Assembly (NCBI RefSeq): GCF_002803065.1 | Contig: NZ_NNBL01000033.1 | Coordinates: 1 to 64,000 of the forward strand | Origin: Streptomyces sp. CB01635 | GTDB lineage: Bacteria; Actinomycetota; Actinomycetes; Streptomycetales; Streptomycetaceae | Length of the DNA stretch: 64,000 nucleotides | Direction: 5' to 3' | In this document: piece by piece, positions 1 through 64,000 of the stretch | Numbering within the stretch: the stretch's first letter is position 1 | Layout: every line of letters begins with the position of its first letter | Program-made: the position numbers and the translations under genes | Notes under the pieces: model-generated | Told to the model about the DNA's origin: nothing | The model's input: only the letters and a program-made list of their open reading frames with translations | The model's database searches: none

Positions 1-1
1 C

Positions 2-85
2 GACCTCGTCGACTACGGCGTCGTCGGCGACCTCTTCGACGTCGTCCCCCAGCTCACCGAGGAAATCAAGACCCGCAAGGGCTGA
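2..85 (+). CDS. etfA: Electron transfer flavoprotein alpha subunit, C-terminal end (partial)
   Basis: Only the last 27 codons are in the window. They read in the frame that ends with TGA at 83-85 and give a tail containing DYGVVGDLFDVVPQLTEEI, which is the characteristic C-terminus of EtfA/FixB, the FAD- and AMP-binding subunit that passes electrons from acyl-CoA dehydrogenases to the respiratory chain. The gene begins outside the window, so nothing can be said about its start or its partner etfB. A strong hairpin follows 17 bases after the stop. Confidence 0.85.
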   Translation, partial: DLVDYGVVGDLFDVVPQLTEEIKTRKG

Positions 86-101
86 GCTTCTCCGGGCCGG
101 G

Positions 102-140
102 AACGGGGCCGCGTGGTGATCTTCACCGCGCGGCCCCGTT
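102..140 (+). terminator. Intrinsic terminator after etfA
   Basis: A 12-bp perfect stem AACGGGGCCGCG (102-113) pairs with CGCGGCCCCGTT (129-140). It is extended inward by GGTGA/TCACC across a one-base mismatch, leaving a three-base loop. There is no long U-run, as is usual in Streptomyces. It should separate etfA from the next gene. Confidence 0.75.
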
Positions 141-203
141 CGCGTACGAGGGACCATTGACGCAGGTGGCGAGCGCAGATAACTTCGCTATGCGGATTGT
201 TGA

Positions 204-218
204 TTCCGTGAAGCGGAA
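204..218. promoter_or_regulatory. Inverted repeat TTCCG-N5-CGGAA, IclR/AllR-like operator candidate
   Basis: TTCCG (204-208) and CGGAA (214-218) form a 5-5-5 inverted repeat 35 bases upstream of the ATG at 253. Short TTCC/GGAA dyads are typical of IclR-family operators, including the allantoin regulator AllR. The regulator assignment is an inference from the motif only. Confidence 0.4.
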
Positions 219-252
219 ACTCTGGAACATCGAGAGTGTGGAGGGTGCAGGA

Positions 253-1545
253 ATGGGTCAGCAAGAGAAGGTGGCAACGAGCCTCGCCGGTGCGGTCAGC
301 GAGGGCATCAGCGCTTCCCTCGCCCCCGTGGACGCGGAGCTGGAGCGCCGCTACCCCGGAGACCCCGGCACCCGGCAGCCCGTCCACACCGTGTACGTCC
401 CCGGTGAGCAGTTCGACGCCGACACCATTCGCACTTGGGGCGACAAGGCCCTGGCGATGCTCGACGAACACGCCCCGGACGCCGCCTCCTTCGCCGCCGT
501 TCTCGGTCTGGGCGACGACCTCGCCGAGGCGGTCCACACGCGCGTACGCGCCAAGCTGGAGCGCGAGCCGGTCGAGGACCTGCGCATCGACTTCGAGGAC
601 GGCTACAAGGGTGCCGACGAGGACCAGGACGCCGCCCGCGCGGCCCGGCTGGTCGCCGAGGCGTACAAGAACGGCACCGCCGCTCCGTACATGGGCATCC
701 GTATGAAGTGCATGGAGGCGCCGGTACGCGACCGGGGCATCCGCACCCTCGACATCTTCCTGTCCGGCCTCATGGAGGCGGGCGGCCTCCCCGACGGGCT
801 CGTCCTCACGCTCCCCAAGGTCACGTACCCGGAGCAGGTCACCGCCATGGTCCGGCTCCTGGAGGCGTTCGAGAAGGCGCACGGTCTCGAGGCGGGACGC
901 CTGGGCTTCGAGATCCAGATCGAGACCAGCCAGTCCATCCTCGCCGCCGACGGCACCGCCGCCGTCGCCCGCATGATCGACGCCGCCGAGGGCCGCGCGA
1001 CAGGACTGCACTACGGCACCTTCGACTACAGCGCCTGCCTCGGCGTCAGCGCCGCCTACCAGGCCAGCGACCACCCGGCCGCCGACTACGCGAAGGCCGT
1101 CATGCAGGTGGCCGCCGCCGGTACCGGTGTCCGCGTCTCGGACGGCTCCACCAACGTCCTGCCCGTCGGCACGACCGCGAAGGTCCACGACGCCTGGCGC
1201 CTGCACTACGGCCTCACCCGCCGCGCCCTGGCCCGGGCCTACTACCAGGGCTGGGACATGCACCCGGGCCACATCCCGACCCGCTACGCCGCGGTCTTCG
1301 CCTTCTACCGCGAGGGCTTCGAGTCGGCCGCCGCGCGCCTGGCCGCCTACGCCGGTCACCACGAGGGCGGCGACGTGGCGGACGAGCCGGCCACCGCCAA
1401 GGCGCTCGCCGGCTATCTGCTGCGCGGCCTGGACTGCGGCGCCCTCGACACGGGCGAGGTCACCCGCATCACGGGTCTCACGCTGGCCCGCCTCCAGGGA
1501 TTCGCGGGCCCGCGCCGCGGTGACCTGACCGCGCAGGAACGGTGA
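253..1545 (+). CDS. DUF6986 family protein (HpcH/HpaI aldolase / malate-synthase-like fold)
   Basis: A 430-residue protein that I recognise as the actinobacterial DUF6986 family, sometimes labelled phosphoenolpyruvate kinase or aldolase. It resembles the CitE/HpcH/malate-synthase TIM-barrel superfamily: an acidic DFEDGY motif (113-118), LPKV (187-190), a QIET motif (about 222-225) and a following HYGTFDYSACLG segment fit metal and phosphate/CoA-binding loops of that fold. The substrate is unknown. The start at 253 is chosen because GGAGG (240-244) lies 8 bases upstream; the frame stays open to 157 but that start has no ribosome site and would read through the inverted repeat at 204-218. Malate-synthase-like family and AllR-like site together hint at glyoxylate/ureide metabolism, unproven. 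Confidence 0.75.
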   Translation: MGQQEKVATSLAGAVSEGISASLAPVDAELERRYPGDPGTRQPVHTVYVPGEQFDADTIRTWGDKALAMLDEHAPDAASFAAVLGLGDDLAEAVHTRVRAKLEREPVEDLRIDFEDGYKGADEDQDAARAARLVAEAYKNGTAAPYMGIRMKCMEAPVRDRGIRTLDIFLSGLMEAGGLPDGLVLTLPKVTYPEQVTAMVRLLEAFEKAHGLEAGRLGFEIQIETSQSILAADGTAAVARMIDAAEGRATGLHYGTFDYSACLGVSAAYQASDHPAADYAKAVMQVAAAGTGVRVSDGSTNVLPVGTTAKVHDAWRLHYGLTRRALARAYYQGWDMHPGHIPTRYAAVFAFYREGFESAAARLAAYAGHHEGGDVADEPATAKALAGYLLRGLDCGALDTGEVTRITGLTLARLQGFAGPRRGDLTAQER

Positions 1546-1640
1546 CGGTCGTCCCGGTCCCGTAACGCGTATCCGGTCCTGTCACCGCTGCCCCGTAGTC
1601 TGTACGCCACTTAAAGAGGCGTCACAGGGACGGGGCAACG

Positions 1641-3338
1641 GTGTCTTCGGGGGATCAGGAAGAGACGGGAGGCGGCCGCCTCCTCGCGGGGCGGTACCGC
1701 GTGCGGGGACAGCTCGGCCGGGGCGGCATGGGCGTCGTGTGGCGCGCAGTCGACGAGGTGCTCGGCCGTGAGGTCGCTCTCAAGGAACTGCGCACCTACT
1801 CGGACGCCGCCGGGTCCGAGCTGGCCGACCTCGGCGTGCGGATGCAGCGGGAGGCCCGCGCCGCCGCCCGCGTGCGCCACCCCGGAGTCGTCGCCGTGCA
1901 CGACGTCACCGAGGTCGACGGCCGGCCCCTCATCGTCATGGAACTCGTCGACGGCCCGTCCCTCGACGACGTCCTGCGTGACCAGGGCCCGCTCGACCCG
2001 CGCGAGGCCGCCGCGATCGGCGCCAAGGTCATGGACGCCATCGAAGCGGCCCACCGCGCCGGGGTCCTGCACCGGGACGTGAAGCCGGGCAACATCCTCC
2101 TCGACCGCTCGGGCCGCGTCGTCCTCACGGACTTCGGCATCGCGACGATGGACGACCCGGGTGACGGCTCGGCGACCCACCTCACCCGAAGCGGCGAACT
2201 CGTCGGCTCCCTCGACTACTTGGCCCCCGAGCGCGCCCAGGGCCAGGACCCCGGTCCGGCATCCGACGTATGGGCCCTCGGCGCCACGCTGTACGCGGCC
2301 GTCGAAGGAGCTTCGCCCTTCCGGCGTACGTCCACGTGGTCGACGCTCAACGCGATCGTCGTCGAGCCGCTGCCCGAACCCCGGCGCGCCGGCCACCACC
2401 TCACCCCCGTACTCCAGCAACTGATGGCCAAGGATCCGCAGACGCGGCCCGATGCCGGTCGGGCCCGGGAGCTTCTCGAAGCGGTCGCCGCGGCACCGGC
2501 CGACGTCGCCACCGCAGCGCTCCGGCAGCCCGGACCGCGTCCGAGGGAAACGACGGTGCGCAGCGTGCCGGCCCTGCCGCCGCCCGGCTTCGGCCCGGCG
2601 CCCACCCCCGCGAACGCCCAGGCGTCTACCCCTGTGAACGCCCCGCCGCCCACCACTCTCAACGCCTCGCCCCCCGACGCGCCGCGCAAGCCCGGCCGTA
2701 CGCGCGTGCTGCTCGCCGTCGCGGCCGTCATCGCCGTACTCGGGGCGGCCGGTGCGACCGTGGCCGCGCTCAACGGGTCCGACGACAAGGGGGACCGGGC
2801 CGCCTCATCGGGTGCGGCCACCACGGGCACGCCGGAAGCGGACCACAGTCGTGGCGCCCTGGACGGCACGAGGAAGCCCTCGGGTCAGGGCCACGAGAAG
2901 TCGCGGGAGCCGGACGACGGCAAGGTCTCGGAGAAGCCCGGCCCGAAGCCGTCCGCCGGCCGGCCCGTACCCTCCGCCTCCAGCCCGGCCGAGCCCCGCC
3001 CCACGAAGAGCGGCACCACGGGAGGAGGCGGCGGCGGGGCGAGCCCGGCACCCCCTCCGGCCTGCCACTCCGTCGGCGGCGGCAAGTACAACTGCACGGT
3101 GTGGCGCACATCCGACTCGTACACCGCGTCCGGCGACCGCGCGGGCGTCCTGAACGCGGGCATCAACTACTTCCACTGCCAGCAGAACCTGGGCCGCCGC
3201 GAGACGTACGGGCAGTGGACGAACGTCTGGTGGGCGAAGACGGACGACGACAGCGGCAACACGAACGTCTTCGTCAGCGACGTCTACCTCAAGGGCGGCG
3301 ACAACAACGCGCCACTCCCCGGGCTCCCTGTCTGCTGA
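1641..3338 (+). CDS. Transmembrane Ser/Thr protein kinase with Cys-containing extracytoplasmic domain
   Basis: A 565-residue PknB-type Hanks kinase. Visible motifs: glycine loop GRGGMG (26-31), ATP lysine K48 in VALKEL, catalytic HRDVKPGN (144-151), DFG (164-166) and an APE-type APER (195-198). A Pro/Ala-rich linker (about 300-350) with repeated P-V/A-N-A units leads to one membrane helix (about 354-377), then a charged Ser/Gly/Pro stalk and a C-terminal domain of about 90 residues with four cysteines and a WWAKTDDDSGN motif. It has no PASTA repeats. The external domain probably senses a ligand and the kinase phosphorylates cytoplasmic targets, neither of which is evident. GTG start at 1641. 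A plausible -10 (TAGTCT) lies about 45 bases upstream. Confidence 0.92.
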   Translation: MSSGDQEETGGGRLLAGRYRVRGQLGRGGMGVVWRAVDEVLGREVALKELRTYSDAAGSELADLGVRMQREARAAARVRHPGVVAVHDVTEVDGRPLIVMELVDGPSLDDVLRDQGPLDPREAAAIGAKVMDAIEAAHRAGVLHRDVKPGNILLDRSGRVVLTDFGIATMDDPGDGSATHLTRSGELVGSLDYLAPERAQGQDPGPASDVWALGATLYAAVEGASPFRRTSTWSTLNAIVVEPLPEPRRAGHHLTPVLQQLMAKDPQTRPDAGRARELLEAVAAAPADVATAALRQPGPRPRETTVRSVPALPPPGFGPAPTPANAQASTPVNAPPPTTLNASPPDAPRKPGRTRVLLAVAAVIAVLGAAGATVAALNGSDDKGDRAASSGAATTGTPEADHSRGALDGTRKPSGQGHEKSREPDDGKVSEKPGPKPSAGRPVPSASSPAEPRPTKSGTTGGGGGGASPAPPPACHSVGGGKYNCTVWRTSDSYTASGDRAGVLNAGINYFHCQQNLGRRETYGQWTNVWWAKTDDDSGNTNVFVSDVYLKGGDNNAPLPGLPVC

Positions 3339-3369
3339 CCGCCCGCCGAGCCGCCCGATGCCTCAACTG

Positions 3370-4407
3370 TCAGTCGGCCGGGGGCAGTTCGCCCGAGCCG
3401 CGCGTGATCAGCCGGGTCGGCAGCTCGATCCGCTCCGGCGCCACCGACAGCCCGTCGAGCTGCCGGAAAAGCCGCTCGGCGGCCGTGCGGCCCAGCTGTG
3501 CGGCGTCCTGCGCGACGACGGTCACGCCGGGGCGCAGCAGATCGCCCAGTTCGATGTCGTCGAAGCCGACCAGCGCCACCGGGCGCGTCACCTCCGAAAG
3601 GACGCGGACGACGGTGACCGTCACACGGTTGTTGCCCGCGAAGATCGCCGTGACCGGCTCGGGCCCCGCGAGCATTTCCTCCGCGGCGCGCCGCACCCGC
3701 TCCGGATCGGTCACACCGAGCGACATCCACGCGTCCTCGACGACTATCCCGGCGTCCTCCATCGCGGTCCGGTAGCCGCGCAGACGCTCGGCGGCGGTGT
3801 GGATGCGCGGCTGGTCACCGATGAAGCCGATACGGCGGTGGCCGTGCGCGATCAGATGCGCGACGCCGTCACGCGCGCCCCCGAAGCTGTCGGACAGGAC
3901 CACGTCCGCGTCGATCTTCCCGGCGGGGCGGTCGACGAACACGGTGGCGACACCGGCTGCGATCTCGGGCTCGAGATAGCGGTGGTCGTCACCGGCCGGG
4001 ATCACCACGAGCCCGTCCACCCGGCGTGCGCAGAGCGCGAGGACGAGTTCCTGCTCGCGCTCCGGGTCCTCGGCGCTCGACCCGTTGATGAGCAGCGCGC
4101 CATGGGCGCGGGCGACCTCCTCGACGGCGCGGCTCAGGGGCCCGTAGAACGGGTCGGCCAGGTCCTCGAGCACCAGGCCGATACTCGCGGTCCTGCCCTT
4201 GCGCAGGACGCGCGCGCTGTCGTTGCGGCGGAAGCCCAGGGCCTCGATGGCCTCCTGGACGCGGCGCTCGGTGTCGGGGGTGACCCCCGGCTCGCCGTTC
4301 ACGACGCGGGACACCGTCTTGAGCCCCACCCCGGCGCGCGCCGCGACGTCCTTCATGGTCGGGCGGTTGCCGTAACGGCTGTCGGGGCGGCGGGCGGTGC
4401 GGTCCAC
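3370..4407 (-). CDS. LacI family transcriptional regulator
   Basis: A 345-residue LacI/GalR repressor. The N-terminal helix-turn-helix (TMKDVAARAGVGLKTVSRVV, about 17-36) and hinge are followed by a periplasmic-binding-protein-like effector domain ending near the stop at 3370. It is divergent from the ROK kinase at 4568 and next to an alpha-galactosidase and a sugar ABC importer, so it probably represses this sugar locus and itself in the absence of a galactoside or galactose. A 12-bp perfect palindrome with a central CG lies in the divergent spacer. It converges with the kinase gene ending at 3338, with no clear terminator between them. Confidence 0.93.
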   Translation of the reverse strand: MDRTARRPDSRYGNRPTMKDVAARAGVGLKTVSRVVNGEPGVTPDTERRVQEAIEALGFRRNDSARVLRKGRTASIGLVLEDLADPFYGPLSRAVEEVARAHGALLINGSSAEDPEREQELVLALCARRVDGLVVIPAGDDHRYLEPEIAAGVATVFVDRPAGKIDADVVLSDSFGGARDGVAHLIAHGHRRIGFIGDQPRIHTAAERLRGYRTAMEDAGIVVEDAWMSLGVTDPERVRRAAEEMLAGPEPVTAIFAGNNRVTVTVVRVLSEVTRPVALVGFDDIELGDLLRPGVTVVAQDAAQLGRTAAERLFRQLDGLSVAPERIELPTRLITRGSGELPPAD

Positions 4408-4489
4408 GGTGGGCTGTCCTGTCCTGTCGTCGCTGCGGTTCCAGGGGGTTCATCATGCTGTATGGGGATGTGGCGTCGAGCATAGGCCC

Positions 4490-4506
4490 TGGACAACGTT
4501 GTCAGA
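4490..4506. promoter_or_regulatory. LacI-type operator palindrome
   Basis: GACAACGTTGTC (4492-4503) is a perfect 12-bp palindrome with the central CG typical of LacI/GalR operators, extended by imperfectly matched flanks (TG..CAGA). It lies in the 160-base divergent spacer, 83 bases before the LacI start and 64 bases before the ROK start, where it could control both promoters. Confidence 0.65.
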
Positions 4507-4567
4507 TGCGGGAGAGACTATCTACCGTATTCTCCGACCTGCCATTTCACCAGGGGACCTCACACTG

Positions 4568-5515
4568 ATGCAGACCGACCTCGTCGCCGCGCTCGACATC
4601 GGCGGCACCAAGATCGCCGGGGCCCTGGTGGACGACCACGGCCGCATCCTGCTGCGCGCGCAGCGGCCGACTCCGGCCAAGGAGGACGGGGACACGGTGA
4701 TGCGGGCCGTCGAGGACGTGCTGCGCGAGCTGACCGCCGCGCCGCTGTGGGTGCGGGCGCGGGCCGTGGGCATCGGGAGCGCGGGTCCGGTGGACGCCTC
4801 CACCGGCACGGTGAGCCCGGTCAACGTGCCGGGCTGGCGCGACTTCCCGCTCGTGGACCGGGTTCGCGCGGTCACCGGTGGTCTGCCCGTCGATCTGGTC
4901 GGCGACGGCGTGGCCATGACGGCCGCCGAGCACTGGCAGGGCGCGGCGCAAGGCCACGACAACGCGCTGTGCATGGTCGTCTCCACCGGCGTCGGCGGCG
5001 GCCTGATCCTCGGCGGCAAGCTGCACCCGGGACCCACAGGCAACGCGGGCCACATCGGCCACATCAGCGTGGATCTCGACGGGGACTCGTGCCCGTGCGG
5101 AGCGCGCGGCTGCGTCGAGCGGATCGCGAGCGGGCCGAACATCGCGCGCCGCGCGCTGGACGGCGGCTGGCGTCCCGGCGCGGACGGCGACGTGTCGGCC
5201 GCGGCGGTGGCGGCGGCCGCGCGCGCGGGCGACAAGGTGGCAATGGCCTCGTTCGAACGCGCCGCCCAGGCGCTGGCCGCGGGCATCGCCGCGACGGCCA
5301 CCCTCGTGGAGATCGACATCGCGGTGATCGGCGGCGGAGTGGCGAAGGCGGGAGAAGTCCTCTTCGCGCCCCTGCGCCGCTCGCTGCGCGACTACGCGAC
5401 GCTGTCGTTCGTGCAGCGCCTCACGGTGGCTCCGGCCCGCATGGGCACGGACGCGGGCCTCGTCGGAGCGGCAGCGGCTGCGCTCACGCGCGACCGGGAC
5501 GTGTCGGCGCTCTGA
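4568..5515 (+). CDS. ROK family sugar kinase
   Basis: A 315-residue ROK kinase (glucokinase/NagC superfamily) with no N-terminal HTH. The phosphate loop DIGGTKIAG (10-18), a GD-G-VA catalytic-Asp region, the STGVGGGL nucleotide loop, GHIGHI and the zinc motif CxCGxxGCxE (CPCGARGCVE) are all present. It should phosphorylate a hexose in the cytoplasm, glucose or galactose being likely here given the neighbouring alpha-galactosidase and importer; the sugar cannot be read from the sequence. ATG at 4568 follows a CAGGGGA-type ribosome site. A 16-bp hairpin follows the gene and separates it from the convergent alpha-galactosidase. Confidence 0.88.
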   Translation: MQTDLVAALDIGGTKIAGALVDDHGRILLRAQRPTPAKEDGDTVMRAVEDVLRELTAAPLWVRARAVGIGSAGPVDASTGTVSPVNVPGWRDFPLVDRVRAVTGGLPVDLVGDGVAMTAAEHWQGAAQGHDNALCMVVSTGVGGGLILGGKLHPGPTGNAGHIGHISVDLDGDSCPCGARGCVERIASGPNIARRALDGGWRPGADGDVSAAAVAAAARAGDKVAMASFERAAQALAAGIAATATLVEIDIAVIGGGVAKAGEVLFAPLRRSLRDYATLSFVQRLTVAPARMGTDAGLVGAAAAALTRDRDVSAL

Positions 5516-5534
5516 CGCGTCACCTGAGTTCGAA

Positions 5535-5576
5535 GGGGCGGCGTCGGGGCAGGCAACTCCGCCCCGGCGCCGCCCC
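5535..5576. terminator. Bidirectional terminator hairpin between ROK kinase and alpha-galactosidase
   Basis: A 16-bp stem (5535-5550 with 5561-5576, one G-U pair, starting GGGGCGGCG) with a 10-base loop sits in the 69-base convergent gap and could stop transcription from both sides. Confidence 0.75.
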
Positions 5577-5584
5577 CTGACGTG

Positions 5585-7651
5585 TCAGCAGGACAGCGTC
5601 GCGTCCCCCCAGTCCGCGTGGTCGGAGTCCACGCCGTCGCCGGCGTCGGTCACCACGAGGCGTACCGCCTGGGCCCCGCCCACGTCGGCCGACAGCTGCT
5701 CCGCAGCGTCCGCGTTGGTGAGGGTGCCGGTCGATGCCACCTTCTTGCCGTCGGCCCAGATCTCGAACGTCACGGTGCCCTTCGTGCCCTTCTCGTCGTC
5801 GACGCCCACACTCGCGGTGACGCGCTCGCACGAGCCGCCCGTGTAGTACTCGACGGCGCTGTCCGCGTGCACGCCGAGCCCCTTCCCGTACACGACGCCG
5901 CCGATGGTGATCGGATGCCCGTCTCCCGCGTCGCTCTCCCCGTTGCTGGTGTTGCGCTCGACGGGCCCGTACCCGTTCGTCGTGGACAGCCACGGCAGAT
6001 CGCCGAGGGACGAGGCCCCGGCCGGCGGCGCGACCACCACGTGCGCGGTCAGCGGCAGTGCGCTCTGGGCGCGCACCCCGCCCGGCGAGCGGTACGTGGC
6101 CTTGAGGGACAGGTCGTACGCCCCCGTCGCGGTCCCCGCCGGCGCGGTCACGGTCCATGACGTGGTGAGCGCCTTGCCCGTCGGTACGGATCCGGCGCCG
6201 GTCGGCGAGGTCGGCCTGACGCTCCACCCTGCGGGCCCGTCCAGTGCGACGGACACCTGGCGTGCGGGCGTGCGGCCGAGGTCGGTGACCGACGTCGTGA
6301 GGCGGGCGGCCTTGCCCGCCTCGACGAACGGCGCGCCGCTCAGGCCGAGTTCGACGGCGGGCGGGTTCGCGGCCCACTTGCCGTCGGCGGCCACCCGTAC
6401 CAGTACGGTCCCGTGCGCGGGAACGGTCGCCGAGATGGCCCCGGCCGTGTTGTAGCTCTTGTGCTGCCACAGATCGCGCAGCGTGTAGGCGCTCGCGTGC
6501 GGCAGTCCGGCCGCCGCGGCCGAGGTCGCGATCCGCTGTGCGTTGCCCGACTCGTTGAAGAGGGCGACGACGCGGCTGCCGTCCTTCATCTCCTTGGCGA
6601 CGACCCAGCGCCCGCCCTCGGAGGAGAGCACCGTGCCCTGTTTGCCCAGTGGGTCCTGGTCGACCGCGATGACTTCGCGGTTGCTGAGGATGTCGAGGGT
6701 CTCGGCGGAGGCCTTGCGCAGGTCGGTGCCGATGAGCAGCGGTGAGGCCATGATCGACCACATCGAGAAGTGGGTGCGGTACTCGGTCGCGGTCATGCCG
6801 CCGTTGCCGACCTCGAGCATGTCGGGGTCGTTCCAGTGCCCGGGCCCCGCGTACTGCGCGAGCGGCAGATTCTGCTTCATCAGGGAGAGCATCGAGCCCC
6901 AGCTGTCACTGATGTCACCGGTGGTGCGCCACAGATGGCCGACGTCGGCGGCCCACTCCCACGGCTTGTTGGATCCCCATTCGCAGAGGCTGTAGACGAT
7001 GGGCCGTCCCGTGGCCTTCAGGGCGTCACGCATCGTGCGGTAGCGCTGCTTGGCGTCGACGCCCTGGTTGTTGCAGTTGTCGTACTTGAGGTAGTCGACG
7101 CCCCAGTCGGCGAACTGCTGGGCGTCGCTGTACTCGTGACCGAGGCCGCCGGGGAAGCCGATGTCGCTGCACGTCTTGGTGCCCGCGCTCGTGTAGATGC
7201 CGAGCTTGAGGCCCTTGGAGTGGACGTAGTCGGCGACGGCCTTGATGCCGCCCGGGAAGCGCACCGGGTCCGGCACGAGCTTGCCGTTCGCGTCGCGCTG
7301 CGGCAGGGCCCAGCAGTCGTCGAGGTTGACGTACTGGTAGCCCGCGGCCTTGAGGCCCTTGTCCACGAAGATGTCGGCGATGCCTTTGACCATCGCCTCG
7401 TTGAACTCGGCGCGGCAGTGCGTGGAGTTCCAGTTGTTGAAGCCCATGGGAGGGGTCAGCGCGAGCCCGTCGTCGAGCGTGGGCGAGGCCTTCTGGACGC
7501 TTGCGCTGTGCGAGCCGGCCGCACCGGCTTTCGGCGGGTCGGCGACCGCGGCCGGCGCCGTGACGCCCGCGGCACACAGCAGCCCGGTGGCCAACGCTCC
7601 GACGACTCTTCGGCGGGTGGTGCGAGAGGTGCGGGTGGGAAGGTGACGCAT
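5585..7651 (-). CDS. Secreted alpha-galactosidase, GH27, with NEW3-like and NPCBM domains
   Basis: A 688-residue secreted glycosidase. After an Arg-rich signal peptide (about 1-37) the GH27 barrel starts at LALTPPMGFNNWNS. The nucleophile is D191 in YLKYDNC and the acid/base is D246 in RTTGDISDSW, by comparison with human and plant GH27 enzymes. A C-terminal beta-sandwich follows, then a NEW3-like domain (about 440-540) and a final NPCBM carbohydrate-binding domain ending in DHADWGDATLSC. It should release galactose from alpha-galactosides such as melibiose, raffinose or galactomannan outside the cell. Start 7651 has the ribosome site GGAGGAA; an upstream in-frame ATG at 7693 lacks one. It is divergent from the ABC importer that presumably takes up the product. 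Confidence 0.93.
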   Translation of the reverse strand: MRHLPTRTSRTTRRRVVGALATGLLCAAGVTAPAAVADPPKAGAAGSHSASVQKASPTLDDGLALTPPMGFNNWNSTHCRAEFNEAMVKGIADIFVDKGLKAAGYQYVNLDDCWALPQRDANGKLVPDPVRFPGGIKAVADYVHSKGLKLGIYTSAGTKTCSDIGFPGGLGHEYSDAQQFADWGVDYLKYDNCNNQGVDAKQRYRTMRDALKATGRPIVYSLCEWGSNKPWEWAADVGHLWRTTGDISDSWGSMLSLMKQNLPLAQYAGPGHWNDPDMLEVGNGGMTATEYRTHFSMWSIMASPLLIGTDLRKASAETLDILSNREVIAVDQDPLGKQGTVLSSEGGRWVVAKEMKDGSRVVALFNESGNAQRIATSAAAAGLPHASAYTLRDLWQHKSYNTAGAISATVPAHGTVLVRVAADGKWAANPPAVELGLSGAPFVEAGKAARLTTSVTDLGRTPARQVSVALDGPAGWSVRPTSPTGAGSVPTGKALTTSWTVTAPAGTATGAYDLSLKATYRSPGGVRAQSALPLTAHVVVAPPAGASSLGDLPWLSTTNGYGPVERNTSNGESDAGDGHPITIGGVVYGKGLGVHADSAVEYYTGGSCERVTASVGVDDEKGTKGTVTFEIWADGKKVASTGTLTNADAAEQLSADVGGAQAVRLVVTDAGDGVDSDHADWGDATLSC

Positions 7652-7727
7652 CGTTACGTTCCTCCGTACTCGCGAAAGGTGGGGTGACGTCATGTTCGCG
7701 TCAGTGGCGCGCGTTTACGGTAGGCCG

Positions 7728-7744
7728 TGTTGGACTCTGTTGGA
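7728..7744. promoter_or_regulatory. Direct repeat TGTTGGA at 10-bp spacing upstream of the alpha-galactosidase
   Basis: TGTTGGA occurs at 7728-7734 and 7738-7744, one helical turn apart, in the divergent spacer. A third related TGTTGG lies near 7832. This could be an activator or repressor half-site array; no regulator is evident. Confidence 0.3.
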
Positions 7745-7784
7745 AGAGATGCGGTAACGGTTGCCCGATGTCCCGTCAGAACCC

Positions 7785-7822
7785 TTGACGATCTCGGGAG
7801 TTGAGAGTGGGATCCAACCCTC
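7785..7822 (+). promoter_or_regulatory. Promoter and imperfect operator before the sugar ABC operon
   Basis: TTGACG (7785-7790) and TGGGAT (7808-7813) are 17 bases apart, a good vegetative promoter layout. The -10 is overlapped by a 20-bp imperfect palindrome (7803-7822, 8 of 10 pairs matching, centred on GGATCC). The LacI protein nearby is the obvious candidate regulator, but the site differs from the one at 4492-4503. Confidence 0.4.
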
Positions 7823-7861
7823 GCGTTCGGTTGTGTTGGGTTGCGGCCCCAGGAGGGGGAC

Positions 7862-9187
7862 ATGGCACAGTCATCGTTCTACGGTTCTGGCGCGCCCGGG
7901 AGCGCGACAGGACATCGGATGTCCCGTCGGGGTCTCCTGCGGGGCGCGGCGGTGGGCGCCGGTGCGCTCACGCTTCCGGCACTGCTCACGGCGTGCGGGG
8001 ACGGCCCGGGCGGCGACAAGAAGACCGTCACCGTGGGGTCCAACTCATCGGACGCCGTGCCGAAGAAGGCGTTCGCGGCGGCCTTCACGGCGTACGAGAA
8101 GAAGTCCGGCAAGAAGGTCGACGTCAACACCACGGATCACAACGAGTTCCAGACGAACATCACGCGCTATCTCCAGGGCACCCCGGACGATGTCTTCATG
8201 TGGTTCGCCGGCTACCGCATGCAGTACTTCGCCGAGAAGGGCCTCCTGACGGACGTCGACGACGTCTGGAAGGGCTTCAAGGGCTTCTCGCAGGCGCTCA
8301 AGGACCAGTCCACGCACGACGGCAAGCAGTACTTCGTGCCGTACTACTACTATCCGTGGGCCGTGTTCCACCGGAAGAGCCTCTTCGAGAAGAAGGGCTA
8401 CGAACAGCCCAAGAACTGGGACGACTTCATCGCCCTGGCGAAGCAGATGCACAAGGACGGCACCCCGGTCGCGTTCTGCGACAAGGACGGCTGGCCCGCG
8501 ATGGGCACCTTCGACTACATCAACATGCGCCTGAACGGATACGACTTCCACAAGGGCCTCATGGCGGGTACGGAAGCCTGGACCGACACCAAGGTCAAGA
8601 AGGTGTTCGACCTCTGGCGCGAACTCATGCCGTACTACCAGAAGGGCGCGCTCGGCCGGACCTGGGAGGAAGCCGCTCAGGGCCTGCAGAAGCGCCAGAC
8701 CGGCATGGCCGTCTTCGGAATGCCGCACCCGGGCCAGCAGTTCCCGGAGAACGAACGCGCGGACATCGACTTCTTCGCGTTCCCGGAGATCGACCCCCAG
8801 TACGGGCAGGACGCGGTAGAGGCTCCCATCGACGGGTTCCTGATCGCGAAGAAGGCCAAGAACGTCGACGCGGGCAAGGCGCTCCTCAAATACCTCGGTA
8901 CTCCCGGGGCCGAGGACATCTATCTCGCGGGCGACCCGAACAATGTCGCCGTGAACGACGGCGCCGACACCTCCAAGTACACCCCGCTGCAGAAGAAGTC
9001 CGCCGAACTCGTCTCCGGTGCCAAGCAGATATCGCAGTTCATGGACCGTGACACCCGGCCCGACTTCGCGCAGACCGTGATGATCAAGGCGCTCCAGGAC
9101 TTCATCGGAAATCCGAACGACGTCGACGGCCTCGTCAACCGGATCGAGCGGCAGAAGAAGGAAATCTTCTCGTCCGCCGTCAGCTGA
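7862..9187 (+). CDS. Extracellular sugar-binding lipoprotein of an ABC importer
   Basis: A 441-residue family-1 solute-binding protein. The N-terminus has a twin-arginine motif (MSRRGLLR, about 20-27), a hydrophobic stretch and a lipobox LTAC with lipidated C45, so it is probably exported by Tat and anchored to the outer face of the membrane. The body fits MalE/CebE-type sugar binders (FFAFPEIDPQYGQ region). ATG 7862 is chosen over an upstream TTG at 7841 because the ribosome site AGGAGGGGG lies 5 bases before it. It is the first gene of a three-gene importer operon divergent from an alpha-galactosidase, so an alpha-galactoside or galactose is the likely ligand. Confidence 0.92.
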   Translation: MAQSSFYGSGAPGSATGHRMSRRGLLRGAAVGAGALTLPALLTACGDGPGGDKKTVTVGSNSSDAVPKKAFAAAFTAYEKKSGKKVDVNTTDHNEFQTNITRYLQGTPDDVFMWFAGYRMQYFAEKGLLTDVDDVWKGFKGFSQALKDQSTHDGKQYFVPYYYYPWAVFHRKSLFEKKGYEQPKNWDDFIALAKQMHKDGTPVAFCDKDGWPAMGTFDYINMRLNGYDFHKGLMAGTEAWTDTKVKKVFDLWRELMPYYQKGALGRTWEEAAQGLQKRQTGMAVFGMPHPGQQFPENERADIDFFAFPEIDPQYGQDAVEAPIDGFLIAKKAKNVDAGKALLKYLGTPGAEDIYLAGDPNNVAVNDGADTSKYTPLQKKSAELVSGAKQISQFMDRDTRPDFAQTVMIKALQDFIGNPNDVDGLVNRIERQKKEIFSSAVS

Positions 9188-9198
9188 GTAGTGGGGGA

Positions 9199-10122
9199 AT
9201 GCGTTCCGTGGCGCTGAACACCGCGCGGCGCGCAGGGCGGCGGAGGTCGCGGCGGTTCACCCGCCGTGACCTCGTCGTTCTCGTCGTGCTCCTGGGAATA
9301 CCCGTACTGCTCGACATCGTCATCATCTGGGGGCCCACGCTCGCCTCCATCGGCCTGTCCTTCACGTCGTGGGACGGCATCGGCGACATCCACTGGGTCG
9401 GCGGAAAGAACTACCAGAACCTCGTCGACAACTATCCGCCGTTCTGGCCGGCCGTGCGCCACAACCTCCTGTGGCTCGCCTTTCTCGGTCTGATCGCCAC
9501 GCCCTTCGGCCTCTTCCTCGCCGTACTCATCGACCGGGGCGTGCGCTTCAGCCGCTTCTACCAGTCGACTCTCTACATGCCGGTCGTGCTCTCACTCGCC
9601 GTCGTCGGATTCATGGCGCAACTCGTCCTCGGCACCGACCAGGGCGTCGTCAACACCGTTCTCGACAACCACGAGAACCCGATCGACTGGCTGGGCGACT
9701 CGGACATCAACATCTGGATGATGATGCTGGCCGCGAGCTGGCGGCACACCGGATACGTGATGATCCTCTATCTCGCCGGCCTCAAATCCGTCGACCCGAC
9801 ACTGAAAGAAGCCGCAGCGATCGACGGCGCGAACGCCCGTCAGACCTTTTTCCGCGTCGTCTTCCCGACCCTGCGCCCTGTCAATGTCATCGTCGGCGTC
9901 ATCACCGTCATCGAGTCGCTGCGCGCCTTCGACATCGTCTACGCCGTGAACAAGGGCCGCAACGGCCTGGAACTGCTGTCCGTCCTCATCACGGACAACG
10001 TCATCGGCGAGGCCAGCCGCATCGGCTTCGGCTCGGCCATCGCGGTCGTCCTCCTCACGGTCTCCCTGGGATTCATCGTGACGTTCCTGGTCCAAGAGCT
10101 GCGAGGTGCGCGCGACCGATGA
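9199..10122 (+). CDS. Sugar ABC transporter permease (MalF type)
   Basis: A 307-residue inner-membrane permease with six hydrophobic helices and the EAA loop EAAAIDGANARQTFFRVVFPTL that docks the ATPase. It follows the binding protein by 11 bases with GGGGGAA before the ATG, and its stop overlaps the next start (ATGA at 10119-10122), showing translational coupling. An Arg-rich N-terminus precedes the first helix. Confidence 0.93.
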   Translation: MRSVALNTARRAGRRRSRRFTRRDLVVLVVLLGIPVLLDIVIIWGPTLASIGLSFTSWDGIGDIHWVGGKNYQNLVDNYPPFWPAVRHNLLWLAFLGLIATPFGLFLAVLIDRGVRFSRFYQSTLYMPVVLSLAVVGFMAQLVLGTDQGVVNTVLDNHENPIDWLGDSDINIWMMMLAASWRHTGYVMILYLAGLKSVDPTLKEAAAIDGANARQTFFRVVFPTLRPVNVIVGVITVIESLRAFDIVYAVNKGRNGLELLSVLITDNVIGEASRIGFGSAIAVVLLTVSLGFIVTFLVQELRGARDR

Positions 10123-11051
10123 CCGCCGACATCCGTACGACCTCCCCCGCCGCCCGGGGCCGCTCCCTGGCCGGCGGCGACCGGCGCGGTGAACACCCGC
10201 GCCGGCGCGGCCGGTTCGGGGTGCACATCTTCCTCATGGCCGTCTCGCTGGCGTTCCTCGCACCCCTCCTGCTCGCGGTCTACGCCTCGTTGCGGCCCTA
10301 CGAGGAGACGGCGCAGCACGGCTACTTCTCGCTGCCCGAGCACCTGTCCTTCGACTATTACCGTGAGGCCTTCAGCGACTCGGGGATGGGCGAGTACTTC
10401 AAGAACACCCTGATCATCGCCGTCCCGGCCGTCCTGATCACACTTTTTCTCGCCTCCTTCGTCGCCTTCGCGGTGTCGCGTATCAAGGTGCGCGGCGGAA
10501 TTGTGCTCCTGATGTTCTTCACGGCGGGAAACCTGCTGCCACCCCAGGTTCTCGTCACCCCGCTGTATGTTCTCTTCCTGAAGATTCCGCTGCCGTGGTG
10601 GATGTCGGACTCGCTGACGATGTACGACTCGTACTGGGCCGTGATCATCGTCAACATCGGATTCCAGCTGGGATTCTGCGTCTTCGTCCTGGCGAACTTC
10701 ATGCGGACGCTTCCCCAGGAAATCCTCGAGGCGGCGATCGTCGACGGCGCGGGACTGTGGACGCAGTTCTGGCGCATCACGCTGCCACTGTGCCGCCCGG
10801 CTCTCGCGGCGCTCGGCACGCTCGAATTCACCTGGGTGTACAACGACTTCCTCTGGGCCCTGATCTTCATCTCGAACCCCGACAAACTCCCGATCACGTC
10901 GTCCCTCAACAACCTCCGCGGCCAATTCTTCACGGACTACAACCTGCTGGCCGCCGGTTCGGTCCTCGTGGCGCTCCCCACGATCCTGGTGTTCCTGCTC
11001 CTGCAGAGGCACTTCATCGCGGGGCTCACGTTGGGGTCGAGCAAGGGGTAG
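10119..11051 (+). CDS. Sugar ABC transporter permease (MalG type)
   Basis: A 310-residue MalG-like permease partner with the EAA loop EAAIVDGAGLWTQFWRITLPL and a conserved C-terminal QRHFIAGLTLGSSKG. It overlaps the upstream permease by 4 bases. No ATPase gene follows, as in most Streptomyces sugar importers, where the shared ATPase MsiK energises several systems. That link is inferred from the family, not seen here. The next gene is on the other strand. Confidence 0.93.
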   Translation: MTADIRTTSPAARGRSLAGGDRRGEHPRRRGRFGVHIFLMAVSLAFLAPLLLAVYASLRPYEETAQHGYFSLPEHLSFDYYREAFSDSGMGEYFKNTLIIAVPAVLITLFLASFVAFAVSRIKVRGGIVLLMFFTAGNLLPPQVLVTPLYVLFLKIPLPWWMSDSLTMYDSYWAVIIVNIGFQLGFCVFVLANFMRTLPQEILEAAIVDGAGLWTQFWRITLPLCRPALAALGTLEFTWVYNDFLWALIFISNPDKLPITSSLNNLRGQFFTDYNLLAAGSVLVALPTILVFLLLQRHFIAGLTLGSSKG

Positions 11052-11065
11052 CCGGGCGGGCCGCC

Positions 11066-11443
11066 CTAGTCCTGCCGTACCGCCGCCTCGACGGTCGGGG
11101 CCGGGGCGAAGAGCGGCAGCAGGCCCGTCACCTCCAGCAGGCGTAGCGTCCGCGGCTGGTTGCAGACCACCCTCAGGCGGCCGCCGCGGGACTCCACGCG
11201 GCGGCGGGTGCGCAGGAGGAGGGTGAGGCCCGAGCAGTCGAAGAACGTCGTGCGGGTCAGATCGATCACCACGGTGGCGGCCGGGCCCGCCGCCACCGTC
11301 TCGAGCAGGGCGACGGAGTCCTGGAGCGTCACGATGTCGACCTCGCCGCGCAGCGCGACGACGACACAGTCACCGGTCTCGTAGACCACGGGGGGCGCCG
11401 GGGGCGCGTCCGTGGCGCCGCGACGCTGTTCACCCTGTCGCAT
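11066..11443 (-). CDS. STAS-domain anti-sigma factor antagonist
   Basis: A 125-residue single STAS-domain protein of the SpoIIAA/RsbV/BldG type. The strand-helix pattern CVVVALRGEVDIVTLQDSV...VVIDLTRTTFFDCSGLTLLL is clear, with the phosphorylatable serine S71 in DCSGL. Such proteins bind RsbW-type kinases and free sigma factors when unphosphorylated. An RsbW-like ATPase is encoded at 47475-47993, too distant to pair by position. Start 11443 is used because GGGGGGA lies just upstream; an in-frame ATG at 11467 has no ribosome site. Confidence 0.88.
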   Translation of the reverse strand: MRQGEQRRGATDAPPAPPVVYETGDCVVVALRGEVDIVTLQDSVALLETVAAGPAATVVIDLTRTTFFDCSGLTLLLRTRRRVESRGGRLRVVCNQPRTLRLLEVTGLLPLFAPAPTVEAAVRQD

Positions 11444-11504
11444 GGATCCCCCCGGCCGCGCGGACACATGTCAAGGGGGGAGCGCTCCCGTACACCTTCC
11501 GGAG

Positions 11505-11735
11505 TCAGCTCTGGGAGTGCGGCCGGCGGGCGGCCTGGCGCAGGGCCTTCGCCACGTCGTGCCGGTTCAGGCCCTGTTCCTGCGCGTACGCGGTGACCGC
11601 GGCCTCGACCTTGGCCGCCGCCTCGAACCAGGCATCCCGCTGCGCCTGACGCTCCGCGTCATCGAGGTGCTCCAGGGTGCGGCCCTTGTCATCGGCGTCG
11701 TGCTGCAAGCGAATCAACTCTTCGGGAAGGTCCAC
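11505..11735 (-). CDS. Small conserved actinobacterial protein of unknown function
   Basis: A 76-residue acidic, probably all-helical protein beginning VDLPEELIRLQHDADD and ending with a basic tail. The pattern (LPEELIRLQ..., WFEAAAKVEAAVTAYAQEQGLNRHDVAKALRQAAR) is familiar from many Streptomyces genomes as a small conserved protein with no assigned role. GTG 11735 is the best start because the conserved sequence begins there; the longer open frame upstream has atypical composition. Confidence 0.7.
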   Translation of the reverse strand: MDLPEELIRLQHDADDKGRTLEHLDDAERQAQRDAWFEAAAKVEAAVTAYAQEQGLNRHDVAKALRQAARRPHSQS

Positions 11736-11883
11736 GGAGCGGATCCTAAGCGGCCCCCGCGGCTGGTTCGCGGACCTCGGTGACGTGCGCGAGGCGTACG
11801 CGAGGCGCGCCCCCATCAGGTGCTGGTTTCCGCCGCACGCTGTTGCGGGCAAGCCTCAGGGGGCCGACAGAGGAGGGGGAACC

Positions 11884-12924
11884 GTGATCGTCTGGATCAA
11901 CGGTGCTTTCGGTGCGGGGAAGACCACCACCGCACGGGAACTGATCGAGCTGATCCCGAACAGCACGCTCTTCGACCCCGACGCGATCGGCGGGGAACTC
12001 GCCCAGCTGCTGCCCGCCAAGCAGCTGGCCGAGGTGACCGACATCCAGGACCTGCGCATCTGGCGGCGGCTCGTCGTCGACACCGCCGCCGCGCTGCTCG
12101 CCGAGGTGGGCGGTGTCCTCGTCGTCCCGGCGACGCTGCTCAGGCAGGAGTACCGCGACGAGATCTTCGGCGGTCTCGCCGCCCGCAGGATCCCCGTACG
12201 CCATGTGCTCCTCGCCCCAGCCGAAACGATCCTGCGCGAGCGAATAGCCCGGCGCGAGATACCGCCCGAGACACGCGACGGCGAGCTGCGCGTCCGCCAA
12301 TGGTCCTACGACCACATCGAGGCGTACCGCACGGCGCTGGCCACCTGGCTCACCGCCGACGCCCACCCCGTCGACACCAGCGCGCTCAGCGCGTACGGAG
12401 CGGCCGAACGCATCGCCGAGGCCGTGCGCACCGGCGCCGTCGAGCCGTGCGACATCGTCCAGACGCCCGAGCCCACCGGTGAGACCGTCGCCGCGGGCGT
12501 ACTCCTCTTCGACGAGGAGGACCGTGTGCTCCTCGTCGACCCCACGTACAAGGCCGGCTGGGAGTTCCCCGGCGGTGTCGTGGAACCCGGAGAGGCCCCC
12601 GCCAGGGCCGGTGTACGGGAGGTCGCCGAGGAGACCGGGATCCAGCTCCCCGTGCTGCCCGGCCTGCTCGTCGTGGACTGGGAGGCGCCCGCACCTCCCG
12701 CGTACGGCGGCCTGCGGCTGCTCTTCGACGGCGGGCGCCTCGACGGCGCCGAGGCCCACCGCATGATCCTTCCGGGACCGGAGCTGCGCGGCTGGCGGTT
12801 CGTCACCGAACAGGAGGCTGCCGGACTCATGCCTCCCGTCCGGTACGAGCGCCTGCGCTGGGCGCTGCGGGCCCGCGAGCGCGGCGCCGCCCTCTACCTG
12901 GAGGCGGGAGTGCCGGTGGGCTGA
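11884..12924 (+). CDS. P-loop kinase (zeta-toxin/AAA-like) fused to a NUDIX hydrolase
   Basis: A 346-residue two-domain protein. Residues 1-190 are a P-loop phosphotransferase: Walker A GAFGAGKTT (7-15) and an Asp-rich DPDAIG lid, resembling zeta-toxin/gluconate-kinase-like ATPases. Residues 200-340 are a NUDIX domain with a complete box (G230-x5-E-x7-REVAEETGI, about 230-252). Phosphorylation of a small molecule and hydrolysis of a nucleoside-diphosphate derivative by one polypeptide suggests salvage or house-cleaning, but no substrate is evident. GTG 11884 follows GAGGAGGGGG. There is no antitoxin partner. It converges with the metallo-hydrolase at 12941. Confidence 0.82.
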   Translation: MIVWINGAFGAGKTTTARELIELIPNSTLFDPDAIGGELAQLLPAKQLAEVTDIQDLRIWRRLVVDTAAALLAEVGGVLVVPATLLRQEYRDEIFGGLAARRIPVRHVLLAPAETILRERIARREIPPETRDGELRVRQWSYDHIEAYRTALATWLTADAHPVDTSALSAYGAAERIAEAVRTGAVEPCDIVQTPEPTGETVAAGVLLFDEEDRVLLVDPTYKAGWEFPGGVVEPGEAPARAGVREVAEETGIQLPVLPGLLVVDWEAPAPPAYGGLRLLFDGGRLDGAEAHRMILPGPELRGWRFVTEQEAAGLMPPVRYERLRWALRARERGAALYLEAGVPVG

Positions 12925-12940
12925 CGCCGTACGGGGATGC

Positions 12941-13678
12941 CTACGCGGCGTCGAGGCGCGTGACCGCCGCACGCAGGACCGCCGCCGACCCGCCCGTCAC
13001 CGGGTCGCCGTGACCGAAGCACGCCACGGCGGAGTCGAGCGAGGCCAGGGTGCGGAAGGACTCGACGGACCGCGCGCGGTCGAGGTTGAGCACGCCCAAT
13101 ATGACCTGCCCGTCCAGCGGGGACGCGGCCACGGCGTCACCGGTGAACAGCACGCCGTGGTGCGGCAGATGGAGCGCGATACTGCCGTCCGTGTGCCCGG
13201 GTACCGCGACGACGCGGGCGCCACCGCCGAAGTCGAGCACGTCACCGTCCGCCAACTCCCGTACCTCACGCGGTAGTACAGGATTCGTCGGCGGTGTCGG
13301 CAGCAGCTTCTGCGCCTGTGCGTACAGCGGTCGCTCCCACTCCTCGAACTCCGGGTCGGGGCCGGGCCGTTCGCCGCGTACGAACGGCGCGTCGAGCGGG
13401 TGCGCCCACACGTCCGCCCCGCTGAGCGCCGCGAACTCGCCCGCGCCGCCCGCGTGATCCTCGTGGAAATGGGTCAGGACGATCCGGCGCACGTCGCGCG
13501 GACGGTGGCCGAGCGCGCGTACGGCGCCGGCGATCGGCGCCCCGGCGCCGGCGGCCCCCGCGTCCACCAGCGTCAACTCGCCCCCGTCGTCCCACAGATA
13601 GGCCTGCCCCACCGGGAAGCGCAACAGGTGCAGCCGCGGGACGACCTCGATCACATCGGTGATGCCGTAGACATCCAT
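12941..13678 (-). CDS. Metallo-beta-lactamase-fold hydrolase
   Basis: A 245-residue MBL-fold enzyme. The dinuclear metal motif is complete: THFHEDH (H70, H72, D74, H75), VPGHTDGS (His), TGDAV (Asp) and FGHGDP (His). It resembles glyoxalase-II-like or lactonase-like cytoplasmic hydrolases, and no signal peptide is present. The substrate cannot be deduced. It starts at ATG 13678. Confidence 0.88.
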   Translation of the reverse strand: MDVYGITDVIEVVPRLHLLRFPVGQAYLWDDGGELTLVDAGAAGAGAPIAGAVRALGHRPRDVRRIVLTHFHEDHAGGAGEFAALSGADVWAHPLDAPFVRGERPGPDPEFEEWERPLYAQAQKLLPTPPTNPVLPREVRELADGDVLDFGGGARVVAVPGHTDGSIALHLPHHGVLFTGDAVAASPLDGQVILGVLNLDRARSVESFRTLASLDSAVACFGHGDPVTGGSAAVLRAAVTRLDAA

Positions 13679-13721
13679 ACGCCGACCGTAGGGACGCGCA
13701 GCTGTCCGGGGGACATGGCTA

Positions 13722-13752
13722 CGCCCCGGGCAGAAGAGTTCTGCCCGGGGCG
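13722..13752 (-). terminator. Terminator hairpin after the M20 peptidase
   Basis: A 14-bp perfect stem, CGCCCCGGGCAGAA (13722-13735) with TTCTGCCCGGGGCG (13739-13752), and a 3-base loop. It lies 23 bases past the peptidase stop, upstream of the MBL-fold gene on the same strand. Confidence 0.8.
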
Positions 13753-13774
13753 AAGACGACGGCTGTGACGAGAG

Positions 13775-15133
13775 TCAGATCGCGGCGTACTTCTGGAGGA
13801 ACAGCGCCTCGGCGACCGAGAGCCGCTCCAGCTCCTGCGGCGACACGCTCTCGTTCACCGCGTGGATCTGCGCCTCGGGCTCGCTCAGGCCGATCAGCAG
13901 GATCTCCGCCTCCGGGTACAGCGACGCGAGCGTGTTGCACAGCGGGATCGAGCCGCCCTGGCCCGCGTACTGCATCTCCTGGCCTTCGTACGCGACGCTC
14001 ATCGCCTCCGTCATCGCCGCGTACGCCGGGCTGCCGGTGTTCGCGCGGAACGCCTGGCCCTGCCCGATCTGCTCGACCTGGACGCGGGCGCCCCACGGGG
14101 TGTGCGACTCGATGTGCGCGACGAGGAGCTTCGTCGCCTCCACGGCGTCCGTGCCCGGCGGCACCCGCAGGCTGATCAGGGCGCGCGCCCCGGCCTGCAC
14201 GGACGGCGTCGCGCCGACGACCGGCGGGCAGTCGATACCGAGGACGGTGACGGCGGGGCGGGCCCAGATGCGGTCGGCGACCGTGCCCGAACCGATCAGC
14301 TCGACACCGTCGATGACCTTGGCGTCCTTGCGGAACTGGCCCTCGTCGTACTGGAGGCCGTCCCACGCGGCGTCGCCCGCGAGACCGTCGACCGTCGTCG
14401 AGCCGTCCTCCGCGCGCAGCGAGTCGAGGACACGCACCAGCGCCGCGAGGGCGTCCGGGGCCGCGCCGCCGAACTGGCCCGAGTGCAGGTTGCCCCCGAG
14501 GGTGTCGACCTGGACGCGGACGAGCGTCATGCCGCGCAGCGTCGACGTGGCCGTCGGCAGCCCGACCCGGAAGTTTCCGGCGTCACCGATGACGATCGTG
14601 TCCGCCTGCAGCAGCTCCGGGTGCTGCTCGGCGTACCGCTCGAGACCGCCCGTGCCCTGCTCCTCGGAACCCTCGGCGATCACCTTGACGTTCACCGGGA
14701 CACCGCCGTTGGCCTTGAGCGCGCGCACGGCGAGCAGGTGCATCAGGACGCCGCCCTTGCAGTCCGCGGCGCCGCGCCCGTACCAGCGGCCGTCCTCGCG
14801 CTCCGTCAGCTCGAACGGCGGCGTGACCCACGCCGACTCGTCCAGCGGAGGCTGCACGTCGTAGTGCGCGTACAGGAGAACGGTCGGCGCGCCCTCGGGG
14901 CCCGGCAGGAAGCCGTACACCGACTGCGTCCCGTCCGGGGTGTCGAGCAGCGCGACGTCCTGGAAGCCCTCGGCGCGCAGTGCGTCCGCCACCCAGTTCG
15001 CGGCGCCCTCGCTCTCGCTCTTCGGGAACTGGTCGAAGTCCGCCACCGACTTGAACGCCACCAGTTCGGCGAGCTCGGTCCGGGCCCCGGGCATGAGCGA
15101 GGCGACGGTCTCGGCGATCGGATTCGGTGACAT
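13775..15133 (-). CDS. M20 family dipeptidase / metallopeptidase
   Basis: A 452-residue M20/M28-type zinc peptidase of the carnosinase/CNDP group. The metal and catalytic set is complete: YAHYDVQPP (His), AADCKGG (bridging Asp), EGSEEQGTG (catalytic Glu pair), IGDAG (Asp) and a C-terminal HAVNES (His). A lid/dimerisation domain occupies the middle. It probably cleaves dipeptides or N-acylated amino acids in the cytoplasm. Start 15133 has GAGGAG about 8 bases upstream; the frame runs further upstream without coding character. Confidence 0.92.
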   Translation of the reverse strand: MSPNPIAETVASLMPGARTELAELVAFKSVADFDQFPKSESEGAANWVADALRAEGFQDVALLDTPDGTQSVYGFLPGPEGAPTVLLYAHYDVQPPLDESAWVTPPFELTEREDGRWYGRGAADCKGGVLMHLLAVRALKANGGVPVNVKVIAEGSEEQGTGGLERYAEQHPELLQADTIVIGDAGNFRVGLPTATSTLRGMTLVRVQVDTLGGNLHSGQFGGAAPDALAALVRVLDSLRAEDGSTTVDGLAGDAAWDGLQYDEGQFRKDAKVIDGVELIGSGTVADRIWARPAVTVLGIDCPPVVGATPSVQAGARALISLRVPPGTDAVEATKLLVAHIESHTPWGARVQVEQIGQGQAFRANTGSPAYAAMTEAMSVAYEGQEMQYAGQGGSIPLCNTLASLYPEAEILLIGLSEPEAQIHAVNESVSPQELERLSVAEALFLQKYAAI

Positions 15134-15344
15134 GGGAACGCTCCTCGTAGGTGCGACGTTGCACGTGTGTGTACGTATGCGGCTTTCGCACGCGTCCGTG
15201 CGGGTCCGCCGTCGGCTGGTGTGCGTGAGCGTTTCGTGCACAGGGCATGCGGTGCCGATCCTGCCACAAGGGGTTGGCAGGACACCGCCGTAGGATGCCT
15301 GGGAAAGGTGCGGCAGGCGGCTGGATCGGGAGCAGTAGACCATC

Positions 15345-16661
15345 GTGAGCAGCGAGAACTCGGCGGACGGCAACGGAACGGGCGAGCACGCGGCGGACGC
15401 CGGTGACGGCGGGCAGGTGTGGGACGTCGTCGTGGTGGGCGCCGGTCCCGCCGGCGCCTCGGCCGCCTACGCGGCAGCGGTCGCCGGACGCAGCGTCCTC
15501 CTTCTGGAGAAAGCGGAACTGCCCCGGTACAAGACGTGCGGCGGCGGCATCATCGGTCCTTCCAGGGACGCGCTGCCGCCGGGATTCGAGCTGCCGTTCC
15601 GGGACCGGATCGACGCGGTGACGTTCTCCCTCGACGGGAAGTTCACCCGCACCCGGCGCTCTCGCCACATGCTCTTCGGCCTGGTGAACCGCGCCGACTT
15701 CGACCATCAGCTCGTCGAGCACGCCGAGAAGGCGGGCGCCGAGCTGCGCACCGGGACGACGGTCTCGCGGGTAGAGCAGCACGGCGCTGCCGTGCCCGAC
15801 CGGCGCACGGTCGCCGTGATCCTCCAGGACGGCGAGACCATCCTGGCGCGCGCCGTCGTCGGGGCGGACGGCAGTGCCAGCCGCATAGGGGCTCATGTCG
15901 GGGTGAAGCTCGACCAGGTCGACCTGGGTCTGGAGGCGGAGATCCCCGTTCCCGAGACGGTCGCCGAGGACTGGAAGGGCCGCGTCCTCATCGACTGGGG
16001 CCCGATGCCCGGGAGTTACGGCTGGGTCTTCCCCAAGGGGGACACCCTGACCGTCGGCGTGATCTCGGCACGGGGCGAGGGCGCCGCCACGAAGCGGTAC
16101 CTGGAGGACTTCATTGCCCGGCTCGGCCTCGCCGGCTTCGAACCGTCGGTCTCCTCCGGCCATCTGACGCGCTGCCGTGCCGACGACTCACCGCTGTCGC
16201 GCGGTCGCGTACTCGTGTGTGGTGACGCGGCGGGTCTCCTCGAACCGTGGACCCGTGAGGGCATCTCGTTCGCGCTGCGGTCGGGTCGTCTCGCGGGGGA
16301 GTGGGCCGTCCGCGTCTCGGAGGCGCACGACGCGGTGGACGCGCGCCGGCAGGCTCTGAACTACGCGTTCGCCGTCAAGGCGGGGCTCGGTGTCGAGATG
16401 AGCGTCGGCAGGCGGATGCTGACCGTCTTCGAGCGCAGGCCCGGCGTGCTGCACGCGGCGATCACCGGGTTCCGGCCCGCGTGGAAGGCGTTCGCCCGCA
16501 TCACCCGCGGATCGACGACGCTGGGCGAGATCGTCAGGACGTATCCGATGGCGGGTCGCGTCCTGAGCCGTCTGGACCGGCCGGCATCCGCGGCCGCGTC
16601 CTCGGCTGATCCGTCGGCCGTGCCGACGGTCGACGATCCGGAGGCTACTTCTCGATCGTGA
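15345..16661 (+). CDS. Geranylgeranyl-reductase family FAD-dependent oxidoreductase
   Basis: A 438-residue flavoprotein. After an acidic leader the Rossmann motif VVGAGPAGASA (31-40) starts the FAD domain. CGGGIIGP, GADGSASRIG and VCGDAAGLLEPWTREGI are the geranylgeranyl-reductase/ChlP-family signatures. These enzymes reduce isoprenoid double bonds (menaquinone tail, archaeal-type lipids, carotenoid precursors). No isoprenoid gene is adjacent, so the substrate is open; menaquinone saturation is reasonable in Streptomyces. GTG 15345 follows GGGAGCAG. Its last 17 bases overlap the convergent DDN-type gene. Confidence 0.88.
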   Translation: MSSENSADGNGTGEHAADAGDGGQVWDVVVVGAGPAGASAAYAAAVAGRSVLLLEKAELPRYKTCGGGIIGPSRDALPPGFELPFRDRIDAVTFSLDGKFTRTRRSRHMLFGLVNRADFDHQLVEHAEKAGAELRTGTTVSRVEQHGAAVPDRRTVAVILQDGETILARAVVGADGSASRIGAHVGVKLDQVDLGLEAEIPVPETVAEDWKGRVLIDWGPMPGSYGWVFPKGDTLTVGVISARGEGAATKRYLEDFIARLGLAGFEPSVSSGHLTRCRADDSPLSRGRVLVCGDAAGLLEPWTREGISFALRSGRLAGEWAVRVSEAHDAVDARRQALNYAFAVKAGLGVEMSVGRRMLTVFERRPGVLHAAITGFRPAWKAFARITRGSTTLGEIVRTYPMAGRVLSRLDRPASAAASSADPSAVPTVDDPEATSRS

Positions 16662-17127
16662 TGAGGAAGACCGGGTGGTCCGGCGCGGCCGCGGTCAGCT
16701 CCTCGTCGGTCGACTTGGCAGTGATGCCCTGGAAGTACTGGTTGACCTCCCAGCCCCACTTCTCCAGGTAGCTGCGCAGGATCGGCAGCTTCTCGTTGTC
16801 GGGCACCTCGGTCGCGGTGAACGTACGGACCTTGCGCCCGACGCGCAGCTCGCCGGCCCCGGCGACGCGCATGTTGCGCACCCACTGGGAGTGCCCGCGG
16901 GCCGAGACGATGTACTGCGCGTCCTTGTACGTGTGCGGGTTGACCGGGATGCGCTGCATCTGACCGCTCTTACGGCCGCGCACGGAGAGCTCGGCGGACC
17001 CCATCAGGCTGACGCCGTGGCGCGCGAGCCAGCCGATCACGCCGTTCAGCCGGACGTTCAGGCGGCTGCCCTTCAGGTAGTAGGGGCTGGGGGAGGAGGG
17101 CGAGCCGGACTGGGCGTTCGCGGTCAT
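16645..17127 (-). CDS. Nitroreductase-family deazaflavin (F420)-dependent oxidoreductase, DDN type
   Basis: A 160-residue split-barrel protein of the Ddn/AclJ family. The SVRGRKSGQMQRIPVNPH segment binds the F420 phosphate tail in characterised members, and YIVSARGHSQWVRNMR and the RSYLEKWGWEVNQYF tail are typical. It probably reduces quinones or xenobiotics with F420H2. ATG 17127 follows AGGAGAACCCC. It is divergent from a TetR regulator, and its upstream region holds two related palindromes, so it is probably a TetR target induced by a toxic or redox-active compound. Confidence 0.88.
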   Translation of the reverse strand: MTANAQSGSPSSPSPYYLKGSRLNVRLNGVIGWLARHGVSLMGSAELSVRGRKSGQMQRIPVNPHTYKDAQYIVSARGHSQWVRNMRVAGAGELRVGRKVRTFTATEVPDNEKLPILRSYLEKWGWEVNQYFQGITAKSTDEELTAAAPDHPVFLITIEK

Positions 17128-17190
17128 GGGGTTCTCCTGGGTGTGGGTGGTGCGACGGGGGCGCCGCTGGAGTCGGTCTCGATCTCGGTT

Positions 17191-17209
17191 GCGAGAGCAC
17201 TGCTCTCGC
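17191..17209. promoter_or_regulatory. TetR-type operator O1 (perfect 19-bp palindrome)
   Basis: GCGAGAGCA-C-TGCTCTCGC is a perfect 9-1-9 inverted repeat, 64 bases upstream of the DDN-type start, in the divergent spacer with the TetR gene. Its size and symmetry fit a TetR dimer site. Confidence 0.7.
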
Positions 17210-17243
17210 TTGAGATCAGTGTGCACGAGATCGGCGATCCAAA

Positions 17244-17262
17244 GCAAGAGCGGTGCTCTCTT
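17244..17262. promoter_or_regulatory. TetR-type operator O2 (imperfect copy of O1)
   Basis: A 19-bp sequence (GCAAGAGCG-G-TGCTCTCTT) matches the O1 palindrome at 7 of 9 positions in each arm, 53 bases from O1. It is probably a second binding site of the same regulator. Confidence 0.55.
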
Positions 17263-17277
17263 TTCTGGTCGCCGCGG

Positions 17278-17372
17278 CAGAGTGCGCCGCTCGCCACTGA
17301 GTGCACTGCTCCCAAATGAGTGCACCGATCCATAACGCGTGCATCGATCCGGAACGTGTGCACTGCTCCGAA
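17278..17372. repeat. Tandem 19-bp repeats (five units) abutting the tetR promoter
   Basis: GTGCAC or a variant (GTGCGC, GTGCAT) recurs at 17282, 17301, 17320, 17339 and 17358, exactly 19 bases apart, each followed by a C/T-G-C/A-T-C core (GCTC or GATCC). The unit length equals that of operator O1, and the unit at 17297-17315 shares GAG-GCACTGCTC with O1. The array ends 8 bases before a GACACT -10 (17380-17385), which in turn lies 6 bases before the TetR ATG. It is best read as a string of degenerate operators. Confidence 0.65.
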
Positions 17373-17391
17373 ATCGTGGGACACTGCCCGT

Positions 17392-18144
17392 ATGAGCACC
17401 ACACGAGGAGCCAGGGCCAGGGCACGGGAAGAAGTCACCGCCGCCATCAAGGACGAGGCCCGCAGACAGCTCGCGGCCGAGGGCGCCGCCAAGCTGTCCC
17501 TGCGCGCCGTCGCCCGCGAGCTGGGCATGGTCTCCTCGGCGCTCTACCGCTACTTCCCCAGCCGCGACGACCTCCTGACGGCGCTCATCATCGACGCGTA
17601 CGACTCCGTCGGTGAGGCGGCCGAGCGGGCGGACGCCGCCCTGCTCAAGAAGGCGGCGAAGAGCAGCGACAAGGCGAAGACCTCCGACAGCAGGGCCGAG
17701 GCGATCGCACCCGTGCGCCGCTGGGTCGCCGTCAGCGAAGCCGTCCGCGCCTGGGCGCTGGCCCACCCGCACGAGTACGCGCTCATCTTCGGCTCGCCCG
17801 TACCCGGATACAGCGCGCCGATGACAACCGTCCCGGCCGCGTCGCGCGTCGGGCTGCTGTTCTTCAGCATCGTCCGCGACGCCCACCAGGGCCGCGGGAT
17901 CGCCGAGCCGCCGCTCCCCGAGGAGCTGCGGCCCGAGGCCGAGCGGCTCGGCGCCGACCTGGCCCCCGACCTGCCGCCCGCGACGGTGGCCGCGCTCGTG
18001 GCCGCCTGGGCGCAGCTGTTCGGCCTGATCGGCTTCGAGCTGTTCGGCCAGTTCAACCGGGTCGTGGAGGACCGTGCCACCTTCTTCACGCACGCCGCGA
18101 CACAGCTCGCCCACGGCGTGGGCCTGGTGCTGCCCCGGGAATGA
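17392..18144 (+). CDS. TetR family transcriptional regulator
   Basis: A 250-residue TetR regulator. The HTH (LSLRAVARELGMVSSALYRYFPSRDDLL, about 36-63) is typical, followed by a TetR_C_13-like ligand domain (WRRWVAVSEAVRAWALAHPHEYALIFGSPVPGY-type segment). Compared with relatives it carries a Lys/Asp/Ser-rich insert near residue 85-100. It is divergent from the DDN-type reductase, and the spacer holds two palindromes and five tandem repeats, suggesting strong autoregulation and control of the reductase. GACACT at 17380-17385 suggests a leaderless transcript starting at the ATG. Confidence 0.9.
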   Translation: MSTTRGARARAREEVTAAIKDEARRQLAAEGAAKLSLRAVARELGMVSSALYRYFPSRDDLLTALIIDAYDSVGEAAERADAALLKKAAKSSDKAKTSDSRAEAIAPVRRWVAVSEAVRAWALAHPHEYALIFGSPVPGYSAPMTTVPAASRVGLLFFSIVRDAHQGRGIAEPPLPEELRPEAERLGADLAPDLPPATVAALVAAWAQLFGLIGFELFGQFNRVVEDRATFFTHAATQLAHGVGLVLPRE

Positions 18145-18208
18145 CATGCCCTCGGCCCGGGAGTGGAAGTCGCTGCCCCGGGCGTGACGCGCGCCGCCCG
18201 AACTGCGT

Positions 18209-18232
18209 CGTGTACTCCCCGGGGAGTACACG
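18209..18232. promoter_or_regulatory. 24-bp perfect palindrome upstream of the two-component operon
   Basis: CGTGTACTCCCC (18209-18220) and GGGGAGTACACG (18221-18232) form an uninterrupted perfect palindrome 57 bases before the histidine kinase start. Its position and symmetry fit a binding site of the NarL-type response regulator encoded downstream (autoregulation), though another regulator is possible. Confidence 0.55.
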
Positions 18233-18288
18233 TGATCACCACGCCCGGCTGACGCCCGCGACGGCGTCCGGCGTCTAGCGTTGCGGTC

Positions 18289-19581
18289 ATGGATGAGCAG
18301 CACGTACGCGGGGCCGGCGGCCCGCCCCGGACCTGGGCGGGTCCGCCGCACCTCAGGCGCTACGGGCCGCCCTGGACGGCGACCGGTGCCGCCCGGCGAG
18401 GCCACTACGGGCCGCCCTGGTGGGGTGCCTCGGGCCAGGGGCCGCGCTGGCCCTGGCGGTCCACCGTCCTGATCACCGCGTTCGTCCTCGTCGGCTCGAC
18501 CTTCGCGGCGCACGCCCAGACCGGTCGCGCCGGCCTCGACGTGTTCGCCCGCGTGCTGCTGCTCGCGAGTGGCGTTCTCCTGCTGTGGCGTCAGCGGTAC
18601 CCGGTCCTCGTGGCCTTCGGCACGGCGGCCTGCGCGACGGTCTACCTCGGCGCGGGCTACGCGTACGGGCCGGTCTTCATCACCGTGGCCGTGGGCTGTT
18701 ACGCCGCGATCGTCGCGGGGCACCGCAGAGCCGCGTGGGCGGCGGTCGGCATGTTCTGGGTGGGGCATGTCCTCGTGGCGCACTGGCTGTACGCGTATCT
18801 GCCGCCGTCGGGGGACGATGCCGCGTCCTGGGGGCAGGAGGGTTTCATCGCCGCGTGGGTCCTGGCGATCGTCGCCTTCTCCGAGCTGGTCAAAACGCGT
18901 CGCGAGCAGTGGGCGAAGGAGCGCGCCGAGCGGGAGAAGGCCGCCGGGCGACGCGCGGACGAGGAGCGTCTGCGGATCGCGCGGGAGCTGCACGACGTGC
19001 TCGCGCACTCCATCTCGGTCATCAACGTCCAGGCGGGCGTGGGTCTGGCGCTGCTCGACTCCGACCCCGAGCAGGCCCGTACCGCCCTCACCACCATCAA
19101 GTCCGCGAGCAAGGAGGCGCTGGGCGAGGTCCGCCAGGTCCTCGACACCCTCAGGACCCCGGGTGACGCGCCGCGCGCCCCCGCCCCAGGTCTCGACCGG
19201 CTCCTGGAACTCGTGGAGCAGGCGGCGAGCGCGGGCCTCACCGTCGACATCGACACGGAAGGATCCCGCACCGCGCTGCCGCCCGGCGCCGACCTCGCCG
19301 CGTTCCGCATCGTGCAGGAGGCGCTCACCAACGTCGTACGGCACTCGGAGTCGCGCAACGCGCGCGTGGAGGTGCGGTACTCGGGGACCGCGCTGTCCCT
19401 GCGCATCGACGACGACGGGCCGGCGAGCCATGAGGCGGCAGGTGGCAGCGGGAACGGGCTTGCGGGGATGCGTGAGCGGGCCGCCGCACTGGGTGGCACG
19501 ATCGAGGCGGGACCGCGGCCCGACGGCGGTTTCCGGGTGCTCGCCGAACTGCCGTTCACGCCGACGGAGGAGAACCGTTGA
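18289..19581 (+). CDS. Sensor histidine kinase, NarL/DesK-type (HisKA_3)
   Basis: A 430-residue membrane sensor kinase. A Gly/Pro/Trp-rich cytoplasmic leader (1-56) with repeated YGPPW motifs precedes several membrane helices (about 57-200). The HisKA_3 dimerisation helix carries the phospho-acceptor H235 in RELHDVLAHS, and the HATPase_c domain has N-box EALTNVVRHS and a GNGLAGM G-box. It forms an operon with the response regulator, with a 4-base overlap. The stimulus is unknown; the intramembrane sensor type often detects envelope stress. TAGCGT (18276-18281) lies 7 bases before the ATG, consistent with leaderless mRNA. Confidence 0.92.
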   Translation: MDEQHVRGAGGPPRTWAGPPHLRRYGPPWTATGAARRGHYGPPWWGASGQGPRWPWRSTVLITAFVLVGSTFAAHAQTGRAGLDVFARVLLLASGVLLLWRQRYPVLVAFGTAACATVYLGAGYAYGPVFITVAVGCYAAIVAGHRRAAWAAVGMFWVGHVLVAHWLYAYLPPSGDDAASWGQEGFIAAWVLAIVAFSELVKTRREQWAKERAEREKAAGRRADEERLRIARELHDVLAHSISVINVQAGVGLALLDSDPEQARTALTTIKSASKEALGEVRQVLDTLRTPGDAPRAPAPGLDRLLELVEQAASAGLTVDIDTEGSRTALPPGADLAAFRIVQEALTNVVRHSESRNARVEVRYSGTALSLRIDDDGPASHEAAGGSGNGLAGMRERAAALGGTIEAGPRPDGGFRVLAELPFTPTEENR

Positions 19582-20243
19582 TCCGCGTACTGCTCGCCGA
19601 CGACCAGTCGCTCGTCCGCGCCGGATTCCGGGCGCTGCTCGACGCGCAGAGCGACATCGAGGTCGCGGGGGAGGCATCCGACGGCGACGAGGCGGTGCGG
19701 CTCGTACGCGAACTGCGGCCCGACGTCGTCCTGATGGACATCCGCATGCCGGTCCTCGACGGGCTCGCCGCGACCCGCCGCATCAGCGACGACGCCGCGC
19801 TGGAAAGCGTGAAGGTCGTCATGCTGACCACCTTCGAACTGGACGAGTACGTCTTCGAGGCGATCCGCGCCGGAGCGTCCGGGTTCCTCGTCAAGGACAC
19901 CGAGCCCGAGGAACTGCTGCGTGCCGTAAGGGCGGTGGTGCACGGGGACGCGCTGCTCTCGCCGGGGGTGACCCGCCGTCTGATCGCCGAGTTCGCGGCA
20001 CGCTCCAAGGAGCCTGCGGCCGCCGGGTCGCTCGGGCAGCTCACCGAGCGCGAGCGTGAGGTGATGGCGCTGGTCGGCATCGGCCTGTCGAACGAGGAGA
20101 TCGCCCGCCGTCTCGTCGTCAGCCCGCTCACCGCGAAGACACATGTGAGCCGCACGATGGTGAAGCTCGGCGCGCGCGACCGGGCCCAACTGGTCGTGCT
20201 CGCCTACGAGTCGGGCCTCGTACGGCCCGGCTGGCTCGGCTGA
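19578..20243 (+). CDS. Response regulator, NarL/LuxR family
   Basis: A 221-residue regulator with an N-terminal receiver (acidic DD at 8-9, phosphorylated D54 in VVLMDIRMP, K106 in LVKDTEP) and a C-terminal GerE/LuxR-type HTH (LTEREREVMALVGIGLSNEEIARRL, about 153-178). The TTG start at 19578 overlaps the kinase stop (TTGA), the usual coupling. It is the cognate partner of the kinase just upstream and the most likely protein to bind the palindrome at 18209-18232. Confidence 0.93.
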   Translation: MIRVLLADDQSLVRAGFRALLDAQSDIEVAGEASDGDEAVRLVRELRPDVVLMDIRMPVLDGLAATRRISDDAALESVKVVMLTTFELDEYVFEAIRAGASGFLVKDTEPEELLRAVRAVVHGDALLSPGVTRRLIAEFAARSKEPAAAGSLGQLTEREREVMALVGIGLSNEEIARRLVVSPLTAKTHVSRTMVKLGARDRAQLVVLAYESGLVRPGWLG

Positions 20244-20270
20244 GCGGACACGCGCCGCCGACACGCGGGT

Positions 20271-20304
20271 GCGCCCGGCAGGTAGGGGACTGCCGGCCGG
20301 GCGC
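20271..20304. terminator. Terminator hairpin between response regulator and MFS gene
   Basis: GCGCCCGGC (20271-20279) pairs with GCCGGGCGC (20296-20304) around a 16-base loop that can itself fold further. It lies between convergent genes and can serve both. Confidence 0.55.
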
Positions 20305-20337
20305 AACCCATGTGTGAGGGGGTCGAGAACCTGTGGG

Positions 20338-21864
20338 TCAGTCGCGGACCGCGACACGCTCCGTACGCGCGTCGGCGCCAGCGTCCGCCTTCATCGACTC
20401 CTGCACCGGCCCCTGCTCCTGTACCGACTTCGCGATCAGGATCGTGTCCTGCGGACGACGGGTCCGCAGGCCGGTGAGGGTGATCAGCAGTCCCGCCAGG
20501 GCGATCGCGGTGACGACGACGAGACCGGGCCGGAAGCTGTCGAGGACGGCCTGCGGGGACGAGCCCTCGCCGGAGTTCGCGGTGACGACGGCCGTCACGA
20601 CGGCGAGGAAGATGGCGCCGCCGACCTGCACCGAGGTGTTGAGCAGGCCCGAGACCATGCCCTGTTCGTCGTCGTGGACGCCGTTCGTGGCCTGGATGTT
20701 GAGCGAGGGGAACACCAGGGCGCAGGCCGCGCCGATCAGGAGCATCGTCGGCAGGATGACGGACGCGTAGACCGGGTCGAGGCTGATGCGCAGGAACAGC
20801 GCGTAGCCGATCACCATGAAGGTGAAGCCCAGCGCGATCAGGCGCGGCGTGCCGAACCGGTCGACGATGGCGCCGACCTTCGTCGAGGAGAGCGCCACGA
20901 GAGCGCCCGCCGGCAGGAACGCGAGCGCGGTGTGCAGCGCGGACCAGCCGAGCAGGGACTGCATGTACAGGGTGACGAGGAACTGGAAGCCGACGTACGA
21001 GCCGAAGAACGCCATCGCGCCCAGCTGCGCCCTGATCTGTGAGCCGGAGCGCAGCACTCCGAGACGGATCAGCGGTCCCGGGGAGCGGCGCTCGATGGAG
21101 ACGAAGACCGCGAGCAGGACGGCGACGGCCAGGAAGGACAGCAGGGTCCGGGCCGAGGCCCAGCCCGCCTCCGGTGCCTGGACGACGGTGAACACGAGGA
21201 GCAGCATCGACGCGGTGCCGGTGATGGCGCCGGGGATGTCGTAGCCGCGGTGGTTCTTCTCGCGTTCGCTGTGCGGGATGAGCTTGATGCCGATGAGCAG
21301 CGCGATCACGGCGATCGGCGCGGGCAGCAGCATGGTCAGGCGCCAGCTGGCCTCGGTGAGCAGGCCGGACAGGACGAGGCCCATGGAGAAGCCGGTCGCG
21401 GCGCAGGTCGTGTAGATGGAGAGCGCGCGGTTGCGCAGCGGGCCCTCGGCGAACGTCGTGGTGATGATGGACAGGCCGGCCGGCGCGGTGAACGCGGCGC
21501 TGAGGCCCTTGATGAAGCGGCTGGCGATCAGGAGCGGCCCGGAGTCGACGAGTCCGCCGAGCAGGGACGCGAGGGCGAAGACGCCGAGGGCGATCAGGAA
21601 CACCCGGCGCCGGCCGAGCAGGTCGGCCGCTCGGCCGCCGAGCAGCAGCAGGCCGCCGTAGCCGAGGATGTAGCCGCTGACGATCCATTGCAGGGTCGAC
21701 GTGGACAGGTCGAGCTCCGAGCCGATGGACGGCAGGGCGACTCCGACCATCGACACATCGAGCGCGTCGAGGAACATCGCGGCGCAGAGGACGAGCAGTG
21801 TGCCCCACAGACGGGGGGACCAACGCTCCTGGGACGCAGGGGTGTTGGCGAGCGGAGAGGTCAT
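20338..21864 (-). CDS. MFS drug-efflux transporter, DHA2 (14-TM) family
   Basis: A 508-residue proton-driven exporter with about 14 membrane helices. Motif A-like GGRAADLLGRRRVF and the DHA2 start (FLDALDVSMVGVALPSI) are clear. The polar C-terminal tail after the last helix is cytoplasmic. It is divergent from a MarR regulator with an 87-base spacer holding GCAT-rich dyads, the standard layout of a MarR-controlled efflux pair. Natural substrates are unknown. Confidence 0.92.
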   Translation of the reverse strand: MTSPLANTPASQERWSPRLWGTLLVLCAAMFLDALDVSMVGVALPSIGSELDLSTSTLQWIVSGYILGYGGLLLLGGRAADLLGRRRVFLIALGVFALASLLGGLVDSGPLLIASRFIKGLSAAFTAPAGLSIITTTFAEGPLRNRALSIYTTCAATGFSMGLVLSGLLTEASWRLTMLLPAPIAVIALLIGIKLIPHSEREKNHRGYDIPGAITGTASMLLLVFTVVQAPEAGWASARTLLSFLAVAVLLAVFVSIERRSPGPLIRLGVLRSGSQIRAQLGAMAFFGSYVGFQFLVTLYMQSLLGWSALHTALAFLPAGALVALSSTKVGAIVDRFGTPRLIALGFTFMVIGYALFLRISLDPVYASVILPTMLLIGAACALVFPSLNIQATNGVHDDEQGMVSGLLNTSVQVGGAIFLAVVTAVVTANSGEGSSPQAVLDSFRPGLVVVTAIALAGLLITLTGLRTRRPQDTILIAKSVQEQGPVQESMKADAGADARTERVAVRD

Positions 21865-21878
21865 GCGGAGCACACTAC

Positions 21879-21904
21879 ATGCATATGCATTGACTGCAAG
21901 TGCA
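21879..21904. promoter_or_regulatory. MarR-type operator cluster
   Basis: ATGCATATGCAT (21879-21890) is a perfect palindrome, followed by TGCAAGTGCA (21895-21904), an imperfect second dyad with the same TGCA half-sites. Both are in the spacer between the divergent MFS and MarR genes, so one MarR dimer at each could silence both promoters. Confidence 0.6.
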
Positions 21905-21951
21905 TTTAATTCCGATGCAACAATGCCTGTCTTTTCTGCTACGGTGCGGTT

Positions 21952-22356
21952 ATGGCGGCGAAAAAGGCCGAGCCCGGCCTCGTGGATCAGTGGCGGGACA
22001 TCCTTGCGGTGCATGCGCGCACCATGTGCGAGCTCGATCGCGAGCTGCATCAGCACGGTCTGGGCGCCAGCGACTTCGAGGTGCTCGACGTCCTGGCCGC
22101 CGGTACGGCGGAGGACGGCAGTTCCTCCTTCCGCGTGCAGGAGATCGCCGCGCAGGTCCATCTCAGCCAGAGCGCCCTGTCGCGCCTGATCGGCCGCCTG
22201 GAGAAGGACGGCCTCCTGACGCGCGGGATGTGCCCCGAGGACCGCCGCGGCGTACGGGTCTGCCTGACGCCGAAGGGTCGCGACCTGCACACCGAGGTGC
22301 GACCGTTGCAGCGCGCGGTACTGGGGCGGATGCTCGCGGACGGCCCGAAGGGCTGA
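21952..22356 (+). CDS. MarR family transcriptional regulator
   Basis: A 134-residue winged-helix repressor. The recognition helix region FRVQEIAAQVHLSQSALSRLIGRLEKDGLLTRGMCPEDRRGVRVCLTPKG matches MarR, with the DRRG wing motif. A free Cys in MCPEDRR could be redox-sensitive. It probably represses the divergent MFS pump. TACGGT (21940-21945) 6 bases before the ATG suggests a leaderless transcript. Confidence 0.92.
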   Translation: MAAKKAEPGLVDQWRDILAVHARTMCELDRELHQHGLGASDFEVLDVLAAGTAEDGSSSFRVQEIAAQVHLSQSALSRLIGRLEKDGLLTRGMCPEDRRGVRVCLTPKGRDLHTEVRPLQRAVLGRMLADGPKG

Positions 22357-22381
22357 TCTCCGCAGATGGCCCGGCGGGTCG

Positions 22382-23119
22382 TCAGCTCCAGGTGATCCCC
22401 GACCGCTCCCGCCACAGCGCGGCCAGTGAGGCGTCGCCGGTGAGGCTCGGGAACGGCAGCCGGTTCCACAGCGACAGATAGAGCCGCGCCGCGGGACCCG
22501 ACAGCTCGCAGTCGGCCTCGCCCGCCCCGTCCCGCTCGGTGACCGGCGGCTCGTGTGAGACCCGTACGGTCCATGCCCGTTCGGCGTCGGTGGCCCGCAC
22601 GCGCAGCAGGCGCGGGGTGTCCGAGCGCACCTTGCTCCTGCCGCGCGCGTGGAAGCCGAGCAGCAGCTCCTCGATGCCGTCGACGGCGAACTCCGCGGGG
22701 ATCACGCCGGGCGTCCCGGCCAGCGCGGACTCCGCGTCCACCCGGTGGACGGTCGTCTCGTGCGCCTGCCGCCGCGCCCAGAACGCGAGCGGCGACGGCG
22801 CGGGCAGGAACGTCCAGCACTCCACGTCGGGCCGGGCGCCGGCCAGCGTCCCGACGAGCCGGCCGTGGCCCTCACGGAACCAGGCGATGAGCTCCGCGCC
22901 GTCCAGATCCGGCAGACCGTTGTCGGGGTGGTACGACGTGCGCCCCTCGGCGACGAACGCCGTGGCCCAGCGATGCACCATGCCCACGTGCCGCAGCAGG
23001 TCCCGTACGGCCCAGCCCGGGCAGGTCGGCACCTTGGCGTCGGTCCCCGCCGTCTCGGCGGCGCCGGCGAGGAGGCGGCCCTCCTCGTTGAGCGTCTCGA
23101 TGTGCTCCGCAGTCTCCAT
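22382..23119 (-). CDS. Maleylpyruvate isomerase family mycothiol-dependent enzyme
   Basis: A 245-residue DinB/MDMPI-fold protein. The N-terminal four-helix domain holds the CPGWAVRDLLRHVGMVHRWA motif and the HETTVHRVDAE motif that supply the metal histidines of mycothiol-dependent maleylpyruvate isomerase, and a C-terminal MDMPI_C/SCP2-like domain follows. It probably uses mycothiol, the actinobacterial thiol, to isomerise or detoxify a small electrophile. It starts at ATG 23119; no operon partner shows a pathway. Confidence 0.85.
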   Translation of the reverse strand: METAEHIETLNEEGRLLAGAAETAGTDAKVPTCPGWAVRDLLRHVGMVHRWATAFVAEGRTSYHPDNGLPDLDGAELIAWFREGHGRLVGTLAGARPDVECWTFLPAPSPLAFWARRQAHETTVHRVDAESALAGTPGVIPAEFAVDGIEELLLGFHARGRSKVRSDTPRLLRVRATDAERAWTVRVSHEPPVTERDGAGEADCELSGPAARLYLSLWNRLPFPSLTGDASLAALWRERSGITWS

Positions 23120-23184
23120 GGCGGGAGTCTGCCCGATGGGACCTGGCTTGAATGCGTCCTTGCGGGATGCTCGTCGCGCGCGGG

Positions 23185-24402
23185 TCAGGAGACGGCCGCG
23201 CGCCGGGTCGCGAAGCCGATCAGGGCGGCGACGCCCGCCAGTACGGCCACGCTGGTCAGCGCGGCGGGGAGCGAGAACCAGTCCGCCATGAAGCCGATCA
23301 TCGGCGGCCCGAGGAGCATGCCGCCGTAGCCGAGCGTGGACGCGGCGGCGACGCCGGTGGGTCCGGCCAGCGCGCCGGCGCGTTCGACCGCCACGGGGAA
23401 GATGTTGGCGAGACCCAGGCCTGTGACGGCGAAGCCGAGGAGCGCCAGCCACACGGTGGGGGCGAGCGAGCCGAGCAGCATGCCGACCGCGCCGGTGGCG
23501 CCGCCGAACACCAGCGTGCGGGTCCTGCCCAGGCGTTCGAGCAGCGTCGTCCCGCCGATCCGGCCGATGGTCATGGCCAGGGCGAAGCAGGAATACCCTG
23601 CCGCGGCCACGCCGGGATGGGCGTGCAGGTCCTCCTCCAGGTGCAGCGCGCCCCAGTCCGCGAGCGCGCCCTCGCCGTACGCGGTGCACAGGGCGATGAG
23701 GCCGAAGACGAGGACGAGCCCGCGCACGCGTCCGGCGGGCCGCTCGGACGCCGACGCGGGCTCGCTCCGTGTACGACTGCTGTCGTCCGGAGCCGTCGGG
23801 GCGTCGTGGCGCAGGAGCGTGGGGCCGACGGCGGCCGTGACGAGCAGGCCGACGACGGTGAGGGCGAGGAGGTGCCGGGTGGGGGAGACGTGGCCCGCGA
23901 CCAGGCCGCCGAGGCCCGCGCCGAGCATGCCGCCGAGGCTGAACGCCGCGTGGAAGCTCGGCATGACGGGGCGGCGCAGGGCGGCGACGAGGTCGACCGC
24001 GGCGCTGTTCATCGCCACGTTGATCCCGCCGTAGGCGGCGCCGAACACGAGCAGGACCAGGCCCAGGGTGAGCGCCGAGTGGGTGAGCGGAGGCAGTGCG
24101 ACGCTCAGCGCCAGGAGCACACCGCTCACCACGGTCACCGGGTGGCTGCCGAAGCGCCTGCACAGACGCCCTGTGAGCATCATCGTGATCACGGCACCCG
24201 CGGAGACGCCGAGGAGCGCGAGTCCGAGCGTGCTCGCCGAAGCGCCGGTCTGCTCCTTCACGGCGGGGATGCGGACGACCCATCCCGCGAAGATGAAGCC
24301 GTCGAGCGCGAAGAAGATCGTGAGCGCGATACGCAGGCGGGTGAGGGACGCGGTCCGCGGGCTGTCGTCCTTGACGGCCCGGAGTTTGTTTAGTGTCGGC
24401 AC
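23185..24402 (-). CDS. MFS transporter (sugar/fucose-permease-like)
   Basis: A 405-residue MFS protein with 12 predicted helices and a central Arg/Ser-rich loop. The pattern FALDGFIFAGWVVRIPAVKEQTGAS and the CFALAMTIGR segment resemble YbjJ/FucP-like transporters, so uptake of a sugar or sugar acid is possible, with efflux as the alternative. GTG 24402 is chosen because a well-spaced promoter (TTGTCC-17-TACCCT) ends 6 bases upstream; an ATG at 24423 would lie above that -10. The neighbouring DeoR-SIS-aldolase genes suggest a sugar substrate. Confidence 0.82.
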   Translation of the reverse strand: MPTLNKLRAVKDDSPRTASLTRLRIALTIFFALDGFIFAGWVVRIPAVKEQTGASASTLGLALLGVSAGAVITMMLTGRLCRRFGSHPVTVVSGVLLALSVALPPLTHSALTLGLVLLVFGAAYGGINVAMNSAAVDLVAALRRPVMPSFHAAFSLGGMLGAGLGGLVAGHVSPTRHLLALTVVGLLVTAAVGPTLLRHDAPTAPDDSSRTRSEPASASERPAGRVRGLVLVFGLIALCTAYGEGALADWGALHLEEDLHAHPGVAAAGYSCFALAMTIGRIGGTTLLERLGRTRTLVFGGATGAVGMLLGSLAPTVWLALLGFAVTGLGLANIFPVAVERAGALAGPTGVAAASTLGYGGMLLGPPMIGFMADWFSLPAALTSVAVLAGVAALIGFATRRAAVS

Positions 24403-24408
24403 AAAGTC

Positions 24409-24437
24409 AGGGTAGGGCGCCACCCCGGCCGGGACAA
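24409..24437 (-). promoter_or_regulatory. Vegetative-type promoter of the MFS gene (leaderless)
   Basis: On the minus strand TTGTCC (24437-24432) and TACCCT (24414-24409) are separated by 17 bases, and the GTG start is 6 bases after the -10, so transcription should begin at or next to the start codon. Confidence 0.6.
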
Positions 24438-24472
24438 GACGGTGCGAGGCGTGACGGCCACGACATCCGGCG

Positions 24473-24535
24473 GGTGGGCACAGGAAATGCCGGGCAGGCG
24501 CAGGGAAATGTCGGACGGGTGCGGGGAAATGGCTG
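24473..24535. repeat. Three tandem 21-bp direct repeats
   Basis: Units 24473-24493, 24494-24514 and 24515-24535 share GG-AAATG at identical phase (AAATG at 24485, 24506 and 24527) with 13-15 of 21 bases conserved between neighbours. Two helical turns of spacing would put bound proteins on one face of the DNA. They lie 36-100 bases above the MFS promoter. Confidence 0.5.
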
Positions 24536-24566
24536 CGGCCCCACCCGTCCGGGAGGGGCCGCAGCC
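24531..24566 (-). terminator. Terminator hairpin after the DeoR gene
   Basis: GGCTGCGGCCCC (24531-24542) pairs perfectly with GGGGCCGCAGCC (24555-24566) over 12 bp with a 12-base loop, 28 bases past the DeoR stop. Confidence 0.8.
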
Positions 24567-24594
24567 ATGAAAACCGTAGGTGTGGCTCGGGGCG

Positions 24595-25374
24595 TCACAC
24601 CGCGAGGACCTTGACCCCCGCCTCCTCGAAGCGCTCCACCGTCGCCGCGTCCACGGCGCTGTCGGTGACCAGGGTGCCGATCCGCTCCGTCGAGCAGATC
24701 CGGGCGAACGCGCGCTGGCCCAGCTTGCTGGAGTCCGCCGCGACGATCACGCGCTCCGCCCGCTCGCACAGCAGCCGGTTGATGGCCGCTTCCGCCTCGT
24801 CGTGCGCCGCGGCGCCGTGTGCGACGTCGAAACCGACGACACCGAGCACGGCCGTGTCGATGGTGATCTGGCTCAGCACGCCGTCCGCGAGCGGGCCGAT
24901 GAGCTCGTACGACTGCGGCCGGGCGACCCCGCCCGTCACCACGATCTTGAACTGGGGTCGCACCGCAAGCTCGTTGGCGATGTTCAGCGCATTGGTGACG
25001 ATCGTGAGGGCCGGGGAACCGGAGGCGAGATCGGGGCGGACCGCGAGTGCGCGCGCCACCTCGGTCGTCGTCGTGCCGCCGGTCAGGCCCACCGCCTCGC
25101 CCGGCGTGATCAGCTCGGCGACCGCCTTGGCGATTCGTTCCTTCTCGGAGGCGTTGCGTGCCGTCTTGTAGCGCAGCGGCAACTCGTAGGAGACGCCGTG
25201 GACGACGGCGCCGCCCCGGGTGCGTACGAGCATCTGCTGCTCGGCGAGCTGGTCGAAGTCGCGCCGGATCGTGGCCGCGGACACCCCGAGATCGGCCGCC
25301 GCCTCCTCGACATCCAGGCGCCCCCGCTCCACGAGCAGTTCCAGCAGGGACTTCCAGCGGGCGTCGCGGGACAT
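24595..25374 (-). CDS. DeoR/GlpR family transcriptional regulator
   Basis: A 259-residue DeoR-type repressor with an N-terminal winged helix (LDVEEAAADLGVSAATIRRDFDQLAEQ, about 20-46) and a sugar-phosphate-binding DeoRC domain (GLTGGTTTTEVARAL loop, TNALNIANEL). It is divergent from the SIS isomerase and aldolase genes and very likely controls them in response to a ketose or amino-sugar phosphate. An inverted repeat TATGCTCG/CGAGCATA in the spacer is a candidate operator. Confidence 0.92.
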   Translation of the reverse strand: MSRDARWKSLLELLVERGRLDVEEAAADLGVSAATIRRDFDQLAEQQMLVRTRGGAVVHGVSYELPLRYKTARNASEKERIAKAVAELITPGEAVGLTGGTTTTEVARALAVRPDLASGSPALTIVTNALNIANELAVRPQFKIVVTGGVARPQSYELIGPLADGVLSQITIDTAVLGVVGFDVAHGAAAHDEAEAAINRLLCERAERVIVAADSSKLGQRAFARICSTERIGTLVTDSAVDAATVERFEEAGVKVLAV

Positions 25375-25430
25375 CCGCGGCCTCCAATCGTCGTTCTCCG
25401 GTGACCCTAGCGCACTACCTGATGCTTGGT

Positions 25431-25470
25431 TATGCTCGAAAGGTATCGAATTCTTGCAGGAACGAGCATA
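25431..25470. promoter_or_regulatory. Inverted repeat TATGCTCG...CGAGCATA, DeoR operator candidate
   Basis: Perfect 8-bp arms (25431-25438 and 25463-25470) separated by 24 bases lie in the 179-base spacer between the DeoR regulator and the SIS gene. DeoR-family repressors often use spaced repeats of this kind. An additional GCTCGA follows the right arm. Confidence 0.45.
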
Positions 25471-25553
25471 CGCTCGACAGGGCCGTTCGAGCGCGACGCA
25501 TACGACGTGTTCGACCGGTCCACGGACACGACACATCAGGGAGTGGGCACGGC

Positions 25554-26438
25554 ATGAGCCATGTCGAGAACGAGCTGAACAGCCAGCCGGAGTGCTGGAC
25601 GCGCGCGGCGGGCCTGGCCGCGGGCGAGGCCGCCAAGCTGCCCGCGCCGGGGGAGCGCGTCGCGATCGTGGGCTGCGGCACCTCGTGGTTCATGGCGCAG
25701 GCCTTCGCCGCGCTGCGCGAGCAGTCCGGACAGGGCGAGACCGACGCGTTCGCGGCCTCGGAGTTCCCGGCCGGGCGCCCCTACGACCGCCTCATCGCGC
25801 TGTCCCGGTCCGGCACGACGACCGAGGTCGTCGAGCTGCTGGCCGCGGTCAAGGGCCGCATCCGGACGACGGCCGTGATCGGCGACCCGAACACACCGAT
25901 CGTCTCCGCCGCCGACGACGTGATCGTCCTGGACTTCGCCGACGAGCAGTCCGTCGTCCAGACCCGTTTCGCGACGACGGCGCTCACGCTCCTGCGCGCC
26001 CACCTCGGCCTGCACACCGAGCAGGCCGTCGCCGACGCGCGCACCGCGCTCGAGACGCCGCTGCCCGAAGGCCTCGTGGAGTGCGGCCAGTTCACCTTCC
26101 TGGGACGGGGCTGGACCGTCGGTCTCGCGAACGAGGCCGCTCTGAAGATGCGCGAGGCGTCCCTGTCGTGGACCGAGGCGTACCCCGCGATGGAGTACCG
26201 CCACGGCCCCATCAGCGTCACCACCGCGGGCACCGCCACCTGGATGATCGGCACGGCGCCCGAGGGGCTCGCCGAGCAGGTGACCGGCACCGGCGCGCTC
26301 TGGGTCGAGGGGAGCCTCGACCCGCTCGCCGAACTCGTGCGCGCGCAGCGCCTCGCCGTCGCCGTCGCGGCCGCCCGCGGCCTCGACCCCGACCAGCCGC
26401 GCCACCTCACCCGCTCGGTGATCCTCACCGCCGGCTGA
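25554..26438 (+). CDS. SIS-domain sugar isomerase/deaminase (AgaS/GlmS-isomerase-like)
   Basis: A 294-residue protein of two SIS folds without a glutaminase domain. VAIVGCGTSWFMAQAFAAL and SRSGTTTEVVELL are phosphosugar-binding loops, and the second SIS has GRGWTVGLANEAALKMREAS and AMEYRHGPIS with the catalytic Glu/His typical of GlmS isomerase and AgaS/FrlB relatives. It probably converts an aminosugar phosphate (for example galactosamine-6-phosphate to tagatose-6-phosphate plus ammonia) or removes a fructoselysine-like amine. The aldolase 39 bases downstream should use the product after a second phosphorylation, but no kinase is encoded here. Confidence 0.82.
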   Translation: MSHVENELNSQPECWTRAAGLAAGEAAKLPAPGERVAIVGCGTSWFMAQAFAALREQSGQGETDAFAASEFPAGRPYDRLIALSRSGTTTEVVELLAAVKGRIRTTAVIGDPNTPIVSAADDVIVLDFADEQSVVQTRFATTALTLLRAHLGLHTEQAVADARTALETPLPEGLVECGQFTFLGRGWTVGLANEAALKMREASLSWTEAYPAMEYRHGPISVTTAGTATWMIGTAPEGLAEQVTGTGALWVEGSLDPLAELVRAQRLAVAVAAARGLDPDQPRHLTRSVILTAG

Positions 26439-26477
26439 CCGTCGACCGAGCTTCCGAGCCTTCCGAAAGGAGGGGCC

Positions 26478-27329
26478 GTGCCCCTCGCAGCAACCGGCGC
26501 GCTCGTCGCCGAGGCCACCGCGGCGCGTACCGCGGTGGCCGCGTTCAACGTCATCACCCTGGAGCACATCGAGGCCGTCGTGGCGGGCGCCGAGGCGGCG
26601 AACGCGCCGGTGATCCTCCAGGTCAGCGAGAACGCCGTGCGTTACCGCTACGGGCGCCTGCTGCCCCTCGCGAGGGCCGCGGCCGCCACCGCCGAGGCGT
26701 CCTCGGTGCCCGTGGCGCTCCACCTCGACCACGTCCAGAGCGACGAGCTGCTCCGCCAGGCCGCGGACGCCGGGTTCAGCTCGGTGATGTACGACGCGGC
26801 CCGGCTCCCCTACGACGAGAACCTCGCGGCCACCCGCGCTGCCGCCGACTGGGGCCACGCCAACGGGCTCTGGGTCGAGGCCGAACTGGGGGAGGTCGGC
26901 GGCAAGGACGGCTCCGCGCCGCTCGACGCCCACGCGCCGGGTGCCCGTACCGACCCCGGGGAGGCCCGCGCCTACGTGACGGACTCGGGCGTCGACGCCC
27001 TCGCCGTCGCGATCGGCTCCTCGCACGCCATGACCACCCGCACCGCGACGCTCGACCACGACCTCCTCAAGCAGCTCTCGGAGGGCCTCGACGTACCGCT
27101 GGTCCTGCACGGCTCCTCCGGTGTCGGTGACGACGAACTCTCGCAGGCCGTCCGGGGCGGCATCGCCAAGGTGAACGTCGGCACCGCTCTGAACATAGCG
27201 ATGACGGGGGCCATCCGGGAGTTCCTTGCCGCACATCCCGACGCCGTCGACTCCCGCAAGTACCTGAGCGTGGGCCGCGAGGCGATGGCCCGCACCGTGA
27301 CGGAGCTGGTCGAGGTGATGCGCCGCTGA
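26478..27329 (+). CDS. Class II ketose-bisphosphate aldolase (tagatose/fructose-bisphosphate aldolase)
   Basis: A 283-residue zinc aldolase of the FbaA/GatY/KbaY family. VAAFNVITLEHIEAV opens the barrel; the metal histidines are in LHLDHVQS and VLHGSSGVGDDEL, and GGKDG and AIGSSHA supply further active-site loops. The short length is closer to GatY/KbaY than to the housekeeping FBP aldolase. It should cleave tagatose-1,6- or fructose-1,6-bisphosphate. GTG 26478 follows AAAGGAGGGG. It is probably co-transcribed with the SIS gene. Confidence 0.88.
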   Translation: MPLAATGALVAEATAARTAVAAFNVITLEHIEAVVAGAEAANAPVILQVSENAVRYRYGRLLPLARAAAATAEASSVPVALHLDHVQSDELLRQAADAGFSSVMYDAARLPYDENLAATRAAADWGHANGLWVEAELGEVGGKDGSAPLDAHAPGARTDPGEARAYVTDSGVDALAVAIGSSHAMTTRTATLDHDLLKQLSEGLDVPLVLHGSSGVGDDELSQAVRGGIAKVNVGTALNIAMTGAIREFLAAHPDAVDSRKYLSVGREAMARTVTELVEVMRR

Positions 27330-27389
27330 CCCGTGCCCCGCTCCCGCCCCGGTACGCGCAAGACACCTCGTACCGGGGACAATGGGGCC

Positions 27390-28106
27390 ATGGCCCGCCG
27401 GCACGAACCGCACGCGCCCCCGCTCTTCCCGGTGCACCGGGAGCGCCGGGAGATCACCCCCGGCGCCGTGCACGTGCCCGGCTGGCTCGACGCCGAGGCC
27501 CGGCGCGCACTCGTCGAAGCCTGCCGCGGCTGGGCCGCCGGGCCCGTGCCGATGCGCCACACGCGACTGCCGGGCGGCGGCGTGATGTCCGTCCAGACCG
27601 TGTGCGTCGGATGGCACTGGCAGCCCTACCGCTACACGCGTACGGCATCCGATGTGAACGGCGCCCCGGTGGCCCACTTCCCCGACTGGCTACAGGAGTT
27701 GGGCAGACGCGCGCTGGTCGACGCGTACGAGGACGACACGGCCGGCGACGGCTACGCCCCCGACACGGCACTGATCAACTTCTACGACGGCGCCGCCACC
27801 ATGGGCATGCACCAGGACAAGGACGAGCGCGCCCGGGAACCCGTCGTCTCGCTCAGCATCGGCGACACCTGCGTCTTCCGGCTGGGCAACACCGAGAACC
27901 GCGGCAGACCGTACGAGGACGTGGAGCTGGTCTCCGGGGACCTGCTGGTCTTCGGAGGGCCGTCGCGGCTCGCCTTCCACGGGGTGCCGAAGGTGTACCC
28001 CGGCACCGGCGACCCCGCCACCGGGCTCTCCCGGGGCCGCCTGAATCTCACGATGCGCGTCACCGGACTCACCGCACCGCCCTCCGCACCCTCCCCACAG
28101 GGGTGA
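27390..28106 (+). CDS. alkB: AlkB-like 2-oxoglutarate/Fe(II) dioxygenase (DNA/RNA demethylase)
   Basis: A 238-residue AlkB-family dealkylase. The iron ligands are H141-x-D143 in MGMHQDKDE and H197 in LAFHGVPK; the 2-oxoglutarate-binding R-x-N-x-T-x-R motif is RLNLTMR (217-223). It directly removes methyl lesions from nucleic acids by oxidative dealkylation. GACAAT (27378-27383) lies 6 bases before the ATG, suggesting leaderless expression. The context gives no clue to specificity, and no ada-like regulator is next to it. Confidence 0.92.
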   Translation: MARRHEPHAPPLFPVHRERREITPGAVHVPGWLDAEARRALVEACRGWAAGPVPMRHTRLPGGGVMSVQTVCVGWHWQPYRYTRTASDVNGAPVAHFPDWLQELGRRALVDAYEDDTAGDGYAPDTALINFYDGAATMGMHQDKDERAREPVVSLSIGDTCVFRLGNTENRGRPYEDVELVSGDLLVFGGPSRLAFHGVPKVYPGTGDPATGLSRGRLNLTMRVTGLTAPPSAPSPQG

Positions 28107-28175
28107 GTTCACCCGCAGGGGCTGCGGCGTTCACCGGATACGATGCGACACGGTGATCAGGGCGAGGAGTTGCTG

Positions 28176-29438
28176 ATGCGTGGCAAGGCGGCCTCCGGGG
28201 CCGGGGGGCAGACGGCGGGCGAGGCGGAGGGTTCCGCGCGTTCGCCACGTCTGGAGCGGGGCCGTGGCGCGCTCGGGCCCGCGCTCGAACTCGTGCACAC
28301 CGGCCGCGCGCCGACCCGCGCCGTCCTCACCGCCGAACTGGGCGTGACCCGGGCCACGGCAGGCGCGGTCGCCGCCGAGCTCGAAGCGCTCGGGCTGATC
28401 AGGATCGACGCCAAGCCGAGCGCCGCCGCAGGCTCACAGGGGCGACCCTCGCACCGGCTGTCCGTCGCCGAGGACGGACCTGTGGCACTCGCCGCGCAGG
28501 TGCACGCCGACGGCTACCGCGCCGCCCTGGTGGGCCTCGGCGGCCGGATCGTCGCGACCACGCCCGGCTGCGAGATCATCGACCCGGACCCGGCGCAGGT
28601 GCTCGGCTCGGTCGTGGAGGCCGGCGCCCAACTGCTGCGCGAGAGCGGGCGCCACTGCGTCGGTGCGGGCCTCGCCGTGCCGTCCGCCGTGGCCGAGCCC
28701 GACGGCACCGCCCTCAACCCGCTGCACCTCGCCTGGCCCGCGGGCTCGCCCGTCCGCGAGATCTTCGCCGAGCGCGTACGGGAGGCCGGCATCGGGCGGC
28801 CGGCGTTCGCCGCGAACGACGTCAATCTCGCCGCCCTCGCCGAGCACCGGCACGGCGCGGGCCGTGGCGCGCGCGACCTGCTGTGCGTCGCCACCGGCCA
28901 CCGCGGCGTCGGCGGCGCGCTCGTTCTCGACGGCCGTCTGCACACCGGCAGTTCGGGCCTCGCCCTGGAGGTCGGGCACCTCACCGTGAACCCCGAGGGC
29001 CGGCCCTGCTACTGCGGCAGCCGCGGCTGCCTCGACGTGGAGACCGACCCGCTGGCCCTGCTCGACGCGGCGGGCCGCGAACCGGGCCCCGACGGCTCCC
29101 TGCTCCAGCAGGCCCGCGACCTGATCACCGGCAGCCTCGACGACCCGAAGGTGCGGATGGCCACCGAGGCCCTGATCGACCGTCTCGGACTCGGCCTCGC
29201 GGGCCTGGTGAACATCCTCAACCCCGACCGCATCATCCTGGGCGGCCTGCACCGGGCGCTCCTCGACGCGGACCCGGACCGCCTGCGGGCCGTCGTCGCG
29301 GACCGCAGCCTGTGGGGCCGCAGCGGCGGCGTGCCCATCCTGGCGTGCACCCTCGACCACAACAGCCTCGTGGGAGCTGCCGAGTTGGCGTGGCAGCCGG
29401 TCCTCGACGACCCGCTCTCGGCGCTGGGCCTGGCCTGA
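28176..29438 (+). CDS. ROK family transcriptional repressor (NagC/XylR-like)
   Basis: A 420-residue ROK protein with an N-terminal winged HTH (TRAVLTAELGVTRATAGAVAAELEALGLI, about 48-76) and a sugar-kinase-like domain with the zinc motif CYCGSRGCLD. The kinase phosphate loop is degenerate, fitting a regulator rather than an enzyme. It probably senses a sugar or sugar phosphate. No transporter or glycosidase is adjacent, so the regulon is not evident; nearby sugar genes (25554-27329) are possible targets. Start 28176 has GGCGAGGAG 6 bases upstream; ATG 28143 is the alternative. Confidence 0.86.
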   Translation: MRGKAASGAGGQTAGEAEGSARSPRLERGRGALGPALELVHTGRAPTRAVLTAELGVTRATAGAVAAELEALGLIRIDAKPSAAAGSQGRPSHRLSVAEDGPVALAAQVHADGYRAALVGLGGRIVATTPGCEIIDPDPAQVLGSVVEAGAQLLRESGRHCVGAGLAVPSAVAEPDGTALNPLHLAWPAGSPVREIFAERVREAGIGRPAFAANDVNLAALAEHRHGAGRGARDLLCVATGHRGVGGALVLDGRLHTGSSGLALEVGHLTVNPEGRPCYCGSRGCLDVETDPLALLDAAGREPGPDGSLLQQARDLITGSLDDPKVRMATEALIDRLGLGLAGLVNILNPDRIILGGLHRALLDADPDRLRAVVADRSLWGRSGGVPILACTLDHNSLVGAAELAWQPVLDDPLSALGLA

Positions 29439-29501
29439 CGCGCGGGACTCCGTCGCACCCCGACTGGTCCGGCAGGGACTTGACCGTGCACAATCACCGC
29501 C

Positions 29502-29993
29502 ATGACTGGTGAATCGGCCCGAAACTACCTGGCCTCGGTGGAGAACCGCCTCCAGGCGGACGGCTGCGCGACGCGCTGGGAGGACTGGTTCGGTGTGCCC
29601 GTCCTCGTGGGGCGGCGGGCCGACTTCCGGATGCGCTGGATGGCCACCAACCTGCACCTGTTCACCGTCGCCGCCGCCGTGCCCGAGATCACCCCGCAGA
29701 GCGTCGACGCGTTCACCTCGCAGGTCCTGACGTACGCGAAGAAGAACAAGGGCGGCCTCCCGGTCGGCCTGCAGACCGGCGTCGCCGCCTTCCCTGTCCT
29801 CGTCAGCGAGCGCGTCGACCCGGCCGCCATGGCCTGGGCCGAACAGCAGCAGCGCAACCGCTTCGCCTGCTTCGCGCGCCCCGTCGTCGTGGACAGCGCA
29901 CAGCGCTACGTCGGTTTCTATCGCGGCAAGCCGGCCATCGGCCGCGTCTACGCCTCCCACCTCATCGACAAGGGCAACCGGTACTTCAACTGA
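29502..29993 (+). CDS. Conserved actinobacterial protein of unknown function
   Basis: A 163-residue soluble protein, Trp-rich near the N-terminus (CATRWEDWFG, RMRWMATN), with no signal peptide or membrane helix. The frame has strong coding bias and an ATG at 29502. I recognise the pattern as a conserved hypothetical common in Streptomyces but know no function for it. The stop at 29991-29993 is immediately followed by the end of the IS200/IS605-type element, so its native 3' flank may have been replaced. Confidence 0.7.
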   Translation: MTGESARNYLASVENRLQADGCATRWEDWFGVPVLVGRRADFRMRWMATNLHLFTVAAAVPEITPQSVDAFTSQVLTYAKKNKGGLPVGLQTGVAAFPVLVSERVDPAAMAWAEQQQRNRFACFARPVVVDSAQRYVGFYRGKPAIGRVYASHLIDKGNRYFN

Positions 29994-30143
29994 TTCTTGC
30001 GAGGAATCCCGTGTCTTTAGCCATCGGGTGGAATCGCATCCTGTGACGGCGCTCCGGACGGGCGCGGTGGCGTGTCGGCGGAGCCGGACCCGATGGTCGT
30101 CGCGGAGCGGCGCATTGCCGTCCCGGCGGAGCCGGGGCGTTGC

Positions 30144-30572
30144 TCAGCCGGGACGTTTCTGGTTCTCGATGTACTCCTTGACCACCTGTAGTGGGGCGCC
30201 CCCGGCGGAGGCGGCGAAGTATGACGGTGACCAGAAGTGTTCGCCCCACAGGTGGCGGTGGATGTGCTCCGGGTACTCCTTGCGCAGCAGGCGGGCGGAG
30301 ACGCCCTTGAGGGAGCCGACCAGCCGGGACAGGGCGATCTGCGGGGGATAGTGCACGAGCAGGTGGACATGGTCCGCCTCGCCGTTGAACTCGGTCAGTT
30401 CGGCCCGGAAGTCGCCGCACACCTCGGCCATGATCTCTTCGCAGCGGGTGAGGATCTCGTCGGTGAAGACCGCACGCCGGTACTTGGGGACGAAGACCAA
30501 ATGGGCGTGCAGCGTGTAGATGACGCTACGACCCCTGCGGATGTTCGGATTTGGTTCCCATCTTGGTGACAC
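30144..30572 (-). CDS. tnpA: IS200/IS605 family Y1 (HUH) transposase TnpA
   Basis: A 142-residue, apparently full-length single-strand transposase. The HUH motif is H68-V-H70 in ADHVHLLV and the catalytic tyrosine is Y134 in VKEYIENQ. It cuts and rejoins single-stranded element ends at the subterminal hairpins. GTG 30572 is the first start after a stop on the shared boundary with the tnpB remnant. All key residues are present, so it may be active. Confidence 0.92.
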   Translation of the reverse strand: MSPRWEPNPNIRRGRSVIYTLHAHLVFVPKYRRAVFTDEILTRCEEIMAEVCGDFRAELTEFNGEADHVHLLVHYPPQIALSRLVGSLKGVSARLLRKEYPEHIHRHLWGEHFWSPSYFAASAGGAPLQVVKEYIENQKRPG

Positions 30573-31472
30573 AGGTCAAGTAGTAGCCGGCATGCGAAGG
30601 CCACCGGGAAGCCGGTCGTCTTCCGTGAGGCCGCGGCCCAGCCCTTCGATGACCGCTGTCTGTCGTGGCAGATGGGCGAGCGGACGGTGTCGATCTGGAC
30701 CGTCACGGGCCGGATGAAGCACATCGCCTTCACCGGCTCACCGGTGCACCTCGCCGTCCTTGAGGCGTACCGCAAGGGCGAGAGTGACCTGCTGTACCGA
30801 GACGGCCGGTGGTATCTGATCGCCACCTGTGAGGTTGCAGAGGCCGAACTGGACGCGCACCCGGCGTCCTTCGTCGGGGTCGACCTGGGGATCGTGAACA
30901 TCGCGACCACCTCCACCGGCGCCCGCCACAGCGGACGCCGTCTGAACCGGCGCCGCGAGGCGGACCGCACGCTGCGGGCCAAACTGCAGAGGAAGGGCAC
31001 GAAGTCCGCGAAGCGGCGGGCGAAGAAACACGCGGGCAAGGAAGCACGGCGGGCCCGGGACATCAACCACAAGATCAGCAAGCACATCGTGGCAGAGGCT
31101 CAACGCACCGGCCGCGGGATCGCCCTGGAAGACCTGGGCGGTATTCGCGAGCGGGCACGGCTCAGGAAGCCCCAACGCGTCACGCTGCACTCCTGGTCCT
31201 TCCATCAGCTCGGCGCCTTCATCGCCTACAAGGCGAAAAGAGCCGGGGTCCCGCTGGTGCACGTCGATCCGGCGTACACCAGCCAGGAATGCTCCCAGTG
31301 TCATCACATCGACAGACGCAACCGGCCCTCGCAGGCACGGTTCGCGTGCCAGGTCTGCGGCTTCGTTGAGCACGCGGATCCGAACTCGTCCCACAACATC
31401 GCCGCACGCGGCTGGTGGACGTGGGTTCGCGGGGCTGAGTCACAGGCCCCTGCGCTCACCCTCATCGCGTGA
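30570..31472 (+). pseudogene. tnpB: TnpB (RNA-guided RuvC nuclease), 5'-truncated
   Basis: The open frame runs from 30570 after an in-frame TGA, with TnpB-like sequence (KPVVFREAAAQPFDDRCLSW) before the first ATG at 30672, so about the first third of a roughly 400-residue TnpB is missing. What remains has the RuvC motifs GVDLGIVN (Asp), ALEDLGG (Glu) and HADPNSSHN (Asp), plus a CSQC...CQVCG zinc finger. The missing wedge/REC region binds guide RNA and target DNA, so RNA-guided cleavage is unlikely. The 266-codon ATG ORF may still be translated. The 5' break coincides with the tnpA start, suggesting an internal deletion of the element. Confidence 0.8.
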
Positions 31473-31552
31473 GCGCTGGATGCAGCCGGGCCTCATCACC
31501 GCCACTGATGACCCGAGCAGCAAGCCCGGGCTTCAGCCCCGGGTAGTTGACC
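31400..31552 (+). ncRNA. Possible omega (reRNA) scaffold at the tnpB 3' end
   Basis: In IS200/IS605 elements the guide RNA spans the tnpB 3' end and the right-end hairpin, with the guide taken from flanking DNA. The segment up to the CCCGGG hairpin and TAGTTGAC fits that position; the flanking bases from about 31551 would be the guide. This is positional inference only. Confidence 0.3.
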
Positions 31553-31565
31553 GGGTAGTCGTTAC

Positions 31566-31593
31566 GGTCACCGGTCACCGGTCACCGGTCGCC
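31566..31593. repeat. Heptamer tandem repeat GGTCACC at the DUF2877 stop
   Basis: GGTCACC is repeated exactly at 31566, 31573 and 31580, with a fourth variant GGTCGCC at 31587. The array spans the minus-strand stop codon (31575-31577) and starts 14 bases from the IS element end. Slippage would alter the C-terminus of the DUF2877 protein. Confidence 0.6.
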
Positions 31594-32468
31594 GCGCGCG
31601 CTGTGCTCAGGGCCACCGCGAGCACCCCACGCGCCAGATCGCCTCCCGAGTGGTGCCCGACGGCGAGCAGTTCGCGCAGAGCGGGTTCCAGGGGCACGGC
31701 CCCGCTCAGCGCCCGCAGGAACGCGTGGGCCTGCGGCACGCATTCGCCGCGCACCGCGTGCCGCAGGAGCGCCGCCGAGAGCAGCGGTGTGCGCAGGGTC
31801 GCGTCCGCGACCGCCCCCGAGAGGGGCGTGAGAGGGCCTCCCCACGCTCGGCTCGCCAGCAGTGCGCCGCACAGGATGTCGTCACCGGACGGGGTGAGTC
31901 CGGGGCCGAGGCCGACCAGTGCGCGGGCGGCCCGCCGGACTTCGCTCGACCTATCGGCGTGCAGGGCGTGGCGCAGGTCCGTCAGGCGGGGCGCCAATGG
32001 GGGCGGCAGGGGTTGGGCCAGGGCGTCGAGCAGCACCGTCGCCTGTCCGATGCGCGCCGGGTCCGGTGGGGAGGAGGCGTCCTGGACACGGGGCGGTGTC
32101 CAGGACGCCTCCGGCTCGAGGCGAACGGGCCCGATGATTACGCGGCCCGCCCCGACGCCGGCCCATGGTGTGTTCAGGTCCAACGGCCGGTCCGCCGACG
32201 AGAAGGGCAGGACGAGCGCGTTCGGCAGGCGGATCGCGTCCCTGGTCACCACGGCGAGCGCGGGTAACTCCCGGTCGCCGGTGGCGAGATGGACCGCGTA
32301 GCGGGTGGCGGCGACGACGCGGGCCGGCCGGAACGGACCGTGCAGCAGGGGGGCGACGGCCGTGCTGATGGTGCCGAGGTGTACGTGACTGACGGTGCCG
32401 AGGTGTACGTGCTCAGGGCGGGTCGCCCCGGCCCGTACAGAACCCCCGCCGGCCGGCGTACCCGTCAC
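31575..32468 (-). CDS. DUF2877 protein (YlbF/AllH-like oxamate carbamoyltransferase component)
   Basis: A 297-residue DUF2877 protein. The family signature GLGPGLTPSGDDILCGALLA is complete in the middle. In E. coli the relative YlbF (AllH) is encoded with FdrA and YlbE and is reported as part of oxamate carbamoyltransferase, which phosphorolyses oxalurate to oxamate and carbamoyl phosphate in anaerobic allantoin use. Here it is the last gene of the fdrA-DUF1116-DUF2877 operon, overlapping the upstream stop by 4 bases. The N-terminus holds a small VHLGT repeat and may be shorter than drawn. The C-terminus ends in heptamer repeats beside the IS element. Confidence 0.82.
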   Translation of the reverse strand: MTGTPAGGGSVRAGATRPEHVHLGTVSHVHLGTISTAVAPLLHGPFRPARVVAATRYAVHLATGDRELPALAVVTRDAIRLPNALVLPFSSADRPLDLNTPWAGVGAGRVIIGPVRLEPEASWTPPRVQDASSPPDPARIGQATVLLDALAQPLPPPLAPRLTDLRHALHADRSSEVRRAARALVGLGPGLTPSGDDILCGALLASRAWGGPLTPLSGAVADATLRTPLLSAALLRHAVRGECVPQAHAFLRALSGAVPLEPALRELLAVGHHSGGDLARGVLAVALSTARAATGDR

Positions 32469-33913
32469 TCCGCGGGCTCCGGGGGCACCTCGAAGGCGCT
32501 CAACGCGTCCGTGAAGCAGCGCATCGGGGCGTGGGTGAGGCCGGCACCGATCTGGCCGATGCCCGGCTCGCGGTGGGCGATGCCCGTGGTGATCACCGGT
32601 TCGAGGCCCGTGTCGACGACCTTGCGGATGTCGACGCCGACGGGGCTGCCGACGAAGTCGAGGCCGGGGAGCCGGTAGTCGCGGTGCCGGCCGACGGTGA
32701 GTGTCCCCATCTCCTGGCTGATGCGGCGGGCCCCTTCGGGCGTGCCGCCCACGAAGCCGACGATCGCCGGGGCGGCGGCCAGCGCGAACCCGCCCAGGCC
32801 GTGCATCTCGGTGATGGCGCTGTCACCGATGTCGGGATTGGCGTCGGCGGGTCCGTAACCGGCGAAGTAGAGGCCGTCCACGGGGGCGGCGGGTGCGATG
32901 AACCAGGTGTCGCCGAGGCCGCTGACGCGGATGCCGACGTCGACACCGTTACGCGCGAAGGCTGTGACGACCGTGGAGTGCGGCACACCGTGCCCGGCCA
33001 TGAGCGCCAACTTGCTCGCGGCCATCGAGAAGTTGAGGAACCAGTAGTTGTTGTCACGCAGGAAGTCCAGCGCCTCGATCCCGCCCAGGTCCGCATGCCG
33101 GGCGAGCACGGCGGAGAGTTCGCGGGTGAGCAGGGCGCTCGCCGCGGTGTTGCGGCTGTGGCACTCGTCGCCCATCTGAAGGGCCTGCGCGGTGACCGAC
33201 CGCAGGTTCACCGGCTCGGCGAGCGAGCCGATCGCAGCGCGCAGAGCGGGGCCGAGGCGCTCTCCCATCCAGCGCAGCCGCTCCATGACGTCGTCGCCGA
33301 GTGCGCCGTAGCGCAGGCAACGGCCCTGTCCCTCATTGAGGTTGGAGTACGCCCGAAGCCCCGTGGCCTCGTCCTCCACGACGAGCAGGGGCATGGACGC
33401 GGAGATGACGCCCGCCATCGGGCCGACTGCGTCGTGGTGATGACAGGGGGCGAAGCGGATGGCTCCCGCGGCGGCGAGCGCTTCCGCTTCCGGCGGCGTC
33501 GCCGCCCAGCCCTCCAGGAGTGCGGCGCCGACGACGGCGGCCTGCATCGGGCCGCACATGCGCTCCCACTCGATCGGCGGTCCGGCGTGCAACAGGAGTC
33601 TCTCCTGCGTCAGTTCAGGGATCAGCTCCCCGGCGGCGCGGACGTCGGTCCACATCGGCACGACGCCCAGGATCCGTTCGAGGGCTTCGGAGTTGGCGGC
33701 CTCGACGGCCGGGTGCGCGACCAGGCGGGCGAGCCCGGCGCCGAGTTCCGGATCACCGTAGGCCGGGGGGCGCCAGTCGACCGCGGTCACCGTCGCGCCC
33801 GCGGCCCGCGGCGGCCCGGCGAACGCGTCGACGCCGACGTTCACGACGTGCGGGACGCCGGTCAGGAGGCCCTGCGCGGGCACGGCCTGTGCGGGCATGG
33901 CCTGTGCGGTCAT
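32465..33913 (-). CDS. DUF1116 protein (YlbE/AllG-like oxamate carbamoyltransferase component)
   Basis: A 482-residue DUF1116 protein. Recognisable family segments are GPMQAAVVGAALLEGWA, FAPCHHHDAVGPMAGVIS, MGDECHSRNTAAS and FFNFS-type NNYWFLNFSMAASK. It pairs with FdrA in all the loci I know of and is assigned (YlbE/AllG) to oxamate carbamoyltransferase in E. coli. ATGA overlap with fdrA and a 4-base overlap with the DUF2877 gene show tight coupling, expected for subunits of one complex. The first 15 residues are a repetitive Met/Ala/Gln-Pro stretch, so the true start could be slightly downstream. Confidence 0.85.
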   Translation of the reverse strand: MTAQAMPAQAVPAQGLLTGVPHVVNVGVDAFAGPPRAAGATVTAVDWRPPAYGDPELGAGLARLVAHPAVEAANSEALERILGVVPMWTDVRAAGELIPELTQERLLLHAGPPIEWERMCGPMQAAVVGAALLEGWAATPPEAEALAAAGAIRFAPCHHHDAVGPMAGVISASMPLLVVEDEATGLRAYSNLNEGQGRCLRYGALGDDVMERLRWMGERLGPALRAAIGSLAEPVNLRSVTAQALQMGDECHSRNTAASALLTRELSAVLARHADLGGIEALDFLRDNNYWFLNFSMAASKLALMAGHGVPHSTVVTAFARNGVDVGIRVSGLGDTWFIAPAAPVDGLYFAGYGPADANPDIGDSAITEMHGLGGFALAAAPAIVGFVGGTPEGARRISQEMGTLTVGRHRDYRLPGLDFVGSPVGVDIRKVVDTGLEPVITTGIAHREPGIGQIGAGLTHAPMRCFTDALSAFEVPPEPAE

Positions 33914-35481
33914 GCGGTCTCTCCGATCCGGGAGGCGGGGGCGGGGGCAGACGCAGCTGGGGCGAGTACCAAGTCGTCACTGCTGGACAGGAGTTCGGCG
34001 CACACCCGCGCAGCGGTCGTACTGCTGTCGACGACATGCGCGCCCGCGGCGCGCAGAATCCGCCGCTGTGCGGTGAGTCCCTGCGGGTCGTCATCGGTGC
34101 CCACGACGAACGCGATCACCGGTGGTGCGTCGGCAGGAGCCTCGGCCAGCGCTCCGGCGAGAGCCGCTGCCGGATCCGGCGCGGCGCCGTGTCCGATGAC
34201 CACGTCGAGGACGACCGCGGCGCTGCGCGGGTCCGCGAGGGCTGCCCGCAGATACTCGGTGCGGACCGTGGGGTCGATCATCGGGTGGGGGCGCCCGGCG
34301 GTGAACTCGTCGTCGCCCAGGTCGAGTACGAGATGTCGGTCCGGGAGGCTCGGGGCCGCGCCCGGCGCGGGTGGGGGAGCGGAACGGGTGATGCCACCGA
34401 GCACCGGGCCGAGGAGCCAGGCCGCCTCGTGGGCGAACGTGCCGCCCGCGTACAGGGCCCGCAGCAGGCGCCGAGGCCGAGCGGGGGCGGGCAGCTTGGG
34501 CAGCTCTTCGCCGGGAGGGAGCGCCCCGCCGGCAGCAAGGGAGGCTGCGGACCGTGCCGCCTCGAAGAGGGTGGGAGCGAGCGTGACTCGGGCCGGAGCC
34601 GGGGAGGTCTCGTCCGTGCCGAGGAAGCAGGCCACCACCGGCTTCCCCAACGCGCCCGCGTGACATATCAGTTGCTGGGCCACGTGCGAGGCAGGCGGTT
34701 TGGACACGAGGACGATGACGTCCGTCGCGGGGTCCGCGGCCAGGGCGTCGAGCCCGGCCCGCATCGTCAGCCCGCCCACTTCCGCGCTCACGTCGCGGCT
34801 GCCCGTGCCGATCACATGGCTGACCCCGGCGCCCATGGAGTGCAGGAGGCTCGAGACCTGCTGCAGTCCTGTACCGGAGGCTCCGACCAGGCCGACGCAG
34901 CCCGCCCGCACTTCGTTGGCAAAGCCGAGGGGGATGCCGCTGATGACTGCGGTTCCGCAGTCCGGCCCCATGACGAGCAGCCCGCGGCGGGCGGCCTCCC
35001 GCTTCAGGAGCACCTCCTGCTCGATCGGCACGTGATCGCTGAAGACGAAGGCGTGCATGCCCAGGCGCAGCGCCTTGAGGGCTTCGGCGGCCGCGTACGG
35101 TCCGGGGGTGGAGATCAGCGCGAGACCTGCGTCGGCGGGAGCGCCGGCGAGCGAGCGCACCGGGGGCCCGGCGTCCGCACCGGCCTCCGGCCCTGCGCCC
35201 GGTCCCTCACCGGGACCGGACAGGGCATCCACCGCCAGGGCGAGGGCGGTGTCCACCGCGTCGGGTTCGCCGCGGACGGCGACGAGCAGGTCGTTGGGTC
35301 CGGCGTCGTGGCCCGGGGTGGTCAGCAGCCCCGACCGCGCGAGGACGTCGCGGTTGGCGGGTGTTCCCATCACGAGGCTGATGGTTTCGATGCCCGGCGG
35401 TTCGGCCAGGCGGGCGGCGACCCTCATGAGGGCGACGGAGTCGGCGTAGAGATCCTTGTGCACGGCGTTTCGTAGCACCAT
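33910..35481 (-). CDS. fdrA: FdrA-like acyl-CoA synthetase-fold protein (AllF-like)
   Basis: A 523-residue FdrA homologue: two succinyl-CoA-synthetase-type domains, with MGPDCGTAVISGIPLGF and VGLVGASGTGLQQVSSLLHSMGAGVSHVIGTGSRD forming the nucleotide/CoA-type loops, then a second ligase-like half (LVLDLGDDEF...PMIDP). A Pro/Gly/Ala-rich insert (about 85-110) is unusual and probably a surface loop. FdrA (AllF) is the large subunit assigned to oxamate carbamoyltransferase. Start 35481 opens the conserved MVLRNAVHKDLYADSV. It lies 133 bases downstream of pucR on the same strand, so the regulator and the three subunits may be one transcription unit. Confidence 0.86.
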   Translation of the reverse strand: MVLRNAVHKDLYADSVALMRVAARLAEPPGIETISLVMGTPANRDVLARSGLLTTPGHDAGPNDLLVAVRGEPDAVDTALALAVDALSGPGEGPGAGPEAGADAGPPVRSLAGAPADAGLALISTPGPYAAAEALKALRLGMHAFVFSDHVPIEQEVLLKREAARRGLLVMGPDCGTAVISGIPLGFANEVRAGCVGLVGASGTGLQQVSSLLHSMGAGVSHVIGTGSRDVSAEVGGLTMRAGLDALAADPATDVIVLVSKPPASHVAQQLICHAGALGKPVVACFLGTDETSPAPARVTLAPTLFEAARSAASLAAGGALPPGEELPKLPAPARPRRLLRALYAGGTFAHEAAWLLGPVLGGITRSAPPPAPGAAPSLPDRHLVLDLGDDEFTAGRPHPMIDPTVRTEYLRAALADPRSAAVVLDVVIGHGAAPDPAAALAGALAEAPADAPPVIAFVVGTDDDPQGLTAQRRILRAAGAHVVDSSTTAARVCAELLSSSDDLVLAPAASAPAPASRIGETA

Positions 35482-35614
35482 GGTTCCGACTCTAGGCAGC
35501 GGCCCGCCCCTTGCGGCATGGCTCGAAGTGCCAGAACCGGTCGGGCATTTACCGGCAACGGGTGACAGTGACCCGCCTTCGCGGGGGTCGGGGTCGGCCG
35601 CGAGGAGGGCTTGC

Positions 35615-37231
35615 TCAGCGCCGGTCGCGCGAGGAGAGCAACCGGTGGGCGTGGACGGCCAGTTCGGTCTGGAGCCGGGCCGTCGGCCGGCGTTCGAGAC
35701 CGCCGGTGAGGCGGTCGATCTGGCGCAGTCGATAGCGCAGGGTGTTGTAGTGGATGTGCAGCCGCGCGGCGGTGGCCACACCGTTTCGGTCCTCGAGGAG
35801 ATAGACGCCGAGGGTCTCGACGAGGCTGCCCTCGTGCTCGGCGTCATGGGCGAGCAGCGGGCCGAGCGCGTCGTCGACGAGGGCCGTGAGCTCCGCTGCG
35901 GGAAGCTGTCCGAGGAGCCGGTACACCCCCAGGTCCGCGTAGCCGCGAACGAAGTCGGGGCCGTGCAGTTCGCGGCCGAGCGTCAGGGTCTGCGCCGCTT
36001 CCTCGTAGCTGTGGTGGTAGTCGGTGAAGTCGTCCCGGACGGTCCCGGCGGCGACAGCCACGTCCCAGCCGGGGTGCGCGGCGGTGACAGCCGCATGCAG
36101 GGCCTGACATCGGCCGGCGAGTGACGGCCCCGGTTCCATCAGCAGGACGAGTCCGCTCTGGCTGCCCCAGATGATCGCGCCGGACCCGGCCGCCGGCCTT
36201 ACGAGCGGCAACAGCCGTTCCTCCAAGGCGAGTTCGGTGTCGGTGGGACTGCCGGTGCCGGTGGAGGCGACCTCGACGAGCACGACCGCGCGGGGCAGCC
36301 GCAGATTCCAGCCCATGGCCGCGGCCCGGCGCGCGGTCTCGGCGCGGTCGCGCGGCGGCCGGGAGACCAGCTCCATCAGGAGCAGCGTGCGGTAGCGCTG
36401 CTGGCGGCTGGCCAGGGCGCGTTCCTGGGCGGCGATGGTGGCGGCGACGGTCGTGGCGTGCTCCAGCGCCATTCGCTGATGAGTGTCGAGCTCATGCGTG
36501 GAAGCAAGGGCCGCCCCGGCCCCGTGGTCCGCGGCCTCCGCGTCGTCCCGCCACAGGGCCACGGCGCCGCTCGCGCCCGTGCCCGTCTCGATGGCGCGCT
36601 CGGCGGCGGGCGGACGGTCGGGAGGCGGGGAGCCCGCGGAGGCCAGGATCCACCCGTGCTCGTCGAGCACGGCGGCCGCGCAGCCGGACAGTTCGAGCAG
36701 TACGTTCATGAGTTCCTGGTAGGAGCCTCCGTCGAGGGCCACCGCCGTGAGCCGTTCATGGATGGCCCGCGAGCGCTCCAACTCCAGGGCCTGACGGTTC
36801 AGTACGGTGCCCAGCACCTCGGACAGGATGTCGTTGAACATGACGGCACCCGGCAACTCGACGACAGGGAAGCCGAGTTCGTCCGCCACCTCCAGCATCG
36901 CCGACGGCAACGCGGGCAGATAGGGACCCACCTTCACGGCCAGGGCGGCGAGGCCGCGCTCGGCGAGCACGGGGACCAGGTCGCTCAGGGCCTGTGCGTC
37001 GTCACGGACGGCGTAGGCGGTGGTCAGCAGCAGTTCACCGCCGCGCATCCAGCGCACGATGTCGGGGACTTCCATGATGTTGACGACGCGGATACGGCGG
37101 CCGCGGCCGCTCGCCCCGGCGACGAGTCGTGCGCCGCTGAGGCAGGGCAGTGCCAGCGCCTCGCTCACGGTCAGCCCGGGAGAGAGGCCGTGGGGGACGG
37201 TCGGGGCGGTGCCGATACCGATGCCTGTCAT
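35615..37231 (-). CDS. PucR family transcriptional regulator
   Basis: A 538-residue regulator with an N-terminal PucR domain (LTVSEALALPCLSGARLVAGASGRGRRIRVVNIMEVPDIVRW), a central GGDEF-like/CdaR module and a C-terminal HTH_30 helix pair (LVETLGVYLLEDRNGVATAARLHIHYNTLRYRLRQIDRLTG). PucR of Bacillus controls purine and allantoin catabolism. Here it sits at the divergent centre of the ureide/oxamate locus and is almost certainly its regulator, sensing a purine or pyrimidine breakdown product. It starts at ATG 37231, 171 bases from the divergent carbamate kinase start. Confidence 0.92.
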   Translation of the reverse strand: MTGIGIGTAPTVPHGLSPGLTVSEALALPCLSGARLVAGASGRGRRIRVVNIMEVPDIVRWMRGGELLLTTAYAVRDDAQALSDLVPVLAERGLAALAVKVGPYLPALPSAMLEVADELGFPVVELPGAVMFNDILSEVLGTVLNRQALELERSRAIHERLTAVALDGGSYQELMNVLLELSGCAAAVLDEHGWILASAGSPPPDRPPAAERAIETGTGASGAVALWRDDAEAADHGAGAALASTHELDTHQRMALEHATTVAATIAAQERALASRQQRYRTLLLMELVSRPPRDRAETARRAAAMGWNLRLPRAVVLVEVASTGTGSPTDTELALEERLLPLVRPAAGSGAIIWGSQSGLVLLMEPGPSLAGRCQALHAAVTAAHPGWDVAVAAGTVRDDFTDYHHSYEEAAQTLTLGRELHGPDFVRGYADLGVYRLLGQLPAAELTALVDDALGPLLAHDAEHEGSLVETLGVYLLEDRNGVATAARLHIHYNTLRYRLRQIDRLTGGLERRPTARLQTELAVHAHRLLSSRDRR

Positions 37232-37366
37232 GCACAGTCACTATGCGACAGCCGCGAGTAACCTGTAATACCCCGCGCGTAACTTCCATGTTTCCCACCA
37301 CGGTTGGGGACGCCCCTTGTCAGCGGGTGTCAACGGGGGGCCGCTCATCCTGGCGTCCGGTGCCCA

Positions 37367-37395
37367 TGACCGGCTCGGCCCGCCTCTCTTACGGT
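37367..37395 (+). promoter_or_regulatory. Promoter of the carbamate kinase operon (leaderless)
   Basis: TGACCG (37367-37372) and TACGGT (37390-37395) are 17 bases apart, and the ATG at 37403 follows the -10 by 7 bases, so transcription would begin at the start codon. Confidence 0.5.
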
Positions 37396-37402
37396 GACCC
37401 GC

Positions 37403-38434
37403 ATGACTCCCCGAGCCGTGCCGAGGACAGCGGTGGTCGCCATCGGCGGCAACGCGCTGCTGCGCGGTGGCACCCACGCCACCGTCGCCGAACAGGTCGA
37501 GGCCGCGCGCCGGCTCGCGTCCCCCGTAGTGGCGCTGGCCGACACGGGGTGGCGGGTCGTCGTCACCCATGGCAACGGCCCTCAGGTCGGATTCATCAAG
37601 CGCCGCGCAGAGCTCGCGGCGGCCCTGGCGCCCGAACTGCCCGCCGTCGGCCTCGACATGTGCGTGGCCGACTCGCAGGGCGGCCTCGGATACATCCTGG
37701 CTACCGCGATCGCGGGCCGCCTCCGGTCGCTCGGGCGCGCCGACGACCGGGTCGCCGCCCTGATCACCCACACCGTGGTGGACGCGCACGACGAGGCGTT
37801 CAGCCACCCGACCAAACCCATCGGAGCCTTCTGTCCGGCAGCCAGGGCAAGGGAGTTGGCGGACCTTCACAACTGGACCGTGGCGGAGGAGGGCGAGCGG
37901 GGCTGGCGGCGCGTGGTCCCGTCGCCCCGGCCGCGCCGGGTCCTGGAGACGGAGGCCGTACGGGCGCTGTCCTCGGCCGGATTCACGGTGATCGCGGCCG
38001 GCGGCGGCGGCATCCCCCTCGTAGAGACCGACGACGGCGGCTACCGGGGCGTCGAAGCCGTCATCGACAAGGACCTGACCTCGGCGCATCTCGCTGCGGA
38101 ACTCGGCGCGGAGCTGCTGGTCATCACCACCGGAGTGGAACGCGTCGCCGTCGACTACGGCCGGCCCACGCAGCGCTACCTCGACCGGCTCACCCACGAC
38201 GAGGCCGAACGGCTCCTGGCGCAGGGCCAGTTCCCGCCGGGCAGCATGGGCCCCAAGATCCGCGCCGCCCTCGACTTCCTGCGCGGCGCCCCCGGCCGTC
38301 AGGTGCTCATCACCTCACCGCGGCAGCTCGGCGCCGCCCTCGACGGGCGCGGCGGCACCCGGCTCGACAGCGAACCGGCGCGGACCACCGAAGAACCCCT
38401 CAACGGCACCGTCACGGCAGGGAGGCCGCAGTGA
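37403..38434 (+). CDS. Carbamate kinase (ArcC/AllK-like)
   Basis: A 343-residue amino-acid-kinase-fold enzyme of the carbamate kinase family. AIGGNALLRGG near the N-terminus, VVTHGNGPQVG, GLDMCVADSQGGLGY, AGGGGIPLV, VIDKDLTSAHLA and GSMGPKI are the diagnostic motifs. It makes ATP from ADP and carbamoyl phosphate, releasing ammonia and CO2. In this locus it would consume the carbamoyl phosphate made by FdrA-DUF1116-DUF2877, as AllK (YbcF) does in E. coli. ATG 37403 is favoured by the promoter position; a GTG at 37394 is in frame. It overlaps the next gene by 4 bases. Confidence 0.93.
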   Translation: MTPRAVPRTAVVAIGGNALLRGGTHATVAEQVEAARRLASPVVALADTGWRVVVTHGNGPQVGFIKRRAELAAALAPELPAVGLDMCVADSQGGLGYILATAIAGRLRSLGRADDRVAALITHTVVDAHDEAFSHPTKPIGAFCPAARARELADLHNWTVAEEGERGWRRVVPSPRPRRVLETEAVRALSSAGFTVIAAGGGGIPLVETDDGGYRGVEAVIDKDLTSAHLAAELGAELLVITTGVERVAVDYGRPTQRYLDRLTHDEAERLLAQGQFPPGSMGPKIRAALDFLRGAPGRQVLITSPRQLGAALDGRGGTRLDSEPARTTEEPLNGTVTAGRPQ

Positions 38435-39498
38435 TACTCGAAGCGGGACAGGGCCCGATCGACGGCACGCACTATCTGCGGGCCACACCGGAGACCGCCG
38501 GCTGGGGGCGGCTGCCCTGCCGGACCACCGCGCCGGCGCTCACGATCGACTCCGGTGACAGCGTCACCTTCGACACCGTCTCGCACGAGGGCATCCTGGA
38601 GGACCAGGGGCGCGATCCGGCCGCCTTCTTCGGGCGGTACGGCATCGCCGCGACCGAAGTGCTGTCCGACGCCCGCCTGTTGGCCAAGTCCCCGCCGCCA
38701 CGGGACCCGGAGGGGGACGGGCCTCACGTCGTCAGTGCGCCCGTCCACATCAGGGGCGCCGAGCCGGGCGACCTCCTCAAGGCCGAAGTGCTGTCCCTGC
38801 ACCGGCGCGCCGACTACGGCGTCATCTCCAGCCGTCACGGCCGTGGCGCCCTGCCCGATGAATTCTCCTGCACAGGGCCGGAGTTCACCTTCTGCGCGGT
38901 GGAGCGTGCGGACGGCCGGGACGTCGGCGTGATCCGCTACGGCAACGGCCGGGCGGCGGCCCGGTTCCCGCTGCGGCCCTTCATGGGCATCATGGGCGTG
39001 GCCACCGACACGGACGGGCCGGAGCACTCCGTGCCGCCAGGACGGCACGGTGGCAACCTCGACATCAAGGACCTCGCGACGCACTCCACGCTCTATCTGC
39101 CCGTACAGACGGCCGGCGCGGGCTTCTACACCGGAGATCCGCACTACGCCCAGGGCAACGGCGAAGTCGCCCTCACCGCCCTGGAGGCGCCGCTGCGCGC
39201 CACGTTCCGGCTCACCCTCCTCAAGGGCGCACGGGCCCGCGCGGCCGCCGCGGCCCTCACGCATCCCTTCGGCGAGACCGACCGGCACTGGATCCCCGTG
39301 GGGCTGCACGAGGACCTCGACGAGGCGATGCGGGAAGCGGTCCGCGCCGCAGTCCGCTTCCTCACGGACCGCTTCGGCATGGACGGGCCGACCGCGTACG
39401 CCTACCTGAGCGCGGCGGCGGACTTCGAGATCTCGCAGGTCGTCGACCAGGTCCAGGGAGTGCACTGCCTCATCCGCAAGGCGGACTTCCCCGACTGA
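38431..39498 (+). CDS. Acetamidase/formamidase family amide hydrolase
   Basis: A 355-residue FmdA_AmdA family protein. Typical segments: VTFDTVSHEG, VSAPVHIRGAEPGDLLKAEVL, PFMGIMGVATD, PGRHGGNLDIKDL, YLPVQTAGAGFYTGDPHYAQGNGEV (metal-binding Asp/His region) and AYAYLSAAADFEISQVVD. Such enzymes hydrolyse short amides to acid plus ammonia. In this operon, oxamate (the amide of oxalate) or formamide/malonamate is a logical substrate. GTG 38431 overlaps the carbamate kinase stop, showing translational coupling and a shared pathway. Confidence 0.88.
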   Translation: MILEAGQGPIDGTHYLRATPETAGWGRLPCRTTAPALTIDSGDSVTFDTVSHEGILEDQGRDPAAFFGRYGIAATEVLSDARLLAKSPPPRDPEGDGPHVVSAPVHIRGAEPGDLLKAEVLSLHRRADYGVISSRHGRGALPDEFSCTGPEFTFCAVERADGRDVGVIRYGNGRAAARFPLRPFMGIMGVATDTDGPEHSVPPGRHGGNLDIKDLATHSTLYLPVQTAGAGFYTGDPHYAQGNGEVALTALEAPLRATFRLTLLKGARARAAAAALTHPFGETDRHWIPVGLHEDLDEAMREAVRAAVRFLTDRFGMDGPTAYAYLSAAADFEISQVVDQVQGVHCLIRKADFPD

Positions 39499-39586
39499 TC
39501 CAGTTCCATCCAGTCCGATCGCGCCTGCCGCGTATGCCATTCACCCCCCGCATCCGCCCCCGCCCATCCATCCACCGGGAGCCCGT

Positions 39587-40837
39587 ATGCCTCAACTGAT
39601 ACTGCGTCAAGCGCGCGTCGAGGACGCCCGGTCGCCCTGCGACGTGGTGATCGACGGCGGCCGGGTGCGAGCCGTCGGTGACGCCTCGGGCCAGGACGCC
39701 GACGAGGTGATCGACTGCGCGGGCCGGGTCGTCCTGCCCGGCTTCGTCGAACCGCATCTGCATCTCGACAAGGCCCTCCTGGACGGCGTACGAAGCAGTC
39801 CCGACGGAACCCTCGCCGGAGCGATCGCGGTGACCGGCGAACTGAAGAGCGCGTTCACGCACGAGGACGTCCTGGCTCGTGCGCGGCGCGTCCTCGAGGC
39901 GGCGGTCCTCAACGGCACGACGGCGATCCGCGCCCATCCGGACGTCGACCCGATCGCGGGGCTGCTCGGCGTCGAGGTCCTGCTCCAACTCCGTGAGGAG
40001 TACGCGGATGTGGTGGACCTCCAGATCGTGGCGTTCCCCCAGGAGGGCGTCCTGCGCGCACCCGGCACCGAGAAGCTGCTGATCGCGGCGCTGGCGGCGG
40101 GCGCCGACGTGGTGGGCGGCTGCACGTACAACGAGGCCACCCTGGACGACTGCCACCGTCACGTCGAGCTCGTACTCGACCTCGCCGCACAGCACGGAAT
40201 TCCGGCCGATCTGCACGCCGACTTCGCCGACGACGCGTCCGACCCCCGGTACGCGCTCGCCGAGTTCATCGCCGGTGAGACCGTGCGCCGGGGCCTGGGG
40301 GGCCGGGTGACGCTCGGCCATATGACCTCGCTCGGCGGCCGGGAGCCGGCGGACCGGGCGCGGGCGATGGCGGCACTCGCCGGCGCGGGCGTCGCCGTCG
40401 TGCCGCTCCCGGCGACCGACCTGCACCTCGGGGGGCGGCGCGACACCCGGTCGGTCCGGCGGGGGATCGCTCCGGTCCGGGAGCTGTGGGACCACGGCGT
40501 GCTCGCCGCCTGCTCCTCCAACAACATCCGCAACGCCTTCACCCCGTTCGGGCGCGCGGACCCCCTGGACACGGCACTCCTGCTGGCGCAGACCGGCCAT
40601 CTGTCCGGACCCGTCGACCTTCATCGGGTCCTTCGCATGGTGACGCACGACGCGGCCCGCGTCATCGGGGTCGCCGACGACTACGGCGTACGGCCCGGCG
40701 CCCGCGCCGACCTGGTGGTCCTCGACACGCAGGTCTACGACGACATCGTCCTGGACCGGCCCGAACGCGCCCATGTCGTCAAGGCGGGAAAGGTGGTGGC
40801 CCGCACGACCAGGACCAGCGAACTCCTCCTCCACTGA
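39587..40837 (+). CDS. Cytosine-deaminase-like amidohydrolase with substituted metal Asp
   Basis: A 416-residue amidohydrolase-superfamily protein most like the CodA/AtzC group. The strand-1 motif PGFVEPHLHLDKA (H57, H59), LHADF (His) and GHMTSLGG (His) are present. At the strand-8 position, where CodA and AtzC have a metal Asp (HDD or SDN), this protein reads SSNNIRNAFTPFG, with Asn. The same Asn variant occurs, as I recall, in a set of annotated cytosine deaminases of unknown substrate. It probably opens or deaminates a cyclic amide feeding the carbamoyl pathway, if catalytic. It follows the formamidase by 88 bases. Confidence 0.82.
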   Translation: MPQLILRQARVEDARSPCDVVIDGGRVRAVGDASGQDADEVIDCAGRVVLPGFVEPHLHLDKALLDGVRSSPDGTLAGAIAVTGELKSAFTHEDVLARARRVLEAAVLNGTTAIRAHPDVDPIAGLLGVEVLLQLREEYADVVDLQIVAFPQEGVLRAPGTEKLLIAALAAGADVVGGCTYNEATLDDCHRHVELVLDLAAQHGIPADLHADFADDASDPRYALAEFIAGETVRRGLGGRVTLGHMTSLGGREPADRARAMAALAGAGVAVVPLPATDLHLGGRRDTRSVRRGIAPVRELWDHGVLAACSSNNIRNAFTPFGRADPLDTALLLAQTGHLSGPVDLHRVLRMVTHDAARVIGVADDYGVRPGARADLVVLDTQVYDDIVLDRPERAHVVKAGKVVARTTRTSELLLH

Positions 40838-40913
40838 GCCTCCGCTTCCCTCCCTCGCACCCGCCCCCGCACGGCACCGCGCTCTGCCATCCGACTCCAG
40901 CAGAGGAATCCCC

Positions 40914-41504
40914 ATGCGCGAACGCCTCTCTCACGAAATCGTTGCCTCCGTACTCGCCGGTCTCACGGCGTTCATCGGAGGGACCGCGCTCCATCTCCCG
41001 CCCTGGGCGATCTTCATCTCGTGGGCGGCCGTCTTCGCACTCGGAGGGCCGAGCTGGGCGAACGCACGCAGGCTGTGGTGCACGATGCCCGCCGGCTCCG
41101 CCTTCGCCCTGGTCATCGTGCTGATCGACCAGCACGTGGGCACGGCGTTCGGCGACAGCCAGTTCGCCCGGAACACGGTGCTGGCCCTGGTGATCATGGT
41201 CGTCAACACCGTCCTGATGTACACGGGCCGCATCAAGGTGTTCTCGCTGATTCCCGGCATGTTCCTCGGCTTCGCCAGCTACTTCGCCACGTTCTTCGGC
41301 GGCTTCGGGTACAAGCCGGGCAACATATGGGCGGCTTGGGTCTGCGTGGTCGCGATGAACGCGCTCGGGCCGGTCTTCGCCTATCTGTCCAACCGGCTCA
41401 TGTACCCGATCCTCTCGCCGGTGCCGACGTCGGTCGTGGCCTCCGCGGGCCCTGTGCACCACGACGGCCGCACACCGCCGGCGGAAACCGCACCGGCCGA
41501 GTGA
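40914..41504 (+). CDS. DUF1097 inner-membrane protein (YcdZ-like)
   Basis: A 196-residue membrane protein with five or six hydrophobic helices and a polar C-terminal tail. GGPSWANARRLWCTMPAG and SLIPGMFLGFASYFATFFGG are the DUF1097 family hallmarks. As the last gene of the operon it is the only membrane protein of the locus and may transport the ureide, oxamate or an ion, or act as an accessory channel; this is inferred from position. ATG 40914 follows AGAGGAA. Confidence 0.82.
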   Translation: MRERLSHEIVASVLAGLTAFIGGTALHLPPWAIFISWAAVFALGGPSWANARRLWCTMPAGSAFALVIVLIDQHVGTAFGDSQFARNTVLALVIMVVNTVLMYTGRIKVFSLIPGMFLGFASYFATFFGGFGYKPGNIWAAWVCVVAMNALGPVFAYLSNRLMYPILSPVPTSVVASAGPVHHDGRTPPAETAPAE

Positions 41505-41513
41505 GGCCGTCCG

Positions 41514-42434
41514 TCACTGCCCGGGCAGCCGCTCCACCGCGAACGCCCTGCCCGGGTTGTCGACGAGGATCCGGTCCACCAACTCCTTACCCAGGGCCAG
41601 TTCGAGCCGTGGGCGGACGCGGCGCAGGAGGTACGGCATCCCGGGCCCGCCGCTCACCGAACGCGCCCCGGCGGTCGTCGTGTCGCCGCCGAGCAGGAGC
41701 CGCTCGCCGAACCCCGCTTCGGCGAGCGCCGCCATCGCGTCCGGCATCCGCCAGTCCGTCGCGTGGTTGGCGCGCGACGGCCCGTCGAAGGCGAGATACG
41801 CGCCGGACTCGGCGGCCTGGCGGTGCACGGCGAAGTCGGGGGAGCGGTTGAGGTGCCCGAGCACGACCCGCTCCGGCGCCACCCCCAACTCCCCGCACAG
41901 AAGGTCGAGTACGTCCAGTACGCCCGTACCCAGTTCGTGGTGGACGGCGATCGGCGCGCCCGTCGCGTGATGGGCCTCGGCTGCGGCCCGCATCGTCCAC
42001 ACCGCGTGCGCGTCGAGGGCGTGGAAGCCGCCCGCGACCTTGATGAGCCCGGCACGCACACCGCTGTCGCCGATCCCGTCCGTGAGTTCCCGCACGAACA
42101 CGTCGGCGAGGACGGGGCGCAGCCGGTCGAGCAACTCCGGCGTGTAGTGGGCGGCTTGATGAAGTCCCGTCGCGGCCACGATGCGTACACCCGTCGTGGT
42201 CGACAGCTCGGGCAGCAGCTCGGCCCGGCGCCCCAGACCGTGCGGCGTCCACTGGACGACCGCGCCGCCGCCCGCCTCCCGGTAGGCGCGCAGTTCCGCC
42301 TCGGCGGCTGCCGCGTCGTCGAGTTCCTGGCCGGGGAGCAGCGGGCTGCGGAAGAAGAGGTGGTCGTGCGCGTCGCACACACCGAGTTCCTCCGGCGCCA
42401 CGTCCCCGAGCACGGTCCGTACGGTCGCGGTCAC
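41514..42434 (-). CDS. Phosphotriesterase-family metal hydrolase
   Basis: A 306-residue PTE-like TIM-barrel hydrolase with the full binuclear site: H23-x-H25 in CDAHDHLFF, a carbamylatable Lys in LIKVAGG, His in AVHHELG, His in LGHLNRSPD and Asp in LLGGDTT. Bacterial homologues are lactonases or carboxylesterases rather than true phosphotriesterases. GTG 42434 overlaps the DUF4865 stop (42431-42433), so the two are coupled; the TetR gene upstream completes a three-gene operon. It converges with the DUF1097 gene. Confidence 0.88.
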   Translation of the reverse strand: MTATVRTVLGDVAPEELGVCDAHDHLFFRSPLLPGQELDDAAAAEAELRAYREAGGGAVVQWTPHGLGRRAELLPELSTTTGVRIVAATGLHQAAHYTPELLDRLRPVLADVFVRELTDGIGDSGVRAGLIKVAGGFHALDAHAVWTMRAAAEAHHATGAPIAVHHELGTGVLDVLDLLCGELGVAPERVVLGHLNRSPDFAVHRQAAESGAYLAFDGPSRANHATDWRMPDAMAALAEAGFGERLLLGGDTTTAGARSVSGGPGMPYLLRRVRPRLELALGKELVDRILVDNPGRAFAVERLPGQ

Positions 42435-43015
42435 CACTGCCTCCCCCGGGGAAGCCGGTCGCGCTCGGGGGCGCTCAGGTGCAGCACCTCGTAGAGGTCG
42501 CCCGGCGTGTCCGGCGACGCGTGGTCCCAGAGGGAGAAGGTGAGCAGCTCCCAGCGGCGCGGGTCGACGGCGACTGCCGCGCACACCGCCCCGTCCTGCC
42601 CGGCGACGCGGGCCGCGTCGCGCACGGCGGCGTCCGTCACTTCGGCGAGCGGCGCCTGCCCGGTGAGGGGGGTGCGGCGGCGCACCGCGCTCCTCGGGGT
42701 GGCGTGCGAGGCCGGGCACTCCTCGTATGCGAGTCCGGCCCAGTGCTGCACCTCGGGCCGGCCGAAGTCGTCCACGATGCCCTGGAAACCTGGCCCCCAC
42801 AGGAACGAGTTCATGCCCTGAGGGGTGTTCCACAGGTAGCACGGCGCGTACTGGTTCACGGGTGACCCGGCGACGCCGCGCTCCCGCATCAGATAGGCCT
42901 TGAGCCCGAGTCCGGGGAAGTCGTCCAGGAGATGCCCCCTGGTCTCCACCCGCTTGCGGATGATGGCCATGTCGTAGTCGGCGGGCAGCGTGATCTCGTA
43001 CTGCATCGCGTGCAC
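42431..43015 (-). CDS. DUF4865 family protein (monooxygenase-like small protein)
   Basis: A 194-residue protein matching DUF4865: MQYEITLPADYDMAIIRKRVETRGHLLDDFPGLGLKAYL, the conserved APCYLWNTPQGMNSFLWGPGFQGIV core and a second related half. The family is predicted to have a dimeric alpha-beta barrel-like fold, and its biochemistry is unknown to me. Genes of this family often follow a TetR regulator. GTG 43015 is preferred because GAGGAG is 10 bases upstream; ATG 43006 is the alternative. It lies between the TetR gene and the phosphotriesterase-like gene. Confidence 0.82.
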   Translation of the reverse strand: MHAMQYEITLPADYDMAIIRKRVETRGHLLDDFPGLGLKAYLMRERGVAGSPVNQYAPCYLWNTPQGMNSFLWGPGFQGIVDDFGRPEVQHWAGLAYEECPASHATPRSAVRRRTPLTGQAPLAEVTDAAVRDAARVAGQDGAVCAAVAVDPRRWELLTFSLWDHASPDTPGDLYEVLHLSAPERDRLPRGRQW

Positions 43016-43034
43016 GGTCGTGTCACTCCTCGGC

Positions 43035-43595
43035 TCAGGCGGCGGGTACGAGCAGCGAGAGCAGTCCGCGCACCCCCGCGTCGAAAGCGGCGGGCGAGCC
43101 GGACGCGCGGGCCAGCACATAGCCGCCCTGCACCGTCGCGACGATCGTCGCCGCGATCTCCTCGGCATCCAGCGAAGGCGCGAACTCGCCCTGTTCCTTG
43201 CCCTCTTCGACGATCCCGGCGAGCTGCTCCCGCAGCCAGTCGATCGTCTCGTCGACCGGAGCGCGCAGCGCGTCGCTCGCGATCACATCCGGGTCCATCG
43301 TGAGCCGGCCGATCGGGCAGCCGCGCAGCACATCGCGCTCGCGCCGCAGATACGCCTCGATACGGGCGTACGCGGAGCCGGCGCCGTCGAACGACTTCGC
43401 GGCCGTGGCCCGCATCTCCTGCGCCGTCCGCTCGATCGCGGCGAGCGCGAGGTCCTGCTTCCCCCCGAAGTGGTGGTACATGCTGCCCTGCCCCGCGTCG
43501 GCGCGCTGCTGGATCGCCTTGGGGCTCGTGCCCACGTACCCCCGCTCCCACAGGAGCTCACGAGTGGACTCGATCAACCGCTCCGAAGTGCTCAT
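43035..43595 (-). CDS. TetR/AcrR family transcriptional regulator
   Basis: A 186-residue TetR regulator. The HTH (TSPKAIQQRADAGQGSMYHHFGGKQDLALAAI, about 23-54) is followed by a ligand domain with CPIGRLTMDPDVIASD, typical of the TetR_C_33/LmrA-YxaF type. It heads the operon with DUF4865 and the PTE-like hydrolase and has a near-perfect 22-bp palindrome 8 bases upstream of its start, so autorepression is very likely. The inducer may be a lactone or aldehyde-type compound handled by the downstream enzymes. Confidence 0.9.
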   Translation of the reverse strand: MSTSERLIESTRELLWERGYVGTSPKAIQQRADAGQGSMYHHFGGKQDLALAAIERTAQEMRATAAKSFDGAGSAYARIEAYLRRERDVLRGCPIGRLTMDPDVIASDALRAPVDETIDWLREQLAGIVEEGKEQGEFAPSLDAEEIAATIVATVQGGYVLARASGSPAAFDAGVRGLLSLLVPAA

Positions 43596-43602
43596 AAAGC
43601 CA

Positions 43603-43624
43603 CTGTACATACTAGTAGGTACAG
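43603..43624. promoter_or_regulatory. TetR operator, 22-bp palindrome with one mismatch
   Basis: CTGTACATACT (43603-43613) and AGTAGGTACAG (43614-43624) pair at 10 of 11 positions, centred on ACTAGT. The site is 8 bases upstream of the TetR start, where binding would block the operon promoter. Confidence 0.75.
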
Positions 43625-43778
43625 AAGTCGAGAGCGAGGAGAGTAGGCGGAAGCAGGCCCAGTACTCCCGTGGTGGTACGCGCGCTGCCGCTGGCTGTAC
43701 GACGACTTCGACCCCCTTTCGGAGCGAGTCTCGAGTCATCGAGAAGACGTGAGCACACGTTCCGAGGAGATGACTCTC

Positions 43779-44060
43779 ATGCAGACCCTGGCGAACTGGG
43801 ACGGCGGGCCCGGCCCGTGGATCCTGTTCTTCCCGCTGATCTGGGCGGCCGTCGTCATCGGCGTCGTCACGCTGCTGCGCCGCACCGTGTGGCGCGGACG
43901 CCGTCGTGGTGGCCCCTGGCGGCCCGCCGCCGACGAGAACTCGCCCCTCACCGTGCTCGGCCGGCGCTTCGCCGCGGGCGAGATCGACGAGGACGAGTAC
44001 TGGCGCCGCAGCTCCGTCCTGAACGAGGAGTTCGGCCGCACCAAGGGCGGTGCGGAATGA
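43779..44060 (+). CDS. SHOCT-domain small membrane protein
   Basis: A 93-residue protein: one membrane helix (GPWILFFPLIWAAVVIGVVTLL, about 11-32), a basic stretch, and a C-terminal SHOCT motif (ENSPLTVLGRRFAAGEIDEDEYWRRSSVL). SHOCT domains often mediate oligomerisation of small membrane proteins. Start 43779 is chosen because GAGGAG ends 9 bases upstream; ATG 43770 and GTG 43749 are in frame. Its stop overlaps the ATPase start (ATGA), so it is the first gene of the SHOCT-ABC-FtsX operon and may be an accessory subunit. Confidence 0.85.
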   Translation: MQTLANWDGGPGPWILFFPLIWAAVVIGVVTLLRRTVWRGRRRGGPWRPAADENSPLTVLGRRFAAGEIDEDEYWRRSSVLNEEFGRTKGGAE

Positions 44061-44845
44061 CCACCGCCACCCGTACCCGGACCGCGGCCCGAGTCGTCGA
44101 CGCCGTGAAGGTCTACGGCAGCGGCGACACCGCGGTCCGGGCCCTGGACGGCGTGAGCGTCGGCTTCGAGGCCGGGAGGTTCACCGCGATCATGGGTCCT
44201 TCCGGCTCCGGCAAGTCCACGCTCATGCACTGCGCGGCGGGCCTCGACACCCTCAGCGCCGGCTCCGCCTTCATCGGCGACACCGACCTGAGCGACCTCG
44301 ACGACCGCCGCCTGACCCTGCTGCGCCGCGACCGCATCGGCTTCGTGTTCCAGGCCTTCAACCTGGTGCCGACGCTGACGGTCGCGGAGAACATCACCCT
44401 GCCGATGGACCTCGCGGGCGCGAAGGACGACGCCGCCTCCAGGGAGTGGATCGACGCCCTGGTCGACGTCGTCGGCCTGCGCGACCGCCTGCACCACCGA
44501 CCGTCCGAACTCTCCGGCGGACAGCAGCAGCGCGTCGCCGTGGCCCGGGCCTTCGCGGGGCGCCCCGACGTCGTCTTCGCCGACGAGCCCACCGGCAACC
44601 TCGACTCGCGCTCCGGCGAGGAGGTGCTCGGGCTCCTCGGCCGCGCCGTGCGGCAGATGGACCGTACGGTCGTCATGGTCACCCACGACCCGGTGGCCGC
44701 CGCCCACGCCGACGAGGTCGTCTTCCTCGCCGACGGCCGCCTGGTCGACCGGATGCAGGACCCGACCCCGGACAAGGTCCTCGACCGCATGAAGGCCTTC
44801 GACGCGGCCGGCGGCGCACGGCATGCGGGGGAGACACCGTCATGA
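44057..44845 (+). CDS. ABC transporter ATP-binding protein (MacB/LolD type)
   Basis: A 262-residue ATPase of the LolD/MacB family. Walker A GPSGSGKST, Q-loop FVFQAFNLVP, signature LSGGQQQRVAVARAF, Walker B VVFADEPTGNLDS and switch His VTHD are intact. The C-terminal tail QDPTPDKVLDRMKAFD is typical of Streptomyces members. It drives the large FtsX-like permease, whose gene overlaps it by 4 bases. Mechanotransmission or export of peptides, lipoproteins or antibiotics is usual for the family, but the substrate is unknown. Confidence 0.95.
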   Translation: MTTATRTRTAARVVDAVKVYGSGDTAVRALDGVSVGFEAGRFTAIMGPSGSGKSTLMHCAAGLDTLSAGSAFIGDTDLSDLDDRRLTLLRRDRIGFVFQAFNLVPTLTVAENITLPMDLAGAKDDAASREWIDALVDVVGLRDRLHHRPSELSGGQQQRVAVARAFAGRPDVVFADEPTGNLDSRSGEEVLGLLGRAVRQMDRTVVMVTHDPVAAAHADEVVFLADGRLVDRMQDPTPDKVLDRMKAFDAAGGARHAGETPS

Positions 44846-47412
44846 GCTCCGTGAGCACCTCCGCGCGCCTGAGCCTGTCGTCCCTGCGCGCCCACAAGCG
44901 GCGCTTCGCCGGCACCTTCCTGGCCGTCCTGCTCGGCGTCGCGTTCCTCGCCGGCACGCTCGTCATGGGCGACACCCTGCGCGCCAGCTTCGACACCATG
45001 TTCGGCAACGCGTCGAGCGGCACCGACGCCGTCGTCCGCAGCACGAACGTGATCACGACCCCCGGTGAGAGCCAGGGCACCCGACAGCCTGTCGCCGCGT
45101 CGCTCGCGAAGAAGCTCGCGGACACCCCGGGCGTCGCCGCCGCCGTGCCCGGCATCCAGGGCGCGGGCCAGCTCGTCGGCAGCAACGGCAAGGCGATCGG
45201 CGGCCAGGGCCCGCCCACCCTCGCGGGCAACTGGATCACCGACCCCGAACTCAACCCGTACCGCTTGGCCGAAGGGCACACCCCTTCGAAGACCGGCGAG
45301 GTGGTCGTCAACCGTGGAGCCGCGAAGAAGGGTGACCTCGAGATCGGCGACACCACGACCCTGCGCACCCCCGACCCCGTCAAGGTGACGATCGTCGGCC
45401 TCGCCACGTTCGGCGGCGAGGACGGCATGGCCCAGGTGACGTACACCGGCATGACGCAGGCCGACGCGGAGAAGTACCTCACGCCGAAGCCCGGCGAGGC
45501 CGCGTCCATCCAGGTGCGGGCCGGCCCCGGCACCAGCCAGCGGGAACTCGTCGACGAGCTGACTCCCGTACTGCCCAAGGGAGTCGAGGCCATCACCGGT
45601 GAGGCGTCGGCGCAGGAGAACACAGACATGATCTCCGGGCAGTTCCTGACCCTCTTCACCACCTTCCTCCTCGTGTTCTCCGGCATCGCCCTGCTGGTGG
45701 CGACCTTCTCGATCCACAACACGTTCGCGATCGTCGTCGCCCAGCGCACCCGGGAGAACGCGCTCCTGCGTGCCCTCGGCGCCTCCCGCCGCCAGGTCAC
45801 CGCCACCACGCTCGTCGAGGCGAGCGCCGTCGCCGTCCTCGCGTCGGTCGCCGGTCTCGCCGGCGGCATCGGCATCGCGGCCGGGCTCCAGGCGCTCTTC
45901 CCCGCGATCGGCTTCCCGTTCCCCGACGGCGCTCTCGTGATCAGCGGCCTGTCCATGCTGCTCCCGCTCGCCGTCGGCATCCTCGTCTGCCTCGGCTCCG
46001 CGCTCCTGCCCGCCGTACGAGCCGGACGCACCGCACCCCTGGCGGCCCTGCGCGAGACGGCAGTCGACCAGTCCGGGGCCTCGCGCCGCCGCGCCGTCGT
46101 CGGTACGGCACTGGGCGTCACGGCGGTCGCCGTCACCCTGATCGGTGTCCTCGCGGCGCCGTCCATCTGGCTCGCCGGCCTCGGCAGTGTGCTGATCCTC
46201 GTCGCGTTCGTGGTGCTCGGTCCCGTCGCCTCGTCGCGCGCCGTACGCGTCCTCGGCAGCCCCCTCGACAAGCTGCGCGGTGTCACCGGCGGCCTCGCCC
46301 GGCGCAACGCGCTGCGCAGCCCCAAGCGCACCGCCGCGACCGCGAGCGCCCTGATGATCGGTGTCGCCGTCGTCTCCCTGTTCACCGTCTTCGGCGCCTC
46401 GCTGAAGGCGACCATGGACCAGACGGTGTCTCGCTCCTTCGCCGGCGACATCGCCGTGTCCGCGCCGTCGTTCGGCGCGGGCGGCAGCGGCCTCAGCCCG
46501 AAGCTCGCCCCGGCGATCGCCGAGCAGCCGCAGGTCGCGACAGCCGTCGGCCTGGGCAAGGGCGTCGCGGACGTCGACGGCGAGGGCCGCGCCCTCACCG
46601 TCACCGACCCGGCCGCGCTCGCCAGGTCCTTCGACCTGGGCACCGTCCGCGGCTCCCTGAACGACCTCGGCACGGACGGCATCGCGATCACCCGCAAGGA
46701 GGCCGACAAGCAGCACCTGGAACCGGGCAGCCGCGCCCGACTGGCCTTCACCGACGGCAAGCAGCAGAACTTCACGGTTCGCGCGGTCTACGGCCAGTCG
46801 GAGCTCGCGGGGGACTACGTCATCACGCGCGAGGCCTGGGCCCCGCACCGCGCCCAGGACTCCGACACCCTGATCGCCGTCACGTTCGAGGACGGCGTGA
46901 GCACGGCCGACGGCAAGGCCGCCGTCTCCAAGGTCGCAGCGGCGTACGGGAATCCGGAGGTGCAGACCCGCGACGAGTACGCGCAGTCGTCCGCCGGTGG
47001 CATCGACATGATGCTGACCCTGGTCTACGCGCTGCTGGCCCTCGCCGTGCTGATCGCTCTGCTCGGCATCGCCAACACCCTCACCCTGGCCGTCCACGAA
47101 CGCACCCGTGAACTGGGCCTGTTGAGGGCCGTCGGCCAGACCCGCGCCCAGCTGCGGGCCATGGTCCGGTGGGAGTCCGTCCTGGTCGCGGCGTTCGGCA
47201 CCGCGGGCGGCCTGGTGCTCGGCGGCTTCCTCGGCTGGGTCCTGGTCGAGGCGTCGGACGGCGCGAGCGACAGCGCGTTCGCGTTCGCCCTGCCCCCGCT
47301 CCAGCTCGTCGTCGTGGCCCTGGTGGGCCTCGCCGCCGGAGCGCTCGCGGGCCTGCGTCCGGCCCGCCGCGCCGCACGCCTCGATGTGCTGCGGGCCATC
47401 GCCACCGAGTGA
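44842..47412 (+). CDS. FtsX-like ABC permease with two extracytoplasmic domains
   Basis: An 856-residue permease. The first helix (FAGTFLAVLLGVAFLAGTLVMG, about 23-44) is followed by a large external MacB_PCD-like domain, the three-helix FtsX domain (about 270-400), more helices, a second external domain and a second FtsX domain whose last helices end in LRPARRAARLDVLRAIATE. This duplicated layout is a single-chain permease that needs only the ATPase upstream. It overlaps the ATPase by 4 bases. A resistance or envelope-stress role is common, but no two-component system is adjacent. Confidence 0.94.
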   Translation: MSSVSTSARLSLSSLRAHKRRFAGTFLAVLLGVAFLAGTLVMGDTLRASFDTMFGNASSGTDAVVRSTNVITTPGESQGTRQPVAASLAKKLADTPGVAAAVPGIQGAGQLVGSNGKAIGGQGPPTLAGNWITDPELNPYRLAEGHTPSKTGEVVVNRGAAKKGDLEIGDTTTLRTPDPVKVTIVGLATFGGEDGMAQVTYTGMTQADAEKYLTPKPGEAASIQVRAGPGTSQRELVDELTPVLPKGVEAITGEASAQENTDMISGQFLTLFTTFLLVFSGIALLVATFSIHNTFAIVVAQRTRENALLRALGASRRQVTATTLVEASAVAVLASVAGLAGGIGIAAGLQALFPAIGFPFPDGALVISGLSMLLPLAVGILVCLGSALLPAVRAGRTAPLAALRETAVDQSGASRRRAVVGTALGVTAVAVTLIGVLAAPSIWLAGLGSVLILVAFVVLGPVASSRAVRVLGSPLDKLRGVTGGLARRNALRSPKRTAATASALMIGVAVVSLFTVFGASLKATMDQTVSRSFAGDIAVSAPSFGAGGSGLSPKLAPAIAEQPQVATAVGLGKGVADVDGEGRALTVTDPAALARSFDLGTVRGSLNDLGTDGIAITRKEADKQHLEPGSRARLAFTDGKQQNFTVRAVYGQSELAGDYVITREAWAPHRAQDSDTLIAVTFEDGVSTADGKAAVSKVAAAYGNPEVQTRDEYAQSSAGGIDMMLTLVYALLALAVLIALLGIANTLTLAVHERTRELGLLRAVGQTRAQLRAMVRWESVLVAAFGTAGGLVLGGFLGWVLVEASDGASDSAFAFALPPLQLVVVALVGLAAGALAGLRPARRAARLDVLRAIATE

Positions 47413-47466
47413 CGTGGTCCGTGCCGTGAGGAGTGACGCGGCCCGTGCCGTACGAGGGGGTGGTCA

Positions 47467-47500
47467 CCGCCCGGTCAGCCGACAACGGCCGACCGGGCGG
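47467..47500. terminator. Hairpin at the convergent end of the FtsX and ATPase-regulator genes
   Basis: CCGCCCGGTC (47467-47476) and GACCGGGCGG (47491-47500) form a 10-bp perfect stem with a 14-base loop. It overlaps the last codons of the minus-strand gene and lies 55 bases beyond the FtsX stop. Confidence 0.5.
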
Positions 47501-47993
47501 GAGCATGTCGGGCCGCGCGGCGGTCCGCCGGGGAGTCCAGCTCGGGGAAGGCGTCCGTCACCCGGTACTCGGGAATCGGCGGCAGCGGCAGCGCCGCCGG
47601 CGGTGCCGGGAGCGTGAACCACACGACCTTGCCGTCCTCGCCCTGCGGCCGCGCGCCCCAGCTCTCGCTGACCGCGGCGACCAGGGCGAGGCCCCGGCCG
47701 CAGGTCGAGAGCGGGTCGGCGTCGCACAGTTGCGGCAGGTGCGGGTCGTGGTCGTGCACCGACACCGTGAGGCGGTCGCGCAGCAACTCGATCTCGACGG
47801 TGCACATCTTGTCGGGACCGGCGTGCCGATGGACGTTGGTCAGCAACTCGGTCACGCCGAGCATCGCCTCGTCGATCAGGGGTTCCAGATGCCAGTAGCG
47901 CAACTGCGCCGATACGATTCTGCGGACCTGGCGGATCCGCGACGGCAGGGCCTGGAGCTCCACCGTGCAATGCTTGCTTGGGTGGCTGATCAC
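47475..47993 (-). CDS. RsbW-like ATP-binding protein (anti-sigma factor/HATPase)
   Basis: A 172-residue HATPase_c_2 protein of the RsbW/SpoIIAB type that is abundant in Streptomyces. The N-box is EAMLGVTELLTNVHRHA, the G1-like box DHDPHLPQ is partly degenerate (VSVHDHDP), and CGRGLALVAAVSESWG is the G2 box. A Pro-rich tail of about 45 residues follows. Such proteins bind sigma factors or STAS partners, phosphorylating the latter. GTG 47993 follows GGGGAG. No sigma gene is adjacent. Confidence 0.86.
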   Translation of the reverse strand: MISHPSKHCTVELQALPSRIRQVRRIVSAQLRYWHLEPLIDEAMLGVTELLTNVHRHAGPDKMCTVEIELLRDRLTVSVHDHDPHLPQLCDADPLSTCGRGLALVAAVSESWGARPQGEDGKVVWFTLPAPPAALPLPPIPEYRVTDAFPELDSPADRRAARHAPARSAVVG

Positions 47994-48204
47994 GGCTGCG
48001 ACTCCCCGAATTGAAGGTCCGGAAGAAGGCGGAGTACCGAGCCAGCAGAGGGTCGCGTTGTCAGCCGAGGCCCGCCTGCTGCATGTCCGGCGGGCTGGTT
48101 CGCAGCGTTATCGCCGGTAAACCCTGAGTAGTGATGTGTGACCAGAGTGACTCAGGGGGTGCGAGCCTGCAACTCGCGCACGCAGTCCCCCAGTCCGCCG
48201 CCGA

Positions 48205-48549
48205 CTACGTCAGCCGGCCGCGCGCCCTGCGCACCGCGTCGAGGAACCGACGCGTCGTGGGCGGCCCGCTCTCGCCGACGAGACGGGGCACCGCGTCGCC
48301 GGGTTCATGATCGTCGCCGAGTTTCAGCAGGTAGCGCCTGCCGCCGACATCGGCGAGCGCCCGGTCGCCGGGCGCGAACCAGGCCTTGCCGGCGCGGACT
48401 TCCTGGAGTGGCGCGCTGTCGATCTCGCTGCCGTAACTCGTGAGCAGTTCGAGACGGCCGCCCTTGATGCGGACCTCGCCTGCCCGGGTGAGCGAGCGAA
48501 GCAGTCGCCCTATGCGCACACCCGTCGCCGTGAACTCCGGCTCCGCCAT
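48205..48549 (-). CDS. Conserved actinobacterial protein of unknown function
   Basis: A 114-residue basic protein ([40 protein letters not shown]...) with a probable beta-rich core and an Arg-rich end. I have seen this pattern as a conserved Streptomyces hypothetical and know no function. ATG 48549 follows AAGGGGGCGG. It is divergent from the cysteine desulfhydrase-like gene and downstream of nothing obviously related. Confidence 0.7.
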
Positions 48550-48855
48550 GTCGTCCGCCCCCTTGGTGTGAGCTCTCACCGGCCCCGCGGTGCAGTCTGC
48601 CCGCACGAAGGCGTCCGCACCAGTGCGCGGGGGAGTGCGCCCGGCAGGGGAAGGGTCGACTCACGCCTTTGTTCCTCCGCACGCCTGTTCCTGCCTTGGG
48701 GCAGGTGTTCCTTTGAGTTGCTCAAAGGGGTGTTTATGCAGGTGAGAAGCGTGCGGAAGGTGTTTATGATCGGGGCGTCCGACCGGTCGCAAAGACGACG
48801 GCCGGGTGTGGACGGCGTCGGACCGGCGCTCGGAACGACGCTAAGGAGCCATGTG
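48550..48855 (+). promoter_or_regulatory. Structured leader upstream of the Cds1-like gene
   Basis: The 306-base gap holds a perfect 8-bp hairpin CCTTTGAG-TTG-CTCAAAGG (48710-48728), a smaller CTGCC/GGCAG hairpin just before it (about 48691-48704), and the decamer GGTGTTTATG repeated at 48729 and 48759, 30 bases apart. The segment from the ATG at 48736 is open in frame with the downstream enzyme, so an N-terminally extended product is possible. No recognised riboswitch is seen. Confidence 0.4.
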
Positions 48856-50013
48856 GTGAGCACCCCTCGGCAGGACCCGTCAGCCGTGATCCCCCAAGGG
48901 CCGGAACCGGTGCCCACGCTGGACGTGGACCACACGGACGCGGCGTACCGAAGCTGGCTCAAAGAAGCCGTACGAAAGGTCCAGGCCGACGCCAACCGGT
49001 CGGCCGACACCCACCTCCTGCGTTTCCCGCTCCCCGAGGAGTGGGGCATCGACCTCTATCTGAAGGACGAGTCGACGCACATCACCGGCAGCCTGAAGCA
49101 CCGGCTCGCCCGCTCGCTGTTCCTCTACGGCCTGTGCAACGGGTGGATCCGGCCCGGCCGCCCCGTCATCGAGGCGTCCAGCGGTTCGACCGCCGTCTCC
49201 GAGGCCTACTTCGCGAAGCTCATCGGGGTGCCCTTCATCGCCGTGATGCCCCGCACCACCAGCCCCGAGAAGATCCGCCTGATCGAATTCCACGGCGGCC
49301 GGTGCCACTTCGTCGACGACTCGCGCACGATGTACGAGGAGTCGGCGGCCCTCGCGGTCGACACCGGCGGCCACTACATGGACCAGTTCACGTACGCGGA
49401 GCGGGCCACCGACTGGCGCGGCAACAACAACATCGCGGAATCGATCTACCGGCAGCTGGAGCTGGAGCGCTACCCCGAGCCCACCTGGATCGTCGCCACC
49501 GCCGGCACCGGAGGCACCTCCGCGACCATCGCCCGGTACGTCCACTACATGCAGCACGACACCCGCCTCTGCGTCGCCGACCCCGAGAACTCCTGCTTCT
49601 TCGAGGGCTGGACGACCGGGGACCCGGACGTCACCTGCGACTGCGGCTCCCGCATCGAGGGAATCGGCAGGCCCCGCATGGAGCCGAGCTTCGTGCCCGG
49701 TGCGATCGACCGCATGATGAAGGTGCCGGACGCCGCAAGCGTCGCCGCCGTGCGCGCCCTGGAGGGCGCCATCGGCCGCAAGGCGGGCGGCTCGACCGGT
49801 ACGGGGTTGTGGAGCGCACTGAAGATCGTCGCCGAGATGGTGGCCGAGGGCAGGACCGGCAGCGTCGTCACCCTGCTGTGCGACCCGGGGGACCGCTACC
49901 TCGACAAGTACTACTCCGACCAGTGGCTGGCCCACCAGGGTATGGACATCGCGCCGTACACGCGGACCATCGAGACACTGCTCGCCACTGGCGTCTGGCC
50001 GAGCGCGGACTGA
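48856..50013 (+). CDS. PLP-dependent cysteine synthase-family enzyme, Cds1 (L-cysteine desulfhydrase)-like
   Basis: A 385-residue fold-type II PLP enzyme. K81 in [10 protein letters not shown] is the Schiff-base lysine, [19 protein letters not shown] binds substrate carboxylate and [14 protein letters not shown] binds the PLP phosphate. The C-terminal [17 protein letters not shown] is typical of the Cds1 branch (Rv3684 in M. tuberculosis), which releases sulfide, ammonia and pyruvate from cysteine and is linked to redox balance. Extra cysteines (VTCDCGS) are a feature of the branch. GTG 48856 is preferred because AAGGAG lies 7 bases upstream. Confidence 0.85.
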
Positions 50014-50028
50014 GGCCCGGGACCTGCC

Positions 50029-50526
50029 TCAACTCGCCCTGGAATCCCGGGAGTTCACGGCGATCCTGCGGTCGAGCGCGGCCACCGCGTCACGGAACGC
50101 TCGGCCGAGTCCGGCCCGGCCGAGCCGCAGGCCCACCCGGAAAGCGGCGGCGCCGTCCGCGGCGAACGTCCACTGCACCCGCGTCCCGCCGACGCCCGAC
50201 GGCGTGAGCCGCCACTCCTCGACCAGGGCACGTATCCCCGGCGCGTTGGTCTCGTCCACCCGGTACGCGTACACCGTGTCGGGCTCGGCCGCGAGGATGG
50301 TCTCCCGCATGCGCGTACCGCCCCTGAGCCGCACCTCGCGCCCCGCGCCGCCGTCCGTCGGGCGGGCGAGCGTCACGGCGGAGAACCACTCGGGCCAGCC
50401 CGTCACGTCTTCGGAGAGCGCCCTGAACACCGCCTGCGGGGGTGCTGACACCTCACGGGCGAAGACCAGGCGCAGTGGCGCGGACTCGGTGAACTCGAGC
50501 CCCACGGGCTTCAGTCGGCGTGCCAT
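50029..50526 (-). CDS. SRPBCC family protein (polyketide cyclase/dehydrase-like)
   Basis: A 165-residue START/Bet v1-fold protein: FAREVSAPPQAVFRALSEDVTGWPEWFSAVTLARP starts the cavity fold and WTFAADGAAAFRVGLRLGRAGLGRAF gives the C-terminal helix. Members bind hydrophobic ligands or act as cyclases or chaperones. No biosynthetic cluster is nearby. ATG 50526. It converges with the Cds1-like gene, 15 bases apart. Confidence 0.86.
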   Translation of the reverse strand: MARRLKPVGLEFTESAPLRLVFAREVSAPPQAVFRALSEDVTGWPEWFSAVTLARPTDGGAGREVRLRGGTRMRETILAAEPDTVYAYRVDETNAPGIRALVEEWRLTPSGVGGTRVQWTFAADGAAAFRVGLRLGRAGLGRAFRDAVAALDRRIAVNSRDSRAS

Positions 50527-50592
50527 GGACGTTCAGCCCCCAAGCGGAATCGGGCGGTTGACCGGGCAGAGGTCACCATAGCTGGCGAACTG

Positions 50593-51420
50593 TCAGATGT
50601 CTGTACCTGTTCCGGGCTCGCCCGCGATGATGAGCCGCAGCTCCTCGGAGATCTCCGCGCGCGCGTCCGCAGGCAGCCCCGCGTCCGTCACGAGCGTGTC
50701 CACCTGGTCGAGCGAGGCGAACGAACTCAGGCCCACCGTCCCCCACTTGGTGTGGTCGGCGACCACGACGACCCGGCGCGCGGACTGCACGAGGCGCCGG
50801 TTCGTCTCCGCCTCCGCCAGGTTCGGCGTCGACAGGCCGGCCTCCAGCGATATGCCGTGCACACCGAGGAACAGCACGTCGAAGTGGAGCGCCGCGATGG
50901 CCTGGTCCGCGACCGGCCCCACCAGAGAATCGGAAGGCGTTCGCACGCCGCCCGTGAGAACCACGGTCGCCGCGCCCTGCCGCTGTCCCGACGAGCGCTG
51001 CGCACCGTGGAACACGTCCGCCACCCGCACCGAGTTGGTCACCACGGTCAGGTCCGGCACGTCGAGGAGGTGGTGGGCCAGCGCATACGTCGTGGTGCCG
51101 CCGGACAGTGCGATGGCCGTGCCCGGCGCCGCCAGGGCCGCGGCGGTCCGCGCGATGTCCTCCTTGGCGCTGAGCTCCAGACCCGACTTCGCCTCGAAGC
51201 CCGGCTCGTGCGTGCTTGCTTCCTCCACGGGGACCGCGCCGCCGTGCACCTTCTCCAGGACGCCCTGCCGGGCGAGCGCGTCGAGATCACGGCGGACCGT
51301 CATGTCGGAGACGCCCAGCTTGCGAGTGAGCTCGTTGACCCTGACGCCGCCACGGCGCCTGACCTCGTCGAGGATCAAGGCCCGGCGCTGCTCCGCGAGG
51401 AGGTTCTGATTCTCGCTCAC
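50593..51420 (-). CDS. DeoR/GlpR family transcriptional regulator
   Basis: A 275-residue DeoR-type repressor with HTH (VRVNELTRKLGVSDMTVRRDLDALARQGVLEKVHGGA, about 27-62) and DeoRC sugar-phosphate domain (ALSGGTTTYALAHHL, TNSVRVADVF, VVVADHTKWGTVGLSSFASL). It is more like AgaR/GlpR than the DeoR at 24595. The genes around it have no sugar function, so its targets are not evident; it may act in trans. GTG 51420. Confidence 0.9.
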   Translation of the reverse strand: MSENQNLLAEQRRALILDEVRRRGGVRVNELTRKLGVSDMTVRRDLDALARQGVLEKVHGGAVPVEEASTHEPGFEAKSGLELSAKEDIARTAAALAAPGTAIALSGGTTTYALAHHLLDVPDLTVVTNSVRVADVFHGAQRSSGQRQGAATVVLTGGVRTPSDSLVGPVADQAIAALHFDVLFLGVHGISLEAGLSTPNLAEAETNRRLVQSARRVVVVADHTKWGTVGLSSFASLDQVDTLVTDAGLPADARAEISEELRLIIAGEPGTGTDI

Positions 51421-51635
51421 GTCCTGTCGGATCCCTTCGCCTCGTCACACCCGTCCTGGTCGCCACATCCTCGCACGCGCCACCGACAGTCGGACCACTG
51501 CCCGCTCGCGCGGGCAGTATGGCGCGCGGTGGCACGGATGGGGGAGATTCGGTGACGAGGGATGCGTAGCGCGGGCGTGAGCGGGGATTCTGATTCCGGC
51601 ACCACACGCGCACGTCAATCGGGGGATGCTGAACG

Positions 51636-53975
51636 GTGGAGCGTGACACGGCGGACGAGACCGCCCTCGAACTTCTGGTCCACGGCGTAGGGGGCACCAC
51701 CCCGGACGTGATGCTCAACGACCCGCGCACGGTCCGGGTCTCCGGCGACGACACGGCCGCGGTCTACCGCCGCGCCGACGACGTCGACGCGGAGGAACGC
51801 CCCGACGACTACCGGGGCAAGCCCGTCCCCGAGGCGTACGTCTGGTGCAACCTCACGTCCGGCAACGGCTCGCGCGCCTTATGGCTGCTGCTCCTGCCGT
51901 TCATGGTGGTCAACCTCGCCCACTGGATGCGCCCCAACGCCCACCGCCGCACGCGGACCGTGCGGGCCTACGGACTCCTGGTGCGCCTCGTCGGCCTCAG
52001 CCTCACCGTCCTCCTGGTCGCCGCCGCCTGCGAGGTGGCGCTCGACCTGGTGGCCTGGCAGTGCGCGGGCACGCACGCGTGCGCCGAGGGGCGCTCCTGG
52101 CTCGGCTTCCTGTCGGTCGACGCGCACGGACACGGCGGCTGGTGGAGCCAGCCCGGCCGTCGCCTCGCCCTCGCCGCCCTCGTCCCGGCCGCCGTCACGG
52201 GACTCCTCTGGTATCTCTCCCACCGCACCTGGGGCGCGTACGAGTCCCAGCAGCCGCTGCCCCACCAGCCCGACCCGGAGGAGGAGGCCCCGACCAACGC
52301 GCTCGGCCGTCCGGGGTTCTGGTACGGCCGCCGTCTTGTCGCGCGGCTGCGCGCCGCGCACACCGCCGCGGGCCTGCTCACGGTGGTGGCCGCCGTCGGC
52401 ACCTCGGCCGCCCGCTTCGACCGTGAGAGCGGCGGCCCCGTCCTCCTCGACGTGCTCGGCCGCATCCTCGACGGCGCGCTCGTCGTGGGCACCGCCATCG
52501 TCGTCTGGGTGGTGTGCCGCAGGGGCCGCAGCGAGAACACGGTCGACCGCACCCTCGACCGGACCCTCGTCCGCCTCCTGCCCGCGGCAGCCCTCGCCCT
52601 CCTGGTACTCACGTTCCTGTACGCGGGCTGGTCGCGCCCCGAGTGGCGCTCGCACGGGCGCCTGCCCGGAGACGCGACGTTCGGCGGGATCGTCCTCGTC
52701 CAGGGCGCCGTGATCGTGGCGCTCGCCGTGGTCGCCCGCGCCATCCACCGCCGCGCCCGCGACTCCCGTGCGGCTCTGCGCGGCCTCGGCGGACCCGCGA
52801 CCGCGATGCTCGCCTGCGCCCTGGGCGGTGTGATGTCCGGGGGAGTGGCCCAGCGTGTCGCCGACTGGCTGGACGGCTCCGGCACGCCGGGCGCCGACGG
52901 CACCATCGAAGGACCGCCCGTCCTCCTGTCCTGGCAGGCCTCCGTGATCCCGCCCCTGCTGATCGTCGTCGCCGTGGTGTGCGCCGTGCTCGCCCAGCGC
53001 ACCATGCGGCTCAAGCGCCGCGAGATGGCCACGGTCGCGACCGACTACCCGGGGGAGCCCGAGGACGCCGCCCGCACCAGCCGCATCGCGGGCACGCGCG
53101 CGCGTGCCGCCCTCACCGACGAGGCGCCCATGATCATCGGCGTGGTCTCCACGGTGACCCTCCTCCTCGGCGCGGGAGCCCTCACGGGCGCGTGGGCGAC
53201 CCACCAGGTCCCGGGCCGGGCGGCACAGGGCACATACGACATCGTGGAAGGCGCCGCGCAGACCGCGCAGGCGATGGGCTCCTGGCTCATCGGCCTCGGC
53301 TTCATACTCTTCGTCACCTGGGGAAGGCGCGCCTACCGCGACGCGTCGGCCCGCCGCACGATCGGCATCCTGTGGGACGTCGGCACGTTCTGGCCGCGCG
53401 CCGCACACCCCTTCGCGCCGCCCTGCTACGCGGAGCGCGCCGTGCCCGACCTGACCTGGCGCATGGCCACCTGGATTCGTACCACGGGCGGCCGCCTCGT
53501 CCTGTCGGGGCACTCCCAGGGCAGCGTCCTCGCTGCCGCGGCCGCCTGGCAGCTGCATCCCACGGTCCGCCGACGCGTCGCCCTGCTCACCTACGGCTCG
53601 CCTCTGGAGCGCCTCTACGGGCGCTGGTTCCCGGCCCACTTCGGCCCCGCCGCGCTCGGCGCCCTGCACCGCCAGGTCGACTGCTGGCGCAATCTGCACC
53701 GCACCACCGACCCGATCGGCGGCCCCGTCCGGCTGCCCGGCGAGGACGGCCCCCAGGTCGATCACCCGGCACTGAAGGATCCGCTCGCCTACGGCCGGAC
53801 CGAGCAACACCCGCTGCCCGCACCGATCCTGGGCCACTCCGACTACCAGGCCGACCCCGTCTTCGCCGAGGAACGGGCCCGCCTCCTCGCCAGGCTGCGC
53901 CCGGAGGTCCCGGGGCCACGCCCGGACGGCGAGCCCGCCGCGCCTCAGGGCAGCGCGGGCAGGTCGTCCTCGTAG
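51636..53975 (+). CDS. Polytopic membrane protein with C-terminal GHSQG serine-hydrolase domain
   Basis: A 779-residue protein. An N-terminal ELLVHGVGGTTPDVML segment looks like the first strand and oxyanion region of an alpha/beta-hydrolase (LVHGVGG). About eight membrane helices fill residues 80-565 with large Arg-rich loops. Then comes TTGGRLVLSGHSQGSVLAAAAAWQL with the nucleophile elbow G-H-S-Q-G, a YGSPLERLYGRWFP segment and an HSDYQADP region that could hold the acid/His. The split hydrolase interrupted by a membrane module is unusual; lipid or cell-envelope esterase activity is a guess. GTG 51636. Its 3' end overlaps the convergent AAA gene by 31 bases. Confidence 0.82.
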   Translation: MERDTADETALELLVHGVGGTTPDVMLNDPRTVRVSGDDTAAVYRRADDVDAEERPDDYRGKPVPEAYVWCNLTSGNGSRALWLLLLPFMVVNLAHWMRPNAHRRTRTVRAYGLLVRLVGLSLTVLLVAAACEVALDLVAWQCAGTHACAEGRSWLGFLSVDAHGHGGWWSQPGRRLALAALVPAAVTGLLWYLSHRTWGAYESQQPLPHQPDPEEEAPTNALGRPGFWYGRRLVARLRAAHTAAGLLTVVAAVGTSAARFDRESGGPVLLDVLGRILDGALVVGTAIVVWVVCRRGRSENTVDRTLDRTLVRLLPAAALALLVLTFLYAGWSRPEWRSHGRLPGDATFGGIVLVQGAVIVALAVVARAIHRRARDSRAALRGLGGPATAMLACALGGVMSGGVAQRVADWLDGSGTPGADGTIEGPPVLLSWQASVIPPLLIVVAVVCAVLAQRTMRLKRREMATVATDYPGEPEDAARTSRIAGTRARAALTDEAPMIIGVVSTVTLLLGAGALTGAWATHQVPGRAAQGTYDIVEGAAQTAQAMGSWLIGLGFILFVTWGRRAYRDASARRTIGILWDVGTFWPRAAHPFAPPCYAERAVPDLTWRMATWIRTTGGRLVLSGHSQGSVLAAAAAWQLHPTVRRRVALLTYGSPLERLYGRWFPAHFGPAALGALHRQVDCWRNLHRTTDPIGGPVRLPGEDGPQVDHPALKDPLAYGRTEQHPLPAPILGHSDYQADPVFAEERARLLARLRPEVPGPRPDGEPAAPQGSAGRSSS

Positions 53976-56350
53976 AGCAGGGTCAGGTCGTCCGTGCTCG
54001 GCTCGGCGAGCTGGGCGACCCGGCCCGCGTGGCGCTCGACCATCGACTCGAAGGTCTGCCGCGCCGTGCGGCCGTTGCCGAAGGCGGGCCCCTTCGGGAG
54101 CGCCGTGAAGTGCTTGAGGAGGGCTTCGGACGCGCCCTCGCCGAGCCGGTACTCGTGCTCGTCGGCCTGCTGCTCCACGATCCGCAGCAGCTCTTCGGGC
54201 AGGTAGTCGGAGAACGTGATGGTCCGTGAGAAACGGGACGCCACACCGGGGTTGACGGAGAGGAAGCGCTCCATCTCGGAGGTGTAGCCCGCGACGATCA
54301 CCACGACGGAGTCGCGCTGGTCCTCCATCAGCTTCACCAGCGTGTCGATCGCCTCACGCCCGAAGTCGCGGCCGGAGTCCTCGGGGGACAGGGCGTACGC
54401 CTCGTCGATGAACAGCACGCCGCCGGTGGCTCGTTGAAAGGCCTCCTGTGTGCGGATGGCCGTCGAACCGATGTGCTCGCCGACCAGGTCGACCCGGGAC
54501 ACCTCGACGAGATGGCCCTTCTCCAGGACACCGAGCGAGGCGAGGATCTCCCCGTACAGGCGCGCCACGGTGGTCTTGCCGGTGCCGGGGGAGCCCGTGA
54601 ACACCAAGTGCCGTCTGACGGAAGCCGCCTTGAGGCCCGCCAGCTGCCGGCGCCGGCCCACCTCGATCATGTCCGTCAGGGCGCGCACCTCGCGCTTGAC
54701 GCTCTCCAGGCCCACCAGGGTGTCGAGTTCACCGAGGACGTCGGTCGACGTACGCGTCGTGGCCGACGCCTCTGTCTCGGGTGCCACGGCACGCTGGTCG
54801 GGCAGCGCGCTGAGCAGGCCCACGGTCTGCGTGGCCTTCTGGACGCCGGGCGCCTGAGCGGCCTGACCCGCGGAGCGCACCCCGCCGCTCTCGTCGCTGG
54901 TGCAGTCCTCGACGACGGGACCGTCCTCGGAGAATTCGTAACCGCCGCGCGAACACCGTTCCGTACGGCACTTCTTGAGCGTCGTGCGGCAGCCGTCGAT
55001 GATGTGGAAGCCGTAGCCCTCGCTCCCGGTGACGCGGCAGCCGTGGAAGCTGCCCCGGCCTTCGGCCGACACATAGAAGCCGGCCTCGGCGGGGGAACTG
55101 ACCGTGCAGCGCTCGATCGTCGGGTCGGCGCCCTTGGTGACGATCACGCCCGTCTGGACGGCGTCCACAGTGCAGTTGGCCAGGGTGCCGCCACTCCCGT
55201 GATCACGGAACCAGGCACCCGTCGCGGCCTCCCTGATCCGGCAGTCGTCCAGCTGGGCCGTGGCGCCGTCGCTCACCGACACGGCCGTGTTGCGGACTTG
55301 GGAGAGATCGCTGTCGACGACGTCCACGCGGGAGCCGCGGTCCAGCACGAACAGGGCGTCGGGCACGTCGTGCACCCGGCACGCGTCGAGCACGGCGGTC
55401 GCGCCGTCGCTCACCCACACCGCCGGATAGTCGCCCGTACTGTCCTGGATCTCGCACTGGTTGGCGTCCACGCGCGTGCCCGGGTCCCACACGGACAGAC
55501 CGTTGCGCCCGAACCGGCGCACCGTCGAGCGGGTGAGCGTCAGAACCGACCGGGAGCGCAGGTCGATCGCGTTCTCCGGGATCTCGTGGATACGGCAGTC
55601 GGAGAGGGTGAGCACCGCGTCCGTGTCGAGCGTGACACCGTCCGCCGTGGTGCGGTGCACATCGCAGTCCGTGAGGTGCGCCGTGGCGCGCCCGGTGATC
55701 TGCACGCCGGTGCCCTTGACCTCGTACACCTCGCAGCCGACGGCCTCCAGGCCGCTGTGCTCGCCGGTGACGGACAGTCCGGAACCCGACGCGTGATGCA
55801 CCCGGCAGCGCTCCAGGCGGGGGTGCGCGCCGCCGCGTACGGCGACTCCGGCCTGGCCCGCCGAGACGACTTCGCATTCCTCGAAGACACCGCCCCCGCC
55901 GTCGAGCACGGCGATGCCGATGCCTCCGGGGTTGTCGACGGTGCAGCGCCGCACGGTGGGCCGCGCGCCGCCCCGCACCTCTATGCCGGCCGCCGAGCGC
56001 GTGACGATCCGCAGATCGCAGAGCTCCGGAGCGCCTTCCTCCACCAGGAGTGCCGGGGCCGCCGAGTCCTGCCCCTCGACATGCAGATCGATGACGGTCG
56101 CGGACGCGCGCACCGTGAGCGGCACCCCGTCGACCGGGGCGATCCGCACGGACCCGGGCGAGCCCTCCGGACCACGCAGCGTCACCGCGCGCTCCACGAC
56201 GAGGTTCTCTCTGTAGGTGCCCGACGCCACGGTCAGCACGTCGCCGTCACCCGCGGCTTCCAGAGCCGCGGCGAGCGATCCGTACTCCCCAGTGCGGCGC
56301 CGCCACCGCGACGTGCCGGTGTGCGTCACCTGGACCGTGCCCTGTGCCAT
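53945..56350 (-). CDS. Right-handed beta-helix protein fused to a CbxX/EccA-type AAA+ ATPase
   Basis: An 801-residue fusion. Residues about 20-510 are a pectate-lyase-like right-handed beta-helix of about 20 coils with regularly spaced Cys/Asp turns (CDV, CRV, CEV motifs). After an Ala/Thr-rich linker, residues about 540-801 are an AAA+ domain of the CbxX/CfqX/EccA kind: Walker A GSPGTGKTT (586-594), Walker B VLFIDEAYAL (from 645), arginine finger region SRFSRTITFSDYLP. EccA-type ATPases serve type VII secretion; the beta-helix may be a docking or sensing scaffold. No signal peptide is visible, so it is cytoplasmic. The neighbours include membrane proteins but no ESX genes. Confidence 0.9.
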   Translation of the reverse strand: MAQGTVQVTHTGTSRWRRRTGEYGSLAAALEAAGDGDVLTVASGTYRENLVVERAVTLRGPEGSPGSVRIAPVDGVPLTVRASATVIDLHVEGQDSAAPALLVEEGAPELCDLRIVTRSAAGIEVRGGARPTVRRCTVDNPGGIGIAVLDGGGGVFEECEVVSAGQAGVAVRGGAHPRLERCRVHHASGSGLSVTGEHSGLEAVGCEVYEVKGTGVQITGRATAHLTDCDVHRTTADGVTLDTDAVLTLSDCRIHEIPENAIDLRSRSVLTLTRSTVRRFGRNGLSVWDPGTRVDANQCEIQDSTGDYPAVWVSDGATAVLDACRVHDVPDALFVLDRGSRVDVVDSDLSQVRNTAVSVSDGATAQLDDCRIREAATGAWFRDHGSGGTLANCTVDAVQTGVIVTKGADPTIERCTVSSPAEAGFYVSAEGRGSFHGCRVTGSEGYGFHIIDGCRTTLKKCRTERCSRGGYEFSEDGPVVEDCTSDESGGVRSAGQAAQAPGVQKATQTVGLLSALPDQRAVAPETEASATTRTSTDVLGELDTLVGLESVKREVRALTDMIEVGRRRQLAGLKAASVRRHLVFTGSPGTGKTTVARLYGEILASLGVLEKGHLVEVSRVDLVGEHIGSTAIRTQEAFQRATGGVLFIDEAYALSPEDSGRDFGREAIDTLVKLMEDQRDSVVVIVAGYTSEMERFLSVNPGVASRFSRTITFSDYLPEELLRIVEQQADEHEYRLGEGASEALLKHFTALPKGPAFGNGRTARQTFESMVERHAGRVAQLAEPSTDDLTLLYEDDLPALP

Positions 56351-56465
56351 GGCTTTGTCGTGCCCCCACCTCGTCGTACGCGGGTCCTCGCTGCGTTCCC
56401 CGCGGCGAAGGTGGGTCCACCGTAGCGTGCGCGAAGGACGGGAGTTGACCGGAGCGGAAGGCCGC

Positions 56466-57071
56466 TCAGCTGCCGGTCCCTGTCCTGCCCCAGTCCGGGC
56501 CCGCCTTGTCCCAGGCGCGGTCCCAACGGTCGTACCGGCGGCGCACCATGCGCCACACGACCAGGCGCCGGGCGCCCTCGACGAGCCCCGCCACGGCCGC
56601 CGCGGTCCCGAATCCGGCCAGCGCGGCGTGTGTTGTCGCCGTCGCGTTGTCCAGCGGGCGGCCGGCGACCTGACCCGTGGCATCGACCCACAGCGTGAAC
56701 CGGTCGCCCGGATGCGGGGTCTTGAGGCTCGACAGGACGCGGCCCGTGTGCTTGACGCCGTCGGGTCCCTTCCAGTCGGCGACGACCCTGCTGTGAGCGT
56801 CTCTCGCCGTGGACGTCTCGGGGTCGGGGTCCAGCGGCGGCTGGGGCAGCTTCCGTACGACCGTCGCCGGAACCTCCCGGCGGTCCTTGCGCTGTTCCTG
56901 CACGGACTGCATCAGGGCGCCCCGCGCCAGGGTCCCCGTCGCGACGCCGATGAGCGGTGCGACAACGAGGATCAGCATCAGCGCCACCAGCGCGACCCAG
57001 GCCTCGGCGAGGTCGGTCGCGCGGCGCAGCGGATTGTGCCGCCAGCGCCAGAGTCCGGCGATTGCCCGCAC
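56466..57071 (-). CDS. Rv1733c family membrane protein
   Basis: A 201-residue protein with two membrane helices (about 25-48 and 148-168) flanking an external domain (VVADWKGPDGVKHTGRVLSSLKTPHPGDRFTLWVD). The layout and the RHNPLRRATDLAEAWVA start match the Rv1733c family, which in mycobacteria is a dormancy-associated membrane antigen; the Streptomyces members are uncharacterised. GTG 57071 is preferred because GGAAGGGGG lies upstream at the right spacing. It is on the same strand as the beta-helix/AAA gene but 115 bases upstream. Confidence 0.82.
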   Translation of the reverse strand: MRAIAGLWRWRHNPLRRATDLAEAWVALVALMLILVVAPLIGVATGTLARGALMQSVQEQRKDRREVPATVVRKLPQPPLDPDPETSTARDAHSRVVADWKGPDGVKHTGRVLSSLKTPHPGDRFTLWVDATGQVAGRPLDNATATTHAALAGFGTAAAVAGLVEGARRLVVWRMVRRRYDRWDRAWDKAGPDWGRTGTGS

Positions 57072-57241
57072 AGCCAGCACCCCCTTCCGCCTCCGTCTTA
57101 ACCGTGAACGGCACGGCTCACGCACAGTGGGGCGAAGAGAGAGCGAAATCACCCCACTCGACGAAGCTCTCCGCCTGTCCCGTCTTTCCATTGTGCTCCA
57201 ACGACCGTGTTCCGGCGCGGGGTTCCCCACGCGGCCACGCG

Positions 57242-58066
57242 TCAGCCCAGGATCGTGATCGCGTCACCGATCCGGACCGTCCCGGTCGTCTCCGGGACCA
57301 GGTTCGTCCCGAAACACAGCTGGTCACCGAAGCGGCGGTGGCGTGCGAGCGTCCGCAGCGGCTCCTTGCCACGCTCCGAAGTTGACTGGTTCGTGGTGGT
57401 CACCACGCAGCGGCCGCTCTTCTTGGTGATACGGAACGTGACGTCGCCGATCGAAATGCGTGACCAGTCGTCCTCTGCCCAGGGCGCGGTGCCGTCCACC
57501 ACGACGTTCGGCCGGAAGCGGTTCATGGGCAGCGGGCCCTCGTCCGCGTGATCACCCTGCGCGATGAGGGAGTTGAGGGCATCCAAGGAGGACAGGGTGG
57601 TGAGCAGCAGCGGATACCCGTCGGCGAAGCTGACCGTCTCGCCGGGCTTCGCGTACTCGGGGTCGATGGGACGCCGCGTCGCCGGGTCGTCGAGGTGGAC
57701 GAGCCGCACGTCGGCCTCAAGATGCGCGCTCCACCAGGTGTGCGCCGCGTCGTCGGCCGGAACGGCCTCGACCTTGTCCCCGAAGATGTTCACCGTGGTC
57801 CTCCCGGCGGGCCGGGGCACCGGCACGGTCAGGGGAGCGCGGCCGGGTGCCGACATGCGCAGACCGTCGCCGTCCGGGGTCTCGGCCGAAGTGAGCGCGA
57901 GACGCGGGTGCTGGCGCTGGGTGACGACCTTGCCCGAGGCGTCGATGAGCACCCACCGGCGGTCTCCTGCAAGACCCCACAGTTCCACGGCCGCCTCGCG
58001 CGGCGCGCGCCCCCGAACCGACTTCAGTGGGTGTATGTGAATCGAGTGAAGCGAGGCATTCGGCAT
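57242..58066 (-). CDS. MOSC domain-containing protein (mARC/YcbX-like)
   Basis: A 274-residue protein with an N-terminal MOSC_N beta-barrel (SIHIHPLKSVRGRAPREAAVELWGLAGDRRWVLID) and a MOSC domain ending in the molybdenum-liganding Cys region (RITKKSGRCVVTTTNQSTSERGKEPLRTL). Homologues bind molybdenum cofactor and reduce N-hydroxylated compounds with partner reductases. No ferredoxin domain is fused, so an external electron donor is needed. ATG 58066. Confidence 0.9.
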   Translation of the reverse strand: MPNASLHSIHIHPLKSVRGRAPREAAVELWGLAGDRRWVLIDASGKVVTQRQHPRLALTSAETPDGDGLRMSAPGRAPLTVPVPRPAGRTTVNIFGDKVEAVPADDAAHTWWSAHLEADVRLVHLDDPATRRPIDPEYAKPGETVSFADGYPLLLTTLSSLDALNSLIAQGDHADEGPLPMNRFRPNVVVDGTAPWAEDDWSRISIGDVTFRITKKSGRCVVTTTNQSTSERGKEPLRTLARHRRFGDQLCFGTNLVPETTGTVRIGDAITILG

Positions 58067-58111
58067 GGGGCCATCCTGCCAGCCGGCACGGACAGCCCCA
58101 TGTCCGGAAGA

Positions 58112-58552
58112 TCAATAACCGCGGTACTGCTGACGGTTGTACGGATCCTCGTAGGGCGCGGCAGGGCGGGGCGCCGCGGGGCGCATGGCCTCGTAGCCGG
58201 TGCCGGGCGCCGGGCGCTGCTGCTGCTGTTGTTGCGGCTGCTGCATGCCCGCGTAGCCGCGGGGCCCGGAAGCCTGCTGCGGGATGTACGGCGCCGGCGC
58301 GTGCTGGAGCGGCGCCTGCTGCGGGGTCGCGTAACCGTACTGGGGCATGGGAGCGGAGGGCGCGGCCGGCAGCGCGGGAAGCGCGGACGGGAGCGCGGGC
58401 AGATGACTGCCGGTGTCGTACATGGCAGGAACCCGGATCGGGGCGATCTGGGGTGTGCCCCGCTCTGCGACGAGGGAGTCGTAGATCGGAGTGTCCGGGA
58501 AGGACGGCGCGGAGTAGTAACCGCCGCCATAGGTGGAGCGGGGGGAGGTCAT
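58112..58552 (-). CDS. DUF6643-type Pro/Gln-rich protein
   Basis: A 146-residue low-complexity protein starting MTSPRSTYGGGYYSAPSFPDTPIYDSLVAERGTPQIAPIRVPA, the conserved Streptomyces DUF6643 start, followed by an Ala/Pro/Gln-rich region with a run of six glutamines and a Tyr/Arg end. It is probably disordered, and no function is known. ATG 58552 follows GGGGGGAGG-like sequence on the other side and lies 45 bases from the MOSC start downstream of it. Confidence 0.75.
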   Translation of the reverse strand: MTSPRSTYGGGYYSAPSFPDTPIYDSLVAERGTPQIAPIRVPAMYDTGSHLPALPSALPALPAAPSAPMPQYGYATPQQAPLQHAPAPYIPQQASGPRGYAGMQQPQQQQQQRPAPGTGYEAMRPAAPRPAAPYEDPYNRQQYRGY

Positions 58553-58553
58553 G

Positions 58554-58811
58554 GCACATAAGTTAAGCCCACGATGTGCTGGTTGGGGAGACCGATAAGA
58601 GGGTTGTTTTGCGTGTCGGCAGTGACTCGAGATCCCCAATGCGAGCGAACTTGGCAAAATCGGTCGTCGTTCGGCGTTCGGATCGTGTAAAGGCGAGTTC
58701 CGATGGGTTACCGGCGGTTGGCCAGTGATCATCGAACGCCTGCCCCTGTGCCGCTTTCGGTCGCGGGGAATAGGTTGACCAGGAAGCCGGAGATCTCTGT
58801 TGGGGGCGGAC
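58554..58811. other. AT-richer divergent spacer upstream of terD
   Basis: This 258-base stretch is visibly less GC-rich than its surroundings (for example AACTTGGCAAAATCGG around 58650) and holds no gene. GGAATAGG near 58768 followed by TTGACC may be part of the terD promoter; the exact elements are unclear. Confidence 0.4.
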
Positions 58812-60101
58812 ATGCCAATGTCTAAAGGTTCGAATGTCGTCGTGGCGGCGCCGGCCGTGCGGATCGAATTGGGGTGGCGTTCAGGTGCGGGGGTGCCCGA
58901 CGCGGACGCCTCCGCGCTGTTGCTCGTCTCCGGAAAGGTCCGTTCGGACGCGGACTTCGTCTTCTACAACCAGCCGGCGCACGCCTCGGGGGCGGTACGT
59001 CACGAGGGCAAGCGGAGCGCGGACGGCCAGGTGACCGACACGATCTCGGTCGACCTCGCGCGCGTGGAGCCGGCGATCGAGAACGTGGTGCTCGCCGCGT
59101 CGTCGGACGGCGGCTCGTTCGGCCAGGTCCCCGGGCTGTACATCAGAGTGCTCGATGCGGCGAACGGCGCCGAGATCGCGCGCTACGACAGTGCCGACGC
59201 GAGCGTGGAGACCGCCTTCGTCCTCGGCGAGCTCTACCGGCGCCAGGGCGCCTGGAAGTTCCGCGCCGTCGGCCAGGGATACGGCAGCGGTCTGGCGGGC
59301 CTGGCCACCGACTACGGGATCACGGTCGACGAACCCCAGGCACCCGCGCAGACACCCGCACCCGCGCAGACACCCGCGGTCACGCCCGCCCCCGCACCGC
59401 CCGTCGCGGCCCCTGTCACCGCGCCTCCGCCTCCGCCCCCGACCGCACCCCCGCAGCAGCCCGTCCGCCTCACCAAGGTGACGCTCACCAAGGCGGCGCC
59501 GTCCGTCTCCCTCGCCAAGCAGGGCGGCACGTCGGGCTCGATGCGCGTGAACCTCAACTGGGAGGTGCGCAAGCAGTTCAAGGGGTGGGGCAGCAAGCTG
59601 GGCCGCGCCGTCGCGCAGCACGCGGACCTCGACCTGGACCTGTGCGCCCTCTACGAACTCACCGACGGCCGCAAGGGCGTCGTCCAGGCCCTGGGCAACG
59701 CGTTCGGCGCCCTGAACCGGCCGCCGTACATCCACCTCGACGGCGACGACCGCACCGGCGCCGTCTCCAGCGGCGAGAACCTGACGATCAACCTCGACCA
59801 CATGAAGGACCTGCGGCGCGTCCTCATCTTCGTCACGATCTACGAAGGCGCCCGCAGTTTCGCGGACCTGCACGCGACCGTCACGCTCCAGCCCCAGTTC
59901 GGCGCGGCCGTCGACTTCTCCCTGGACGAGTGCACCGTGCCGTCGACGGTGTGCGCCCTCGCGCTCATCACGAACACGGGCAGCGACCTCACCGTGCAGC
60001 GCGAGGCCCGTTACCTCGTGCCCGAGCGCGGCGTGAGCCCGCAGCGCACCGTCGACTACGCGTACGGATGGGGCATGAACTGGACGCCGGGCAGAAAGTA
60101 G
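58812..60101 (+). CDS. TerD-family tellurium-resistance/stress protein
   Basis: A 429-residue TerD protein with two domains: an N-terminal TerD (about 10-180: IELGWRSG... [19 protein letters not shown] and calcium-binding acidic loops), a Pro/Ala/Thr-rich linker with PAQTPAP repeats (about 180-230), and a second TerD-related region ([11 protein letters not shown]... [16 protein letters not shown]... [10 protein letters not shown]). TerD proteins bind calcium and support membrane stress, phage or tellurite tolerance. ATG 58812 follows GGGGGCGG; ATG 58818 is possible. No other ter genes are adjacent. Confidence 0.9.
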
Positions 60102-60113
60102 CGCCCCGGTCGG

Positions 60114-61289
60114 CTACTGCCGCTCCGGCGCGGGGTGCGGCCTGGAATACGTACGTCCCTTCCAGGCCGCACCCCGCCCCCTGTAGTGCTGCACCGCGGA
60201 GTCGACCGTCATGAGGAGATACAGGAACGCGGTGCCAGGCAGCAGCGGCGCCAGCCACAGCGGCTGCGCGTAGTAGCGCAGCATCGGAGCGTACGTCGCG
60301 GTCATGAGCAGCCAGGCGAGCCCGCCGAGCAGCGCGGTGAGCCCATGTCCCGTGGCGAGTCCGGCGACGAGCGCGACCGGCGGCGCCAGGTAGACGAGCG
60401 CAAGGCCGGCCACGGTCCCGGCGAGGAGCAGCGGGTTGTGGCGCAGCTGGGCGTAGGCGCTGCGCGACACCATGCGCCACAGGTCGCCGAGCCGCGGGTA
60501 CGGGCGGACGCTGTCGACGCGGTCGGCGAGGCCCAGCCAGATGTGGCCCCCCGCGCCCTTCACCGCCCGCGCGAGCGCGACGTCGTCGATGACGGCGTGC
60601 CGGATCGAGTCGGGGATCGCGGCGCGTTCGGTGGCCCCGGCGCTCAGGAGCACGCAGCCGCCGGCCGCAGCCGCCGTGCGCGAGCCCTTCCGCGCGATCC
60701 AGCGGAACGGGTACAGCTGGGCGAAGAAGTACACGAAGGCCGGTACGACGAGCCGCTCCCACACGCTCTCCACGCGCAGCCGCGCCATCTGCGAGACGAG
60801 GTCGAAACCGCCCGTGCGGGCCGCCGCCACCAGCTCCCGCAGGCTCTCCGGCTCGTGCGCGATGTCCGCGTCGGTCAGGAGCAGATATTCGGGCTCACGC
60901 GCGCGTGCCAGGCCGATCCCGTGGCGCACCGCCCACAGCTTGCCGGTCCAGCCCGCCGGCGGTTCGCCCGGTGAGCCGACCGTGAGGGGCAGCCCGCCGT
61001 GCCGCACGGCCAGCTCCCTTGCCAGGGTTCCGGTGCCGTCCGTGCTGCCGTCGTCGATCAGGAAGACCTCGGCCCGCCCCGGATAGTCCTGCGCGAGGAG
61101 CGAGGGCAGGCTGTCCGGGAGGACCGCCGCCTCGTCGCGTGCGGGGACGACGACACACACCTTGGGCCACTCCGCCGGATCCGTACGCGGGGGCAGACGC
61201 AGGTTTGTGCGCCAGAAGAAGCCCTGCCCGGCCAGCAGCCACACCCACGCGGCCAGCGATGCTGCGGTGATCCACACAACGGCGTCCAT
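60114..61289 (-). CDS. Family 2 glycosyltransferase, HpnB-like (hopanoid-associated)
   Basis: A 391-residue membrane glycosyltransferase: an N-terminal helix, a GT-A domain (CVVVPARDEAAVLPDSLPSLL, FLIDDGSTDGT, LLLTDADIAHEP with DxD) and three or four C-terminal helices (about 290-370). The start MDAVVWITAASLAAWVWLLAGQGFFWRT matches HpnB proteins of hopanoid clusters. The rest of a hopanoid cluster is not in the window, so a related lipid acceptor is possible. It is divergent from the racemase-like gene, 58 bases apart. Confidence 0.85.
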   Translation of the reverse strand: MDAVVWITAASLAAWVWLLAGQGFFWRTNLRLPPRTDPAEWPKVCVVVPARDEAAVLPDSLPSLLAQDYPGRAEVFLIDDGSTDGTGTLARELAVRHGGLPLTVGSPGEPPAGWTGKLWAVRHGIGLARAREPEYLLLTDADIAHEPESLRELVAAARTGGFDLVSQMARLRVESVWERLVVPAFVYFFAQLYPFRWIARKGSRTAAAAGGCVLLSAGATERAAIPDSIRHAVIDDVALARAVKGAGGHIWLGLADRVDSVRPYPRLGDLWRMVSRSAYAQLRHNPLLLAGTVAGLALVYLAPPVALVAGLATGHGLTALLGGLAWLLMTATYAPMLRYYAQPLWLAPLLPGTAFLYLLMTVDSAVQHYRGRGAAWKGRTYSRPHPAPERQ

Positions 61290-61347
61290 CCGCCGCAGTC
61301 TGCCCCACCGCCCGCTCGCTGTGCGGGCCATCGTCTATGGTTTCCGG

Positions 61348-62136
61348 GTGAAGATCGCGCTCATGGACTCGGGAATCGGACTCATCGCGGCCGCTGCCGC
61401 GGTACGGCGCCTGCGGCCCGACGCCGGGCTCGTCCTCTCCTCCGACCCCGACGGGATGCCCTGGGGGCCGCGTAGCCCGCAGGGCATCACCGAGCGGGCC
61501 CTGGCCGTCGCCGAGGCCGCCGCGGAGCACCGCCCCGACGCGCTCATCGTCGCGTGCAACACCGCCTCGGTCCACGCCCTGCCGGCGCTGCGGGCCCGTC
61601 TCGAGCCCGGGATCCCCGTCATCGGGACGGTCCCCGCGATCAAGCCGGCCGCCGCCGGCGCCGGACCCGTAGCCATCTGGGCCACCCCCGCCACCACGGG
61701 AAGCCCCTACCAGCGGGGACTGATCCGGGACTTCGCGGACGGGGTGGAGGTCACCGAGGTGCCCTGCCCGGGGCTCGCCGACGCCGTGCAGCACGCGGAC
61801 GAGAGCGCCATCGACAGGACGATCGCTGCCGCCGCGGCGCTCACCCCGAACGATGTAAGGGCCGTCGTCCTGGGCTGCACCCATTACGAACTCGTGGCGG
61901 AACGCATCCGCGCCGCCGTCCAGCAGCCCGGCATGCCGCCGCTCGCCCTGCACGGCAGCGCAGGGGCCGTCGCCACGCAGGCGCTGCGCAGGATCGGTGC
62001 CGGGCCAGACGCCGGGACCGGTGCGCAGGGCGCCCTCACCGTCCTCCTCAGCGGCCGCACCTCCGCGCTGCCGCCCGCCGCACTCGCGTACGCGGAGGGC
62101 AGGCTGCTCCAGGCCGCCGTCAGCCACGCACAGTGA
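61348..62136 (+). CDS. Glutamate/aspartate racemase family protein
   Basis: A 262-residue MurI-like enzyme with the two-Cys active site: C70 in IVACNTAS and C177 in VLGCTHYE, and the substrate Asp-Ser in MDSGIG (6-11). The usual MurI GGL after DSGVG is altered to GIGLI, and the housekeeping murI is normally elsewhere, so it may racemise another acidic amino acid. TATGGT (61336-61341) 6 bases before the GTG suggests a leaderless transcript. There is no cell-wall cluster beside it. Confidence 0.82.
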   Translation: MKIALMDSGIGLIAAAAAVRRLRPDAGLVLSSDPDGMPWGPRSPQGITERALAVAEAAAEHRPDALIVACNTASVHALPALRARLEPGIPVIGTVPAIKPAAAGAGPVAIWATPATTGSPYQRGLIRDFADGVEVTEVPCPGLADAVQHADESAIDRTIAAAAALTPNDVRAVVLGCTHYELVAERIRAAVQQPGMPPLALHGSAGAVATQALRRIGAGPDAGTGAQGALTVLLSGRTSALPPAALAYAEGRLLQAAVSHAQ

Positions 62137-62241
62137 CGGCCGGGCCTGGATCTCGGGCACGACCCAGGCGCACCAGGGCTCTACGCAATCACTCTCCGCA
62201 GCCCAGTGCCTTCACTGCGGAACATGAGTAGTCTCGTTTTC

Positions 62242-62793
62242 ATGAGGCACCACTCCGGTAGTGAGCGGCGCGCGACCATCGCCCCCGAGGTCTGGACAGG
62301 CCGTGCACGTAATCGCGTGCAGTGGCTGGCAGCGCTGGGCGGCGCCGCGTGCCTGGCGCTCGGCATCGAGATCGCCGTGGCTTCCCAGTGGACTTCCGGG
62401 ATCGTCGCGCTGGTGATGTCGGTGGTCGGCTGCATCGCCGCGGGTCTCCTGATCCTGTTCGGCACCCTTGCCTTCGTCCATGTGGCCGTGAAGGTCGACA
62501 AGGACTACCTGGAAGTGCGGTGCGGCCACATAGGAGTCCCGCGCCGCCGCATCCTGCTCGCCCATGTGGTGGGAGCCGAGTTCGAACCCAGCGTCACGCC
62601 ACGGCAGTGGGGCGGCTGGGGCTACCGCTGGCGTCCCGAGCAGGGCACGGCCGTCATCGTCCGGCGTGGCGAGGGCGTCGTTCTGATCATGGTCGACGGC
62701 AGGAAGTTCACGGTGACCGTGGACAACGCCGAGTCCGCGGTGCGCGCCATTCACGCCAGGCTCAAGCCGACCTCGATGGGCCCCGCCGTCTGA
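62242..62793 (+). CDS. Small membrane protein with PH-like (bPH2) domain
   Basis: A 183-residue protein: two membrane helices (about 30-75), then a cytoplasmic domain (VHVAVKVDKDYLEVRCGHIGVPRRRILLAHVVGAEFEPSVTPRQWGGWGYRW) that resembles bacterial PH domains of actinobacterial DUF3093-like proteins. Function unknown. TAGTCT (62229-62234) 7 bases before ATG 62242 suggests leaderless expression. Confidence 0.75.
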   Translation: MRHHSGSERRATIAPEVWTGRARNRVQWLAALGGAACLALGIEIAVASQWTSGIVALVMSVVGCIAAGLLILFGTLAFVHVAVKVDKDYLEVRCGHIGVPRRRILLAHVVGAEFEPSVTPRQWGGWGYRWRPEQGTAVIVRRGEGVVLIMVDGRKFTVTVDNAESAVRAIHARLKPTSMGPAV

Positions 62794-62807
62794 CGGCACC
62801 CGCACCC

Positions 62808-63878
62808 TTACGCACGGCCGCTCCGGACACGCACCGGGGCGGCCGTGGTGCTGTCCGGGGGCTCGTCGCCCCAGGGTCTCGCCGTCGCCACCCCCGCGAG
62901 CAGGCCCGCGCCTGCGGTGACGGTCGTGAAGCTCAGGGCGTTGCCGAGCGTCGCCAGACCGGCGAGAGCGGTCAGGGCCGCGCCCGCCGTCAGGACCACC
63001 GGGGTGGAGCGCGCCGACCGCCACAGGACGTACAGGAGCCAGCAGAACACCGCGGCAAGGAGGCAGACGCCTACGAGTCCCTGTTCGGCGGCCTGCTGGA
63101 GCGGGGCGGAGTGGGGCTTGCCGTCGGGCAGCAGCGTCTCGCCGACCGTGGGGCTGAGCTCTGCGAAGCGGCCCGGGCCGCTGCCGAGGCCGGGATCGGA
63201 CTCGGCCAGGCGCAGCGCGTCCTGCCACAAAAGGATCCGGTGCTGCGTGAGCTGCCCCTCCAAGGAGGCGGTGAGCCCCGAGGGCAGTACGCCCTTCAGC
63301 AGAGCCAGCAAGAGTCCGGTCACCAGCCCGGTCATGACGCCGAGACCGGCGAGGCCGAGGCCCCTGTGGTGCCGCATCATGACCGAGGCGAGGGAGCACA
63401 GCAGCACGCCCGTGCACGCCGTGACACCGGCGATCGATCCGACGGCGGCGGCCGCCGCGACCGTGCCGCCGGCCAGCAGGAACAGGGCCGCACGCACGGG
63501 CAGGCGCCGCGCGGCCCAGGCCGCGCAGCACGCCCCGCCGGTGGAGAGCGCGAGGAGTGCGGCCGTCGCGCCGGTCCGGCCGAGCGGAGAACCCGTGTCG
63601 GGCGCGGGCACCGCATGCGGGGATGCGAGCGCGAGCCCGAGTCCCGCGAAAGCTGCCGCACAGGGCGCCGCCATGGGCAGCAGCGCGCCGGAGATCCGGC
63701 CGCACGCGTAGCCCGCCGCAACGGCCAGCACCGCGAGCAACACGCCCTCGGGCCTGCCCGCGCGGGCGGTCGCGGTGATCAGCGACCAGACGGCGCACGC
63801 CCCGAGCGCGACGATGCCCGCCGCGTCGGCGACATTGCGCCGCTCGTACTCCGCCGACGGACCGGCCGCCGACGACAT
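62808..63878 (-). CDS. O-antigen-ligase-like polytopic membrane protein
   Basis: A 356-residue protein with about ten membrane helices. One periplasmic loop carries WQDALRLAESDPGLGSGPGRFAEL and PHSAPLQQAAEQGLVG, the Wzy_C/WaaL-type signature whose His is thought to be catalytic in polymer transfer. It may transfer or polymerise a surface polysaccharide, and the HpnB-like glycosyltransferase upstream could belong with it. Start ATG 63878 is chosen for the GGGGACCACGGGG before it; the frame is open to 63971. Confidence 0.75.
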   Translation of the reverse strand: MSSAAGPSAEYERRNVADAAGIVALGACAVWSLITATARAGRPEGVLLAVLAVAAGYACGRISGALLPMAAPCAAAFAGLGLALASPHAVPAPDTGSPLGRTGATAALLALSTGGACCAAWAARRLPVRAALFLLAGGTVAAAAAVGSIAGVTACTGVLLCSLASVMMRHHRGLGLAGLGVMTGLVTGLLLALLKGVLPSGLTASLEGQLTQHRILLWQDALRLAESDPGLGSGPGRFAELSPTVGETLLPDGKPHSAPLQQAAEQGLVGVCLLAAVFCWLLYVLWRSARSTPVVLTAGAALTALAGLATLGNALSFTTVTAGAGLLAGVATARPWGDEPPDSTTAAPVRVRSGRA

Positions 63879-63969
63879 CCCCGTGGTCCCCACCACCCCG
63901 TCGCCCCCCGACTGTGACGGGCCCCGAGGGGCATGGCCGGATCCGGCCCGTCCTCGGGGACTCGGGCAC

Positions 63970-64000
63970 ACCGTAACGGCTGATGCACCGGTTTGTGCAT
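63970..64000 (-). promoter_or_regulatory. Possible promoter with ATGCAC/GTGCAT dyad before the ligase-like gene
   Basis: On the minus strand a -10-like TTACGGT lies at about 63976-63970, and ATGCAC (63983-63988) with GTGCAT (63995-64000) form 6-bp inverted arms at the -35 side. The window ends here, so the upstream part cannot be judged. Confidence 0.3.

Follow-up and report, generated by a model that had tools for sequence, protein, structure and literature searches.

Constant 19-base spacing and variable number of operator-like sites beside a TetR-family gene in Streptomyces suggest a naturally adjustable genetic switch

Genes and operator-like sites at the locus

The window analysed here, a stretch of 64,000 nucleotides from Streptomyces sp. 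CB01635, contains a divergent gene pair with a repeat-rich spacer. On the minus strand lies a gene (16645-17127) whose product resembles F420H2-dependent (deazaflavin) nitroreductases and quinone reductases (PF04075, E=7.5e-10; TIGR00026 above cutoff); its F420H2_quin_red/TIGR00026 domain would make it a DDN-type F420-dependent reductase, and it is the presumed target of the regulator encoded on the plus strand (17392-18144). This regulator belongs to the TetR family by its PF00440 and PF13305 domains, both above the gathering scores (TetR_N, 5e-12; TetR_C_33, 9.6e-25), an assignment with which the candidate operators in the spacer to the divergent target gene, palindromes A and B, would agree. 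Its closest solved relatives are Rv1816 (5d1r, 4.5e-33) and SCO4313 (2oi8, 1.3e-26), and a close relationship to EthR was not found, none of the 44 matches to solved proteins being named EthR. The DNA-binding end of the regulator is conserved at 0.94, against 0.78 for the remainder, which is what a fixed operator would need. A match to it at E<=1e-60 is present in 210 of 296 genomes of the genus, and the divergent reductase accompanies it in all 130 Streptomyces loci read.

The original prediction had placed two palindromes and five tandem 19-bp repeats between the reductase and its regulator, and this arrangement is borne out. Direct reading of the sequence confirms a perfect 9-1-9 palindrome, A (17191-17209, centre 17200), and an imperfect copy, B (17244-17262, centre 17253), a strong candidate operator whose core is near-invariant in on-lattice loci and which serves as the fixed anchor of the lattice described below. 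Tandem Repeats Finder recovers the five units at 17280-17374 (period 19, 5.0 copies, 73% match), and a repeat finder reports a 36-nt repeat in four copies at spacings of 19, 19, and 19. All on the plus strand, the units are unit 1 at 17280-17298 (centre 17287; half-sites 5/5 and 5/5), unit 2 at 17299-17317 (centre 17306), unit 3 at 17318-17336 (centre 17325), unit 4 at 17337-17355 (centre 17344), and unit 5, the last, at 17356-17374 (centre 17363), over the expected tetR -35 region; half-site matching agrees with Tandem Repeats Finder in each case.

Two further sites had escaped the original prediction. One, site C (17227-17241, centre 17234; half-sites 5/5 and 5/5), is an operator-like dyad 19 bp from B on the reductase side. 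The other is a weak, decayed unit in register with B (17265-17279, centre 17272), with half-sites of 4/5 and 3/5. The half-site consensus GWKCR-N-YGMTC, derived from the intermediate units of relatives, is matched at 10 of 10 positions by all five window units, by A and B, and by site C; at the chance level, both halves reach at least 4/5 at 0.6% of random window positions. The units were thought to form an abutting array: the five units themselves do abut, but unit 1 stands 34 bp (19+15) from B, so that the array is not contiguous throughout. It runs as B, the decayed unit, a 15-bp step, and five units, with an identical unit structure in the same-species partner, and is thus a long example of its kind with one 15-bp slip. 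Steps of 15 bp between dyad-like centres occur twice in the window spacer (17219-17234 and 17272-17287), the second being found in the window's species only. An additional site between A and B, centred at 17219, looked plausible by eye and was dropped, its offset not being operator-like across loci.

Candidate promoters of both genes are interleaved with these sites. On the minus strand, a -35-like TTGCTT (17242-17247) with a strongly conserved TTGC precedes, by 18 bp, a -10-like CACACT (17218-17223) that lies within a gcAcacTg conserved on the reductase strand; in this predicted TTGCTT-18-CACACT promoter, B sits at the -35 edge, site C in the spacer, and A just past (3' of) the predicted start point, near 17211. 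On the plus strand, the putative tetR -10-like hexamer GACACT (17380-17385) ends 6 nt before the ATG at 17392, which is consistent with the leaderless, or probably leaderless, tetR transcript proposed earlier. The last unit, which had been described as ending at the -10, stops 5 bp short of it. A sigma-70 consensus scan found neither promoter, so both assignments are drawn from conservation. A TGG located 15-17 nt ahead of the tetR ATG is conserved in 125/130 loci, and in 128/130, the conserved TGG of TGGCACACTG and the centre of the last unit are 12-16 bp apart.

The array occurs once in the genome. A pattern describing two in-phase units, searched through the 10-Mb genome, gave four exact matches, all in the window array; four other matches carry 2 mismatches each, and the reversed-pattern control gave none. 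Three among the other operator-like places in the genome were considered as regulon members and rejected, as they are located in long ORFs or tRNA-like sequence.

A phase-locked lattice across Streptomyces

The repeats could have been a peculiarity of this genome. Comparison with related Streptomyces shows that the 19-bp lattice is genus-wide and that the number of its units varies, so the array is a conserved, expandable system rather than an isolated oddity. The loci compared were selected by similarity to the window TetR, one genome per species with one same-species exception; they are hence related and their counts non-independent, for which reason changes in unit number were counted on a tree.

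In 130 spacers scanned with an operator PWM seeded with near-perfect palindromes, mostly A and B, the step between successive sites is by far most commonly 19 (133 times), followed by 53 (44 times). Palindrome B was identified through its conserved flank, and in 117/130 loci the distance separating it from the unit closest to the tetR -10 is exactly divisible by 19. As the last unit was picked within a 10-bp range, an exact multiple would be expected by chance about 1 time in 19. The distance is 19 in 54 loci, 38 in 39, 57 in 12, 76 in 3, 95 in 6, and 171 in 1; the 117 also include two at distance 0 (L031 and L124), where B and the last unit were confused and inspection finds one unit. Among the loci at other distances, L081 and L112 prove on inspection to be mis-picked units and L032 was mis-trimmed, leaving as genuinely off-lattice ten long arrays, including those of the window and its same-species partner. 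With the rules fixed, a held-out set of further named loci gave an exact multiple of 19 in 55 of 62. The same clusters, near 33, 52, 71, 90, and 109, emerge if the -10 is taken as anchor without reference to any unit.

Only one unit separates B from the tetR start in nearly half of the loci; a long array is thus dispensable. The lattice also continues from B toward the reductase, where a dyad at B-19 has both halves at 4/5 or better in 60% of the 130 loci; palindrome A is off-lattice, at 52-57 bp from B in 101 of 103 loci measured. Four loci (L043, L064, L038, and L106) have long spacers in which one part is anchored on B, another on tetR, and off-lattice filler separates the two, a picture that growth of the arrays from both ends would give; the L043 spacer contains a short run of CGGCTGT repeats.

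Units as degenerate operators

The intermediate units were predicted to be related to the palindromic operator, and their base preferences uphold this. Scanned with the palindrome-seeded PWM, 102 of 104 intermediate units from 61 loci score best exactly in register. Reflected at the central base, their substitution profile correlates with itself at r=0.83 for shift 0 and at no more than 0.29 for other shifts, a mirror symmetry that extends to a minor variant, T at -3, mirrored by A at +3. By sequence, then, the units are degenerate copies of the A/B-type palindromic operator, each an imperfect dyad. Several of their positions depart from the palindromes, and the scores of some units are weak, so that TetR may fail to occupy the units.

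The cores of units are similar at 0.69 within a locus and 0.66 between loci, the linkers at 0.38 and 0.39, respectively. The likeness of cores, against the much lower likeness of linkers, points to different constraints on the two, and since units are scarcely more similar within a locus than across loci, most units appear to be old and individually maintained. A counterpoise is found in L017, where three identical 19-bp copies follow one another inside a nine-step array; this triplet looks like a recent tandem duplication and may still be unstable.

On a quick, unrooted maximum-likelihood tree of the TetR proteins, unit number changed at least 34 times among the 119 on-lattice loci, as compared to a mean of 52.6 and a minimum of 46 for shuffled labels. 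That there are fewer changes than with shuffled labels, yet at least 34, indicates that unit number is inherited but labile. In other genera of the family, most loci have A and B followed by 0-2 units, and in one of them (L195) B stands directly at the -10. Long arrays thus look like an expansion within Streptomyces, a direction suggested, the tree being unrooted, by the comparison with other genera.

A model for the array and its alternatives

We consider it likely that the spacer is an operator lattice for the adjacent TetR, which gains and loses whole units, is filled cooperatively, and sets regulation by the number of its units. The first TetR dimers would go to A and B, the strong palindromes on either side of the reductase promoter; later ones would settle on the weaker 19-bp units that reach from B to the tetR -35, shutting off tetR too. 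With weak dyads at a fixed 19-bp centre step, neighbouring dimers would probably be in contact, which would make their filling cooperative, and the unit count could accordingly set the steepness or the threshold of regulation and autoregulation, presumably in response to an inducer. As 19 bp correspond to 1.8 helical turns, neighbouring dimers would sit about 70 degrees apart, winding round the helix. Whole 19-bp units are gained and lost, and selection would preserve core and phase. A more far-reaching formulation, that of an evolvable switch in which TetR dimers polymerise on a strict 19-bp lattice from the reductase to the tetR promoter and species tune threshold and steepness by whole units, is one that we advance tentatively, at somewhat less than even chances.

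The most serious alternative holds that, besides A and B, TetR acts only on the unit located at the tetR -35, the remaining units being functionless remnants of duplication. One unit does suffice in nearly half of the loci, a recent duplication exists in L017, and in the window, units 3 and 4 and the site at 17272 are low by the palindrome PWM or the half-site count. Neutral leftovers, however, would not be expected to keep core and phase in intermediate units while their linkers diverge, nor to be hardly more alike within a locus than between loci, and steps other than 19 are rare; on balance we regard this explanation as unlikely. Somewhat less probable still is that the units are independent weak decoys, which would titrate TetR and in this way buffer the response or delay it, with dimers not touching one another. 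Any weak extra sites would titrate, and the units do match more weakly than A and B; yet decoys have no need of a fixed spacing, whereas the 19-bp phase survives at least 34 changes in number. It is chiefly this fixity of phase through many changes that leads us to prefer contacting dimers to independent decoys.

We see little room for a third possibility, in which the units bind another protein, an activator or a nucleoid protein, that sets the 19-bp period. It draws on the unit consensus GTGTGCACTGCTC, which departs from the palindrome in its left half, and on the indirect nature of the case for TetR as the binder of the units; against it, the mirror-symmetric preferences agree with the half-sites of A and B, the departure in the left half peaks in the last unit, at the expected tetR -35, and the array occurs nowhere else in the genome and adjoins tetR at all loci read. 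Finally, although plasmid iterons are typically tandem repeats of about 17-22 bp, a length that the units share, and one terminator-like match falls at B, the notion that the repeats work through RNA or DNA structure, as attenuator, terminator, or iterons, instead of as operators can practically be dismissed, as the array lies 5' of both predicted starts and should be untranscribed, being in neither transcript, which argues against RNA mechanisms, Rfam offers no credible family, and the loci, placed between reductase and regulator instead of being plasmid iterons, lie on chromosomes, many of them in genomes of 7-11 Mb that form a single contig.

Relation to known systems and significance

Several known systems share individual features with the operator lattice favoured here. 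The divergent oxidoreductase neighbour of the mycobacterial TetR-family regulator EthR is ethA. EthR itself is reported to octamerise cooperatively on its operator (Engohang-Ndong 2004, as cited in PMC5895659). Both cases place a TetR-family repressor beside a divergent oxidoreductase gene and line up several dimers in the spacer common to both genes (predicted in the present case), and the site lattice would be compatible with an EthR-like cooperative multimeric operator; the difference is that here a separate, recognisable dyad would serve each predicted dimer, at steps of 19 bp, and that the number of units varies among species. For TetR-family regulators, operators occupied by two dimers are well described, MAB_4384 being one case (PMC5895659). 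MAB_4384 and QacR, the latter another regulator of this two-dimer type, resemble the present system in their palindromic operators and autoregulation, and MAB_4384 also in its divergent layout, but theirs is a single compact operator as opposed to an expandable array. BldC of Streptomyces forms cooperative multimers on direct repeats at sites of varying length (PMC5859096), a likeness that includes the cooperativity presumed here; it is, however, MerR-like and binds asymmetrically, head to tail, to repeats that are not dyads. Contiguous repeats are also seen in the Omega/ParB heptads of pSM19035, whose activity depends on repeat number and contiguity (PMC9499535), although these are 7-bp units bound by a ribbon-helix-helix protein in plasmid partition. 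None of these four kinds of system unites a TetR-family regulator, one dyad per unit, a fixed phase, and a variable number of units. In the open-access literature, we found neither the operator sequence nor a variable phase-locked TetR array; as the subscription literature is mostly uncovered by that search, novelty is provisional.

How operator number and spacing relate to the shape of a response has so far been studied mostly in synthetic constructs. Streptomyces species form a natural series in which regulator, promoters, and kind of target stay the same and phased units number from 1 to about 9, so that one could measure directly how threshold and steepness depend on operator number. If the proposed model is true, the arrays of different species constitute a natural titration series of cooperativity. 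As a cis-regulatory element, the array changes in quantised steps, and its variable site number at a constant 19-base spacing suggests a naturally adjustable genetic switch. It also supplies a ready-made operator for an apparently uncharacterised pair of TetR and F420-reductase, whose regulator occurs in about 70% of the Streptomyces species sampled.

By identity to the window copy, the reductases of the 130 loci fall into two classes, at about 50% and about 60-85%, and at least 22 switches between these classes are counted on the TetR tree; repeated exchange of the target gene, with the operators retained, seems to have taken place. The comparison of unit number with reductase class comprises 5 supported independent pairs. 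Beyond tetR, on the same strand, the translations indicate a histidine kinase-like gene and a response regulator-like gene (18289-20243).

Follow-up and report, generated by a model that had tools for sequence, protein, structure and literature searches.

A conserved divergent gene cluster of Streptomyces, possibly for scavenging nitrogen from oxalurate

Genes and operator-like sites of the divergent cluster

The window (the whole 64-kb stretch of Streptomyces DNA that was analysed) contains eight intact in-frame genes in two divergent arms, allHGF-pucR on the minus strand and carbamate kinase-Fmd-CodA-like-DUF1097 on the plus strand. The initial annotation had listed these eight genes, and all of them were borne out: each is in frame, matches its family profile and has a coding-type GC3 (0.85-0.91 across the set). 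The 4-base overlaps that it had reported between allH and allG, allG and allF, and the kinase and Fmd genes are real. The divergence holds as well, the divergent pair being pucR and the carbamate kinase gene (37231/37394); the allFGH arm begins downstream of pucR, with a separate promoter region.

The overlapping minus-strand genes encode the AllF, AllG and AllH families, all above the cut-offs of their profiles. The allH-like gene (DUF2877, 31575-32468) would specify the putative small subunit of an oxalurate-splitting carbamoyltransferase (PF11392, 77 bits, cut-off 25). It is joined by the allG-like gene (DUF1116, 32465-33913; PF06545, 287 bits; PDB 3clq, 384 bits) and the allF-like gene (FdrA, 33910-35481 after correction of its start; NF004760, 438.7 bits, cut-off 433; PDB 3dmy FdrA, 261 bits). 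The allK/arcC-like carbamate kinase gene lies on the plus strand (37394-38434; NF009007, 339 bits, cut-off 266; PDB carbamate kinases at most 236 bits) and is conserved in those window-type loci that extend that far. The proposal of an AllFGH-type carbamoyltransferase with a catabolic carbamate kinase is thus supported by the family profiles. The purified E. coli proteins AllFGH and AllK were shown to perform the carbamoyltransferase and carbamate kinase steps (PMC11326118, PMC9843812).

We considered whether the window AllFGH is the orthologue of the E. coli enzyme. This was rejected, as the tree places the window AllG in a separate clade with 11 Streptomyces and Propionibacteriales relatives (12 in total, support 100/100), outside of which E. 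coli AllG falls. The window protein is 50% identical to E. coli AllG and 53-55% identical to AllGs encoded on plasmids beside AtzD-type ring openers; judged by identity, it is no nearer to the former than to the latter. Since it forms its own clade, the carbamoyl acceptor is not readable from homology.

Downstream of the kinase gene lies the gene for Fmd, an FmdA/AmdA-family amidase and the proposed oxamate amidohydrolase (38431-39498, plus strand; PF03069, 100.6 bits, gathering score 27). It is followed on the same strand by a gene for a CodA/AtzC-fold protein (39587-40837; PF07969, 123.5 bits), which we assign to an "NN" subfamily (CodA-NN) by residue comparison. The last gene (40914-41504, plus strand, start corrected) encodes a DUF1097 membrane protein (PF06496, 85 bits) with four hydrophobic segments on the Kyte-Doolittle scale, a candidate transporter of the pathway.

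The regulator belongs to the PucR family (35615-37231, minus strand; PF07905, 121 bits; HTH_30, 58 bits; GGDEF_2, 54 bits). The motif TGTCA-N5-TGYCR, which was derived from the two sites themselves, occurs exactly twice in the 64-kb window, with each arm preceded by one copy: TGTCACCCGTTGCCGG upstream of allF (35552-35567, minus strand) and TGTCAGCGGGTGTCAA upstream of the carbamate kinase gene (37318-37333, plus strand). Such sites occur at the same place in the related clusters L061, L073, L074, L075 and L077. An operator-like motif common to both arms fits their co-regulation. A scan for sigma-70 promoters and terminators found nothing.

Recurrence of the gene set

A search of actinobacterial genomes showed that the eight-gene set recurs as a single unit with differing flanks in about 10 Streptomyces and one Propionibacteriales MAG. 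All eight members are together in L061, L073, L074, L075 and L077, while contig ends or Ns leave the cluster partial in L053, L059/L088, L063, L064/L078 and L076. Because the same genes are found together repeatedly, with flanks that vary among the more distant strains, the gene set is more than a chance assembly. Genome G452 retains the flanks seen around the L075 cluster, and the cluster itself is reduced to an AllG remnant. The eight Streptomyces genes are co-inherited.

The initial annotation had regarded the pathway as undescribed in an actinomycete. No actinobacterial description of the gene combination was found among open-licence papers. AllFGH itself is not unusual in actinobacteria: AllFGH modules are present in 49 of 396 Actinomycetota genomes and in 14 of 296 genomes of the genus. 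The genome of the window strain carries a second AllFGH-type locus, of the yah type (L033).

Genomic contexts of Fmd and CodA-NN

Fmd carries the motifs HGGNLD and GDPHYAQGNGE of the PF03069 superfamily. Against the curated FmdA formamidase model it scores 71 bits (cut-off 500), and it belongs to PF03069 only, not to the GGT-type Ntn hydrolases (PF01019) that include HpxW. Uric-acid operons that start with a relative of Fmd (about 55% identity) also encode, next to it, a clear ureidoglycine-glyoxylate aminotransferase and an amidase/AtzH protein, forming hpx-like clusters in Microbacterium, Agromyces and Blastococcus. In the Agromyces locus L120, where the Fmd homologue lies at 8983-10083, the class-V aminotransferase scores 580 bits against PDB 3nnk, the Klebsiella ureidoglycine-glyoxylate aminotransferase, and allantoate amidohydrolase, OHCU decarboxylase and allantoinase are also encoded, all above curated cut-offs.

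Among 84 Fmd loci, AllG is present in 11 and the amidase/AtzH protein in 24, and no locus has both. A class-V aminotransferase occurs in 21 loci, every one of which (21/21) has the amidase, and two Fmd lineages are independently tied to the amidase/AtzH module. AllFGH and the amidase/AtzH protein thus exclude each other, as if they were interchangeable means of splitting oxalurate. The surroundings of roughly 50 of the 84 loci lack oxalurate genes. Taken together, independent comparative evidence favours Fmd as an oxamate amidohydrolase; the hpx-like clusters of the three genera independently back the earlier guess that oxamate is removed by the formamidase-like protein. No paper treating both oxalurate and formamidase was found among open-licence papers.

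CodA-NN keeps the TIM-barrel fold (modelled structure, TM 0.85-0.87 to AtzC/CodA) and the positions HxH, His214, His246 and Gln156. In CodA numbering, Asp313, Asp314 and Asp317 are all replaced by Asn in the subfamily, and Glu217 by Phe or Leu; in the window protein, the metal ligand Asp313 is Asn and the catalytic Glu217 is Phe. The Asp313 to Asn change is unambiguous; Asn occupies this position in every sequence of the clade that reaches it. One low-scoring row of the comparison, L208, was mistranslated, and its motif readings carry no meaning. At Glu217, a 3-residue insertion in the Streptomyces and G050 sequences allowed a shifted alignment with Asp there. We rejected this reading: where the insertion is missing, as in E. 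faecalis and Agrobacterium among others, the residue is Phe or Leu, which makes Phe the better reading. Sequences with the signature make up a single clade that spans three phyla and keeps HxH, His214 and His246 intact, and the subfamily is previously unremarked.

The neighbours of CodA-NN suggest that it probably belongs to an oxalurate/oxamate pathway. In E. faecalis a relative occurs with AllFGH, the kinase and AllD, and in Agrobacterium, Sinorhizobium and R. leguminosarum relatives adjoin HpxW-like GGT-family proteins. Genome G050 lacks AllG and has Fmd, an amidase and a CodA-NN protein 64% identical to that of the window. At 5 of the 12 CodA-NN loci outside the window cluster, no oxalurate gene is nearby. 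The initial annotation had the amidohydrolase opening a ureide. With the metal-ligand Asp and the catalytic Glu replaced, ordinary ring hydrolysis is doubtful chemistry for this protein.

Proposed route, alternatives and known systems

We put it slightly above an even chance that PucR controls the eight genes as a single unit, which scavenges nitrogen by consuming an acylurea, most probably oxalurate. In this route, AllFGH would convert oxalurate and phosphate to oxamate and carbamoyl phosphate, from which the kinase would make ATP, NH3 and CO2 with ADP. Fmd, in place of the unrelated Klebsiella enzyme HpxW, would hydrolyse oxamate to oxalate and NH3. Acting on a cyclic or branched ureide, CodA-NN may generate or channel oxalurate (or a precursor of it) upstream of these steps, and the DUF1097 protein is possibly the uptake system. 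To our knowledge, HpxW is the sole oxamate amidohydrolase known. If the proposed route is right, a function can be given to a whole subfamily now labelled "acetamidase/formamidase", and aerobic actinomycetes would have a carbamoyl-phosphate-yielding oxalurate route that gains ATP, where the hydrolytic amidase route gains none. The CodA-NN subfamily, mis-annotated as "cytosine deaminase" and altered at its metal site, would become a well-defined target for assays.

Neither the cluster nor, above curated cut-offs, the rest of the genome encodes an enzyme feeding oxalurate. The genome lacks a UGXT orthologue (best match 30% identity) and an AllD above cut-off (best 116 vs 496 bits); an Ldh_2 protein considered as AllD was rejected because it scored below cut-off. 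Ureidoglycine-glyoxylate aminotransferase and allantoate amidohydrolase, taken as the mark of an hpx purine operon, are absent from the cluster. Oxalate would have to be an end product, since the genome has no oxalate decarboxylase and all its matches to oxalyl-CoA decarboxylase are below cut-off.

The acylurea may be a different one: AllFGH could release carbamoyl phosphate from ureidomalonate derived from barbiturate, leaving malonamate, or from biuret, leaving urea, and Fmd could hydrolyse the amide (malonamate to malonate). Indeed, K. pneumoniae pHS08204 and Aminobacter pSR8 carry AllFGH and arcC next to "ring-opening amidohydrolases" of the AtzD/barbiturase type, and AllG and the kinase of the window have slightly higher identity to the Aminobacter versions (55%) than to those of E. 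coli (50% and 41%). A distant Fmd relative (37%) adjoins a ring-opening amidohydrolase in Skermanella, the retained Gln156 is a pyrimidine-binding residue in CodA, and the L053 and L076 clusters contain an NCS1-type permease. However, none of the window-type clusters was found to contain an AtzD-type ring opener, and the aminotransferase operons, the closest Fmd contexts whose pathway is defined, point to the C2 series, as do the AllD and HpxW-like companions of CodA-NN. We regard a different acylurea as unlikely.

It is slightly less probable still that Fmd acts on small amides in general (formamide/acetamide) and that CodA-NN is a partner with a non-catalytic or allosteric role, the ureide being handled only by AllFGH and the kinase and the arms being joined for general nitrogen scavenging. 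PF03069 membership, the many Fmd loci without oxalurate genes and the loss from CodA-NN of the residues on which CodA catalysis depends would agree with this, but the score against the curated formamidase model is low, Fmd is translationally coupled to the carbamate kinase, and two Fmd lineages are independently tied to the amidase/AtzH module. For CodA-NN, conservation of one signature in three phyla with HxH, His214 and His246 intact speaks against a non-catalytic role. Finally, the carbamoyltransferase might work synthetically, as the E. coli OXTCase was assayed in that direction (PMC11326118), yielding a carbamoylated small molecule in a locus that is not catabolic. This is very improbable: a catabolic-type kinase and an amidase in one transcription unit, the PucR regulator and the permeases of related clusters fit breakdown, and the conserved unit contains no biosynthetic genes.

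To return to oxalurate as the substrate, a more far-reaching version is rather doubtful as a whole. CodA-NN would then be a new ureide-breakdown enzyme without the near-universal metal-ligand Asp, converting a cyclic precursor (e.g., parabanate or 5-hydroxyhydantoin) to oxalurate or ureidoglycolate, and proteins of the Fmd type would make up another oxamate amidohydrolase family, unrelated to HpxW. Together they would complete an energy-conserving oxalurate-to-oxalate route in Streptomyces, to which modules of Rhodococcus, Enterococcus and rhizobia are related.

Compared with E. coli allFGHK, the cluster shares the three subunit families and the carbamate kinase, but its AllG is of a separate clade, it lacks AllD, adds Fmd, CodA-NN and DUF1097, and has PucR where E. 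coli has AllS/ArcA. In E. coli, oxamate is left unused as a dead-end product of allantoin use, and it inhibits lactate dehydrogenase (PMC8550087, PMC12535856). With Klebsiella hpx (HpxJ, HpxWXYZ) the cluster shares the proposed flow from oxalurate via oxamate to oxalate, and actinobacterial hpx-like operons carry the 55% relative of Fmd. However, HpxW is a GGT-family protein, the cluster has no aminotransferase, and the HpxXY-type amidase is swapped for AllFGH and the kinase, which would save one ATP. In E. coli yahDEFGHIJ and in L033, too, one operon encodes a CodA/AtzC-fold amidohydrolase along with AllH/F/G-like proteins and a carbamate kinase-like protein. In contrast to the window cluster, these operons lack Fmd, YahJ and the L033 amidohydrolase retain the catalytic Asp/Glu positions, and the L033 AllG groups with YahG (100/100), apart from the window AllG. 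CodA and the N-isopropylammelide hydrolase AtzC resemble CodA-NN in fold and in the retained His and Gln positions, but not at the three Asp positions or Glu217. Fmd shares PF03069 and the motifs HGGN and GDxHxxxGxGE with the FmdA formamidases/acetamidases, while falling far below the curated formamidase cut-off.

Organisation, upstream motif and conservation of the locus

Pfam and NCBIfam scans of the window bore out the gene set and divergent layout proposed in the initial annotation. The minus strand carries the carbamoyltransferase subunit genes allH (31575-32468), allG (32465-33913) and allF/fdrA (33910-35481), with 4-base overlaps at both junctions, and pucR (35615-37231). The plus strand carries carbamate kinase (37394-38434), an FmdA_AmdA protein (Fmd; 38431-39498, overlapping the kinase gene by 4 bases), the CodA-like amidohydrolase (39587-40837) and DUF1097 (40914-41504). 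Every frame of the cluster is intact, with strong third-position GC. The source genome comprises 10.06 Mb in 61 contigs, and Streptomyces genomes are its closest relatives. Immediately adjoining the allH end is a TnpB/IS605 OrfB-type gene (PF01385, PF07282; 30672-31472), which fits a mobile neighbourhood. A phosphotriesterase-family gene (41514-42842), convergent with DUF1097, is kept in near relatives only (L061, L073), and a large protein with right-handed beta-helix repeats and a C-terminal AAA ATPase domain is encoded at 53945-56683.

Alignment of both promoter regions across relatives revealed that they share the element TGTCA-N5-TGYCR. Within the 64 kb, TGTCANCNGKTGYCRR matches exactly twice, at operator-like sites before allF (35552-35567, minus strand) and before the carbamate kinase gene (37318-37333, plus strand), against 0.01 expected, an expectation that is no independent test since the pattern was built from these two sites themselves. 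The better argument for a putative operator is its repeated placing: a looser element occurs at both corresponding places in five relatives, and in four of them nowhere else within ~19 kb.

AllG is present in 49 of the 396 Actinomycetota genomes sampled and in 14 of 296 of the genus, so allFGH in an actinomycete is not remarkable per se and the rarity claimed in the initial annotation was too strong. The set of PucR, AllFGH, kinase, Fmd, CodA-like protein and DUF1097 recurred at five related loci (L061, L073, L074, L075, L077) and, up to contig ends or Ns, at L053, L059/L088, L063, L064/L078 and L076 (a Propionibacteriales MAG). The flanking genes vary among more distant strains. Genome G452 (L062, 9733-11469) retains the flanks of the L075 cluster, with an AllG remnant as all that survives of the unit itself, indicating that the unit was lost in one lineage. 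The eight-gene locus is a real, coherent and mobile catabolic unit. An NCS1-type cytosine/purine/allantoin permease lies between allF and pucR in L053 and L076, which points to a ureide-like substrate.

Fmd as a candidate oxamate amidohydrolase

A scan of 84,980 genomes for the Fmd family yielded 316 relatives, of which 80 were kept. At 21 loci (Microbacterium, Agromyces, Blastococcus, Propionicimonas, Sediminihabitans and MAGs), Fmd stands with a class-V aminotransferase, an allantoate-amidohydrolase-like protein and an amidase/AtzH protein, and many of these loci also encode OHCU decarboxylase and allantoinase. At one such locus, L120, the allantoate amidohydrolase, OHCU decarboxylase and allantoinase representatives all exceed their curated cut-offs, and the aminotransferase scores 580 bits against PDB 3nnk, the Klebsiella ureidoglycine-glyoxylate aminotransferase (UGXT). 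The product of that enzyme is oxalurate. In the corresponding Klebsiella operon, hpxW occurs together with hpxX, hpxY and hpxZ (PMC3560190), and PMC5270733, citing Hicks and Ealick 2016, gives HpxW as an oxamate amidohydrolase.

One branch of the Fmd tree sets apart the window clade (9 rows) and another the hpx-type clade (23 rows); in a third lineage (L083) the amidase is likewise next to Fmd. By a strict count, 84 Fmd loci include 11 with AllG and 24 with the amidase/AtzH protein, the latter present at all 21 aminotransferase-bearing loci. At none of the 84 do AllG and the amidase occur together. The simplest reading is that AllFGH plus kinase and the amidase would be alternative oxalurate splitters, with Fmd using their common product, oxamate; neither module is present at about 50 of the Fmd loci, a caveat on this reading. 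The earlier guess that the formamidase-like enzyme acts on oxamate thus gains support from evidence new to it, namely the hpx-type loci and the AllG/amidase exclusion.

The CodA-like protein and the proposed pathway

Sequence and an AlphaFold model (pTM 0.83, mean pLDDT 79) place the CodA-like protein in a predicted AtzC/CodA fold (TM 0.85-0.87). In E. coli CodA numbering, HxH, His214, His246 and Gln156 are retained, but Asn takes the place of Asp313 (a metal ligand), Asp314 and Asp317, and Phe that of Glu217. These changes occur in every clade sequence reaching the position; the model loop carrying the Asn motif is of low confidence. The NN..N plus Phe/Leu signature recurs in genome G050 (L180), with Fmd and amidase, the genome as a whole lacking AllG; on a Rhodococcus plasmid (L198), with Fmd and the amidase/AtzH protein; in E. 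faecalis (L205), with PucR, FdrA-DUF1116, DUF2877, arcC and allD; and in Agrobacterium (L207, L219), Sinorhizobium (L215) and R. leguminosarum (L217), where a GGT-family protein lies near or adjoins it. The L207 GGT-family protein matches both chains of PDB 5hft, which we take to be HpxW, at 179 and 154 bits. No neighbour of these kinds was seen at five further loci with the signature. A single branch (82/97), found in 85% of bootstraps, parts the 13 sequences of this subfamily (CodA-NN) from the rest. CodA relatives elsewhere keep the Asp (Aminobacter, YahJ, AtzC, L033, L185, L189, Ensifer). A further CodA branch (L041-L043 and L185) has His214 replaced by Leu and the Asp residues kept; L041-L043 adjoin AllFGH. 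The E. faecalis operon (L205, 1998-13218), with a fused FdrA-DUF1116, DUF2877, arcC, allD and CodA-NN, is a candidate for the classical 'Streptococcus allantoicus' type of oxamate fermentation.

We infer that CodA-NN belongs to oxalurate metabolism; it may be a hydrolase whose metal site has changed, or it may be something else. Speculatively, its substrate could be parabanate, giving oxalurate, or 5-hydroxyhydantoin, giving ureidoglycolate, which would be the AllD substrate in E. faecalis. The initially proposed route, in which the amidohydrolase opens a ureide for AllFGH and the kinase, with oxamate then converted to oxalate, is partly supported: the gene families are confirmed, the oxamate step gains comparative support, and the first step, assigned to a CodA-like protein with Asp313 and Glu217 replaced, is the weakest. 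The genome encodes a clear allantoinase (632 bits). A UGXT orthologue and an AllD over cut-off were not found in it (an Ldh_2 protein falls far below), nor were an oxalate decarboxylase or an oxalyl-CoA decarboxylase over cut-off; the unit thus probably serves nitrogen supply, plus one ATP, with oxalate as waste.

Relation to known carbamoyltransferases

The biochemistry of E. coli AllFGH and AllK is established (PMC11326118, PMC9843812). On conjugative plasmids of Klebsiella (pHS08204; L195, 4458-9372) and Aminobacter (pSR8; L196, 7409-13783), allFGH-arcC accompanies ring-opening amidohydrolases of the AtzD/barbiturase type. Judging from the established chemistry of this family, such enzymes would supply other acylureas, and these modules suggest phosphorolysis of acylureas other than oxalurate. 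On the avian E. coli plasmid pAPEC-O2-MS1657-1 (L202, 5786-13964), genes for a cysteine hydrolase, DUF2877, fdrA, DUF1116, arcC, a cytosine permease and LysR form a single block, and 96 plasmid records from Escherichia showed AllG matches. A truncated DUF1116, a kinase-like protein and atzC lie side by side on pTC1, the atrazine plasmid of Paenarthrobacter aurescens (L203, 8986-11782). The window's own genome holds a second allFGH locus (L033; G000:C23:1170500-1190400) with AllH/F/G, a divergent carbamate kinase, NCS1 permeases, a YahJ-like amidohydrolase and an oligopeptide-type ABC transporter; its AllG and E. coli YahG share a clade with 100/100 support.

The window AllG belongs to a clade of 12 (support 100/100). 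Outside this clade fall E. coli AllG (50% identity to the window protein), the plasmid AllGs of K. pneumoniae pHS08204, Aminobacter pSR8 and E. coli pAPEC (51-55%), and the YahG group that includes L033. Given this separate clade and the AllGs beside ring-opening amidohydrolases, homology would identify an acylurea phosphorolase and its kinase rather than a particular acylurea. Compared with these systems, the locus is a new variation on AllFGH that brings in Fmd, a new putative partner amidase, and the unusual CodA-NN subfamily.
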